From a virus, in IMG/VR virus record IMGVR_UViG_3300009105_000020, positions 1 through 29,517 of that record: a stretch of 29,517 bases of DNA; one strand, written 5' to 3'. Below are positions 1 through 29,517 of the stretch, piece after piece. Made by a program: the position numbers and the translations under genes. A model generated the notes under the pieces. It was not told where the DNA came from. It was given only the letters and a program-made list of their open reading frames with translations, and made no database searches. Positions within the stretch are counted from its first letter, which is position 1, and each line of letters opens with the position of its first letter.

Positions 1-686
1 ACTATACCCTCACTAACAAACAGTACGAATCGACAATCGGCATAGATAGAAATACCATCGAGGACGACAAGTATGGTATGTATATGCCTAGGATTCAAGG
101 TCTGGCATCAGCAGCCTTAAGGGCGTTTAACGAAAAGATATTCTCCCACCTGGATGACAACGGCAATGCTTACGATGGCACGGCTATGTTTGCCGATACC
201 AGGACAATCGGCGATAGCGGTAACATCGATAACCTCTTATCAGGAGCATACTCAGCCTCAGCTGCGGAAATCCGGGCAGGGCTCGCAGCTGCGATAGTGG
301 CGATGGCAAACTTCCAGGATGACCGGGGCAAGCCGATGAACCTTGAGCCTGATGCTATCGTCTGCTCCCCGACTATGTATATCCCCATAAGGGATGCCCT
401 ACTGCCAGGTGTAGCCGGTACTGTTAGACCTGAATCAGACTTCGTAAAGAACATCATCAAAAGCCCCTGGGTGGATGCGGATTCTCTGGATTGGTATGTA
501 CTCTGTACTACCGCTGAGGTTAAACCCCTCATATTCCAGAATCGCAAAAGCCCGACATTCGACTCGGTAACTAATCCGAAGGACTCCTATGTATTCCTTA
601 ACAAGAAATTCCTCTTCGGTGTAGATGCCAGGTTCGAGGTCGGTTTTGGCGACCCACGAACAGCCGTCAAGATAGTAGACGCATAG
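1..686 (+). CDS. Major capsid protein, Mu gpT-like, C-terminal part (5' end outside window)
   Basis: Reading from base 3 gives 227 residues of a Mu gpT-type major head protein, which forms the icosahedral shell. Family signatures are the N-terminal TIEDDKYGMYMPRIQG stretch and VKPLIFQNRKSPTFD followed by FLNKKFLFGVDARFEVGFG, which match the VKPLIFQ and EFLFG blocks that I know from Mu gpT. The ATG at base 78 is internal; the true start is the ATG at 29358 at the other end of the window, and the phase agrees across the ends (53 codons plus one base, completed by bases 1-2). Aligned to the family, about 20 residues seem to be missing at the junction. A strong hairpin follows the stop. Confidence 0.9.
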   Translation, partial: YTLTNKQYESTIGIDRNTIEDDKYGMYMPRIQGLASAALRAFNEKIFSHLDDNGNAYDGTAMFADTRTIGDSGNIDNLLSGAYSASAAEIRAGLAAAIVAMANFQDDRGKPMNLEPDAIVCSPTMYIPIRDALLPGVAGTVRPESDFVKNIIKSPWVDADSLDWYVLCTTAEVKPLIFQNRKSPTFDSVTNPKDSYVFLNKKFLFGVDARFEVGFGDPRTAVKIVDA

Positions 687-709
687 ACGGATCGGAATAG
701 AATAGACAC

Positions 710-737
710 GGCGGAGGGGGCTTGAATCCCCTCCGCC
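710..737 (+). other. Perfect 10-bp hairpin after the capsid gene
   Basis: GGCGGAGGGG (710-719) pairs with CCCCTCCGCC (728-737) around an 8-nt loop, 24 bases after the capsid stop. There is no T-run after it, so it is not a standard intrinsic terminator. A role in mRNA 3'-end stability or partial attenuation between the highly expressed capsid gene and later genes is inferred. Confidence 0.7.
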
Positions 738-763
738 AGTAATCCCTGAAGGAGGCTAGTCAA

Positions 764-925
764 GTGAATAGTGGGAAAGTTAAAATCAAGGTCAAACTAT
801 ATGCCGATATGGTCATAGACAAAGACGACCTCGAAAGCTTCAAAGCTCAGAACTGGGAGGACAACTTTACTCAGATACAGAAGCTCGGCATACCAGTCTT
901 AAGAAGAATTGAAGTAGTAGAATAG
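764..925 (+). CDS. Small hypothetical protein, 53 aa
   Basis: A GTG-started ORF of 53 residues lies between the capsid and decoration genes, preceded by GAAGGAGG at 10 bases. The product begins VNSGKVKIKVKLYADMVIDK and is highly charged, with no membrane segment or Cys. The position just after the capsid gene and the good ribosome binding site support expression. I do not recognise the family; a minor head or connector accessory is possible but unsupported. Confidence 0.6.
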   Translation: MNSGKVKIKVKLYADMVIDKDDLESFKAQNWEDNFTQIQKLGIPVLRRIEVVE

Positions 926-958
926 CAAAAGAGAATATAAATTTAGGGGGTTCGTGTT

Positions 959-1915
959 ATGGCTGAAAACGAAGAAGATAAACACGCAACGCAGGTAGCC
1001 GGAAAAGCAACGAGTGGCTACCCTAAAATATTCGCTACGGATGACGATGGAAAGCTTAAGGTAATAGTAAGCTATAATCCATCACCCTCATCTGATTTAT
1101 CCGGCAGCGGTTCAAAGGTGACGGCAACAGCAGGAGAGAATCTTGCTTTCGGTGAGATATGCTACTTAAAGAGTGATGGCAAACTCTGGAAGGCAGACGC
1201 TTCGGCAGTAGGTACAATGCCAGTTTTGTTTATGGCTATGGCTACAATCTTAGCTGATGCCGATGGCGTGTTCTTAAAACAAGGATTCGCAAGGGATGAT
1301 TCTTGGACCTGGACAGTAGGAGCTTCTCTGTATGCCAGCGAAACAGCAGGGGAAATGACCGAGACTGCGCCGAGTACCTTAAACAGTATAATCCAAAAGG
1401 TTGGGTGGGCTTATTCAGCTACTAAGGTATTCTTTGAGCCAGTAGACCTTTTACCGCATATCACTGATTATGAGGCACATAATACCGTAATCCGTAAAAC
1501 AACAGACGAAACAGTTAACAACTCTGATACCCTACAAAACGATGATGAGTTGTTGTTTGCTATGGCTGCCAACGAAGTGTGGGCTTTTACTCTGTTCCTA
1601 GTTATAAATAGTGGAGCGACACCTGATTTCAAGTTTGATGTAGATGTTCCGGAAAATGCGAATGCGTTAATGACAGTTGCCCATAGAAATGCTGCCAACG
1701 CATCTGTTTCTGTCGGTTGGAGTGAAGACCAAGGCAGTGCTGCAATAGATGTCCGTGGCATTGGTGCAGAATTTTGCGGTATGATGGCGATGGGGGTAGC
1801 CGTGTGTGGAGCAACGCCCGGCAATCTTGTCGTCAGGTGGGCTCAGAATACAGCAAATGCCAGCGATACAAAGGTGTTAACTAATTCATACATCATAGCT
1901 CACAGATTAGCCTAG
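959..1915 (+). CDS. Putative capsid decoration or minor structural protein
   Basis: 318 residues, ATG after AGGGGG. Residues about 55-140 form a beta-rich segment (ENLAFGEICYLKSDGKLWKA, later VGASLYASETAGEMT) resembling small DUF2190-type capsid decoration domains; the protein at 28542 on the other side of the capsid gene has the same kind of segment. The C-terminal half starts with IRKTTDETVNNSDTLQNDDE, a domain start I associate with phage virion proteins of unknown exact role, and is beta-rich with repeated small residues. No catalytic motif is seen. It follows the capsid gene, so head decoration is the best guess; a fibre-like role for the C-terminal domain is an alternative. Confidence 0.6.
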   Translation: MAENEEDKHATQVAGKATSGYPKIFATDDDGKLKVIVSYNPSPSSDLSGSGSKVTATAGENLAFGEICYLKSDGKLWKADASAVGTMPVLFMAMATILADADGVFLKQGFARDDSWTWTVGASLYASETAGEMTETAPSTLNSIIQKVGWAYSATKVFFEPVDLLPHITDYEAHNTVIRKTTDETVNNSDTLQNDDELLFAMAANEVWAFTLFLVINSGATPDFKFDVDVPENANALMTVAHRNAANASVSVGWSEDQGSAAIDVRGIGAEFCGMMAMGVAVCGATPGNLVVRWAQNTANASDTKVLTNSYIIAHRLA

Positions 1916-1939
1916 TTTAGACTTGATTGAAGGTAAGAA

Positions 1940-2122
1940 ATGTCAGATAAAAACGCTTCTGCTTACCTGAGTAAGCGAGACAGTAAAGCTTATCTAAGAA
2001 GCTTGGCAATAACAGCTTTTCTCGGCAAAAGAGATATAATGGTACAGAGAAGGCAGATGTCCTTTGAAGTGTATCTGCCGAATCGTGATATGAAAGCTAG
2101 ACTGGAGGGCGATTATGGCTAA
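1940..2122 (+). CDS. Small hypothetical protein with three YLxxRD repeats
   Basis: 60 residues, ATG after GAAGGTAAG. The sequence contains three copies of a short unit: AYLSKRDSKAYL, AFLGKRDIMV and VYLPNRDMKARL. It overlaps the next gene by 8 bases, which supports real, coupled translation. It is basic and has no membrane segment. I do not recognise the family. Confidence 0.6.
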   Translation: MSDKNASAYLSKRDSKAYLRSLAITAFLGKRDIMVQRRQMSFEVYLPNRDMKARLEGDYG

Positions 2123-2438
2123 GGCTATAAGCGATAAAATTAAAATCCCTAAAGGAACTTACGGAATAGCCCTTAACTTCACAGTCTATAATAATGACGG
2201 CACGGCTCACGACCTCACAGATTTAACAGTTACCCTAAAGGTATGGAAAGCAGGACAATCCCTCTTGGTAAATTCCGCCTGTTCTCTGGATGTAGCAGCG
2301 TCAGGAACTTGCCATTACACTATAGTAGACGGCGACTTTGATACAGCAGGGCGTTACCTCTGGGAACTCGAACTAACGAAAGCCAGCTATAAAGACAACA
2401 CAGAGCCGGGCGAACTCTTTGTAGCTGAAAGCGGGTAG
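2115..2438 (+). CDS. Ig-like or baseplate-upper-protein-like structural domain
   Basis: 107 residues, preceded by GGAGGGCGATT. The pattern IPKGTYGIALNFTVYNNDGT followed by DLTVTLKVWKAG and later TAGRYLWELELTKA is that of a single beta-sandwich domain seen in BppU-type N-terminal domains and other phage virion proteins. It probably sits in the virion as a head-tail joining or decoration component, judging from its place between the decoration and connector genes. The fold call is by pattern only. Confidence 0.55.
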   Translation: MAKAISDKIKIPKGTYGIALNFTVYNNDGTAHDLTDLTVTLKVWKAGQSLLVNSACSLDVAASGTCHYTIVDGDFDTAGRYLWELELTKASYKDNTEPGELFVAESG

Positions 2439-2441
2439 ATT

Positions 2442-2897
2442 ATGGCTTATTGTACACTAGATGATGTCCAGGCATTAAACCCTAAGAGGAAATACGATAC
2501 CGATTCCAGTCCTAGCGTTACCCAGGTAAACAGCCTTATCGATACAGTAGCCATCGAGATAGACGCAGTATTACAGGCACAAGATTATACAGTTCCAGTT
2601 ACCACGCCTGCTAACCTGGTGAACTTCTTGAAAGCCATAAACGCCTATGGAGCAGCCGGACTATCAGAGCAAGGTATGTTACCGGAAACCACAGAGGCAG
2701 GATCAACCAGTCACGGCAAATGGCTTTATGATATATTCAAACGCTATATGAAGATGCTGGCAGATGGTAAGATTCCAGACACCATCGAACCAAGCACCGG
2801 CGGAGAAGACGCTTCAAGCTATTATACGGATATGGCGGACAAGGATGAATTCCCTGACCCTCCGTTTAGAATGAGAAGGGAAGACCAGGATTTCTAA
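2442..2897 (+). CDS. Head-tail connector, Mu gp36/DUF1320-like
   Basis: 151 residues. The start MAYCTLDDVQALNP is typical of small head-tail adaptors of the DUF1320/gp6 group, which bind under the portal and begin the neck. The first 95 residues are helical with an amphipathic helix VTQVNSLIDTVAIEIDAVLQ. The C-terminus is acidic and Pro-rich. It starts 4 bases after the upstream stop and overlaps the downstream start by 1 base (TAATG), so the connector genes are translationally coupled. Confidence 0.7.
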   Translation: MAYCTLDDVQALNPKRKYDTDSSPSVTQVNSLIDTVAIEIDAVLQAQDYTVPVTTPANLVNFLKAINAYGAAGLSEQGMLPETTEAGSTSHGKWLYDIFKRYMKMLADGKIPDTIEPSTGGEDASSYYTDMADKDEFPDPPFRMRREDQDF

Positions 2898-3379
2898 TGA
2901 TAGAAGTAACGCTAGAGGTAGGCGGTGAAGTCCAATTAAAAAGAAAGCTATCGAGATTCGGTAGCTCGTTCAAGAACATTAAACCACTACTCAGGGATAT
3001 AGCGAAGGACTTTAAGAGCATCGAAGCGAAGCAATTCAAATCTCAAGGCTCTTATGGTAGTGGCGGTTGGGAACGATTAAGCTTCTCTTATGCTAAGTGG
3101 AAGAGTAAGAACTATCCAGGCAAACCGATACTCCAGAGGTCCGGGAGATTGATGTCTTCCCTCACAGGTTTTGGATCGGATTACATTGAACGGATGACAA
3201 ACAGTAATATCGAACTCGGTACTATGACACCTTACGCCATCTACCACCAGTCCGTTATGCCGAGAACCAAGTTACCACGCAGACCGGTAATAGAACTCAC
3301 GGAATCGGATAAGAAACGCTGGATGAAGATGGCACAGAGTTACGCCGTAGCTTCGGCTAAAAAGGCAGGGTTGTTATGA
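2897..3379 (+). CDS. Tail completion protein, Mu gpG-like virion morphogenesis family
   Basis: 160 residues. The family pattern is clear: an N-terminal helix LLRDIAKDFKSIEAKQFKSQG, then GGWERLSFSYAKWKS, GKPILQRSGRLMSSLTG, and PYAIYHQSVMPRTKLPRRPV. These blocks mark the phage virion morphogenesis (gpG/tail completion) family that caps or joins the tail to the head. It overlaps the next gene by 4 bases (ATGA). Confidence 0.8.
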   Translation: MIEVTLEVGGEVQLKRKLSRFGSSFKNIKPLLRDIAKDFKSIEAKQFKSQGSYGSGGWERLSFSYAKWKSKNYPGKPILQRSGRLMSSLTGFGSDYIERMTNSNIELGTMTPYAIYHQSVMPRTKLPRRPVIELTESDKKRWMKMAQSYAVASAKKAGLL

Positions 3380-3840
3380 GCTTGACTCTAATAGAGGGCG
3401 CAGTCACAGCCTTGAAGACTTATCTCCAGGCGAACCTTAACGCTAAACTGGCGACCCTTGATACTGAATATAAGGATTTCTCGCTAGAACAGATAAAGCA
3501 TTGGTACACTGGCACGATGCCGAGACAAGTACCGGAGACCCCTTGCGTTGTCCTCTTCGGTGAAGAGTGGGAAGCTATGACCCAGAGGGGAGTCAATCTT
3601 GATGTAAAGAACTATCTATCTATAGTCATATTCGTTTCTGATGACGATGAAGAGACACGCTGGCTAAGGCTGAACCGATACGCCAGGGCTATAGTAGAAT
3701 TGCTACAGGCAGGGGAATCTTCTTACGGCTATGAGCATTTCCTTGAGGGCAATATCGCACTATCGGATATAATTAAGACTCCTGAGGTACTACAGGCAAT
3801 ATCCGTGCCAATATCCTTAATCAAGCAGGAAGCTTACTAG
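3376..3840 (+). CDS. Putative tail terminator, Mu gp37-like
   Basis: 154 residues, start overlapping the upstream stop (ATGA). The order after the gpG-like gene and before the tube gene, the size, and the mixed alpha/beta pattern (ALKTYLQANLNAKL at the start, CVVLFGEEWEAM and KNYLSIVIFVSDDDE as strands, LRLNRYARAIVELLQ as a helix) fit tail terminator or minor tail proteins, which stop tube polymerisation and join it to the neck. Assignment rests mostly on position and pattern. Confidence 0.6.
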   Translation: MSLTLIEGAVTALKTYLQANLNAKLATLDTEYKDFSLEQIKHWYTGTMPRQVPETPCVVLFGEEWEAMTQRGVNLDVKNYLSIVIFVSDDDEETRWLRLNRYARAIVELLQAGESSYGYEHFLEGNIALSDIIKTPEVLQAISVPISLIKQEAY

Positions 3841-3854
3841 GGGGTGAAACTACA

Positions 3855-4568
3855 ATGACATTAGCAGGAAAGAACGCCAGGATATACTTAGGCGGATATG
3901 ATATAAGCGGTAGGTCGAATAAGTTTACTATCCCACTATCACGACCTATGAAGGATATTACAGGCTTCGGGGAAGACGGACATCGTTATTTCCCTCTTAT
4001 GCCGAATGATACATTCGACTTTGATGGATTCTATGATAACCACTCCGATACCACCGGGCTTAGAGCCTGCCTGGATGCCTACAGGAAAACTCAGACCGAA
4101 CTATGTATTCTACTGGGTACAACCTTAGGCGACCCGGCAATCGCCGGGCAGGTCAAGGCTGATAAATATAACCTTGAGTCTCCGGTTGCCGATATGGTAA
4201 CGCTGGCTGGAGCATTTAAGTTTGAAGAGAAAGCCGAAGACGGAGCAGTCCTCTTATTCCCGAAGGCTACTAAGACCTCAGACGGCAACCATACTGTAAT
4301 CGACCAGGGGGCGCAGAGTACAGATGGGGCGAAGGCTTATCTACAGGTCTTTGCCTGTGGAGGCGATGACGACCTCATAGTAAAGGTACAGCACTCAAGC
4401 GATAACTTCTCAGGCGATACCACAGACCTGTTTACATTTTCTACGGCTACAGGTATCACCTCAGAGCAGAAATCAGATACAGGAACTATTAAACGATATG
4501 TCCGAGTGTCCTGGGCTGGCACTCCGACATATTCAGCTACATTCGCAGTCGTATTTAAGAGGCTATAA
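3855..4568 (+). CDS. Major tail tube protein (first copy, extended)
   Basis: 237 residues, preceded by GGGGTGA. Residues 1-130 resemble a tail tube fold: LAGKNARIYLGGYDISGRSN, then RPMKDITGFGEDGHRYFP and a terminal strand set ADMVTLAGAFKFEEKAE. Residues 130-237 add a second beta-rich domain (HTVIDQGAQSTDGAKAYLQV to SATFAVVFKRL) that could decorate the tube surface. The following gene is a shorter paralogue with the same core, so one is probably the tube and the other an accessory or alternative tube subunit. Confidence 0.7.
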   Translation: MTLAGKNARIYLGGYDISGRSNKFTIPLSRPMKDITGFGEDGHRYFPLMPNDTFDFDGFYDNHSDTTGLRACLDAYRKTQTELCILLGTTLGDPAIAGQVKADKYNLESPVADMVTLAGAFKFEEKAEDGAVLLFPKATKTSDGNHTVIDQGAQSTDGAKAYLQVFACGGDDDLIVKVQHSSDNFSGDTTDLFTFSTATGITSEQKSDTGTIKRYVRVSWAGTPTYSATFAVVFKRL

Positions 4569-4586
4569 AAAAGGAGGTAAACAGCT

Positions 4587-5018
4587 ATGGCACTCGAAGC
4601 AGGAAAAGATGTAGTATTCTTACTCGATGATTCAGGAGATACCCAGAGGACACTCACAGGTTACATAACATCCTTTAGAGGTAATTTCCCAGGTCACAAG
4701 CTCATCGATGTAACAGTAATGGGTAGCTCAGGTCACAAGTACGCAAGCGATGAACTGGAGGATAATTCCTTTGACATCGATTTTCTCTTTGACCCGACAG
4801 CCAATACCGGCATCTGGGCGGTACTACAGAGCATCAGAAACTTTGCCACCGCCAGGGATTTCGAAATAGGACCATACGGAAGCACAGCTACCTATATTAA
4901 AATATCCGGTACTTGTTTCCTGGAGAACCTATCGATGGATGCTTCGCCTGGCGATATGGTAAAGCTATCGGCATCGTTTAAGGTAGACGGAACAGTAACA
5001 TTCGGTACTTTTAGCTAA
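4587..5018 (+). CDS. Tail tube protein (second copy, core domain only)
   Basis: 143 residues, with a very strong AAGGAGG site. The blocks ALEAGKDVVFLLDD, GYITSFRGNFPGHKLIDVT, MGSSGHKYASDELEDNSFDI and SMDASPGDMVKLSASFKVDG follow the order of the upstream protein (DITGFGEDGHRYFP, FDFDGFYDN, SPVADMVTLAGAFKFE), so the two are probable paralogues. The strong ribosome binding site suggests high expression, as expected for the main tube subunit. It has no added C-terminal domain. Confidence 0.65.
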   Translation: MALEAGKDVVFLLDDSGDTQRTLTGYITSFRGNFPGHKLIDVTVMGSSGHKYASDELEDNSFDIDFLFDPTANTGIWAVLQSIRNFATARDFEIGPYGSTATYIKISGTCFLENLSMDASPGDMVKLSASFKVDGTVTFGTFS

Positions 5019-5037
5019 AGGCAATCCGTAAGATGCT

Positions 5038-5139
5038 ATGGAGGTATTACTGTTTATGGCAGGATTTATCGGGACTTTCGTTATACTCGGATATATCCTT
5101 AAGAAATTTACAGAGTTAAGAGAGGGAGACAATGGTTAA
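5038..5139 (+). CDS. Tiny membrane protein, 33 aa
   Basis: ATG-started ORF of 33 residues, with one hydrophobic helix (VLLFMAGFIGTFVILGYIL) followed by a charged tail KKFTELREGDNG. It overlaps the start of the tail chaperone gene by 8 bases. The ribosome binding site is weak. It may be a real single-span membrane peptide or merely an upstream leader that couples translation into the chaperone gene. Confidence 0.4.
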   Translation: MEVLLFMAGFIGTFVILGYILKKFTELREGDNG

Positions 5140-5488
5140 AAATAAGAAGAGGGCACTACCTGTAACTACCGAGAAGGTCAAACTGGATGGAGCTTATGAG
5201 GGGTGGGAGTTTGATATGAGAACTAACATCCCCTTCGGTAGCTTCTGCGATTCAATAGCCGAACTCGAATCTACGCCAAACAATGACATTCTTAAAGTAA
5301 AGGAAAGTCTTTATAACATACTGGCTATGCTCTTAATAAGCTGGAACTTTGTAGACGAAAAGGGAGAGCCTATTCCCTGTAACAAAGAGGGCTTTAACCT
5401 AGTTCCGTTTGACCTCTTGAATCTAACAATACTCACAGCCAGGTCGATAGTAGAAACAGTCCCAAAAGTCAAGAACGGCAAATTATAG
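5132..5488 (+). CDS. Tail assembly chaperone, G-like
   Basis: 118 residues, preceded by GAGGGAGA. It lies directly before the tape measure gene, the usual place of the two tail assembly chaperones of siphoviruses (lambda G and GT), which hold the tape measure protein during tube assembly. The size fits the short form. A heptamer C CCA AAA at 5461-5467 is in the correct zero-frame phasing for -1 slippage, and the -1 frame stays open to the start of the tape measure gene, giving the long form. Confidence 0.75.
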   Translation: MVKNKKRALPVTTEKVKLDGAYEGWEFDMRTNIPFGSFCDSIAELESTPNNDILKVKESLYNILAMLLISWNFVDEKGEPIPCNKEGFNLVPFDLLNLTILTARSIVETVPKVKNGKL

Positions 5489-5661
5489 AGGCGTTTCAAA
5501 CAGGGGGTTCATCCGTGCCGTATGAACTAATGAGGGCAGAGATATATAGGATGTTTGGTTACAGCAAGGCGTTAGAGAACACAGATGCCGGTAAGATAAT
5601 CAAACTCTATAAGATGAATACTCTTGCGGATAATATGAGGATGAGCAAGGCGAATAAATAA
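5132..5661 (+). CDS. Tail assembly chaperone GT fusion by -1 ribosomal frameshift
   Basis: The zero-frame codons CCA AAA (5462-5467) preceded by C form the X XXY YYZ slippery heptamer. After -1 slippage reading continues SQERQIIEAFQTGGSSVPYE and ends KANK at TAA 5659-5661, whose last A is the first base of the tape measure ATG. The fused product would be about 176 residues: 112 shared, then 64 of the T part (RAEIYRMFGYSKALEN). The T part has no good start or ribosome binding site of its own. This is the arrangement of lambda G-GT. I see no obvious pseudoknot downstream. The -1 part runs from 5461. Confidence 0.75.
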
Positions 5662-6962
5662 TGGCTAAGAACGAAGTAACTACTAAATTCATAGGTAAAG
5701 ACCAGACATCGCAGACTGTAGATAAGGTCGAGAAAAAGCTCGATGGGCTATCTAATAAGTGGAAGGTAGCAGCAGCAGCGATGGTTGCGACTTCTGCTCT
5801 TCTGGCTGCCGGAATGTTAAAGGCTGTAAAGGCTGCAGCGGATGAGGAAGCGGGAATCATCAGGCTATCTATAGCTATGAAGAATGTAGGACTTAGCTAC
5901 GATGATAGCCGAGAGAGCCTTGAAGCGTGGCTAGACGCTAACCAGCAATCAACCTCATTTGCCGATACAGAGCAGAGGTCGGCTCTGGCATCGCTGGTTC
6001 GAATGACCGGCGATTTAGAATCCGCACAAAAGATGCTTACGCTTGCTATGGATGTGGCAGTAGGCACAGGCAGAGACTTGGCATCAGCCAACACCCTCAT
6101 TATGTACGCTATGGGTGGTAACTGGGGTATGTTGGAACGGTATATCCCGGCTATTAAAAAAGCTCAAACCGAACAGGAAAAATGGAGGATATTAAACGAA
6201 CTATTCGCAGGTCAAGCTACTGAGTTCGGAGCTTCAATGGCAGGGCAATTCGCTACTCTTGAAAATAACATCGGAGACCTCAAGGAAGCTTTCGGTACTG
6301 CCTTATTCCCTGCCGTTCAAAGTGTTCTTGACCCGGTTAAAGACTTCGTTACCTGGATGAAGGAACATCCGGAAGTAACCAAGATGGCAGCGCAGATAAC
6401 GCTTCTAACAGCAGGGCTTCTAGGACTAGGCGGAGGCTATATGCTTGTCAGCAACATAATCAAGTCTACATTTATACCTGCTATGAAGGCATCCGTAGTG
6501 TTTATCTGGACTAAGGTAATACCGGCACTAACCGCTAAACTAGCTCTTCTAATGGCTACCCTGGCAGCGATGGGTCCGGTTGGATGGGTAGCTCTGGGAG
6601 TGGCTATGGCATCGCTGGCTGCGATAGCAGTATCACTCCCTGAATTCATAGAAAATATATCAGGCGTTAAAAACACAGTAACACCATCACCGGGCGGAGA
6701 CCGCCCATCAGGTAGGGCGTCAGGCGCACCTCCGCTAATGGATAACGGAGGGGTAGTACCGGGCGCACCTGGTAGCCTCCAGCCAGTTTATGCCAGAGGC
6801 GGAGAGGTCTACTCTGGTTATCCGCCTAAGCTTGGAGGAGACACCATCATAATACAATCTCAGGCGTTTATGGGAAGCAGGGAAGAGGCTCGTAAGTTCG
6901 CCGAATTGATATTCTCAGAGGGCAGAAGAAACAATCTCCGAACAGTAGGGAGAACAGCTTAA
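5661..6962 (+). CDS. Tail tape measure protein
   Basis: 433 residues. An N-terminal helical region (MAKNEVTTKFIGKDQTSQTV, then DKVEKKLDGLSNKWKVAAAA) is typical of tape measure proteins. Two long hydrophobic segments follow, at about residues 250-275 (ITLLTAGLLGLGGGYMLVSN) and 285-325 (LALLMATLAAMGPVGWVALG). The C-terminus is Gly/Pro-rich and ends in a conserved-looking IIIQSQAFMGSREEARKFAE block. At about 0.15 nm per residue it predicts a short tail of about 65 nm. It overlaps the chaperone stop by 1 base and the next start by 1 base. Confidence 0.85.
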   Translation: MAKNEVTTKFIGKDQTSQTVDKVEKKLDGLSNKWKVAAAAMVATSALLAAGMLKAVKAAADEEAGIIRLSIAMKNVGLSYDDSRESLEAWLDANQQSTSFADTEQRSALASLVRMTGDLESAQKMLTLAMDVAVGTGRDLASANTLIMYAMGGNWGMLERYIPAIKKAQTEQEKWRILNELFAGQATEFGASMAGQFATLENNIGDLKEAFGTALFPAVQSVLDPVKDFVTWMKEHPEVTKMAAQITLLTAGLLGLGGGYMLVSNIIKSTFIPAMKASVVFIWTKVIPALTAKLALLMATLAAMGPVGWVALGVAMASLAAIAVSLPEFIENISGVKNTVTPSPGGDRPSGRASGAPPLMDNGGVVPGAPGSLQPVYARGGEVYSGYPPKLGGDTIIIQSQAFMGSREEARKFAELIFSEGRRNNLRTVGRTA

Positions 6963-8458
6963 TGGCAGCGACTTACCAGGTACTACTCGACTTAGATGGC
7001 GATGGAGTCTATGAAGAGGACATCACCAGCTATTGCCAGAGGGCATCTTTTGAGAGAGGTAAGGATGAAGAACTCAACGATGCTATGTCTGGCATCTGCG
7101 AACTGCTCCTGGTAAATACTGATAACCGATTCTCACCTGAGAAGAGTTCCAGTCCATACTACGGAGACTTGAAAACCAGGAGGGGCGTTCTGCTAAAAGC
7201 GACATCCCCTAATGCCGTCAATCTCTTTACTGGTTTTTTATCGGACCTTAACGATAGCCCTCAGCATCGTAAAAGGACAACCGAGTTCTACTGTGTAGAT
7301 GGTATGGAAACTCTTGCCAGGACTGATATAAGGACTCCGCTTTATAAAGACTACCTGGATGGCGACCTGATAGTAGAACTGCTCGGATTAGCTGGATGGA
7401 GTGAGGGCGCAGCCTGGATTCTCGATACCTCGGAACTAGGCTCAGAGACTATTCTAGGCTTTATGGCAACTAACCTTGATGACGGACAAGATACAATCCC
7501 TTATGCTTACTTCCACAAGGTAAAGGCATTAGACGCAATCAATGAGATTAAGAATTCAAGCTTAGGCTTCTTCTATGTAAACGGATCTGGCGAGGCTGTC
7601 TATGAAGACAGGCATCACAGGCTCTTATCCCCTCACGATACAGTACAGGCTACCTTCAATGATACTATGGCGGATATAAAACCCTATCACAGAGACAAGG
7701 ATATTATAAATGAAGCAATCGCCACTTTCATACCGAGAACCATAGCAGGAGGCTTAACTGATGCCTGGACACTCCAGGGAACGCCTCTTATCCCTGTCGG
7801 TGAATCCATAACCATCGAAGCCGATTTCTCTTACGCCTATGACGATATGGAGAACCCTGCATCGACAACAGACTATACGGCTAACTCCGCATCAGGAGGC
7901 GGAGGCACGGACTTGACCGGGGATATAACCATCACGCCAACGATATGGGCTAAGGGAGCCAGGTTCGTAATCACCAATGGAGCAAGCCAGCCTGCTTACA
8001 TCACCCTGCTAAAGATAAGGGGCAAGCTGATAACCGAAGAGGATAATATAGTCCGGACCGCCTATGACAACGACTCCCAAAGAGAATACCAGAAAAGAAG
8101 CCTTAATCTAAATGGGGATTTTCTTATATCCTCTCCGGTAGCCCAGGACTTCGCTGATTATGTAGTGGGCGGATGCAAAGACCCTAAAGCCAGGTATCAG
8201 ATTATTTTACATTCTAAAGGCGATACCACCGGAACTATCCTGGGCAATATACTAACACTGAATATATCCGACCGCATCCGTGTAGTATCTGCCCGGCTCG
8301 GACTTGATGACGAGTTCTTTATAAACAAGATGCGGCACGAGATAGATAACTTCGGTAAAGAGCATCGGGTGACTTATGATATAGTAAAAGCAGAAGACGA
8401 GGAATACTGGGTAATGGATTTCTCGGAACTGGGTACTAATACAATGTTGGCATATTAA
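6962..8458 (+). CDS. Tail tip or baseplate hub protein
   Basis: 498 residues, with its start overlapping the tape measure stop (TAATG). It begins with a strand-rich segment YQVLLDLDGDGVYEEDITSY, then INEIKNSSLGFFYVNGSGEA and YEDRHHRLLSPHDTV, a pattern seen in proteins of the gp27/hub-like tail tip group. The C-terminus has beta-rich segments (LTLNISDRIRVVSARLGLDD, FFINKMRHEIDNFGKEHRVT), like hub proteins that close the tube at the distal end. No hydrolase motif is seen. The position after the tape measure supports a distal tail or hub protein. Confidence 0.65.
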   Translation: MAATYQVLLDLDGDGVYEEDITSYCQRASFERGKDEELNDAMSGICELLLVNTDNRFSPEKSSSPYYGDLKTRRGVLLKATSPNAVNLFTGFLSDLNDSPQHRKRTTEFYCVDGMETLARTDIRTPLYKDYLDGDLIVELLGLAGWSEGAAWILDTSELGSETILGFMATNLDDGQDTIPYAYFHKVKALDAINEIKNSSLGFFYVNGSGEAVYEDRHHRLLSPHDTVQATFNDTMADIKPYHRDKDIINEAIATFIPRTIAGGLTDAWTLQGTPLIPVGESITIEADFSYAYDDMENPASTTDYTANSASGGGGTDLTGDITITPTIWAKGARFVITNGASQPAYITLLKIRGKLITEEDNIVRTAYDNDSQREYQKRSLNLNGDFLISSPVAQDFADYVVGGCKDPKARYQIILHSKGDTTGTILGNILTLNISDRIRVVSARLGLDDEFFINKMRHEIDNFGKEHRVTYDIVKAEDEEYWVMDFSELGTNTMLAY

Positions 8459-8471
8459 AGGGAGGGTAACA

Positions 8472-8903
8472 ATGGTACAAGTAGACAAGGTAAATACTGG
8501 CAAGATAAGGACTGCTGAGGATATTCTAGGGCGAAGGCGGAGGAGACCTTTCAAGAGCTTCTCCGAATTCTACCGGCACTATGCCAGGCGGAGTCTATCC
8601 GTGTCTCCGGAAGACCTATACCCTGACACGATTCTTGCTCCAAGAGTCAATCACGGCAGATGGATTATAGACTGTCCGTTCTGCTCCGGGGCAGATTTCT
8701 ACTGGCAATCGAGTCCGTTCTTCTTCTGTACCTCTTGCGGAAACAACTATACAGATAAGGTGATACCGGTCAAGGTTACTAAGAATAAGGAGAAGATTGA
8801 AGCTATCCTTATGCGTAGACCTAACGAAGTGAATAGGAACTGGGAGCTAGGGGAAACCATCAAGCAATTAGAGTGGGAGAATAAGGACAGAGGGGTAAAG
8901 TAA
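8472..8903 (+). CDS. Zinc-ribbon protein in the tail module
   Basis: 143 residues, preceded by GGGAGGGT. A four-Cys ribbon is visible: DCPFC at about residue 72, then CTSCG about 20 residues on. The N-terminal part is Arg-rich (RRRRPFKSFSEFYRHYARRS). The C-terminal 40 residues are a charged helix. Proteins with this layout occur between the tail tip and fibre genes; the function is unknown. A DNA- or protein-binding assembly factor is as likely as a virion component. Confidence 0.6.
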   Translation: MVQVDKVNTGKIRTAEDILGRRRRRPFKSFSEFYRHYARRSLSVSPEDLYPDTILAPRVNHGRWIIDCPFCSGADFYWQSSPFFFCTSCGNNYTDKVIPVKVTKNKEKIEAILMRRPNEVNRNWELGETIKQLEWENKDRGVK

Positions 8904-8904
8904 G

Positions 8905-9324
8905 ATGGCTTGGACAGCACCTAGAACCTGGGTAACAGGCGAGGTCGTAACGGCTGCGCTGATGAATACGCACGTTAGAGATAATCTACTGGCGGTTCAG
9001 GGATGGATGGATGACTGTAGCCACTCAGAACCTTCAAGGGCTTTAGACACTATTTATCAAAATACTAGTGGGAAAATAAAAGTTGTATCTGTAAGTATAA
9101 CTACCACAGCTGAGGAAGTTGAAACGGTAGAATCTCTCACAGACTCAGCTACACCACCTACTACTGTTATTAACAAACAGGGCTCGGCAGATAGCACCTC
9201 AGGGGCACTTCGCTTCTCTATGACTTTTATAGTGCTAGTTAACCATTACTATAAAGTTGCTATTAGCACTGGAAGCCCTACCTTGCTTGAATGGCACGAA
9301 TGGGATTTACTAGGTAACAGTTAA
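8905..9324 (+). CDS. Putative tail fibre or receptor-binding-related protein
   Basis: 139 residues. The start AWTAPRTWVTGEVVTAALMN followed by THVRDNLLAV is a recurrent N-terminal motif of phage tail fibre or tail-tip appendage proteins. The rest (residues 50-139) is a beta-rich domain, NTSGKIKVVSVSITTTAEEV to YKVAISTGSP, like small receptor-binding heads. Base composition shifts to more A and T than in the flanking tail genes, consistent with horizontal exchange of host-range domains. The start is one base after the upstream stop. Confidence 0.65.
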   Translation: MAWTAPRTWVTGEVVTAALMNTHVRDNLLAVQGWMDDCSHSEPSRALDTIYQNTSGKIKVVSVSITTTAEEVETVESLTDSATPPTTVINKQGSADSTSGALRFSMTFIVLVNHYYKVAISTGSPTLLEWHEWDLLGNS

Positions 9325-9585
9325 ATGAGCTTCTATGTTAAAAGGACAGCGTTACTCCTGGTACTGGTACTCTTCGCCATCAATGCAGGATTTATGTTTG
9401 CTATCTTCTGGGCAATCTGGCAGTTCGGCTCGGCTGAGGTTATTCATCAAAACTCATTCCCGACTGTAATTGAAATGCTGATGTCCGGAGTCATCCTTAT
9501 AATATCCTTAGTATTCTTTTTCTATGTGTTGGTAAAGACATTTCTAAATAGAGGCAGGTTATTTTTCTCAGAAAGAGGTAGATAA
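9325..9585 (+). CDS. Two-span membrane protein, holin candidate
   Basis: 86 residues, starting right after the upstream stop codon. Two hydrophobic segments are seen, at about residues 8-35 (LLLVLVLFAINAGFMFAIFW) and 48-72 (MSGVILIISLVFFFYVLV), and a basic C-terminus (LNRGRLFFSERGR). It comes after the tail genes and next to another membrane protein, the usual place for holins and their partners, which permeabilise the inner membrane for lysis. Confidence 0.55.
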   Translation: MSFYVKRTALLLVLVLFAINAGFMFAIFWAIWQFGSAEVIHQNSFPTVIEMLMSGVILIISLVFFFYVLVKTFLNRGRLFFSERGR

Positions 9586-9848
9586 TGAATCCCCCTAAAA
9601 ACCCGACTAAGAACAGCGAACTCGAAATGATGGTAAGAGAGACTCACGATACAGTAGTCACTCTAAACACCGCTATACTCGGAGTGCCGGGCACTCAAGA
9701 CAAAGGGCTTTGCGGTAAGGTGGATGGACAAGGCAGAGAGATTTACTCCCTTAAAAAGCATTTCTGGATTCTAGTCGGCTTCCTGGTCGGCTTAGGGGTG
9801 GTATCTGGTGGAGCTTATGGATTGATGGAGGTATTAAAGACTTCTTAA
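9585..9848 (+). CDS. XhlA-like membrane protein, holin or holin partner
   Basis: 87 residues, overlapping the previous stop (TAATG). A polar N-terminal helix region (SELEMMVRETHDTVVTLNTA) is followed by a Gly-rich turn and one C-terminal membrane helix at about residues 60-82 (FWILVGFLVGLGVVSGGAYG). This is the layout of XhlA/haemolysin-type lysis proteins. No endolysin gene follows; the nearest candidate is the NlpC/P60-like protein at 19593. Confidence 0.55.
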   Translation: MNPPKNPTKNSELEMMVRETHDTVVTLNTAILGVPGTQDKGLCGKVDGQGREIYSLKKHFWILVGFLVGLGVVSGGAYGLMEVLKTS

Positions 9849-9966
9849 ACAGAGGCTCTCAAGCGGACACACAGCCGTTTATCTACGAGACCTATACTAT
9901 TATATAAAGTTCGTATAGTAGGCTAAAACGCCCACTGGTGTAGTTTCAGCCGATACGGAGAGAACA
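9849..9966 (+). other. Noncoding spacer after the lysis genes
   Basis: No ORF with a ribosome binding site is seen here. It holds a weak hairpin, CTATAC (9892-9897) with GTATAG (9913-9918). The stretch 9931-9970 looks slightly like a tRNA D-arm region but has no T-arm. Confidence 0.4.
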
Positions 9967-10005
9967 TCCTAGACTTACACACCTTACAGGTCTAGGACTT
10001 ATTTT
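9967..10005 (+). terminator. Intrinsic terminator of the late operon, interrupted by the transposon
   Basis: TCCTAGAC (9967-9974) pairs perfectly with GTCTAGGA (9990-9997), followed by CTTATTTT. Before insertion of the IS1595 element the T-rich tract would have continued as CTTATTTTATCTATTTATTG. The target duplication is exactly this T-run, so both flanks of the element still carry it. Confidence 0.65.
9998..10005 (+). repeat. Left target-site duplication CTTATTTT
   Basis: Identical to 12675-12682, the 8 bases right after the right inverted repeat. IS1595-family elements are known to make 8-bp duplications. Confidence 0.9.
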
Positions 10006-10029
10006 GGTAACTATATACTTGCGTGACCC
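10006..10029 (+). repeat. Left terminal inverted repeat
   Basis: Begins GGTAACTATATAC and ends TGACCC. It matches the reverse complement of 12651-12674 at 13 outer and 6 inner bases, with mismatches only in the 5-base middle. It also contains the -35 box of the element's promoter. Confidence 0.9.
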
Positions 10030-10047
10030 ACTATAATGTGGTATAAT
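10019..10047 (+). promoter_or_regulatory. Promoter of the transposase/R-M operon with overlapping inverted repeat
   Basis: TTGCGT (10019-10024), 17-base spacer, TATAAT (10042-10047). The -35 lies inside the left inverted repeat. An inverted repeat CACTAT (10029-10034) and ATAGTG (10046-10051) spans the -10, a possible operator. GGGAG at 10063 serves the transposase ATG. Confidence 0.65.
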
Positions 10048-10075
10048 AGTGATATAGAAAGTAGGGAGTAAGAAA

Positions 10076-11002
10076 ATGTTACCACAATTTGTATCACTAA
10101 CAGATATGCTAAAGAGATTTCCTGATGAACGATCCTGCGTTGATTACCTTACTGAAATACGTTGGCGAGAGGGTTCCTTTTGCCCTTACTGCGGTAGTCA
10201 GAAAGTATATCATTTCAAGGATAACAAAAATCACAAATGCGGAGTATGCCGCAAGCGGTTTAGTATTAAAGTAGGAACGATTTTTGAGGATACAAAAATA
10301 CCTCTACAGAAGTGGTTTATTGCTATCTATTTTCTTACTTGTCACAAGAAGGGAATATCATCGGTTCAACTAAGTAAAGATCTCGGTGTTACACAGAAAA
10401 CGGCTTGGTTTATCGCTCATCGTCTCCGAGAAGCTACGAAAACAAAGGCTTTCAATGCCCCTCTTAAGCACTCTGTAGAGGTTGATGAAACCTTAATCGG
10501 GGGCAAGGAAAAGAATAAGCACGTTTGTAAAAGAGTAGCTGGTACTCAAGGCCGTAGCACTAAAACCAAAACAACCGCAGTAGTAATACTTCAGCGTGGT
10601 GGTGAACTAAGAGCATTTCAGACGCTAGATACTAATAGCCACACTTTAAAAGGTTTATTGCATAATAACGTAGCATTAGGAACGAAAATATACACAGATG
10701 AGTACCGTGCCTATAAAGGCTTGGAGACATTTTATCTTCATAGCAGTGTAAATCATATTAACGGACAGTATGTAAACGGAGACGCCCATACTAATACCGC
10801 AGAGGGCTTTTTCTCTTTATTAAAACGTGGAATTATTGGCATCTATCATTTCACCAGTAAAAAGCACCTGCAAAGGTATCTAAATGAGTTCTCTTTCAGG
10901 TATAATCTAAGGAACGATGATAATGGTATGGGCTTTACATCATTACTTTGCAACTGCGGACGCAGATTAACATACAAAGGATTGATAGCCAATGAAGCAT
11001 AA
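10076..11002 (+). CDS. IS1595-family transposase
   Basis: 308 residues, the full length for the family. An N-terminal zinc ribbon has C36, C39, C55 and C58 (SFCPYCG, KCGVC). A helix-turn-helix follows at about residues 94-118 (ISSVQLSKDLGVTQKTAWFI). The DDE-type catalytic core has D137 (VEVDETLIGGK), D208 (IYTDEYRAYKG) and the H238-TNTAEGFFSLLKR block with E243. It cuts and joins the element ends with 8-bp target duplication. All key residues are present, so it may be active. ATG chosen with GGGAG 9 bases upstream. Confidence 0.95.
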   Translation: MLPQFVSLTDMLKRFPDERSCVDYLTEIRWREGSFCPYCGSQKVYHFKDNKNHKCGVCRKRFSIKVGTIFEDTKIPLQKWFIAIYFLTCHKKGISSVQLSKDLGVTQKTAWFIAHRLREATKTKAFNAPLKHSVEVDETLIGGKEKNKHVCKRVAGTQGRSTKTKTTAVVILQRGGELRAFQTLDTNSHTLKGLLHNNVALGTKIYTDEYRAYKGLETFYLHSSVNHINGQYVNGDAHTNTAEGFFSLLKRGIIGIYHFTSKKHLQRYLNEFSFRYNLRNDDNGMGFTSLLCNCGRRLTYKGLIANEA

Positions 11003-11915
11003 GCCAGCATCAGAAAAACTCTTTACTTTGCCTATGCCCTTTGAGGAAGCAGTTGAGCGTTTCTCTAGGGTTAATACAAAGGAAACAGAGGCAGAACCCA
11101 CAGAAAAAAACGGGGCTTGTCCATTTGTAAAATGGGCGGGTGGTAAAAGGGCTATTATAGGCGATCTTGTTAGATTGCTACCAACTGATTTTAAGGATTA
11201 CTACGAACCCTTTGCTGGTGGTGCGGCTCTCTTTTATGAAATCTATTCACGAATGGATAAGGCTTATATATCCGATAGTAATTTAGAACTGATAATGACC
11301 TATGCCGTAGTAAAGAACGATCCATTAGCACTTATAGCAAAACTAGAAGAATACGATAAAAAGGATAGTGACGAGTATTACTATAAGGTTCGCTCGCAGC
11401 ATAATTTACAGGATGCGATAGATATTGCTGCTCGTTTCATTTACCTGAATAAAACTTGCTATAACGGCCTTTATAGGGTAAATAAAAAGGGTGAGTTTAA
11501 CGTACCCCGTGGACGTAATAATAATCCCGATATAATTCAGCGTAAAAATATCCTGGCGAGTAGTAAGGCACTTCTAAAAGCTGATATTAAATACCTTGAG
11601 TTTGATAAAATCCAGCCGAATAAGAATGACTTTGTTTATTGCGACCCACCTTATCATCCTGCTAGTATCAACGGATTTACTAAATATACTAAGTTAGATT
11701 TCTCGGAAAAAGACCAAGAACGATTAAGAGACTTTGCTTTGAAACTTCACAAGAAGGGCGTTAAGATAATGCTATCAAACTCTGATACAGCTTTTATCCG
11801 TAGTCTCTATATTCCTCCGGTTTGGAATGTTACAATTGTAGAAGCTCCCCGAATGGTGAACTGTAAATCAGAAGGTAGGGGTTCGGTTGACGAATTAGTA
11901 ATAAGGAATTACTAG
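10992..11915 (+). CDS. D12-class DNA N6-adenine methyltransferase (transposon-borne)
   Basis: 307 residues. It carries the Dam/D12 class motifs in order: WAGGKR (48-53, SAM binding), YYEPFAGGAAL (70-80), FIYLNKTCYNGLYRVNKKGE (149-168) with NVPRG, catalytic DPPY (218-221), LSNSD, and a VDELVIRNY end. It transfers a methyl group from SAM to N6 of adenine in its target. The first 40 residues are an extension beyond the catalytic domain. The start overlaps the transposase stop by 11 bp and its stop overlaps the GTG of the endonuclease, so all are co-translated. The recognition sequence cannot be read from sequence; the Dam/DpnII branch, which methylates GATC, is one possibility. Confidence 0.92.
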   Translation: MKHKPASEKLFTLPMPFEEAVERFSRVNTKETEAEPTEKNGACPFVKWAGGKRAIIGDLVRLLPTDFKDYYEPFAGGAALFYEIYSRMDKAYISDSNLELIMTYAVVKNDPLALIAKLEEYDKKDSDEYYYKVRSQHNLQDAIDIAARFIYLNKTCYNGLYRVNKKGEFNVPRGRNNNPDIIQRKNILASSKALLKADIKYLEFDKIQPNKNDFVYCDPPYHPASINGFTKYTKLDFSEKDQERLRDFALKLHKKGVKIMLSNSDTAFIRSLYIPPVWNVTIVEAPRMVNCKSEGRGSVDELVIRNY

Positions 11916-12385
11916 TGGCAATTAAACAGGGTGGCACTCAGGCTAATTATACTGGTACTGTACTTGAAAAATATATACTTTCTCGGCTTGAAGAAAGAGG
12001 TTACACTGGGTTACACCAAAGTCGCTTTAATCCTTCAAGATATTTGAAACAGCCGATTTACAGTAGACGTTATCACATAGGCTCAAGTATTTATGGCACT
12101 CCCCAATACTGCGATTTCATCATCTATCATCCTCAAAAATGGCCTGATAATCTTGTAATAGAATCAAAATGGCAACAATCCTCAGGTTCGGTAGACGAAA
12201 AGTATCCATATCTTGTCCTGAATATTCAAATGAACTATCAGAGTCCTACCATACTAGTCCTAGATGGCGGTGGATATAAAAAAGGGGCAGAAAAGTGGAT
12301 ACGTTCTCAGGCAGGAAACGGGAATTTGCTTCAGGTATTCAATATGCAACAATTTGCTACTTGGGTAAATAAAGGTAAATTATAA
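11915..12385 (+). CDS. Type II restriction endonuclease, PD-(D/E)XK fold
   Basis: 156 residues, GTG start overlapping the methyltransferase stop (TAGTG). The catalytic pattern is visible: E18 in the first helix (NYTGTVLEKYILSRLEERGY), D67 (QYCDFIIY) and E83-S-K85 (LVIESKWQQ), then SGSVDEKYPYLV, a pattern common in nucleases paired with methyltransferases. It is expected to cut DNA at the site protected by the adjacent methyltransferase. Its small size and all residues present suggest an intact enzyme. No control (C) protein gene is seen in the element. Confidence 0.85.
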   Translation: MAIKQGGTQANYTGTVLEKYILSRLEERGYTGLHQSRFNPSRYLKQPIYSRRYHIGSSIYGTPQYCDFIIYHPQKWPDNLVIESKWQQSSGSVDEKYPYLVLNIQMNYQSPTILVLDGGGYKKGAEKWIRSQAGNGNLLQVFNMQQFATWVNKGKL

Positions 12386-12396
12386 GGAGTCCTAAA

Positions 12397-12651
12397 ATGA
12401 TTTGTACTAATGAACACCGTTACTTACCTGATCTTGAAGACCTACCTGAAAGTCAAGCAGGGGAGGGAAGGCATAGATGTGCTGGTTGTGCATATGAACA
12501 AGGCTATGATGATGCCTTTGAAGGACGGGGGCGACATTTAAAAGCTGATTTATTAGATGAGAGCCAAGCTGGAACGGGCAGGCATAAAGATGTTCAATCT
12601 GCCTATGACTTGGGTCATTCTATTGGATCACAAAGACGAGGCCGAGGTTAG
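12397..12651 (+). CDS. Small two-repeat protein of the transposon
   Basis: 84 residues, with a good AAGGAG site. It consists of two tandem copies of a unit of about 37 residues: PESQAGEGRHRCAGCAYEQG then DESQAGTGRHKDVQSAYDLG, each ending in an R-rich turn (EGRGRH, QRRGRG). The first copy has a CAGC pair; the second has lost both Cys. I do not recognise a function. Its place after the endonuclease, inside the element, suggests it belongs with the restriction-modification system (accessory, immunity or specificity aid), but nothing proves that. The stop ends on the first base of the inverted repeat. Confidence 0.7.
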   Translation: MICTNEHRYLPDLEDLPESQAGEGRHRCAGCAYEQGYDDAFEGRGRHLKADLLDESQAGTGRHKDVQSAYDLGHSIGSQRRGRG

Positions 12652-12674
12652 GGTCAAATACGTATATAGTTACC
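12651..12674 (-). repeat. Right terminal inverted repeat
   Basis: The reverse complement starts GGTAACTATATAC and ends TGACCC, matching 10006-10029. It contains the palindrome ATACGTAT. Confidence 0.9.
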
Positions 12675-12682
12675 CTTATTTT
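12675..12682 (+). repeat. Right target-site duplication CTTATTTT
   Basis: Identical to 9998-10005 and directly abutting the right inverted repeat. Confidence 0.9.
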
Positions 12683-12703
12683 ATCTATTTATTGTAATAC
12701 CAC

Positions 12704-12732
12704 TTGACAACCACTAAGTGATATGTTATTAT
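12704..12732 (+). promoter_or_regulatory. Early promoter 1 with CACTAAGTG operator-like palindrome
   Basis: TTGACA (12704-12709), 17-base spacer, TATTAT (12727-12732). The spacer holds a perfect palindrome CACTAAGTG (12712-12720). The same layout recurs at 15200, 16368 and 21056. Confidence 0.75.
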
Positions 12733-12761
12733 TATACTATAGATAAAGAGGGAGGTAGTGA

Positions 12762-12980
12762 ATGGCTAAAATGACAAGGCGGATGGTTGAGGCATCAATT
12801 AAACAAGGTTGGCAGCCCTATATATCCAGTCAATGGGTGGACTTTGTTACTCGTAGAACAGGAGCCAAAATCAAGTTTATTGACCACGAGTTTGAATATA
12901 AATGCTCACGAAAAACAGCTAGAGAACTAGTAAAGATGGCAGAGGTTTCAGTAACGCCGGATGAAGCTAGTCTATCCTAG
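12762..12980 (+). CDS. Hypothetical early protein, 72 aa
   Basis: 72 residues, the first gene after early promoter 1, with GGGAGG 7 bases before the ATG. Basic N-terminus (MAKMTRRMVEASIKQGWQPY), a central strand pair, and a C-terminal helix KTARELVKMAEV. It has no recognised domain. As the first early gene downstream of an operator-like site it could be a host-takeover or regulatory factor; this is position-based inference only. Confidence 0.65.
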   Translation: MAKMTRRMVEASIKQGWQPYISSQWVDFVTRRTGAKIKFIDHEFEYKCSRKTARELVKMAEVSVTPDEASLS

Positions 12981-13006
12981 TATTAAATATAAAGGGAGGA
13001 ACCAAT

Positions 13007-13477
13007 ATGCCAGAGAAGAAGACCAAAGGAACAGACTACAGCAACCTAGATTGGAAGCCTTACTGCAGCATCAGGAACTATCTAACCTGGAGTGAAGGCG
13101 GAGAGCTACTCTGCTGTCCGATGTATGCTGAAGGACACAAACCGGACTATAACAAAGAAGGCGGCGTAGTAGAAGAGCCCGGTGAGTGCTTCAAAGACCT
13201 CAATCAGAAAGACCGCAAACACTTCATCGAGCAGTTCTGTACCAACTGGGAAGACTCAGGTAAAAGTACAGTTCCAGCCTCAGAACAGATTATCAGATTC
13301 GGAGACCTCTTAGGCTACAATAGGCGACTCAAGAAAGCTGGATTCGATACCGCCACCAGAATCACCTTAAGCCTGGGCTTTGTGAATTGTGCCACCATCG
13401 CCAACGAGAAATACCACCAGGAAGCCATAGACTTAAGAATAGCTCAGCAAGAATGTCATCATCTAGGGCTAGACTAG
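13007..13477 (+). CDS. Hypothetical Cys-rich early protein
   Basis: 156 residues, with GGGAGG before ATG. Several Cys (YCSIRNYLTW, LLCCPMYAEGHKP, GECFKDLNQKDRKHFIEQFC) are spread over residues 20-80 and could bind a metal. The block CFKDLNQKDRKHFIEQF has a counterpart in the protein at 20176 (CYEDLTKGQKIQFKKDW), so the two may share a domain. The C-terminal half is helical. Function not recognised. Confidence 0.65.
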   Translation: MPEKKTKGTDYSNLDWKPYCSIRNYLTWSEGGELLCCPMYAEGHKPDYNKEGGVVEEPGECFKDLNQKDRKHFIEQFCTNWEDSGKSTVPASEQIIRFGDLLGYNRRLKKAGFDTATRITLSLGFVNCATIANEKYHQEAIDLRIAQQECHHLGLD

Positions 13478-13520
13478 AGCCGAGGTGAAAATAAAAGGCT
13501 AAACAAAACAGGGGGTTAAA

Positions 13521-13826
13521 ATGGATTATACAAAAGGTGAATGGGAAAAAACTGGAAACGGAGTAACTGTTTTAAACAGGGGTATTATAGCAGAATGTCC
13601 ACGCCCCCAAAACAATGGTGTATTTGAAAGATACGACAACGCCCAACTCATATCTGCTGCCCCTATAATGTATGAGGGGATAGGGTCAACCATTGAGAAA
13701 TAGACAATCTATTTAGGCGAATGGTCTGCCGTAACTGATACCTACTCCCCCGAATGGACACTTGCTATTAAGAAAATTATATCAGAACTAGAGGAAGCAA
13801 TCGCCAAAGCGGAAGGTAAAACCTAG
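13521..13826 (+). pseudogene. Phage ISAAP-type small protein split by an in-frame TAG
   Basis: The first part (13521-13703, 60 residues) has the pattern of a common phage family: YTKGEWEKTGNGVTVLN, then NAQLISAAPIMYEG. After TAG at 13701-13703 the same frame stays open for 40 codons to a second TAG at 13824-13826 (residues WTLAIKKIISELEEAIAKAE), and this matches the usual helical end of the family. So one nonsense mutation seems to have split the gene. Recoding is unlikely because many genes here end in TAG and the context TAG ACA is not a known readthrough signal. Confidence 0.65.
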
Positions 13827-13850
13827 AAGAATAAAAAAGGGGGAAAACCA

Positions 13851-14555
13851 ATGGAGAAGGAAACCACCACAGGAATAGGAACACCGGAAGAGGCAATAGA
13901 GATAAGGGAGCAGGAAACAGCAAAGATAATAATATCTCCTGAGAAAGAGCCTGTTATCCTTAAGCTCTACGAAGAGGCGCAGACTATACTGCACTGTGCC
14001 GAAGACAGGAACATCAAAGCAGACTCGGACCTCATTGTATCTACCAATGACTTAAACATCATATCAGTCTACAGGAAATCCCTGGAGGAGCATCGCAAGA
14101 GATACACCACGCCAATAAGGGAATATCTACAGAAGATAAACGATAGCTTCAAGTCTATTTCCGAGCCCCTCACACAGGCGGAACAGATTACCAAGCGGAA
14201 AGTTAGTGTATGGCTTACTGAGGTAGAACGAATCCGCAAAGAAGCCGAAGAGACTGCCCGACTCGAAAGAGAACTGGCAGAACGGAAGCTTAAAACCACC
14301 GGGGAGATTGTAGACCTTAAGGAACAGGAGCTTCCGGTAGAACCACGCAAGAGAGTTATAACTGGCACAGGCACTATCTCTAAACGAATCAACCGCAAAT
14401 GGGAGCTTGAAGACATCAATAAAGTACCCAGGGAATACCTTGTCATCAACGGACCGGCTATAACCAAACTCGTCAATGCCAAGATACCGAGCATCCCCGG
14501 TATCCACATCTGGGAAGAGACATCCATAGTAAGTAAGCCGAGAGTCGTAAAATGA
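13851..14555 (+). CDS. Coiled-coil early protein, putative recombination-associated factor
   Basis: 234 residues, with GGGGGAAA before ATG. A long helical coiled coil covers about residues 65-160 (YRKSLEEHRKRYTTPIREYL, LTEVERIRKEAEETARLERE). The C-terminal domain has RKWELEDINKVPREYLVING and PGIHIWEETSIVS, a pattern I know from phage proteins encoded near ssDNA-annealing and SSB-like genes. An OB-fold-like protein follows at 15734. A role in recombination or replication is inferred from this; no catalytic motif is seen. Confidence 0.6.
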   Translation: MEKETTTGIGTPEEAIEIREQETAKIIISPEKEPVILKLYEEAQTILHCAEDRNIKADSDLIVSTNDLNIISVYRKSLEEHRKRYTTPIREYLQKINDSFKSISEPLTQAEQITKRKVSVWLTEVERIRKEAEETARLERELAERKLKTTGEIVDLKEQELPVEPRKRVITGTGTISKRINRKWELEDINKVPREYLVINGPAITKLVNAKIPSIPGIHIWEETSIVSKPRVVK

Positions 14556-14595
14556 GTGAGAGACTACACAATGTAAGAGAAGAGGAGGTATAAAG

Positions 14596-14799
14596 ATGGC
14601 GATAATAGTAGAATCAAGGAAATTTAGCATAGAACTCTGCCGTATATTCAACGAGGACCCGGGCAAAGTAAAAGCCATCACCTTAACCGCAAATGAAGGC
14701 GACTTAAAGCGTAATAGAATGATGGTAGACATTACTAGATATGCCGACGAAGATGAGATAAAGGCAGTAAAAAAACTCATAGCCAAGGAGGATAAGTAA
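14596..14799 (+). CDS. Hypothetical protein, 67 aa
   Basis: 67 residues, with GAGGAGG before ATG and its stop directly before the YopX start. Alternating strands and one C-terminal helix (ADEDEIKAVKKLIAKED) suggest a small alpha/beta domain. Not recognised. Confidence 0.55.
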   Translation: MAIIVESRKFSIELCRIFNEDPGKVKAITLTANEGDLKRNRMMVDITRYADEDEIKAVKKLIAKEDK

Positions 14800-15180
14800 A
14801 TGAGAGAGATAAAGTTCAAGGCTTGGGAAGGACGCCGTAAAGAAATGGATTACATAAATGACCTCTATTGGTTTGAGGAAAATGGGGTTAGTGACGGTGC
14901 GGGTGATGGGCTTTATGGTAATTACAAGATTATGCAATACACAGGACTAAAAGACAAGAATTGTAAAGAGATATATGAAGGGGATATAGTTGAGTGTGTT
15001 GATATGCACGATAGCAATATAGATTATTGGATTGTTAAACCGCCAAGATATAAGGTTTACTGGAATGACGAATGGGCTTGCTTTGAAATAACTGGAATGG
15101 GTATGCCAGATGATATATCTAGATATTGGGAAGTCATCGGCAACATATACGAGAACCCAGAGTTGGTAGTGAAGGAGTAA
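14800..15180 (+). CDS. YopX family protein
   Basis: 126 residues. The start MREIKFKAWEGRRKEMDYIN and the central block MQYTGLKDKNCKEIYEGDIV followed by a strand series ending WEVIGNIYENPEL are diagnostic for the YopX family, common in phages and prophages. The molecular role of YopX proteins is not established. The gene is more A+T-rich than the neighbours, consistent with a mobile accessory gene. Confidence 0.85.
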   Translation: MREIKFKAWEGRRKEMDYINDLYWFEENGVSDGAGDGLYGNYKIMQYTGLKDKNCKEIYEGDIVECVDMHDSNIDYWIVKPPRYKVYWNDEWACFEITGMGMPDDISRYWEVIGNIYENPELVVKE

Positions 15181-15199
15181 GGAGTAATGAAGATAGCAC

Positions 15200-15228
15200 T
15201 TGAATTCTACTTAGTAATATGCTATTAT
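15200..15228 (+). promoter_or_regulatory. Early promoter 2 with TACTTAGTA palindrome
   Basis: TTGAAT (15200-15205), 17-base spacer, TATTAT (15223-15228). The spacer has TACTTAGTA (15208-15216) followed by ATATGC, closely matching the spacer at 12710-12726. Confidence 0.65.
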
Positions 15229-15244
15229 TAGCAGGAGTAAATTA

Positions 15245-15448
15245 ATGAGAACCAGAGAAGTAATATCTAAAGTGAAGAATTACAAAGACCAATTTGATTT
15301 TGATATTGCCGAAGCCTCTGGTCTTAAAACTAAAAAGGATTGCCTGGAAGCTCTCCAGGCTCACAAGCAATGGCTAGAAGATGCAGGCAATGATGCTTTA
15401 AGGGATATAGATAGCTTTATTGAAGAACTAGGCATTGAATATGAATAG
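15245..15448 (+). CDS. Hypothetical early protein, 67 aa
   Basis: 67 residues, first gene after early promoter 2, with AGGAG at 10 bases before ATG. Acidic and helical throughout (CLEALQAHKQWLEDAG, LRDIDSFIEELG). No recognised domain. Confidence 0.6.
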   Translation: MRTREVISKVKNYKDQFDFDIAEASGLKTKKDCLEALQAHKQWLEDAGNDALRDIDSFIEELGIEYE

Positions 15449-15461
15449 GAGGAATTACCAG

Positions 15462-15614
15462 ATGTTAAATATAATCAAAAGACTTTTCGGCAAACCAGAA
15501 GAACCTAAGGTATCAGTCCTTTTAACTGTAAGTCCCCGGACACTACGGAGAACTAAGGTCAGGCTTAACGAACTGAGGACTGTAGCCTTTAAGAAAGCAG
15601 GGTTTATAAAGTAA
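15462..15614 (+). CDS. Small basic protein, 50 aa
   Basis: 50 residues, with AGGAGGAAT before ATG. Strongly basic (MLNIIKRLFGKPEEPKVSV, RTLRRTKVRLNELRT). The stop codon is at the 5' base of a 9-bp inverted repeat (15614-15649). It may bind nucleic acid; family not recognised. Confidence 0.55.
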   Translation: MLNIIKRLFGKPEEPKVSVLLTVSPRTLRRTKVRLNELRTVAFKKAGFIK

Positions 15615-15649
15615 TAGGCTAGAGAGCCGGGAGAAGCTCACTAGCCTAT
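15614..15649 (+). other. Nested inverted repeat (RNA hairpin or operator)
   Basis: ATAGGCTAG (15614-15622) pairs with CTAGCCTAT (15641-15649), and inside it GAGC (15624-15627) pairs with GCTC (15636-15639) around an 8-nt loop. No T-run follows. It could be a regulatory RNA structure or a protein-binding site before the OB-fold-like gene. Confidence 0.55.
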
Positions 15650-15733
15650 AGTCAAGAGATAGGGAAAACCAATACACTCTAATTCTCCAAGAAATTAAAC
15701 AGATTGTCAAGAACATCTAAGGGAGGAAAATCA

Positions 15734-16363
15734 ATGGCACAGAATATCAAGGTAGAAAGCATAGCCACTAAACCAGGCGGAAGTGAGAAAAAGAAATGGG
15801 TACTAACCACCATCACGGATGATAAGGGAGCTAAGTTCTCAGGCTTCGATGCCGGGCTCGCCAAGTTAAGCCCCGGAGCAGTAATAGAGGCGGAAGTAGA
15901 GATTGACGGACAGTACCATAATATCAAGAAGTTTAAGGTTATAGAACAGGGTACTCCGGTCCAGGCATCCGGCGCAGCAAACGGATCTGAAAGCCCGGAG
16001 AAGACCGCCAGTATAGAGGCGCAGTCCGCCGTAAGTAATGTTATGAAAAGCTACACCAGCATCTATATCGGTGGCGGAGAGCCACCGGCACGGCTTATAA
16101 AGCTATGGGAAAAGGCTCTTGACTGGTGTGATTCCAGGATAAGCGTTAAAACCCATCCGCCTAAGGCTGCCAGGCAGGAATCTACAGTCCAGGCTAACAG
16201 CAAGCTACACTTCTCCAACGCCGGTGAATTCCTGACCGCAGTCCAGTCCAGCCTCGGCAAGAACCTCAGCGATGTATTGCTAATTCTTGGGCTTAGTAAC
16301 ATATCCGAAATAAAAGACTTCGATAAAGCATTCGAAGACCTTAAAAAGAAAACAGGTAAATAA
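15734..16363 (+). CDS. OB-fold-like single-strand DNA-binding candidate
   Basis: 209 residues from the ATG at 15734, which has GGGAGGAAAA 8 bases upstream; a longer TTG start at 15704 lacks this. The first 70 residues look like an OB-fold: IKVESIATKPGG, KKWVLTTITDDKGAKFSGFD, GAVIEAEVEIDGQYHNIKKF. The middle is a Ser/Ala-rich linker, and the end has two helical segments (FLTAVQSSLGKNLSDVLLIL, FDKAFEDLKKKTGK). A role in binding DNA during replication or recombination is inferred from fold and position next to the DnaD-like gene. Confidence 0.55.
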   Translation: MAQNIKVESIATKPGGSEKKKWVLTTITDDKGAKFSGFDAGLAKLSPGAVIEAEVEIDGQYHNIKKFKVIEQGTPVQASGAANGSESPEKTASIEAQSAVSNVMKSYTSIYIGGGEPPARLIKLWEKALDWCDSRISVKTHPPKAARQESTVQANSKLHFSNAGEFLTAVQSSLGKNLSDVLLILGLSNISEIKDFDKAFEDLKKKTGK

Positions 16364-16367
16364 CCTA

Positions 16368-16396
16368 TTGACAACCACTTAGCATAATGTTAATCT
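16368..16396 (+). promoter_or_regulatory. Early promoter 3, upstream of the ribbon-helix-helix gene
   Basis: TTGACA (16368-16373), 17-base spacer, TAATCT (16391-16396). The spacer starts ACCACTTAGCATAATGT and holds the imperfect palindrome CACTTAGCA (16376-16384). The next gene encodes a candidate regulator. Confidence 0.7.
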
Positions 16397-16417
16397 AATC
16401 AAAGAGAGGTAGGGAGA

Positions 16418-16594
16418 ATGGTTACTGACACAAAGACCCCGAATAAGAATAAGAACATCCCCGGCAAACAGGCTGTCGGCTGGAGACTGCCGACAGGCAA
16501 TCTTAACAAGGCTAAAACTGAGGCTGACCGCCTGGGTATGACTATCACCGAATTTATCAATTTCTTAATAGTTTCGTATTTCGCCAGTAAATAA
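16418..16594 (+). CDS. Ribbon-helix-helix transcription regulator, 58 aa
   Basis: 58 residues, ATG after GGTAGGGAG. After a basic, disordered N-terminus (TDTKTPNKNKNIPGKQ) comes a strand VGWRLP, a helix LNKAKTEADRLG, the turn MTI and a helix TEFINFLIVSYFASK. This is the layout of Arc/MetJ/CopG-type ribbon-helix-helix proteins, which bind as dimers to short palindromes. Its own promoter has a CACTTAGCA site in the spacer, and related sites lie in three more promoters, so it is the best candidate to repress them and itself. That link is inferred. Confidence 0.65.
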   Translation: MVTDTKTPNKNKNIPGKQAVGWRLPTGNLNKAKTEADRLGMTITEFINFLIVSYFASK

Positions 16595-16612
16595 ATACAA
16601 GGGAGGAAACTA

Positions 16613-16912
16613 ATGCCAGAAGTGAGGGTAAACTTACTCAACATCAGCCATCTAACCACTTCTACCAAGCTGGTAATCGACAAAGAGGGCAACGCCGAAC
16701 AGGTAACTAAGTTCTCGTTTGAATGCGTAGCTCCGCCATCAGAGGTAGCCCGGCTACTCTACTTTCAGAAGCGTAGACAGGATTTAGATGTAGTAATCAA
16801 GTCGCCTCAGGGAGAACTCGACCTCCGGATGATGCCAGTCAATATAAAGACCGGAGAGATAATAGAATCGGCCTCAGGATGTAATCTAAAGAAGGGGGGC
16901 AAGAAGCCTTGA
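16613..16912 (+). CDS. Hypothetical early protein, 99 aa
   Basis: 99 residues, with GGGAGGAAA before ATG. Beta-rich: VRVNLLNISHLTTSTKLVID, QVTKFSFECVAPPSEVARLL, LDVVIKSPQGELDLRMMP. The helix VARLLYFQKRRQ is the only clear helix. It overlaps the DnaD-like gene by 4 bases, so it is probably part of the replication unit. Function not recognised. Confidence 0.65.
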   Translation: MPEVRVNLLNISHLTTSTKLVIDKEGNAEQVTKFSFECVAPPSEVARLLYFQKRRQDLDVVIKSPQGELDLRMMPVNIKTGEIIESASGCNLKKGGKKP

Positions 16913-17673
16913 GTAACAACAAGGAAATGCTAAGAGCATTACTGGGTCAAAGGGTGGTGGCTTATCACCCTGTGCTTTCTAAAGTAATGGGGAGAGCCAG
17001 TTACGGTATCTGGCTCAGCCAGATTCTTTACTGGGATAACATAAAAGCCGGGGGCTGGTTCTACAAATCAGCCAGGGACATCATCGGGGAGACCGGCATC
17101 ACCGAAAGGGAAGCTAAGACAGCAAAGGTCGAGGCTGTAAAACTCGGAATAGTTGATGTAGAGGTAAAAGGACTGCCACGAGTAACCCATTACCTTGTCA
17201 ATTACGATGTTTTATCCACCCTCATTGAGAGGTCACTAACTTTACGAGAGGAAGTGACCAACAAGTTGGACACCGTTGTCCAACTAGGTGATACAACGCC
17301 GTCCAACAGTTCAGTACAATCCCCCTCGCAAAACCGACCCCATATTACACACAAGATTACTACAAAGAATAATGATGATATAGATATATATAAACTATAT
17401 GAATCTAACATAGGGCTACTAACCCCTTTGATAGAAGAAGCCCTGAAGAACCTTGAAGACGAATACGATCCTGTTATGATTAAAGATGCTTTAGAGATTG
17501 CCTGTGAAAGAGGGGCGAAAAACCTACGCTATATCCAGGTAATCTTATCTAACAGTAAATCACAAGGCTATGTATCTAAGTTCAGGGACGGCAAGGAAGT
17601 AAACTCCAAGAGGCTCGGAGAAGACCCTGAAAAATACATCAAGGGCAAATACGGACATATGGTACAGAGATGA
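16909..17673 (+). CDS. DnaD-like replication initiator
   Basis: 254 residues. The N-terminal part (about 1-105) has a winged-helix pattern: RASYGIWLSQILYWDN, GGWFYKSARDIIGETGITER, LGIVDVEVKGLPRVTHYLVN, as in phage replication initiators. A polar linker (about 105-165) separates it from a helical C-terminal domain, LLTPLIEEALKNLEDEY to YIQVILSNSKSQG, typical of the DnaD/DnaB_2 family. Such proteins open the origin and help load the host helicase. The linker DNA holds inverted repeats and an AT-rich tract (17231-17411), an origin-like layout. Confidence 0.8.
   Translation: MSNNKEMLRALLGQRVVAYHPVLSKVMGRASYGIWLSQILYWDNIKAGGWFYKSARDIIGETGITEREAKTAKVEAVKLGIVDVEVKGLPRVTHYLVNYDVLSTLIERSLTLREEVTNKLDTVVQLGDTTPSNSSVQSPSQNRPHITHKITTKNNDDIDIYKLYESNIGLLTPLIEEALKNLEDEYDPVMIKDALEIACERGAKNLRYIQVILSNSKSQGYVSKFRDGKEVNSKRLGEDPEKYIKGKYGHMVQR
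17231..17411 (+). other. Candidate replication origin inside the initiator gene
   Basis: Repeats: GGTCACT (17231-17237) with AGTGACC (17253-17259); GTTGGAC (17265-17271) with GTCCAAC (17278-17284); a further GTCCAAC at 17301-17307 and a near copy GACCAAC at 17256-17262. An AT-rich tract follows at about 17341-17411. Iterons followed by an AT-rich region in the linker of the initiator gene is the design of the lambda origin inside gene O. Confidence 0.6.
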
Positions 17674-17987
17674 CTAAAACAGTAGACTATAATTCCCAGC
17701 AGAGCCACGAGGGATTCAGGGTACAGATATGCCAGCTGGCTAAACTTCTCGGCTGGCGAGTCTACTGGACCTGGAAGAGCTTTCACAGCCCTAAAGGATT
17801 CCCGGACCTGGTACTCGTCAAACATCCCCGGCTTATATTCGCTGAACTCAAGGTTAAAAAGGATAAGCTCCGCTCGGATCAGAAGCTCTGGCTGGAGGAA
17901 CTCGAAAAATGCCCTGGGAACGAAACTTACCTCTGGAGACCGGAGAACTTCGAAAATATAAAAGATACGCTGGAGGGTAACTTATGA
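17670..17987 (+). CDS. VRR-NUC domain nuclease
   Basis: 105 residues, overlapping the initiator by 4 bases. The PD-(D/E)XK-type pattern is visible: E14 (SHEGFRVQICQLAKLLGW), KGFPD46LVLV, and AE59LK61VKKDKLRSDQ, followed by the WLEELEKCPGNETYLW end found in VRR-NUC proteins. These are structure-specific nucleases, with Holliday junction resolution proposed for single-domain phage forms. All catalytic residues are present. Confidence 0.85.
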   Translation: MTKTVDYNSQQSHEGFRVQICQLAKLLGWRVYWTWKSFHSPKGFPDLVLVKHPRLIFAELKVKKDKLRSDQKLWLEELEKCPGNETYLWRPENFENIKDTLEGNL

Positions 17988-18217
17988 GCAACGACCTGTA
18001 TACCAAATCAAGAACATTCACGGATAAAGGCTGGTTTTTACTGGATATAGTAGAAGACTACAGGAATAAAATATATCATATAATCTTAATGTCACCATCG
18101 GGGATAATGTATAGGCTCAATTACAGTAGACTCGAATCAAATAACTATAGCTTCTATTACAGGCTATCATCAGTAATCCAGATAAAGAAATGGGAGGCTC
18201 AGATAAATGAAACCTAA
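17984..18217 (+). CDS. Hypothetical protein, 77 aa
   Basis: 77 residues, with ATGA overlap with the nuclease gene. Tyr-rich and beta-rich (YRNKIYHIILMSPSGIMYRL, NNYSFYYRLSSVIQ). No domain recognised. Confidence 0.6.
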   Translation: MSNDLYTKSRTFTDKGWFLLDIVEDYRNKIYHIILMSPSGIMYRLNYSRLESNNYSFYYRLSSVIQIKKWEAQINET

Positions 18218-18335
18218 TATCAGCATTAGCTCTAAGAGCCACCAGAAAGTCTCAGGCAATAAACTCGTAACGCTAAAGGCTATCTCCGCATCGGCAACTA
18301 TCAATAAACCTAAGGTCAGGAGGAATAAAAGATAA
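18207..18335 (+). CDS. Small basic protein, 42 aa
   Basis: 42 residues, with GGGAGG 11 bases upstream and an 11-base overlap with the gene before it. Ser/Lys-rich (MKPNISISSKSHQKVSGNKL to PKVRRNKR), probably disordered. The ribosome binding site and tight fit between neighbours support it. Function unknown. Confidence 0.45.
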   Translation: MKPNISISSKSHQKVSGNKLVTLKAISASATINKPKVRRNKR

Positions 18336-18476
18336 ATGTTCATAATAAAAACCGTAGTAGCAACCCTAACTCTGCCTTTTATGGTTCTCTGGGCGGTAAT
18401 CTGTCTCGGTACAAGCTTATTCGCCTGGGCTCTAAGCGATGAAGAAAAAACGGAGGTAACAAATGACACAACTTAA
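18336..18476 (+). CDS. Small membrane protein, 46 aa
   Basis: 46 residues, starting directly after the previous stop, with AGGAGG upstream. One long hydrophobic segment from residue 6 to 33 (VVATLTLPFMVLWAVICLGT), then an acidic tail DEEKTEVTNDTT. Overlaps the next gene by 14 bases. Could be a membrane peptide in host takeover or lysis; no family recognised. Confidence 0.5.
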   Translation: MFIIKTVVATLTLPFMVLWAVICLGTSLFAWALSDEEKTEVTNDTT

Positions 18477-18771
18477 ATGCGCAGTAGACGGATGCCTGGG
18501 TACAGCGATCCCCGGCAGAAGCCCTCACGGAAAATGCCTCCAGCACGAAAAGAAACACGATAATACTATCTGCCCGGTAGACGGCTGCGAAAACAAACTC
18601 AATCCGGAGACTGATAAAGCCGGGCTCTGTCAGGACTGCCAGATATTCTTAAGAAGAATGTACTGGATGCTTAACAGGGTAAAGATACAGGAGTCCGGCG
18701 GTAAGAAACCACAGAATAAGGTTATAACCCCCGGTGAATTCTATAGAGAAACAGGGAGGAATATAAAATGA
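18463..18771 (+). CDS. Double zinc-finger-like protein
   Basis: 102 residues, with CGGAGG upstream. Two similar Cys/His units: KCAVDGC...GKCLQH and ICPVDGC...GLCQDC, each with CxxxxC and a second pair. The C-terminus is basic (YWMLNRVKIQESGGKKPQNK). Probably binds zinc and nucleic acid. It overlaps the ASCH gene by 4 bases. Exact role unknown. Confidence 0.65.
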   Translation: MTQLKCAVDGCLGTAIPGRSPHGKCLQHEKKHDNTICPVDGCENKLNPETDKAGLCQDCQIFLRRMYWMLNRVKIQESGGKKPQNKVITPGEFYRETGRNIK

Positions 18772-19196
18772 AAGCACTATCTATTAAACAGCCCTGGGCT
18801 TACCTGATAGCTAAAGGCTACAAGGACATCGAGAACCGAACTAGAGCCACTAACTTTAGAGGTCGCATCTACATCCACGCCGGGGCTAAGTTCGATAATG
18901 AATCCCTTGAGTGGCTTGTAAAGAACCGGGATTTGATACCAGAAGAGACCGCCTGGCGTATAGCCTGGCTTATTATGATATGGAAGTACGGAGCTATCAT
19001 CGGAGAGGTAGATATAGTAGATTGCGTCCGTAACCATATATCCCCCTGGTTCACCGGTCCGTACGGCTATGTGCTGGAGAATCCTATATTCTATGAAGAT
19101 GGAATACATCCGTATAAAGGTCGCCTGGGCTTTTTCGAGGTAAAGTTCACTAAAACGAAGCCCTCAGGCACGAATACAGGCGATAAACCAGAGTAG
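18768..19196 (+). CDS. ASCH domain protein
   Basis: 142 residues. MKALSIKQPWAYLIAKGYKD, IENRTRATNFRGRIYIHAG and GAIIGEVDIVDCVRN, then GRLGFFEVKF, are hallmarks of the ASCH domain, a PUA-like fold that binds RNA or modified nucleotides and nucleosides. Phage ASCH proteins are frequent, with little biochemistry. Start overlaps the upstream stop (ATGA). Confidence 0.85.
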   Translation: MKALSIKQPWAYLIAKGYKDIENRTRATNFRGRIYIHAGAKFDNESLEWLVKNRDLIPEETAWRIAWLIMIWKYGAIIGEVDIVDCVRNHISPWFTGPYGYVLENPIFYEDGIHPYKGRLGFFEVKFTKTKPSGTNTGDKPE

Positions 19197-19234
19197 CTAA
19201 TCCTTTACTACTAAAAAGAAAGGTGGTATAAACA

Positions 19235-19591
19235 ATGCCAGGGAAACACGGAGAGAAGCGACCTTATAATATGGAGAATAGAATAGCCAGTATCAAGGCA
19301 GACCCAGTTACCAAGCAGCGGATATTAAAGAATGTAGATATTATAGAAGCTGGATTAGAAACCCTCCCGGCACCAAAGCTTAACAAGGTCTATGAGTTAC
19401 TACAGAAACAGGATGCCCGGAGCTTCGATGCCGGAAAGGAAACCGGCACTCGCAGAGCCATACAGAAATTCATAAGAGAGGTCGAAGTCAGAATGGCTCA
19501 CTCAAAGGGCTATCCTAACCGCAACGAATGGGCAGATAAATCTAAAGTACCAGCCTGGTGGATAGGCGTTCTACAGGAAATGCTGTATTGA
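19235..19591 (+). CDS. Hypothetical protein, 118 aa
   Basis: 118 residues, with AAAGGTGG before ATG. Helical, with LPAPKLNKVYELLQKQDA, RRAIQKFIREVEVRMAH and a Trp-rich end VPAWWIGVLQEMLY. Located directly before the NlpC/P60-like gene. Not recognised. Confidence 0.6.
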   Translation: MPGKHGEKRPYNMENRIASIKADPVTKQRILKNVDIIEAGLETLPAPKLNKVYELLQKQDARSFDAGKETGTRRAIQKFIREVEVRMAHSKGYPNRNEWADKSKVPAWWIGVLQEMLY

Positions 19592-19592
19592 T

Positions 19593-20195
19593 ATGAAGCA
19601 CTATCAGGCAGGCGACATCGTAGGCGTAAAGAGTACCGGCATCACCGGCAAGCTCAATACCGCCATCTTCACACCGCATACTAAGCTATTCCACTTCGCC
19701 ATCATCTACACCCACATCGCCAGGGAAGACGACTATATCATATTACATTCTACGGATAAGGGCATCGGTGTAGGTAGATTATCCTGGTATAAAGATTACA
19801 GGGTATTCAGGCTTACAAAGAATATAGACATCCAGCTATGGGGAAGAATCGCCTGTGCTAACCTCACCAAGCTCGGAAAGGCTAAGTACGATTATCTTAT
19901 ATTCGTGAAGCTACTCTTCGGATGCCTTAGAGCCTGGCTTGCTCAGTTATTAAAAGATGGCAGGTTCAGGGCTATCAAACCTAAAGAACTCCACTATGCC
20001 AGGGATAGACGCTTTACCTGTACCGAAGCCGTGAACGAAGCCTGGCGGAGCATCGGATTCCCGATAATACCTAAAGGCGTAGTACCTTTACCGGCTGGAA
20101 TTATCCAGGCACTAATAGATAAGAAACTCAAAGAAGTCACCGCTTCACCGGCGGTAACGCCCAGGCTTATTAAAAATGCCAGACGAAAACTCTAA
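19593..20195 (+). CDS. Permuted NlpC/P60-like (papain fold) protein, endolysin candidate
   Basis: 200 residues. The order of motifs is that of circularly permuted NlpC/P60 proteins (YiiX/DUF830 type): QAGDIVGVKSTGITGKLNT, then H34 in KLFHFAIIYTH, then C143 in DRRFTCTEAVNEAW. A Cys/His pair in this order would form an amidase or peptidase active site. No signal peptide is seen. No other lysis enzyme is found, so this could be the endolysin although it sits 9.7 kb from the holin-like genes; cleavage of another substrate is possible. Confidence 0.65.
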   Translation: MKHYQAGDIVGVKSTGITGKLNTAIFTPHTKLFHFAIIYTHIAREDDYIILHSTDKGIGVGRLSWYKDYRVFRLTKNIDIQLWGRIACANLTKLGKAKYDYLIFVKLLFGCLRAWLAQLLKDGRFRAIKPKELHYARDRRFTCTEAVNEAWRSIGFPIIPKGVVPLPAGIIQALIDKKLKEVTASPAVTPRLIKNARRKL

Positions 20196-20391
20196 ATACG
20201 GAGCCAGGGAATGGACAGAAAGCTATAAAAGGGATAATGGATGTATCTACTCAGAGGGCAAACCCTGTCTGACAGCCTGCCCCTTTATTACCTGCTATGA
20301 AGATTTAACTAAAGGGCAGAAGATACAATTCAAGAAGGACTGGAAATATGACAAAGCTAAAAGGTGGCGATACCCCGAAAAAGAAGATTAA
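20176..20391 (+). CDS. Small Cys-rich protein, 71 aa
   Basis: 71 residues, overlapping the genes on both sides (20 and 44 bases). Cys at CIYSEGKPCLTACPFITCYE suggest metal binding, followed by DLTKGQKIQFKKDW, a motif also seen in the protein at 13007. The heavy overlaps lower confidence, but the Cys pattern argues for a real protein. Confidence 0.5.
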   Translation: MPDENSKYGAREWTESYKRDNGCIYSEGKPCLTACPFITCYEDLTKGQKIQFKKDWKYDKAKRWRYPEKED

Positions 20392-21049
20392 GGGACAAAA
20401 GCCGAATGACGCCGAGGCTCTTAAAAAGAAGGTTGAGAAGAGAAAGCTAAGAGAATCACGCACCAAACAGAAGGCGGATATCTACTTCGCTATGTATTAT
20501 AAACTCGGTCCGGAGAGAAGCCTATTGAAGCTAAGAGAATCTTTGTCTATGCTTGGACTGAAAAGGGCTTTGAATACCTTTAAGAACTATTCCCATAAAT
20601 ACGACTGGCAGAAACGAGTAACAGAACTGGATGTAAAGCTCAAAGAGAAGCACGAAAGCGAGAGGATATTTCAGATAGAGCATATGAACCGGCAACAAGC
20701 TGTCCTGGGCAAGAATATGCGTAACCTATCCTCTGTAGGACTTCAAGTGCTGATAGACCTATTCAAAAAAACCGACTATATAGACTTGCCAGTAAGCGAC
20801 ATAGTGGCTCTGGCAAGGGAAGGAACTAAGATAGAACGCCTGGCGATGGGAGAGGCTACAGACCGCATCGAGCAGTACTCGTTTATCTACAATGTAATGG
20901 CGTTAGGTATCATCGATATATTCAGGGATTCCCTGGCTACGGCAAGAGTTCCTAAGCCTATGAGAGACTCGCTTACCAGGGTATTCTTTAAGGGAGTAGA
21001 TGCTTACAGGCGAGAGAAGATGCTACAGATTGAGACTAAAAAAGACTGA
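20348..21049 (+). CDS. Putative terminase small subunit
   Basis: 233 residues. A basic N-terminus is followed by a helix-turn-helix-like region with ALNTFKNYSHKYDWQKRVTE, the kind of SxKYxWxxR motif seen in phage small terminases and terminase-associated DNA-binding proteins. The C-terminal two thirds is all helical (LQVLIDLFKKTDYIDLPVSD, IFRDSLATARVPKPMRDS). The large subunit is 2.2 kb downstream rather than adjacent. The start overlaps the gene before it. Confidence 0.6.
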   Translation: MTKLKGGDTPKKKIKGQKPNDAEALKKKVEKRKLRESRTKQKADIYFAMYYKLGPERSLLKLRESLSMLGLKRALNTFKNYSHKYDWQKRVTELDVKLKEKHESERIFQIEHMNRQQAVLGKNMRNLSSVGLQVLIDLFKKTDYIDLPVSDIVALAREGTKIERLAMGEATDRIEQYSFIYNVMALGIIDIFRDSLATARVPKPMRDSLTRVFFKGVDAYRREKMLQIETKKD

Positions 21050-21055
21050 TATAAC

Positions 21056-21085
21056 TTGACAACCGCTTAGTGTTTCTATTATAAT
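21056..21085 (+). promoter_or_regulatory. Early/middle promoter 4 with CGCTTAGTG site
   Basis: TTGACA (21056-21061), 18-base spacer, TATAAT (21080-21085). The spacer starts ACCGCTTAGTG, matching the other three promoters at the operator-like box (21064-21072). Confidence 0.75.
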
Positions 21086-21115
21086 AGTTATAACGATTAT
21101 AGAAGGGCAACCAAT

Positions 21116-21370
21116 ATGCCAAAGAAACATAAAATACCAGCTAACCACCAGCACGATTACCAGCTTGTAGTAGAAGCAAAGACAGGCGGAGAACCTAAGT
21201 ACCTATGTAATGCCGGTTGCTACTCCAAGAATCCCTTTATGACTCACGCCTGTAGCTGCCGGTCCGCCAGGCAAAGCCCGGACTTCGTACCAATATATAA
21301 AGTGGGAGGATATGATGAAAGTGAACTTCAGCATATTAGAGAAGGATTGCTTCGGAGAGATAGTAGTTAA
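21116..21370 (+). CDS. Small Cys/His-rich protein, 84 aa
   Basis: 84 residues, first gene after promoter 4, with GAAGGGC before ATG. CNAGCYSKNPFMTHACSC with upstream NHQHDYQ suggests a zinc site. The end overlaps the next gene by 59 bases. Function not recognised. Confidence 0.6.
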   Translation: MPKKHKIPANHQHDYQLVVEAKTGGEPKYLCNAGCYSKNPFMTHACSCRSARQSPDFVPIYKVGGYDESELQHIREGLLRRDSS

Positions 21371-21689
21371 ACACGCCCCCGGTATGATAAAGACCCAGGC
21401 GGAACAGATACTAACGATCCTCTCCAGGACTGCCGTACCGCCTTATAACAAGGTAACGGACTTTGACAAGGAACTCACTTACCAGTACTGGAAGCAGATA
21501 GACGCTATGCCCTGTAAAATCAGCCACGAAGAATTCCGCCTATGGTTCAGGGTAGCAGCAACTTACCCGGAGCTAATCCGCCGGGCTCGTCAATGGCTCG
21601 TAGAGCATAACTACCTGATACCGACTAAGAAAGTAGCCGAGCTATCTCAAAGCTCAAGTAGTAAATGGAGAGGGGGAATTAAAGGATGA
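21312..21689 (+). CDS. Hypothetical helical protein, 125 aa
   Basis: 125 residues; ATG at 21312 with an alternative at 21315, both after GTGGGAGG. A helix series (QAEQILTILSRTAV, FRLWFRVAATYPELIRRARQ) dominates. The 59-base overlap with the gene before is long, but both have good sites. Not recognised. Confidence 0.55.
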   Translation: MMKVNFSILEKDCFGEIVVKHAPGMIKTQAEQILTILSRTAVPPYNKVTDFDKELTYQYWKQIDAMPCKISHEEFRLWFRVAATYPELIRRARQWLVEHNYLIPTKKVAELSQSSSSKWRGGIKG

Positions 21690-21814
21690 GCAATAAACAA
21701 GGTAAGATAAAAGCGGAAGATTGGAATAGAAAGGTAGCAAATAATCTAGTAAAACAAGATGAACAAAAGACTTGGGTTTCGTGGGTGAACCCTATAAAGA
21801 TAATGATGTTCTAG
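21686..21814 (+). CDS. Short ORF, 42 aa, possibly the 5' part of a frameshifted gene
   Basis: ATG at 21686 with AAAGG upstream, ATGA overlap with the gene before; begins MSNKQGKIKAEDWNRKVANN. It ends in WVNPIKIMMF, while the ORF at 21772 in another frame runs on for 80 residues from a TTG with no ribosome binding site. The two may once have been one gene. Confidence 0.4.
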   Translation: MSNKQGKIKAEDWNRKVANNLVKQDEQKTWVSWVNPIKIMMF

Positions 21815-22014
21815 AAGAAGAACTTTGTAAAGCCCAGCACGATAAATCCTACCCTGCAGGTGTTAAAGAAGTGATAGATAGGTTGAAATCGGAACTGTTC
21901 CCGTTTTGTGAAGTGAGTGATAAAGCTGAAAACCACAAAACCGTATTAACATTAAAAGATTATAGGTTATTAGTAAGAAGAATTAAACAAGAACTAGAGA
22001 AGGGGGATAAGTAA
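21772..22014 (+). CDS. Hypothetical protein, 80 aa, start uncertain
   Basis: Protein-like residues (VLEEELCKAQHDKSY, VKEVIDRLKSELFPFCEV, DYRLLVRRIKQELEKGDK), but the only in-frame starts are TTG 21772 and GTG 21781, with no Shine-Dalgarno. Either it is translated by coupling from the ORF at 21686 or a frameshift separated it from its start. Confidence 0.45.
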   Translation: MGFVGEPYKDNDVLEEELCKAQHDKSYPAGVKEVIDRLKSELFPFCEVSDKAENHKTVLTLKDYRLLVRRIKQELEKGDK

Positions 22015-22016
22015 AG

Positions 22017-22190
22017 ATGGCTAAAAAGTTTAAGACAATGGAGGAATTTGAGAAGTTTTGCGATACAGCTATGCTCTGTGTCTGTGGTAGGTTAATGACA
22101 GGGCTACATATGTCGGGCTGTACTAAATTGAGAAAGGCGAGATTAGAATTACAGGAACGTTTAAAGAAAGATATAACCCATAAGGAGTAA
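22017..22190 (+). CDS. Small Cys-rich protein, 57 aa
   Basis: 57 residues, 2 bases after the previous stop, with AGGGGG upstream. A possible zinc site C21-x-C23, H31, C35 (CVCGRLMTGLHMSGC) is followed by a basic helix KLRKARLELQERLKKD. Not recognised. Confidence 0.55.
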   Translation: MAKKFKTMEEFEKFCDTAMLCVCGRLMTGLHMSGCTKLRKARLELQERLKKDITHKE

Positions 22191-22196
22191 TGAGAA

Positions 22197-22427
22197 ATGA
22201 CTGAAATAGAACACGTAGAGACGGGAATTATGATGCCAGAGAAATGCTTGGTTTGTGGGGAAAGTTGGTCTGGTGGGCACACTTACCCACCCCAAAATAT
22301 GACCGAGGGCTTAAGGGTATTTTACTCTTGCGGTGCTTCAATGAGTGTGAAGATATTAAACCACGGAGTTTATTCAATCCTATTTAAGAATTGCGAGTAT
22401 GACTTAAAGGCGGTAAGAAATGACTAA
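22197..22427 (+). CDS. Small Cys-rich protein, 76 aa
   Basis: 76 residues, with AAGGAG before ATG. KCLVCGESW and FYSCGASM, with GGHTYPP between, could bind zinc. Overlaps the next gene by 8 bases. One of several such genes between the terminase genes; function unknown. Confidence 0.55.
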   Translation: MTEIEHVETGIMMPEKCLVCGESWSGGHTYPPQNMTEGLRVFYSCGASMSVKILNHGVYSILFKNCEYDLKAVRND

Positions 22428-22728
22428 AGATACTGAACATATATTGCCGATAGAACACGCTGTAGGTTGTAGCACTAAACTAGGTGGTCAAAATCTCTGT
22501 AATTGTGGTGCTACGGCAACAAGAAAACTATGTGAAGCCATACTCAAACGAGACTATATATCAAGAGAAGCTCACGGGGAAGAGGTATATTTGCTAGAGA
22601 GGGATTTGATAGAGCGGGAGTATAACATTAAGGCGCTGGAAGAATGTATCGGGAAAGACTACATATCCAAGCAGAGCCTAGAATATAAACTGGCAGAAAT
22701 TCGCCAGGGAAGTAAAGGAACTGCTTGA
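22420..22728 (+). CDS. Cys-containing coiled-coil protein, apparently frameshifted at the end
   Basis: 102 residues. N-terminal VGCSTKLGGQNLCNCGATAT may bind zinc, and a helix region with two DYIS units (KRDYISREAHGEE, GKDYISKQSLEYK) follows. From about 22690 another frame continues as FAREVKELLESLGCDYYLKN to a TAA at 22790-22792, with no start of its own, and overlaps the next ATG by 14 bases like a normal gene end. So the native gene may be about 20 residues longer. Confidence 0.55.
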   Translation: MTKDTEHILPIEHAVGCSTKLGGQNLCNCGATATRKLCEAILKRDYISREAHGEEVYLLERDLIEREYNIKALEECIGKDYISKQSLEYKLAEIRQGSKGTA

Positions 22729-22778
22729 ATCTTTAGGATGCGATTATTACCTTAAGAATGACTTGAAGAGATACTTAT

Positions 22779-22928
22779 ATGAAACAAGCTAAAAACAATA
22801 CATCAATCGCCGTCAGTAAAGGCACAGCCACCAGGCTATCAAAGCTTGGTGGCAAAGGCGATACTTACGAGGATATAATCACACGCTTGTTAGACAAGCT
22901 AAACGGTAAAGGCAAGAGAAAGGGATAG
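22779..22928 (+). CDS. Second ribbon-helix-helix-like small protein, 49 aa
   Basis: 49 residues. After a polar start comes TSIAVSKGTATRLSKLGGKG then DTYEDIITRLLDKL, the layout of short ribbon-helix-helix proteins of the VapB/antitoxin-like type: a strand, a helix and a DT-Y-E-D-I-I-x-x-L-L helix. It may regulate transcription or be an antitoxin remnant; no toxin gene is next to it. Confidence 0.5.
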   Translation: MKQAKNNTSIAVSKGTATRLSKLGGKGDTYEDIITRLLDKLNGKGKRKG

Positions 22929-22952
22929 CTCCCGAGTGGAGCATAAGGGAAA

Positions 22953-23213
22953 TTGAAAATAATAACAGGTGTAATTAAAGTGATATTGGGCTATTCGATA
23001 ACTCTGCCGAATGACAAAGTAAAGGCTACTCTCTATACCGAATACCACGCTTGCGATGAGTGCGGTAAAGAGTACAGGCTTTGCTATAAGTCTAACGATA
23101 AGGATAATAGGCTGCTGAGGAAGATAGCCGACAGGCTAGGCTCTCAGGGTAAAGACCTATGTTTTGCCTGCAGATATGGCATCACAGAAGAGCAGGCGGT
23201 ATTACCAATTTAA
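22953..23213 (+). CDS. Zinc-ribbon protein, 86 aa
   Basis: 86 residues from a TTG with AAGGGA at 8 bases. A four-Cys site is seen, CDEC (about residue 34) and CFAC (about 70). It lies 16 bases before the large terminase and may assist packaging, though this is inferred from position only. Confidence 0.55.
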   Translation: MKIITGVIKVILGYSITLPNDKVKATLYTEYHACDECGKEYRLCYKSNDKDNRLLRKIADRLGSQGKDLCFACRYGITEEQAVLPI

Positions 23214-23228
23214 TGGCGGTATAAAATT

Positions 23229-24656
23229 ATGACTTTTGTATCGCTGGAAAACTACATACCGGAGAAGGTTGAGTTCTCCGGTAGCTTCTTTAGCCCGGCG
23301 GACCTGGCGGAATCAATCTCAGGTGGAGACTGGAAGCGTTACGACCATCTTGATTTAATCAGCGATAAGATTGCGGATATACGCAATAAACCTCTTCGCC
23401 TCATAGTCTCAATACCGCCAGGTCACGGCAAATCAGAACTTATATCCCACTATACGCCAGTCTGGTATCTATCCGAGTTCCCAGATAAACGAATCGGACT
23501 GGCTACATACGAATCAAACTTCGCAGCGTTCTGGGGAGAAGAATCACGAGACACCATAACCGAACACAGCGATAGGCTCGGTATCGAACTCAAAAGAGAC
23601 ACCAAAGCTAAATCATTCTGGAGAATAGCAGGTCATAAAGGATATATGTTCTGCGCCGGTGTCCGAGGTCCGATGACGGGTAAACGCTTCAACCTGCTTA
23701 TCATCGATGACCCTATTAAGAACATAGCCGAAGCCGAATCAGCCGTCTACAGGGAAGCTACCTACAAGTGGTGGCTTACAGTAGCGAGAACCAGAATGTA
23801 TCAGGATGGCTCGATTATCCTTATTATGACTAGATGGCACGATGATGATTTAGTAGGCAGGATTATAGAGAACTCACCTGAGGACTGGGATTATGTCCGT
23901 CTACCGGCTCTGGCAGAGGAAGACGATATACTCGGCAGAGAACCAGGCGAACCGCTTTGCCCGGATATGTTTGATACTGATTCCCTAGGCGTTCTAAAAG
24001 AGGGATTTGGCGGTACTAACGGAAGATACTGGCTTGGACTTTACCAGCAGAGACCATCGAAGGAAGAGGGAACACTCTTCAAGATGGACTGGTGGCAATA
24101 CTATACCGAGCTACCCGACATCCTAGTAAAACGGCAATATTGGGACACAGCTTATAAAACAAAAGCCACCTCCGATTATAACACCTGCCTAACCCTGGGG
24201 AAGACTGAAAAGGGAATCTATGTTCTCGATCTCTACCGGCACAAGCTGGAATACCCGGAGTTAGAGAGGATGGCGCAGGCTCAATATAACCTGCATCTAC
24301 CCTCTTCTGTAAAGGTGGAGGATGCTGCGTCAGGTCAAGCCCTGATCCCATCACTTAAAAGAAAGACCGGAATACCAGTCACTAAGATAACCGCCAAGGG
24401 AAGCAAAGAGCAGAGGGCAAGCCTAATTACCGGCATCTGCGAAGCGGAGAGGGTATTCTTGCCACAGAACGCCTCCTGGCTGGCAACATTCCTTGATGAG
24501 ATGTCTAAGTTCCCGGCTGGTAAGCACGATGATATAGTAGATGTATTCTCCTATGGAGTAGATGACATCTGGCAACCGATGGCGAAAGTAGACCAGGAAT
24601 TCAAACTAAAGAAGAAAGAACTCGAATTCAAGAGGCTCAGTGATAAGGAGTTCTAA
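23229..24656 (+). CDS. terL: Terminase large subunit
   Basis: 475 residues, full length. ATPase: Walker A PPGHGKSE (63-70), Walker B LLIIDDP (156-162), coupling IMTRWHDDDL. Nuclease (RNase H-like): YWDTAYKTKATSDYNTCL with the first Asp, VEDAASG, and KHDDIVDVFSYG near residue 430 with the last acidic pair. It pumps DNA into the prohead through the portal and cuts concatemers. It belongs to the group with an HGKS P-loop. The start ATG follows GGCGG, weaker than most. Confidence 0.95.
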   Translation: MTFVSLENYIPEKVEFSGSFFSPADLAESISGGDWKRYDHLDLISDKIADIRNKPLRLIVSIPPGHGKSELISHYTPVWYLSEFPDKRIGLATYESNFAAFWGEESRDTITEHSDRLGIELKRDTKAKSFWRIAGHKGYMFCAGVRGPMTGKRFNLLIIDDPIKNIAEAESAVYREATYKWWLTVARTRMYQDGSIILIMTRWHDDDLVGRIIENSPEDWDYVRLPALAEEDDILGREPGEPLCPDMFDTDSLGVLKEGFGGTNGRYWLGLYQQRPSKEEGTLFKMDWWQYYTELPDILVKRQYWDTAYKTKATSDYNTCLTLGKTEKGIYVLDLYRHKLEYPELERMAQAQYNLHLPSSVKVEDAASGQALIPSLKRKTGIPVTKITAKGSKEQRASLITGICEAERVFLPQNASWLATFLDEMSKFPAGKHDDIVDVFSYGVDDIWQPMAKVDQEFKLKKKELEFKRLSDKEF

Positions 24657-24659
24657 AGC

Positions 24660-24688
24660 TTGACAAGGCGAGAAGTTGGCATTATAGT
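24660..24688 (+). promoter_or_regulatory. Promoter of the portal/head operon
   Basis: TTGACA (24660-24665), 17-base spacer, TATAGT (24683-24688), directly after the terminase stop. It lacks the CACTWAGTG-type site, so it is probably controlled differently from the four early promoters. Confidence 0.7.
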
Positions 24689-24743
24689 CAATATAAGGGA
24701 AATCAATACGAGAGGGAGAGAATAAGGGATATGAGTTAATCGA

Positions 24744-26804
24744 TTGAAATTAAAACTCGGACCTCTATCTGTTTCATTCGCAGAGAAAGATAATCGTTCT
24801 CAGGCTACTATGGGAGAAGTAGGAGCTTCGGGAACTATTCTTTTATCAGGACAGCTATCAGAAGAGGAATATAACGCTGACCTCAGGGGTGGCAAAGCCG
24901 TTAAAGTCTTTGACAGAATGAGGCGTTCTGATGGACAGGTTAAAGCCGTGCTACAGGTATGCGAACTGCCGTTCCACTCCGCAACCTGGACAGTACAACC
25001 GGCAAGCGAAGACCAAGCTGATGTAGATGTAGCAAAGTTCATTGAACGCAATCTCTTCGATGGAATGTCTATCACCTGGGATTCTTTTTTACATCATATT
25101 CTAATGATGCTCCCCTTTGGTTATAGCGTCTTTGAGAAAGTCTACGAGATTGACAAAGACGGATATATCAAGTGGCGGAAACTAGCCCCCAGGCTACAGA
25201 AGACAATCTGGAAGTGGAATCTTGATGTCCACGGCGGATTAGATGGAGTAGAACAGCTAGTCTTCAAGCAAGGCACTTACAAGTTCATACCTATTAAAGC
25301 AGATAAGCTCCTGGTCTTTACTCACGAGAAAGAGGGAAGCAACTTCGAAGGAACATCGGTACTCCGTTCCGCTTATAAGCATTGGTACTATAAAGACCAT
25401 CTATACAGGATAGACGGCGTTGCCTCTGAGAGACACGCTTTAGGCGTTCCGACTTTCAAGCATCCGCCGGAAATTTCCCCGGAAGAGAAAGCCCGGCTTG
25501 AAACGATGGGCGAATACCTCCAGGCTCACGAGAAGATGTATATAAGGCTTGCCGACTCTTATGACTTCGACATTAAAGGGCTTCAAGGCTCTATCAAAGA
25601 CCTTATGCCGTCAATAGAACACCACGACAGGATGATAGCCAGGTCGGTACTGGCTCAATTCCTCAACCTGGGTACTACTGGCGTAGGTAGTTTCGCCCTT
25701 GCGAGAGACCAGAGTTCCTTTTTCTTAATGGCACTCAAATCCTTAGGGAAAAATATATGCGAGACCATAAACAGATACGCCATACCTCAGCTAGTCGATT
25801 TCAACTTCAATGTAGAGGCTTACCCTAAACTGGTGGTAAGCGGATTAGAAACCAGGAACATCGATACCTATATCAAGGCTATAGTGGACACTACAAACGC
25901 AGGGGCATTGACTATTGATAAACAGGTCAGGGATTCCTTGAGAGGTACGCTTGACTTACCCCCGGAGCCGGAGCAGGAAGAGGAATCCGAATTCGAAGGC
26001 TCGGAAGAGAAGCCTAAGTTCCACCGGGCTAAGACATTCGCAGAGGGCTTCGTAGCTTTTGAAGAGATAGAGAAGGTACTCAAGAAGGGCGAAGCTGAAT
26101 TCATCACGGAGACTAAGGAAGTGATGGATAACCAGATAGCTAACCTGGCGGATGTAACTATAAAGGCGATAGAGACAAAGAACCTGGATAAGCTGGATGA
26201 TATTGAAGTCCGCTATAAGACTTCTATGATAACAAAGATGACAGGAGTTCTCTCCGATATGTTTAAGTACGGCAGACTCCAGGTTAAAAAAGAACTATCA
26301 CTCCAAAAGAATATAGAACTTGCCGAACTGCCAGTACCTATCGACCCATCCGAGCTGCCTATCGTAAAGGAATTTATCAAAGCCAGGGCTAAGGCATCGG
26401 CAGGGGTGATGTCCAACAAGCTAAAGCAGTTCGTTACATTCGAGGCACTCCGCCAGATAAAATCAGGCATCGTAAACAAGAACTATCTACAGACAGGCTT
26501 AACAGGGCTTTCAGACCGGGAGCTTATAGCCTCTGCCGGATTCTCTGTAGGCGAGGCTTTTAACTTCGGCAGGTCTTATGAAGCCGACAAGGTTAAGGAT
26601 GATATTGACCGAGTACAATACTCAGCCTTGATGGATGGCGGAACTTGCTCGGAGTGTATGCCACTGGATGGCAAGGAATGGGATTACAGCGACCCACAGA
26701 CAGCCGAGTATCAAGCGGGCAACCCTAAATGCCTGGGCGGTACACGATGCCGGTGTGTGTTGGTATTCATAAGCAAAGCAGAGAGCCCGGCGACAGTAAG
26801 ATGA
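24744..26804 (+). CDS. Portal (Mu gp29-like) fused to a MuF-type minor head protein
   Basis: 686 residues, far longer than a portal alone. Residues 1-410 match DUF935/Mu gp29 portals: FDRMRRSDGQVKAVLQVCEL, HHILMMLPFGYSVFEKVYEI, HEKEGSNFEGTSVLRSAYKH, FLNLGTTGVGSFALARDQSS. After an acidic linker (PPEPEQEEESEFEGSEEKPK) the C-terminal part is a Mu gpF/SPP1 gp7-type domain with QYSALMDGGTCSECMPLDGK and KCLGGTRCRC (about 635-671). Portals form the dodecameric DNA entry ring; MuF proteins are minor head proteins. Start is a TTG without a strong ribosome binding site; an ATG at residue 23 is the alternative. Confidence 0.85.
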   Translation: MKLKLGPLSVSFAEKDNRSQATMGEVGASGTILLSGQLSEEEYNADLRGGKAVKVFDRMRRSDGQVKAVLQVCELPFHSATWTVQPASEDQADVDVAKFIERNLFDGMSITWDSFLHHILMMLPFGYSVFEKVYEIDKDGYIKWRKLAPRLQKTIWKWNLDVHGGLDGVEQLVFKQGTYKFIPIKADKLLVFTHEKEGSNFEGTSVLRSAYKHWYYKDHLYRIDGVASERHALGVPTFKHPPEISPEEKARLETMGEYLQAHEKMYIRLADSYDFDIKGLQGSIKDLMPSIEHHDRMIARSVLAQFLNLGTTGVGSFALARDQSSFFLMALKSLGKNICETINRYAIPQLVDFNFNVEAYPKLVVSGLETRNIDTYIKAIVDTTNAGALTIDKQVRDSLRGTLDLPPEPEQEEESEFEGSEEKPKFHRAKTFAEGFVAFEEIEKVLKKGEAEFITETKEVMDNQIANLADVTIKAIETKNLDKLDDIEVRYKTSMITKMTGVLSDMFKYGRLQVKKELSLQKNIELAELPVPIDPSELPIVKEFIKARAKASAGVMSNKLKQFVTFEALRQIKSGIVNKNYLQTGLTGLSDRELIASAGFSVGEAFNFGRSYEADKVKDDIDRVQYSALMDGGTCSECMPLDGKEWDYSDPQTAEYQAGNPKCLGGTRCRCVLVFISKAESPATVR

Positions 26805-27025
26805 AACTCGTAAAAGACTTTGGCGTAAGAGCATTACTGGCTACCATAGCCGGGGTAGGATTCTATGGAATACTCTTCTATGTTATAGCCACTATGGAAC
26901 TGGACATAACCACTATCATAGCCCTGGTAGGATTGGCTAATTCTCCCTGGCTGATGGCAGTAGGCTTTTACTTCGGTATTAAGATAGGACAGATAATAAA
27001 GGAGGGCAAGGACAATGCCGTATAA
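26801..27025 (+). CDS. Two-span membrane protein in the head operon
   Basis: 74 residues from ATG 26801, which overlaps the portal stop (ATGA); a longer reading from 26729 would lie inside the portal gene. Two hydrophobic segments: LLATIAGVGFYGILFYVIAT and IIALVGLANSPWLMAVGFYF, then a charged tail IIKEGKDNAV. A membrane protein among head genes is unusual. A holin-like or superinfection function is possible. Confidence 0.65.
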   Translation: MKLVKDFGVRALLATIAGVGFYGILFYVIATMELDITTIIALVGLANSPWLMAVGFYFGIKIGQIIKEGKDNAV

Positions 27026-28541
27026 AACTATCAAAGAACTGCCTGAGGCTTTCAAGAATCTACCGGATGAAGCAAAGACTATAGCTATGAATGTAATCAA
27101 TTCGGCACTTGACGGCGGATCAGATGAAGCGTCTGCGTTCAAACAAGCCTGGGGAGCTATAAAGAAATCCTATAAACAGGATGATGACGGTAACTGGACC
27201 AAGCTCGATGAAGCCCTGGAAACAGTAGATATAACCGGAGTAGAGATACTGGCTACAGGTACTTGGAAGGGCTACCCAGAATCTAAGACATATAAGAAGA
27301 ATGACCTTAAAGCAGCAGTCAAATCTTTTAATGAACTATCTGGCAATAAGAAGCTTAACTACGAACCTCCGATTAAGCTCGGTCACGACGGCAACCAGAA
27401 GCTTTTACAGAAGGATGGACTGCCCTCTGCCGGATGGGTATCATCCCTTAAGGCAGTAGGGAGCAAACTGGTGGCGGACTTCAAGGATGTCCCTAAGAAG
27501 ATTGGAGACATCATATCAGCCGGTGGCTATAAAAAGGTATCAAGCGAACTTTATCATAACTACGAAATAGCAGGTAAGAAATATCCACTAGTTCTAAAAG
27601 CCGTAGCTCTTCTCGGCGGAGATATACCGGCGGTAAAAACCATCGCCGACATCCAAACTAACTACTCCGAAGGCGATATGGAGAATGTAGATACAGTAAT
27701 CTACGAATTCGGCGAAGAGGTCAAGGATAACAGAGAGCTGGTAAAGGCTGTCTTTGCCAGGGAGTACGGACTCGCTGAGGATGAAGAGCTACATAAAAAG
27801 ATAGATAGCGTCTATAAGGCGTTCAGTGATAAATTCAGCAACAATGATGTCGCAGAGCCAGGGTGCTACATAAAGGAGGTCTACACTGATTATGTAATTG
27901 CGTCTGGTAAGAAGGGTGAACTGATAAAGATTCCATACTCCGAAAAAGACGGAGTGATTGAATTCGACACCGATAAAACCGCTAAGGTCGAAAAGGTATA
28001 TAAGGTAATCGGTGAAACCGCTTCGGTCCAGGGGGAATCGCCAGTCGATTCCGCTTCAACCGGAGAAGGGGATAATAAGCATAAGGAGGTCGAAGAAAAG
28101 ATGCTTAAAGAAACAAGGGAAATACTGGGCTTGGCTGAGGAAACCAAAGAGGAAGATGTCATCAATGCCATCAAAACCCTTAAAGCCAAAGCCGACACTA
28201 AAACGCCTGCCGATTCCCTAGCGGAAAAGGTAGACGGACTCGACACAAAGCTTAGAGAGAATGAGGCATCCACTATGGTAGCCCAGGCTATCACGGATGG
28301 CAAAATCACGCCTAAGCAGAAGGAATGGGCAAGCGATTACGCAAAGAATAATCCTGAAGGATTTATCGCCTTTACTGAGAACGCCTCTAAGGTCATTGAC
28401 CTTGAAGAGTCCGGCGGAGAGGGTGGAGACACTTCTGATGTAGCCCTCACCCAAAAGGACATCGAGGTCGGCAAGACTATGGGTATCTCTGAAGAGGAAT
28501 TGCTTGCCGAGAAGAAATCAGAAATCGAGGAGGCAAAATAA
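27015..28541 (+). CDS. ChaB-prohead protease-scaffold fusion (Mu gpI-like)
   Basis: 508 residues. Residues 1-62 are a ChaB domain (MPYKTIKELPEAFKNLPDEA, FKQAWGAIKKSYKQDDDGNW). Residues about 70-220 match Mu gpI-type prohead proteases (GVEILATGTWKGYPESKTYK, LGHDGNQ, GWVSSLKAVGSKLVADFKDV, KKVSSELYHNYEI with a candidate Ser). An inserted segment holds KEVYTDYVIASGKKGELIKI. The last 150 residues are a helical scaffold (VEEKMLKETREILGL to AITDGKITPKQKEWASDYAK). It guides capsid assembly and then clears the scaffold. Confidence 0.8.
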   Translation: MPYKTIKELPEAFKNLPDEAKTIAMNVINSALDGGSDEASAFKQAWGAIKKSYKQDDDGNWTKLDEALETVDITGVEILATGTWKGYPESKTYKKNDLKAAVKSFNELSGNKKLNYEPPIKLGHDGNQKLLQKDGLPSAGWVSSLKAVGSKLVADFKDVPKKIGDIISAGGYKKVSSELYHNYEIAGKKYPLVLKAVALLGGDIPAVKTIADIQTNYSEGDMENVDTVIYEFGEEVKDNRELVKAVFAREYGLAEDEELHKKIDSVYKAFSDKFSNNDVAEPGCYIKEVYTDYVIASGKKGELIKIPYSEKDGVIEFDTDKTAKVEKVYKVIGETASVQGESPVDSASTGEGDNKHKEVEEKMLKETREILGLAEETKEEDVINAIKTLKAKADTKTPADSLAEKVDGLDTKLRENEASTMVAQAITDGKITPKQKEWASDYAKNNPEGFIAFTENASKVIDLEESGGEGGDTSDVALTQKDIEVGKTMGISEEELLAEKKSEIEEAK

Positions 28542-29324
28542 ATGACTGCTTTAGCTGCGGATGTAGAAAGAGCACGAAAACAAGAAGGGCTGAAATCTCT
28601 TCTTATGGGAACGGATATAATCTATAAAGGTGGTTTGGTTACCACCGATGCTTCTGGCTTGGCGTTAGCAGGACAGGCTACAGCCGGGCATAAATTTGCC
28701 GGGGTCGCTGCCGAGAAGGTAGATGATTCCGACGGAGCAGGTACTGAGTGGTGTAGAGTCTTTACCAGAGGGCTATTCAAATTCACGGCTACTTCTATTA
28801 CTCAAGTGATGGTCGGGCAGATGATGTACCTCCAGGATGACAATACGATTGACGATGTACCGGCTACGGTATCTATACCCTGCGGTGTACTGGTTGAATA
28901 TGTATCAACAACCTCTGGATGGATTGACATTGCTCCAGCCATAACCCTGGGTCAGAAATTCCAAAACGAAATGAGTAACGAGCTTGACTTCGTTACCAAG
29001 ACCGATAACTATACCTGTACTGTAAAGGATTCGGGTACTCGTTTCGCCATCGCCACCGATGCCAAGGCTTTTACCCTCCCGGCGACCGTGAAAGGTCTGG
29101 TATATGAGTTCTGGAACACAGGAGCAGCGGGAAATAACATCATCACCATATCACCTAACGCTGCGGATTGTATCGCTGCGCCTAGCCTCACTAACACCGA
29201 TAACAAAGACCTCATAAACACGAAGGCTACGGCTGACTACGGCGATATGGTAAGGCTGGTCGGAGACGGCTCGGCAGGATGGGTCGCAACGAAACTAAAC
29301 GGCGTTTGGGCTAAGGAAGGTTAA
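28542..29324 (+). CDS. Capsid decoration protein, DUF2190-like N-terminus
   Basis: 260 residues, starting right after the scaffold stop with GGAGG upstream. N-terminal 110 residues: YKGGLVTTDASGLALAGQAT, HKFAGVAAEKVDDSDGAGTE, FTATSITQVMVGQMMYLQDD, the pattern of small capsid decoration proteins (DUF2190, often between scaffold and capsid genes). Residues 150-260 form a second beta-rich domain (NYTCTVKDSGTRFAIATDAK, TLPATVKGLVYEFWNTGAAG), seen in other phage surface proteins. It probably coats or stabilises the shell. Confidence 0.75.
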   Translation: MTALAADVERARKQEGLKSLLMGTDIIYKGGLVTTDASGLALAGQATAGHKFAGVAAEKVDDSDGAGTEWCRVFTRGLFKFTATSITQVMVGQMMYLQDDNTIDDVPATVSIPCGVLVEYVSTTSGWIDIAPAITLGQKFQNEMSNELDFVTKTDNYTCTVKDSGTRFAIATDAKAFTLPATVKGLVYEFWNTGAAGNNIITISPNAADCIAAPSLTNTDNKDLINTKATADYGDMVRLVGDGSAGWVATKLNGVWAKEG

Positions 29325-29357
29325 TCCTAGCCAGAAATAAATTAAGGAGTTAAAAAA

Positions 29358-29517
29358 ATGATTGTAACTAGCGATTTACTAGCTGCGCTGACTACCAATT
29401 ATCGTGTAGTTTTCAAGAAGTCTCTGGCGGAACAGGCTAATAATTTTCTTGACTACCAGAAGGTAGCTACAGTCTTCAATAGCGAAACCGACAAAGAGAC
29501 ATACAACTGGCTCGGTG
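29358..29517 (+). CDS. Major capsid protein, Mu gpT-like, N-terminal part (runs off the window)
   Basis: 53 codons plus one base. MIVTSDLLAALTTNYRVVFK to YNWLG is the start of Mu gpT-type capsid proteins; ATG has AAGGAG upstream. Continuation in phase at base 1 of the window gives the rest of the protein, apart from an apparent gap of about 20 residues just after NWLG. Confidence 0.88.
   Translation, partial: MIVTSDLLAALTTNYRVVFKKSLAEQANNFLDYQKVATVFNSETDKETYNWLG

Follow-up and report, generated by a model that had tools for sequence, protein, structure and literature searches.

An IS1595-family transposon with a predicted type II restriction-modification operon resides in a phage contig

The window analysed here is the whole 29,517-nucleotide stretch of IMG/VR record IMGVR_UViG_3300009105_000020, a 29.5-kb viral contig that carries terminase, portal, major capsid and tail genes. 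Positions 10006-12674 of the window hold a complete IS1595-family transposon of 2669 bp. Four genes lie inside the element on the same strand and code for a transposase, a methyltransferase, a nuclease and an 84-aa protein. The features of the element and its borders are as follows.

9998-10005, no strand: left target duplication CTTATTTT, which is also the T-rich tail of the phage terminator-like hairpin
10006-10029, plus strand: left terminal inverted repeat GGTAACTATATACTTGCGTGACCC, with all 24 bases shared by the left end of L121, a sister element described below
10019-10047, plus strand: candidate operon promoter, TTGCGT (within the inverted repeat), 17 bp, TATAAT; the L121 layout is alike; read from the sequence
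10076-11002, plus strand: IS1595-family transposase with zinc ribbon and DDE domain, assigned by Pfam, NCBIfam and conserved residues
10992-11915, plus strand: Dam-type D12 adenine-N6 DNA methyltransferase, predicted target GATC
11915-12385, plus strand: PD-(D/E)XK (PDDEXK_11) nuclease, predicted restriction endonuclease, GTG start
12397-12651, plus strand: 84-aa repeat protein, phrog_3941, missing in two sister elements
12651-12674, minus strand: right terminal inverted repeat, which pairs with the left arm
12675-12682, no strand: right target duplication CTTATTTT, an exact copy
12704-12732, plus strand: phage promoter-like site of the next operon, TTGACA-17-TATTAT (11/12), intact downstream of the insertion

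The two terminal arms are identical at 20 of 24 positions, a level of matching that none of 200,000 shuffled versions of one arm attained, and the 8-bp target duplication is exact on both sides. Traits of the IS1595 family include short inverted ends that start with GG, an 8-bp target duplication, and a zinc-ribbon, ISXO2-like DDE transposase, all of which are present in this element. These results agree with the initial annotation, which had described 24-bp inverted ends, an exact duplication and a length of 2669 bp. This length is that of the element proper, and the interval 9998-12682 quoted with it takes in both duplications. An IS-flanked composite transposon was ruled out, given the presence of one transposase and a single pair of inverted ends.

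The insertion occupies a gap between a phage gene that ends at 9848 and another that starts at 12762, and no phage gene is broken. A hairpin located upstream of the insertion folds at -12.3 kcal/mol and resembles an intrinsic terminator, and it is absent from the list produced by a consensus scan with a loop limit of 8. Within the element, the methyltransferase gene overlaps the transposase gene by 11 bp and the nuclease gene by 1 bp. Thus, these three genes look like one operon in which the methyltransferase is encoded ahead of the nuclease. The candidate promoter for this operon scores under the cut-off that the consensus scan applies.

The transposase matches the Pfam model DDE_Tnp_IS1595 (E 1.1e-40) and a zinc ribbon model (E 5.2e-10), and scores 198.9 bits against the NCBIfam IS1595 model, for which the cut-off is 75. 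Residues D137, D208 and E243, along with the four cysteines C36, C39, C55 and C58, are invariant across three related elements.

The methyltransferase matches MethyltransfD12 (E 1.4e-57) and the Dam subfamily (270.7 bits), and is also recognized by the PADLOC model MTase_II (E 6.9e-86). Its FxKWxGGK and DPPY motifs are intact, the latter at residues 218-221. The closest chain in the PDB is M.DpnII (2dpm, E 4.7e-54), followed by E. coli Dam. Seven residues by which E. coli Dam recognizes GATC (K9, Y119, N120, L122, R124, P134 and R137) align with K47, Y157, N158, L160, R162, P172 and R175 of the phage-borne protein, such that 7/7 are kept. The predicted target of the methyltransferase is therefore GATC.

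The nuclease matches PDDEXK_11 (E 5.7e-40), and its residues D67, E83 and K85 are invariant in seven sequences. A search of the PDB by sequence gave no convincing match to any solved chain, and a search of the nuclease against PADLOC gave no match. In a structure model built from 17 relatives (pLDDT 84.6), helices and strands follow one another as in PD-(D/E)XK enzymes, with D67 on the second long strand of the core and E83 and K85 on the third. An earlier model, based on 7 sequences, was poor (pLDDT 46), and the plasmid row was left out of the modelling alignment. Among solved structures, the model is most similar to that of the restriction enzyme BstEII (Z 10.6, rmsd 4.0 over 136 residues); other nucleases and restriction enzymes come next, with lower scores that are partly uninformative. 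GATC is predicted as the nuclease target from its partner methyltransferase.

Adjacent genes for a methyltransferase and a PDDEXK_11 nuclease, with no transposase alongside, also occur on an Alicyclobacillus plasmid and in Rickettsia endosymbionts, one Chloroflexi MAG, one unclassified MAG and two more genomes (loci L086, L088-L091, L122 and L123 among these hosts). Because the pair recurs in other bacteria without the transposase, the two proteins belong together, and by all sequence tests the pair is a type II restriction system. Single-sequence and pattern scans of IMG/VR turned up neither a close copy of the nuclease nor one of the exact ends. Nuclease searches among 349 genomes from the same phylum as the Rickettsia genome, and among 156 genomes from the order of genome G266, gave only members that were already known.

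The 84-aa protein contains an internal repeat and matches phrog_3941 (E 6.2e-25). We considered it as a core part of the element and rejected this role, as both sister elements lack the gene; the core unit is therefore transposase-methyltransferase-nuclease. On a Lactiplantibacillus plasmid (L241:807-3252), a relative of the 84-aa protein is encoded directly after a D12 methyltransferase, which is 44% identical to that of the window, and a 429-aa DUF6996/6997/7226 protein. This trio may represent a restriction system that includes a small third gene, and the neighbourhood hints at a link between the 84-aa protein and restriction systems. The other relatives that were examined have no annotated restriction genes adjoining.

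The domain searches and conserved residues thus bear out what the initial annotation had proposed for the proteins: an intact transposase with a zinc ribbon and D137/D208/E243, an overlapping D12 methyltransferase with DPPY, a PD-(D/E)XK nuclease with D67/E83/K85 and an 84-residue repeat protein. Its pairing of the methyltransferase with the nuclease is likewise upheld by the transposase-free pairs in other bacteria.

The element differs in composition from the phage that carries it. Its GC content is 0.39, versus 0.45 for the phage and a minimum of 42% among sampled body stretches of equal length. The phage body (1-9997 and 12683-29517) contains 12 GATC sites where 120 are expected, and other palindromes are also rare (GGCC 1, ACGT 3, CATG 0, CGCG 0), a strong avoidance of many 4-base palindromes. 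The avoidance of GATC extends to five phage relatives (L003, L009, L012, L013 and L016), and the hosts of the phage probably possess several restriction enzymes with 4-base sites. In contrast, the element contains 6 GATC, 4 GGCC and 9 ACGT sites, for a total of 19, whereas no sampled body stretch of equal length has more than 5. Because the phage body avoids GATC, GGCC and ACGT while the element does not, the element is, judged from its palindrome content, a recent arrival in the phage.

The description of the phage as lytic in type was not borne out; a scan covering part of the ORFs encountered no integrase or repressor among those. A check for phage relatives with an empty site had also been suggested, and none was revealed by a pattern search in IMG/VR; the tail and lysis regions of the relatives are too diverged or incomplete for the flanks to be aligned. 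A portal search among genomes from the order of G266 gave no indication of the phage host.

Two further complete elements, sisters of the one in the window, have the same ends and carry transposase, methyltransferase and nuclease genes in the same order. The first, found by an alignment-based scan for the nuclease, sits in a different viral contig of 75.9 kb (L096:4038-6469), in a neighbourhood that includes a DnaB-like helicase and other phage-family genes. Its transposase, methyltransferase and nuclease are 58%, 52% and 59% identical to those of the window, its ends are GGTAATTATATAC and GGTAACTATATAC, and it is flanked by an exact 8-bp duplication, ATTGTTTA. This element interrupts a gene for a NUMOD4-HNH homing-type endonuclease (L096:3622-6640). 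When the element and one duplication are removed by script, a 193-aa frame with NUMOD4 and HNH_3 halves is restored.

The second sister was found by genome search in a 2.07-Mb contig of a Chloroflexota-group chromosome, from the phylum of a Chloroflexi MAG (L121:5478-7878). The corresponding identities are 80%, 66% and 68%, and the exact 8-bp duplication is TTAAATTA. Here the element interrupts a retron-like RT-Toprim defence gene (L121:4006-8199), and the same scripted removal restores a frame of 594 aa, in which the first 490 match RT-Toprim proteins of retron-type defence. On the sequence record, the exact duplications and restored frames at these two loci are textbook signs of transposition.

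There are therefore three separate insertions with exact 8-bp duplications, two in phages and one in a bacterial chromosome, and insertion at three unrelated sites implies that the element has been active in transposition in the past. These independent copies support and strengthen the proposal that the phage carries a complete IS1595 transposon and that this transposon bears a methyltransferase-nuclease pair. A test of whether the restriction-modification cargoes of the three elements form one clade gave a p-AU of 0.106, with L096 lacking a firm placement, and the cargo may have been exchanged.

The insertions also bear on two explanations that would remove the transposon from the picture. 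Dam-type methyltransferases do occur in phages, and so the pair could be an ordinary phage moron that was already present in the phage, with coincidental ends. We consider this extremely improbable, since it is contradicted by the sister insertions: the ends match, the duplication is exact, the same unit is present at three unrelated sites and reading frames are restored at two of them. The base composition and palindrome content of the element are also unlike those of the phage. Alternatively, because the phage is represented here by one metagenomic IMG/VR contig, a bacterial transposon might have been misjoined to a phage contig during assembly. An exact 8-bp duplication on both sides fits a real insertion rather than a misjoin, and the two other elements have the same arrangement, which makes such a chimera only marginally more credible than the moron.

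Two other explanations place the benefit with the phage. The restriction system might be kept as a weapon that excludes co-infecting phages or degrades host DNA. Such roles have been proposed or reported for the GATC systems of chloroviruses and marseilleviruses (PMC7253447), the genes in the window are intact, and a phage body with 12 GATC sites would suffer little self-damage. However, the same module is present on a bacterial chromosome, the nuclease is missing from the phage relatives searched (partial contigs), and the recent insertion makes long selection in the phage unlikely. We therefore regard this role as improbable. A slightly better prospect, but still an unlikely one, is that the methyltransferase alone is useful because it shields phage DNA from hosts that cut GATC, and that the nuclease is dead weight. 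Phages commonly carry solitary methyltransferases (PMC4176335), and the avoidance of GATC in this phage and the five relatives named above indicates that their hosts probably cut this site. Yet a phage with almost no GATC would gain little from this protection, and the catalytic residues of the nuclease are kept in all three elements (window, L096 and L121).

The distribution of restriction cargo among related elements was assessed across 76 loci that encode related transposases, drawn from viral and plasmid loci and one sampled phylum, so the rates are not general. Matching ends and 8-bp duplications are present at 36 of these 76 loci, compared with 0 of 75 for shuffled flanks. All 36 elements are longer than 1.4 kb and therefore all have room for cargo. 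Besides the L096 element (L128 in the survey), six carry methyltransferase or restriction cargo. L183 has a methyltransferase and a known restriction nuclease, and L149 has the same genes (PADLOC REase_II, E 4.5e-44). L189 encodes a methyltransferase-Mrr fusion, and L195 and L230 encode methyltransferase-HNH fusions. Another element, with perfect 24-bp ends (L180:4699-9356), carries a single 996-aa HSDR_N-N6_Mtase-Methylase_S fusion. At L204, a methyltransferase is followed by an HNH-like stretch that lies in another frame after a C-run, as read by eye.

The restriction-carrying elements sit on at least three branches of the transposase tree that are apart from each other. Therefore, IS1595 transposons have probably acquired restriction cargo more than once. 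The presence of relatives in a phage and a bacterium, together with these unrelated cousins, suggests that the family repeatedly carries restriction systems between genomes.

Other cargo was also observed. Three IS1595 elements on viral contigs (L133:3201-7314, L132:3819-5927 and L135:2718-4819) carry genes for RhuM or P63C-domain proteins. Genome G134 holds two 2406-bp IS1595 elements (L207 and L208) that are alike in length, gene layout and terminal repeats, and that carry a 311-aa cargo gene without a PADLOC match. Their duplications differ (CACACTTG and GAAATAGA), and the family looks to have been recently active in this genome.

Lincomycin resistance or mobilisation functions are the passengers of the IS1595 elements tISCpe8 and MTnSag1. 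These elements resemble the one described here in having an IS1595 DDE transposase, inverted ends of about 25 bp, 8-bp duplications and passengers between the ends (PMC5704250), but they are not known to carry a restriction system or to reside in phages. Passenger-carrying IS1595 elements are thus already known (PMC5704250; PMC11891212), as are restriction genes on insertion sequences and transposons (PMC3031569; PMC4176335). In the latter group, PaeR7I moved by an IS, a transposon-like Rhizobium restriction-modification unit and the PluTI element likewise have transposed restriction genes, for which an addiction model has been put forward (PMC3031569). Those units are pairs between IS copies or are element-like, whereas the present element is one unit transposon with the transposase and the restriction-modification genes in one operon. 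The IS220 element of the IS1380 family is also a passenger-carrying IS with a methyltransferase, but its transposase is of another family and no nuclease is mentioned for it (PMC11891212).

With DpnII/MboI-type GATC systems, the element shares a methyltransferase that is closest to M.DpnII, but its nuclease is of the PDDEXK_11 type. The chlorovirus and marseillevirus systems similarly pair a virus-encoded methyltransferase and nuclease, with GATC being the predicted target here, but these are eukaryotic giant viruses and, in the excerpt of the source available, the systems are not described inside a transposon (PMC7253447). Complete restriction systems are rare in phages, with nine reported in 831 genomes (PMC4176335). 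Our survey of the literature, with ISfinder, REBASE and the founding IS1595 paper outside its scope, found no IS1595 unit transposon described as carrying a restriction system.

We consider it probable that the locus is a selfish passenger-carrying IS1595 transposon, or transporter IS, with a type II restriction-modification system of two genes, predicted for GATC, as its cargo, and that the phage is a recent vehicle. The roles offered by the initial annotation, a weapon against competing phages or an addiction module that keeps the element in phage populations, are hypotheses. The bacterial-chromosome copy and the other IS1595 lineages with other restriction systems suggest that restriction cargo is a trait of the transposon and not one peculiar to this phage. 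Under this transporter model, one promoter with its -35 region within the left end would drive the transposase-methyltransferase-nuclease operon. The methyltransferase would be made first and protect the carrier replicon, and the nuclease would then cut unmodified DNA in the same cell. A molecule carrying the element would be favoured over its rivals, and loss of the element would be penalised in bacterial cells. The phage would have taken the element into a neutral gap between the terminator-like hairpin of the late operon and the next promoter, where the scarcity of GATC would keep the cost to itself low. Benefits to the phage, such as protection against GATC-cutting hosts or exclusion of other phages, would be secondary.

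More tentatively, and with somewhat more doubt than belief, we raise the broader possibility that IS1595 transposons are a general, repeatedly assembled vehicle that moves restriction-modification systems between chromosomes and phages, with the cargo serving the transposon and phages offering a dispersal route. How restriction systems move between cells is debated, and a self-contained transposon with a restriction operon is a concrete and testable carrier, which here has left clean insertion scars in phages and a chromosome. A unit of 2.4-2.7 kb thereby offers a way to test whether, as has long been asked, restriction serves the cell or the mobile element.

Follow-up and report, generated by a model that had tools for sequence, protein, structure and literature searches.

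Gene layout and the boxed promoters

The window analyzed here is the whole of IMG/VR record IMGVR_UViG_3300009105_000020, a stretch of 29,517 nt. The ends of this record cut through the major capsid gene: its frame runs from 29358-29517 into 1-686 and stays open across the junction, without a stop, and 78-686 match a major head protein family in a profile search. Because the capsid reading frame continues across the record ends, the 29.5-kb record is very probably a complete, circularly permuted genome, and statements on what the genome lacks are therefore firmer than usual. Mu-type head genes (Mu portal, MuF-like end, protease) are accompanied by a separate tape-measure tail module (23229-29517 and 78-9848), and neither a Mu transposase nor an integrase was recognized beside them.

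Upstream of the early genes, an IS1595-family transposon with its transposase sits inside the phage genome, with one end 30 bp 5' of the -35 hexamer of promoter P1 (Table 1). The element has 24-nt terminal inverted repeats (83% complementary), an exact 8-bp target duplication, CTTATTTT, and a G+C content of 39% versus 45-46%. Its cargo consists of a D12 adenine methyltransferase, a PD-(D/E)XK nuclease and one small ORF, the first two of which likely form a restriction-modification pair. The matches of the transposase and the methyltransferase are too distant to point to a host.

The genes that follow are arranged in four operons; the genes that open operons 1, 2 and 4 matched no family in profile searches. 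Each operon lies behind a promoter-like site in an intergenic gap directly before a gene. An earlier note on this DNA had described these four promoters and a common box, YRCTWAGYR, between the -35 and the -10; all were confirmed in the sequence, on the + strand and with spacers of 17-18 bp. The genome contains exactly four such boxed promoters, ahead of the early and replication operons and of the terL operon. To call all four early operons is fair, apart from the presence of terL in operon 4. The boxed sites are the only strong promoter-like sites in the early gaps, whereas the strong late promoter at 24660 has no box.

Table 1. Positions and composition of the promoters, operons and individual genes discussed in the text
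Feature	Position	Strand	Composition and context
IS1595-family transposon	10006-12674		Transposase and cargo
P1	12704-12732	+	-35 TTGACA (12704-12709), box CACTAAGTG (12712-12720), -10 (12727-12732); TTGACA-AC-CACTAAGTG-ATATGT-TATTAT; extended -10 TGT-TATTAT; spacer 17 bp; before gene 12762
Operon 1	12762-15180	+	Small early genes, exonuclease PHROG match (13851), YopX protein
P2	15200-15228	+	-35 TTGAAT (weakest of the four), box TACTTAGTA (15208-15216), -10 (15223-15228); TTGAAT-TC-TACTTAGTA-ATATGC-TATTAT; extended -10 TGC-TATTAT; spacer 17 bp; before gene 15245
Operon 2	15245-16363	+	Behind P2; genes without assignment
P3	16368-16396	+	-35 TTGACA, box CACTTAGCA (16376-16384), -10 (16391-16396); TTGACA-AC-CACTTAGCA-TAATGT-TAATCT; extended -10 TGT-TAATCT; spacer 17 bp; before gene 16418
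Operon 3	16418-21049	+	58-aa protein first; replication initiation/DnaD-like protein, VRR nuclease, small terminase
58-aa protein	16418-16594	+	Candidate repressor of probable ribbon-helix-helix type, encoded directly behind box 3
Replication initiation/DnaD-like helicase loader	16909-17673	+	Profile match; operon 3
P4	21056-21085	+	-35 TTGACA, box CGCTTAGTG (21064-21072); TTGACA-AC-CGCTTAGTG-TTTCTAT-TATAAT; both hexamers perfect; spacer 18 bp; before operon 4
Operon 4	21116-24656	+	Small genes, 49-aa DUF7557 protein, terL (large terminase) at the end
49-aa protein	22779-22928	+	DUF7557 match (27.1 bits, cut-off 25); operon 4; second candidate small DNA-binding protein
Unboxed strong promoter	24660-24688	+	TTGACA-N17-TATAGT; before the portal (late) operon; Mu-type portal

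In all four sites the box starts exactly two bases 3' of the -35 hexamer and lies at about -27 to -19; the close spacing reported earlier stands, but the range of two to three bases does not. The claim that the box is palindromic fares unevenly. The outer pairs match perfectly (4/4) in sites 1 and 2, the latter through changes on both arms, but only partially in site 4 (3/4) and in site 3 (2/4), where box 3, at the promoter of the 58-aa gene, is the least symmetric. The symmetry is real but modest, and palindromicity is by itself weak evidence, a 9-bp palindrome inside a conserved 17-bp stretch being not very unlikely. The site may also be asymmetric and take in the -35.

Two further features were observed around the boxes. 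A CACTT half-site lies 11 bp 5' of the box in sites 1 and 2, with AACTT in site 4 and CTATT in site 3. Over the -10 of P4, positions 21077-21088 (CTATTATAATAG) form a perfect 12-bp palindrome, which may be an AT-rich chance occurrence or a second site.

The hexamers carry 9-12 of the 12 sigma-70 consensus bases among the sites listed, and sites 1-3 have an extended -10 (TGN, with TG one base before the hexamer). The four sites are thus predicted to be near-consensus sigma-70-type promoters that do not need an activator. P2 is doubtful, because its predicted start, taken 6-8 nt past the -10 at about 15235, would fall within the Shine-Dalgarno sequence AGGAG of gene 15245. It may be weak, may use another -10 or may be no promoter at all.

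Non-randomness of the box and its occurrence elsewhere

The 9-mer YRCTWAGYR by itself means nothing, since its count in the window (5) is at the chance level (4.1 expected). When it is joined to the -35 as TTGANWN plus box, the motif search of the window proposed in the earlier note returns exact matches only at the four sites. At three mismatches the same pattern yields 27 matches versus 22 by chance, a count that reveals no tail of weaker copies. The window has 51 promoter-like sites when up to 3 mismatches are allowed, and the box is present in 4 of them; 100 shuffles yielded 4,736 such sites, of which 7 had it. Leave-one-out matrices built from the -35 and the box place the four sites at ranks 1, 3, 1 and 1 of about 59,000 positions; with the box alone they still rank 8-14 of about 59,000, and the signal therefore does not come from the -35 only. 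Random spacers were also simulated, 14 at a time so that each intergenic gap had one, and 16 of 200,000 simulations produced a clique of four as alike as the observed one. When the spacer search was loosened to take in 453 very weak promoter-like sites, it gave families of similar size by chance and had no power. The set of four boxed promoters is real and non-random.

The genome is without close known relatives. No near DNA match was found among the phages searched, and no early-region relative turned up in the collections searched: in viral contigs nothing related to the 58-aa protein, TerS, the 13851 protein or the replication protein was found, and the genomes searched gave no relative of the last of these either. 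The terminase does have relatives, with identities of up to 48%, and these viral loci share no early genes with the window save one YopX-like match in a single locus (L076). The box is absent from the eight terminase relatives that were searched whole; a search for de novo spacer families in such relatives, based on loose promoters, had no power, including in its SPβ positive control. Elsewhere, TTGACAACCRCTWAGTG was found in two unrelated viral contigs, at one site within a gene, and was taken as chance. Boxed consensus promoters matched three times in IMG/VR, in unrelated phages, and we do not count these as evidence because a control palindrome gave nine matches. A literature search with the exact box returned no regulatory paper among the matches listed.

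The candidate regulator and competing readings

The gene directly behind P3 had been proposed to encode a ribbon-helix-helix protein, an identity that the structural comparisons favor. The model of the 58-aa protein, a weak one built from one sequence with a mean pLDDT of 72, places helices at residues 26-39 and 43-57 after an extended stretch, with no strand assigned in the monomer. The leading PDB matches found by Foldseek are chains of Arc (first), MazE6, CopG and VapB (E about 1, probability up to 0.97), and a second structural comparison gave Z up to 4.7 and an rmsd of 2.2-2.5 over 39 residues, with CopG, Arc, PutA and AmrZ; the Arc structures 1bdv, 1myk and 1par are among the matches. 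At the sequence level, the protein scores 16.2 bits against Pfam CopG_antitoxin (cut-off 28) and 13.5 against NCBIfam BrnA (cut-off 60), below the cut-off in both cases, and it has no sequence match in the PDB.

The ribbon-helix-helix-like model and the position of the gene, first behind box 3, make autoregulation of gene 16418 plausible. That the 58-aa protein is the regulator of the box is a tentative assignment. In a hand alignment to Arc, its predicted DNA-facing strand carries A19, G21 and R23 and thus few polar, base-contacting side chains. A ribbon-helix-helix tetramer normally spans two half-sites, and its two dimers would have little room on a lone 9-bp box. We note, post hoc, that the CACTT-like half-site could offer a place for a second dimer; it overlaps the -35.

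Of the proteins scanned in profile searches, none was recognized as an integrase or a CI-like repressor, in agreement with the earlier statement that this phage shows no CI. Likewise, no strong helix-turn-helix match was found among the early-region proteins scanned, and no repressor of tyrosine-recombinase fold was matched among the proteins scanned, several small ORFs being without assignment.

In sum, we propose that the four promoters constitute one regulon with operators in the spacers and the 58-aa protein as an autoregulating repressor, a reading to which, as a whole, we give a probability of roughly 0.45. Judged by its near-consensus sequence, each boxed promoter would fire unaided on phage entry. 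The box would be the site of a phage-made regulator that, when bound, blocks RNA polymerase, as its position suggests; we read the spacer site as polymerase-excluding because the near-consensus hexamers, the 17-18-bp spacing and the TG extensions predict no need of an activator. The regulator would most likely be the 58-aa protein, made from the boxed P3, which on building up would silence the remaining early and middle operons as well as its own. The structural genes would stay on through the promoter at 24660, which has no box, with a timing that we infer.

The most general part of this proposal, that the box is a repressor-type operator, is probably correct. It could hold with another regulator, be it the 49-aa DUF7557 protein, the product of a small operon-first gene or a borrowed host regulator; we regard this as rather unlikely, though it is the best placed of the alternatives. 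The 49-aa protein is indeed a second small candidate, with a weak match to the N-terminus of the BfmA mobilization family; its model gave no ribbon-helix-helix match by Foldseek. That operons 1, 2 and 4 each open with a gene of no assigned family also leaves room for another regulator, as does the lack of a sequence tie between the 58-aa protein and the box. However, the clearest DNA-binding fold belongs to the 58-aa protein, encoded in the classical autoregulatory place, and the scan for helix-turn-helix proteins yielded no strong competitor in the early region.

It is improbable that the shared stretch instead raises promoter activity, either as an activator site or as a sequence preference of the host polymerase or a phage-modified one. 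Such a function would fit the conservation that spans the -35, the box and, in three sites, the extended -10, with the -35 half conserved as much as the box. However, the hexamers come close to consensus as they are, and the strong promoter at 24660 manages without a box. We favor a repressor over a MerR-type activator because the spacers (17, 17, 17 and 18 bp) are unsuited to MerR-type activation, which goes with a spacer of 19-20 bp that contains a dyad. Furthermore, no sigma contact is known at -27 to -19, which counts against a polymerase preference or an activator.

Slightly less probable still is a likeness by descent with no regulator involved, recombination having carried copies of a single ancestral promoter to the four places. 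Sites 1 and 3 do match across much of the promoter, and there are four copies only, with no weaker relatives. However, the flanks are without similarity, the variable positions lie outside the CTWAG core, and site 2, the most divergent, kept perfect symmetry. A chance resemblance chosen by eye, to which the frequency of the 9-mer alone and the families of the loose spacer search would lend themselves, is very improbable in view of the simulations, the leave-one-out ranks and the enrichment over shuffled sequences.

Likeness to known phage regulons

Shared operators at several early promoters have precedents. The phiC31 repressor recognizes conserved inverted repeats at many early promoters, and the present genome resembles it in having a shared inverted repeat at such promoters; the phiC31 repeats are longer than the box, and that repressor is large and unrelated. 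In the Cluster A mycobacteriophages, the site of L5 overlaps TTGACA, too. One repressor of this cluster, a monomeric HTH protein, serves 20-30 asymmetric stoperators of 13-14 bp, mostly outside promoters (PMC6550527, PMC9283540). The likeness lies in many similar sites, some of them within early promoters, whereas here there are four sites, all in promoters, without an excess of weaker copies, which differs from a stoperator array.

The nearest functional parallel is Bacillus phage SPbeta, whose master repressor MrpR, a protein of tyrosine-recombinase fold, binds the SPBRE element at about ten promoters and upholds the lysogenic state of this temperate phage (PMC10516654). We recovered SPBRE from seven SPbeta promoters (yonP, yonT, yonX, aimR, yopM, yopV and yorE), where it lies between TTGACA-like and TATAAT-like hexamers with TATG before the -10, most clearly at yonP and yorE. 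Similarly, one element is repeated here in the -35/-10 spacer of several promoters, at a fixed position and above chance, as expected of a multi-promoter regulon. The two elements are unrelated: SPBRE (AAATAYAAAAAATATGTA) is AT-rich, and none of the seven SPbeta target promoters contains YRCTWAGYR. The systems differ further in that neither a protein of the MrpR fold nor an integrase was recognized among the proteins scanned here.

In protein and position, the nearest parallel is Arc of phage P22 at Pant. Arc is a 53-aa ribbon-helix-helix repressor whose operator, also between -35 and -10, measures about 21 bp, has two half-sites and serves one promoter region, from which Arc represses its own operon in lytic growth. 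A small ribbon-helix-helix-like phage protein and the spacer location recur here, but the operator-like box measures 9 bp and stands at four promoters, and the two proteins are about 15-24% identical in structural alignments. Extended to its furthest, the comparison would describe a strictly lytic phage without CI or integrase in which an Arc-like 58-aa protein exerts a global, self-limiting early shut-off through the 9-bp spacer box at four promoters, while the unboxed promoter serves the late genes. Such a phage would pass from early to late expression by a minimal switch of one protein, and we consider this unlikely. If true, a complete 29.5-kb genome would contain a compact regulon made up of a single tiny protein, its four sites and a promoter for contrast. 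A ribbon-helix-helix protein would then be seen to shut off early genes across the genome, where Arc acts locally, and the system might provide a small repressor/operator part. The principle of one phage repressor acting at many spacer operators is already known, and what is new here is another example of it.

Follow-up and report, generated by a model that had tools for sequence, protein, structure and literature searches.

A stretch of viral DNA of 29,517 nucleotides from an IMG/VR record (hereafter the window) contains a gene for a DnaD-like replication protein in whose middle part short repeats are followed by AT-rich DNA, an arrangement raising the question of whether the phage starts its replication within the very gene that encodes its initiator. 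An earlier note, made from the sequence of the window, had proposed such an origin in the linker between the two domains of the protein, by analogy with gene O of phage lambda. In-gene origins are already known from lambda, SPP1 and Tuc2009. Supported by the in-gene repeats of relatives, the geometry of the sites in the window, a neighbouring array of 12-mers and the order of elements in lambda, we consider it highly probable that the site described below is the phage's replication origin and of the lambda type.

The virus record is classed as linear by IMG/VR and may be incomplete. Genes for terminase, portal, protease and head lie at its right end and tail genes at its left (1-9000 and 23229-29324), so that the record may be circularly permuted and represent a nearly whole genome. 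DNA similarity to named phages was confined to short pieces of the YopX gene and a 75-bp piece shared with Erwinia phages. Cumulative GC skew rises almost without break across the window and has no turning point, and DnaA boxes with at most one mismatch are not enriched, the window having 26 where 42 would be expected; four of the 26 lie in or beside the proposed origin region of the gene.

The initiator gene and its product

The gene occupies 16909-17673 on the plus strand, starts with TTG and encodes 254 amino acids, arranged as an O-like winged-helix N-domain, a linker and a C-domain of the DnaD/DnaB_2 type. Its designation as a DnaD-like initiator gene in the earlier note was borne out by profile matches: residues 14-156, comprising the N-domain and the linker, matched phrog_9773 ('replication initiation O-like') with an E value of 6.8e-23, and residues 162-221 in the C-domain matched Pfam PF07261 (DnaB_2) with an E value of 1.1e-7 and 31.9 bits (cut-off 22). 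In addition, the N-domain matched the DnaD-like loader families phrog_186 and phrog_6493, and no match to Pfam Phage_rep_O (PF04492) was obtained at E values up to 1.

Using an alignment with 40 relatives, we built a structure model in which the winged helix is confident (pLDDT 91-98 over residues 21-120), residues ~130-160 are of low confidence and the helices at 160-219 reach a pLDDT of about 70-81. The best Foldseek match of this model in the PDB was a DnaD model (9a5c_B, E 6.4e-4), and the structural list included the plasmid Rep initiator domains 4pql, 4pt7 and 5kbj (Z 7.8-8.6) as well as the DnaD N-domains 2vn2 and 2v79 (Z 7.6-7.7); its other PDB entries were generic winged helices (Z 7.6-9.4), and apart from the DnaD and Rep initiator domains the list pointed to no specific relative. 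The winged-helix domain and the helix following it (residues 14-126; 16948-17286, plus strand) form the putative iteron-binding domain, and the DnaB_2/DnaD-like C-domain (residues 160-221; 17386-17571, plus strand) is proposed to contact the helicase or its loader. No helicase family was matched among the 30 ORFs of the window that were scanned, in keeping with the use of a host helicase.

Repeats in the initiator gene and in its relatives

The inverted pair GTTGGAC (17265-17271) and GTCCAAC (17278-17284) and the third copy, GTCCAAC (17301-17307), named in the earlier note are all present, the first two making a perfect 9-bp inverted repeat, AGTTGGACA-CCGT-TGTCCAACT, at 17264-17285. By simple counting, such a cluster is only mildly unusual. 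When the codons of the gene were shuffled 5000 times, some 7-mer occurred three times within 80 bases in 83 cases, and the window holds five clusters of this kind at about four places; four near-copies of an 8-mer, as seen in the linker, are reached by 8 of 100 codon shuffles, and perfect inverted repeats with an arm of 9 and a loop of 3-8 number three in the window, with 73 of 2000 gene codon shuffles holding one. The frequency of three-copy clusters speaks for protein-level or chance repeats, that is, for a low-complexity coding linker whose DNA has no function. As the cluster stood out so little, we examined relatives of the initiator.

Single-protein scans for close relatives of the initiator yielded none in viral contigs or genome contigs, the same kind of scan gave no relatives for ORF 15704, and N-domain identity did not exceed about 40% in any relative recovered. 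Alignment with five distant homologues led to the best 80 of 311 loci in viral contigs and to 21 in genomes. Counting these five seeds, N-domain matches were present at 106 loci, 93 of them as closed ORFs, of which 60 remained after removal of near-copies. The linker repeat test was run on 59 of these, L175 being too short. Relatives of the terminase were found at 80 loci at least, and a weak initiator match was present in only 1 of the 30 of their records searched.

In 27 of the 59 relatives, no more than one codon shuffle in 100 equalled the repeat cluster of the linker, compared with 3 of 59 for an N-domain control. Self-matches at a lag of 23 numbered 1341 in linkers and 21 in N-domains, followed by lags of 46 and 69, and those at a lag of 12 numbered 466 and 33, respectively. 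With a half-site matrix derived from the relatives, 50 of 56 genes gave a total of 357 sites, at distances of 23 bp (116 cases) or 22 bp (9 cases), and an inverted partner at +9 was the commonest inverted offset (101 cases), such that the half-sites make dyads like CAAAC-TA-GTTTG. The check suggested in the earlier note, an alignment of relatives, thus shows repeats that are kept despite the drift of the linker.

We scored this geometry (maximum 21) by asking of each 7-mer how well it is repeated in inverted form at +9 and directly at +22/23 and +44-46. The initiator gene of the window scores 18 of 21 at 17256 (GACCAAC, GTTGGAC, GTCCAAC, GTCCAAC), a value reached by none of 1000 codon shuffles (maximum 16), and 17256 is the top geometry site of the 29.5 kb on both strands, every other place scoring 15 or less; the relatives score 13 to 21 under the same rule. 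The arrangement starts with a half-site absent from the earlier note, GACCAAC at 17256-17262 (plus strand, half-site 1). The three repeats named there stand as half-site 2, inverted and reading GTCCAAC on the minus strand at +9 from half-site 1, half-site 3 (plus strand), 22 bp past half-site 1, and half-site 4 (plus strand), 23 bp past half-site 3, with half-sites 1 and 2 forming a 16-bp dyad at 17256-17271. Together they encode residues 116-133, which cover the last part of the helix that follows the winged helix as well as the beginning of the linker, and the AT-rich tract extends to the first residues of the C-domain; the original placement in the linker is to be corrected accordingly.

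A further inverted pair assigned to the origin in the earlier note, GGTCACT (17231-17237) and AGTGACC (17253-17259), does exist, but its role in the origin found no support: the pair is out of register, inverted pairs of at least 7 nt are common in the gene (30 pairs), and it was rejected as an origin part. Elsewhere in the window, between listed ORFs, AGGAGTAA was observed in three close copies, which may be ribosome-binding sites, together with an inverted repeat of 14 nt (arms 93% complementary, 8 nt between them), at 15173-15241 and 15614-15649.

The relatives' half-site matrix misses the half-sites of the window, which score up to 1.4 against up to 13.1 at unrelated places, and the form CC(C/G)GCAAACTA seen in relatives does not occur in them. 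The half-site letters vary among the relatives too. Geometry and place are thus common to the group and the sequence that is read is not.

The perfect hairpin at 17264-17285 could also be an RNA element, or the initiator could control its own transcription from these sites, autoregulation by initiators being common. However, the sites lie mid-gene and not at a promoter, the relatives keep a tandem array spaced by 22-23 bp rather than a single hairpin, and the 12-mer array and AT-rich tract that adjoin the sites would be left unexplained, such that we regard an operator or transcript element at this position as very improbable.

A conserved 12-mer beyond the dyads

Directly past the dyads, 56 of the 60 relatives carry a 12-mer, AGAGAnTAC(A/T)(A/C)(A/C), with 146 sites; the truncated L175 and L179, L184 and L186, which have other linkers, are without it and were counted as misses. 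The copies usually stand two to four in tandem, with a spacing of 12 (62 times) or 11 (21 times), and 12-mers scoring 9 or more number 151 in these genes against 38 in 392 kb outside, an in-sample count. The 12-mer also accompanies initiators without a Pfam DnaD match. Exact DnaA boxes near the arrays of the relatives amount to 4 in 22 kb, compared with 31 in 401 kb elsewhere, counts too small to be of use.

In the common reading frame, the Glu codon within the 12-mer is GAG in 118 of 120 cases, against 40% elsewhere, and the ANT codon specifies a varying residue (I 42, T 35, N 31, S 16) with T as its third base in 123 of 124. There are also 21 copies in another reading frame, encoding GDYT-like peptides. 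When viral contigs were scanned for two tandem copies on the basis of DNA alone, at least 120 stretches matched, and 66 of the 80 listed loci lay in N-domain ORFs (68 of the 80 in a first scoring), and 49 of 58 did so among the matches listed after removal of near-copies; the other ORFs include L196, L200, L228 and L231, whose linkers are, by eye, repeat-rich and initiator-like. A control pattern, specifying the same peptides by other codons, matched 68 loci, none of which fell in initiator ORFs of this kind. With synonymous bases that stay constant where the amino acid changes, and with 0 of 68 for the synonymous control, the 12-mer is, as judged from its codons, kept by constraint on the DNA and not on the peptide. 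These observations argue against protein-level or chance repeats, as do the protein-keeping codon shuffles of the window's gene, which fail both the geometry test (0/1000) and the array test described below (1/2000), and we consider that explanation exceedingly improbable.

The combination of this initiator and an in-gene array is not confined to phages: it was also observed in a Calothrix plasmid (L084 / L173), where it adjoins a DnaB helicase gene, and in the cyanobacterial genomes L170 and L174. No description of the conserved 12-mer was found in the literature searched, a coverage outside which most of the older lambda-origin papers fall, and AGAGATTAC, searched as text in the literature, gave among the matches listed none on phage origins by title.

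For the window itself, we used a softened array matrix built from the relatives only, the window being left out. The best three-copy site with spacing 12 on both strands is 17340-17375 (plus strand), CCATATTACACA CAAGATTACTAC AAAGAATAATGA, with a score of 17.7 against 13.2 for the next site, a score reached by 1 of 2000 gene codon shuffles and by none of 60 random 29.5-kb sequences. This putative unwinding element consists of three diverged copies in register that do not match the consensus exactly; by two-copy score it ranks third in the window, and none of its single copies is strong. A nearly identical string is present in L129 (24 of 26 bases compared with 17346-17371, by eye), and a pattern made from the window's form of the array was found at 17 loci, nine with the N-domain, three with the C-domain and five others, the ORFs at the three C-domain loci matching the C-domain of the window protein at E values of 8e-4 to 2e-3. 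Separately, the highest score for a single 12-mer anywhere in the window belongs to an isolated, near-perfect copy of the relatives' motif, AGAGACTACACA, at 14559-14570 (plus strand; 17.9 bits), just past the stop of the gene at 13851-14555 and with no second copy adjoining; being a lone 12-mer without an array, it was rejected as a rival origin.

The roughly 70 AT-rich bases reported beyond the repeats were confirmed, as 17340-17411 holds 78% A+T compared with 56% for the whole gene. It is one of two places in the window where a 72-bp stretch has at least 78% A+T, the other being 12675-12749. The least stable 60-bp duplex of the window is 17353-17412, with a nearest-neighbour sum of -60.9 (mean -80.0, next -64.1).

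Divergence of the window's 12-mers from the family consensus would also be in line with an inherited in-gene origin that has become weakened or spare, the main start of replication lying elsewhere, at a second origin, in recombination-dependent replication or on an unrecorded part of the genome. The single full dyad with two further half-sites and the possibility that the virus record is a fragment point the same way, and SPP1 has two origins according to passages of a published account (PMC6316719). On the other hand, the half-site geometry of the window (18/21) is as good as that of many relatives (13-21), the tract has the lowest stability of the window, and these features occur together at no second place. 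We hence regard a spare origin as unlikely. Repeats at the same place in relatives, a geometry reached by none of the 1000 shuffles, an array ranking top of the window and the lowest duplex stability argue together for the locus in the initiator gene as the phage's probable replication origin. Points against it are the failure of the relatives' matrix on the window's half-sites, the lack of relatives closer than about 40% identity, the divergence of the 12-mers, the near-perfect copy at 14559, a GC skew that gives no indication, and a virus record that is linear and may be incomplete.

Known in-gene origins and a model for opening

The parallel with lambda drawn in the earlier note holds, in that the annotated lambda iterons lie in the middle of gene O and are directly followed by an A+T-rich tract, the same order as in the window. 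The lambda iterons start at 39034, 39054, 39078 and 39101, a spacing of about 20-24 bp that is like the one in the window, and lambda O and the window protein have PHROG families 9773 and 678 in common. In contrast to the window protein, lambda O matches Pfam Phage_rep_O (5.7e-36); the iteron sequence of lambda is a different one, and lambda uses P as helicase loader, whereas no P-like match was found among the 30 scanned ORFs of the window. When the three-copy 12-mer model was applied to the whole lambda genome, the best plus-strand site was the ori tract (39126, score 13.7), which ranks second overall behind a minus-strand site of 15.7 and fits the 12-mer weakly. The O gene of P22 was not picked up by this model, and TP901-1 gave no array.

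In lambda, P22 and HK446 (L189 / L330 / L332), ACACAAAAGACA...ACAAAAGA was seen by eye to be common and to lie directly past differing iterons, which suggests a possible counterpart of the 12-mer array and a tract kept as sequence. Passages of a study on lambda-type O proteins (PMC7466680) report that these proteins bind A+T-rich single strands and that replacement of the AT tract leaves iteron binding unaltered.

The rep gene (orf16) of the Lactococcus phage Tuc2009, annotated in its record as encoding a DnaD-like initiator and as 'contains origin of replication', resembles that of the window in carrying, within its coding sequence, repeats that are followed by a second array of purine-rich repeats. 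This second array differs, consisting of a tandem (A)GGATAG / GGTTAGG motif (L327, 7486-7545) and not of the 12-mer, and the C-terminus of the protein corresponds to Pfam Rep_Org_C, unlike that of the window protein. For the Bacillus phage SPP1, the likeness is to the published description rather than to the sequence: in the passages available (PMC6316719), the initiator binds direct repeats inside gene 38, at oriL, beside an AT-rich unwinding element, and, unlike what is seen in the window, there are also an oriR and the phage's own loader and helicase. At Bacillus subtilis oriC, a DnaD recognition element is described in parts of a further study (PMC10201434) as pairs of 5'-TnnT-3' opposite the DnaA-trios. 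As set out there, this element is a short repeated motif of the unwinding region, as is the 12-mer, and is read on one strand by a DnaD-family protein, but the 12-mer exceeds it in length and information content; by analogy, the oriC element is a precedent for single-strand reading with a different motif.

Comparison with these systems leads us to a model in which dimers of the winged-helix domain would bind the GWCCAAC half-sites, two of which make up the complete dyad and two of which are additional, at spacings of 22 and 23 bp that correspond to roughly two turns of the helix. By wrapping or straining the DNA, the bound initiator would open the tract of low stability next to the half-sites (17340-17412), which includes the diverged 12-mer array, after which the DnaD-like C-domain might help to recruit the replicative helicase of the host or the loader of that helicase.

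As for the family, we lean, by a little, towards the view that a large group of phage initiators and those of some cyanobacterial plasmids have a common tandem 12-bp element beside differing iterons, and that opening involves recognition of the tract as a specific sequence by something conserved rather than A+T content alone, the window being a diverged member. Candidate readers of the 12-mer would then be the C-terminal part of the initiator or a factor of the host, such as its helicase, the helicase loader or a protein that binds single strands.

Overall, these results place an origin, with high probability, on the genome of an uncultured phage from its sequence alone. They also provide a transferable signature, 22-23-bp dyads and then tandem 12-mers in the linker of the initiator, by which the origins of many phages and prophages should be located. 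The conserved 12-mer is the part worth following, as it makes directly testable the old question of whether a lambda-like opened tract is merely A+T-rich or is read as sequence. If the view of a common element is true, the member found in the window shows how far the 12-mer element can drift.
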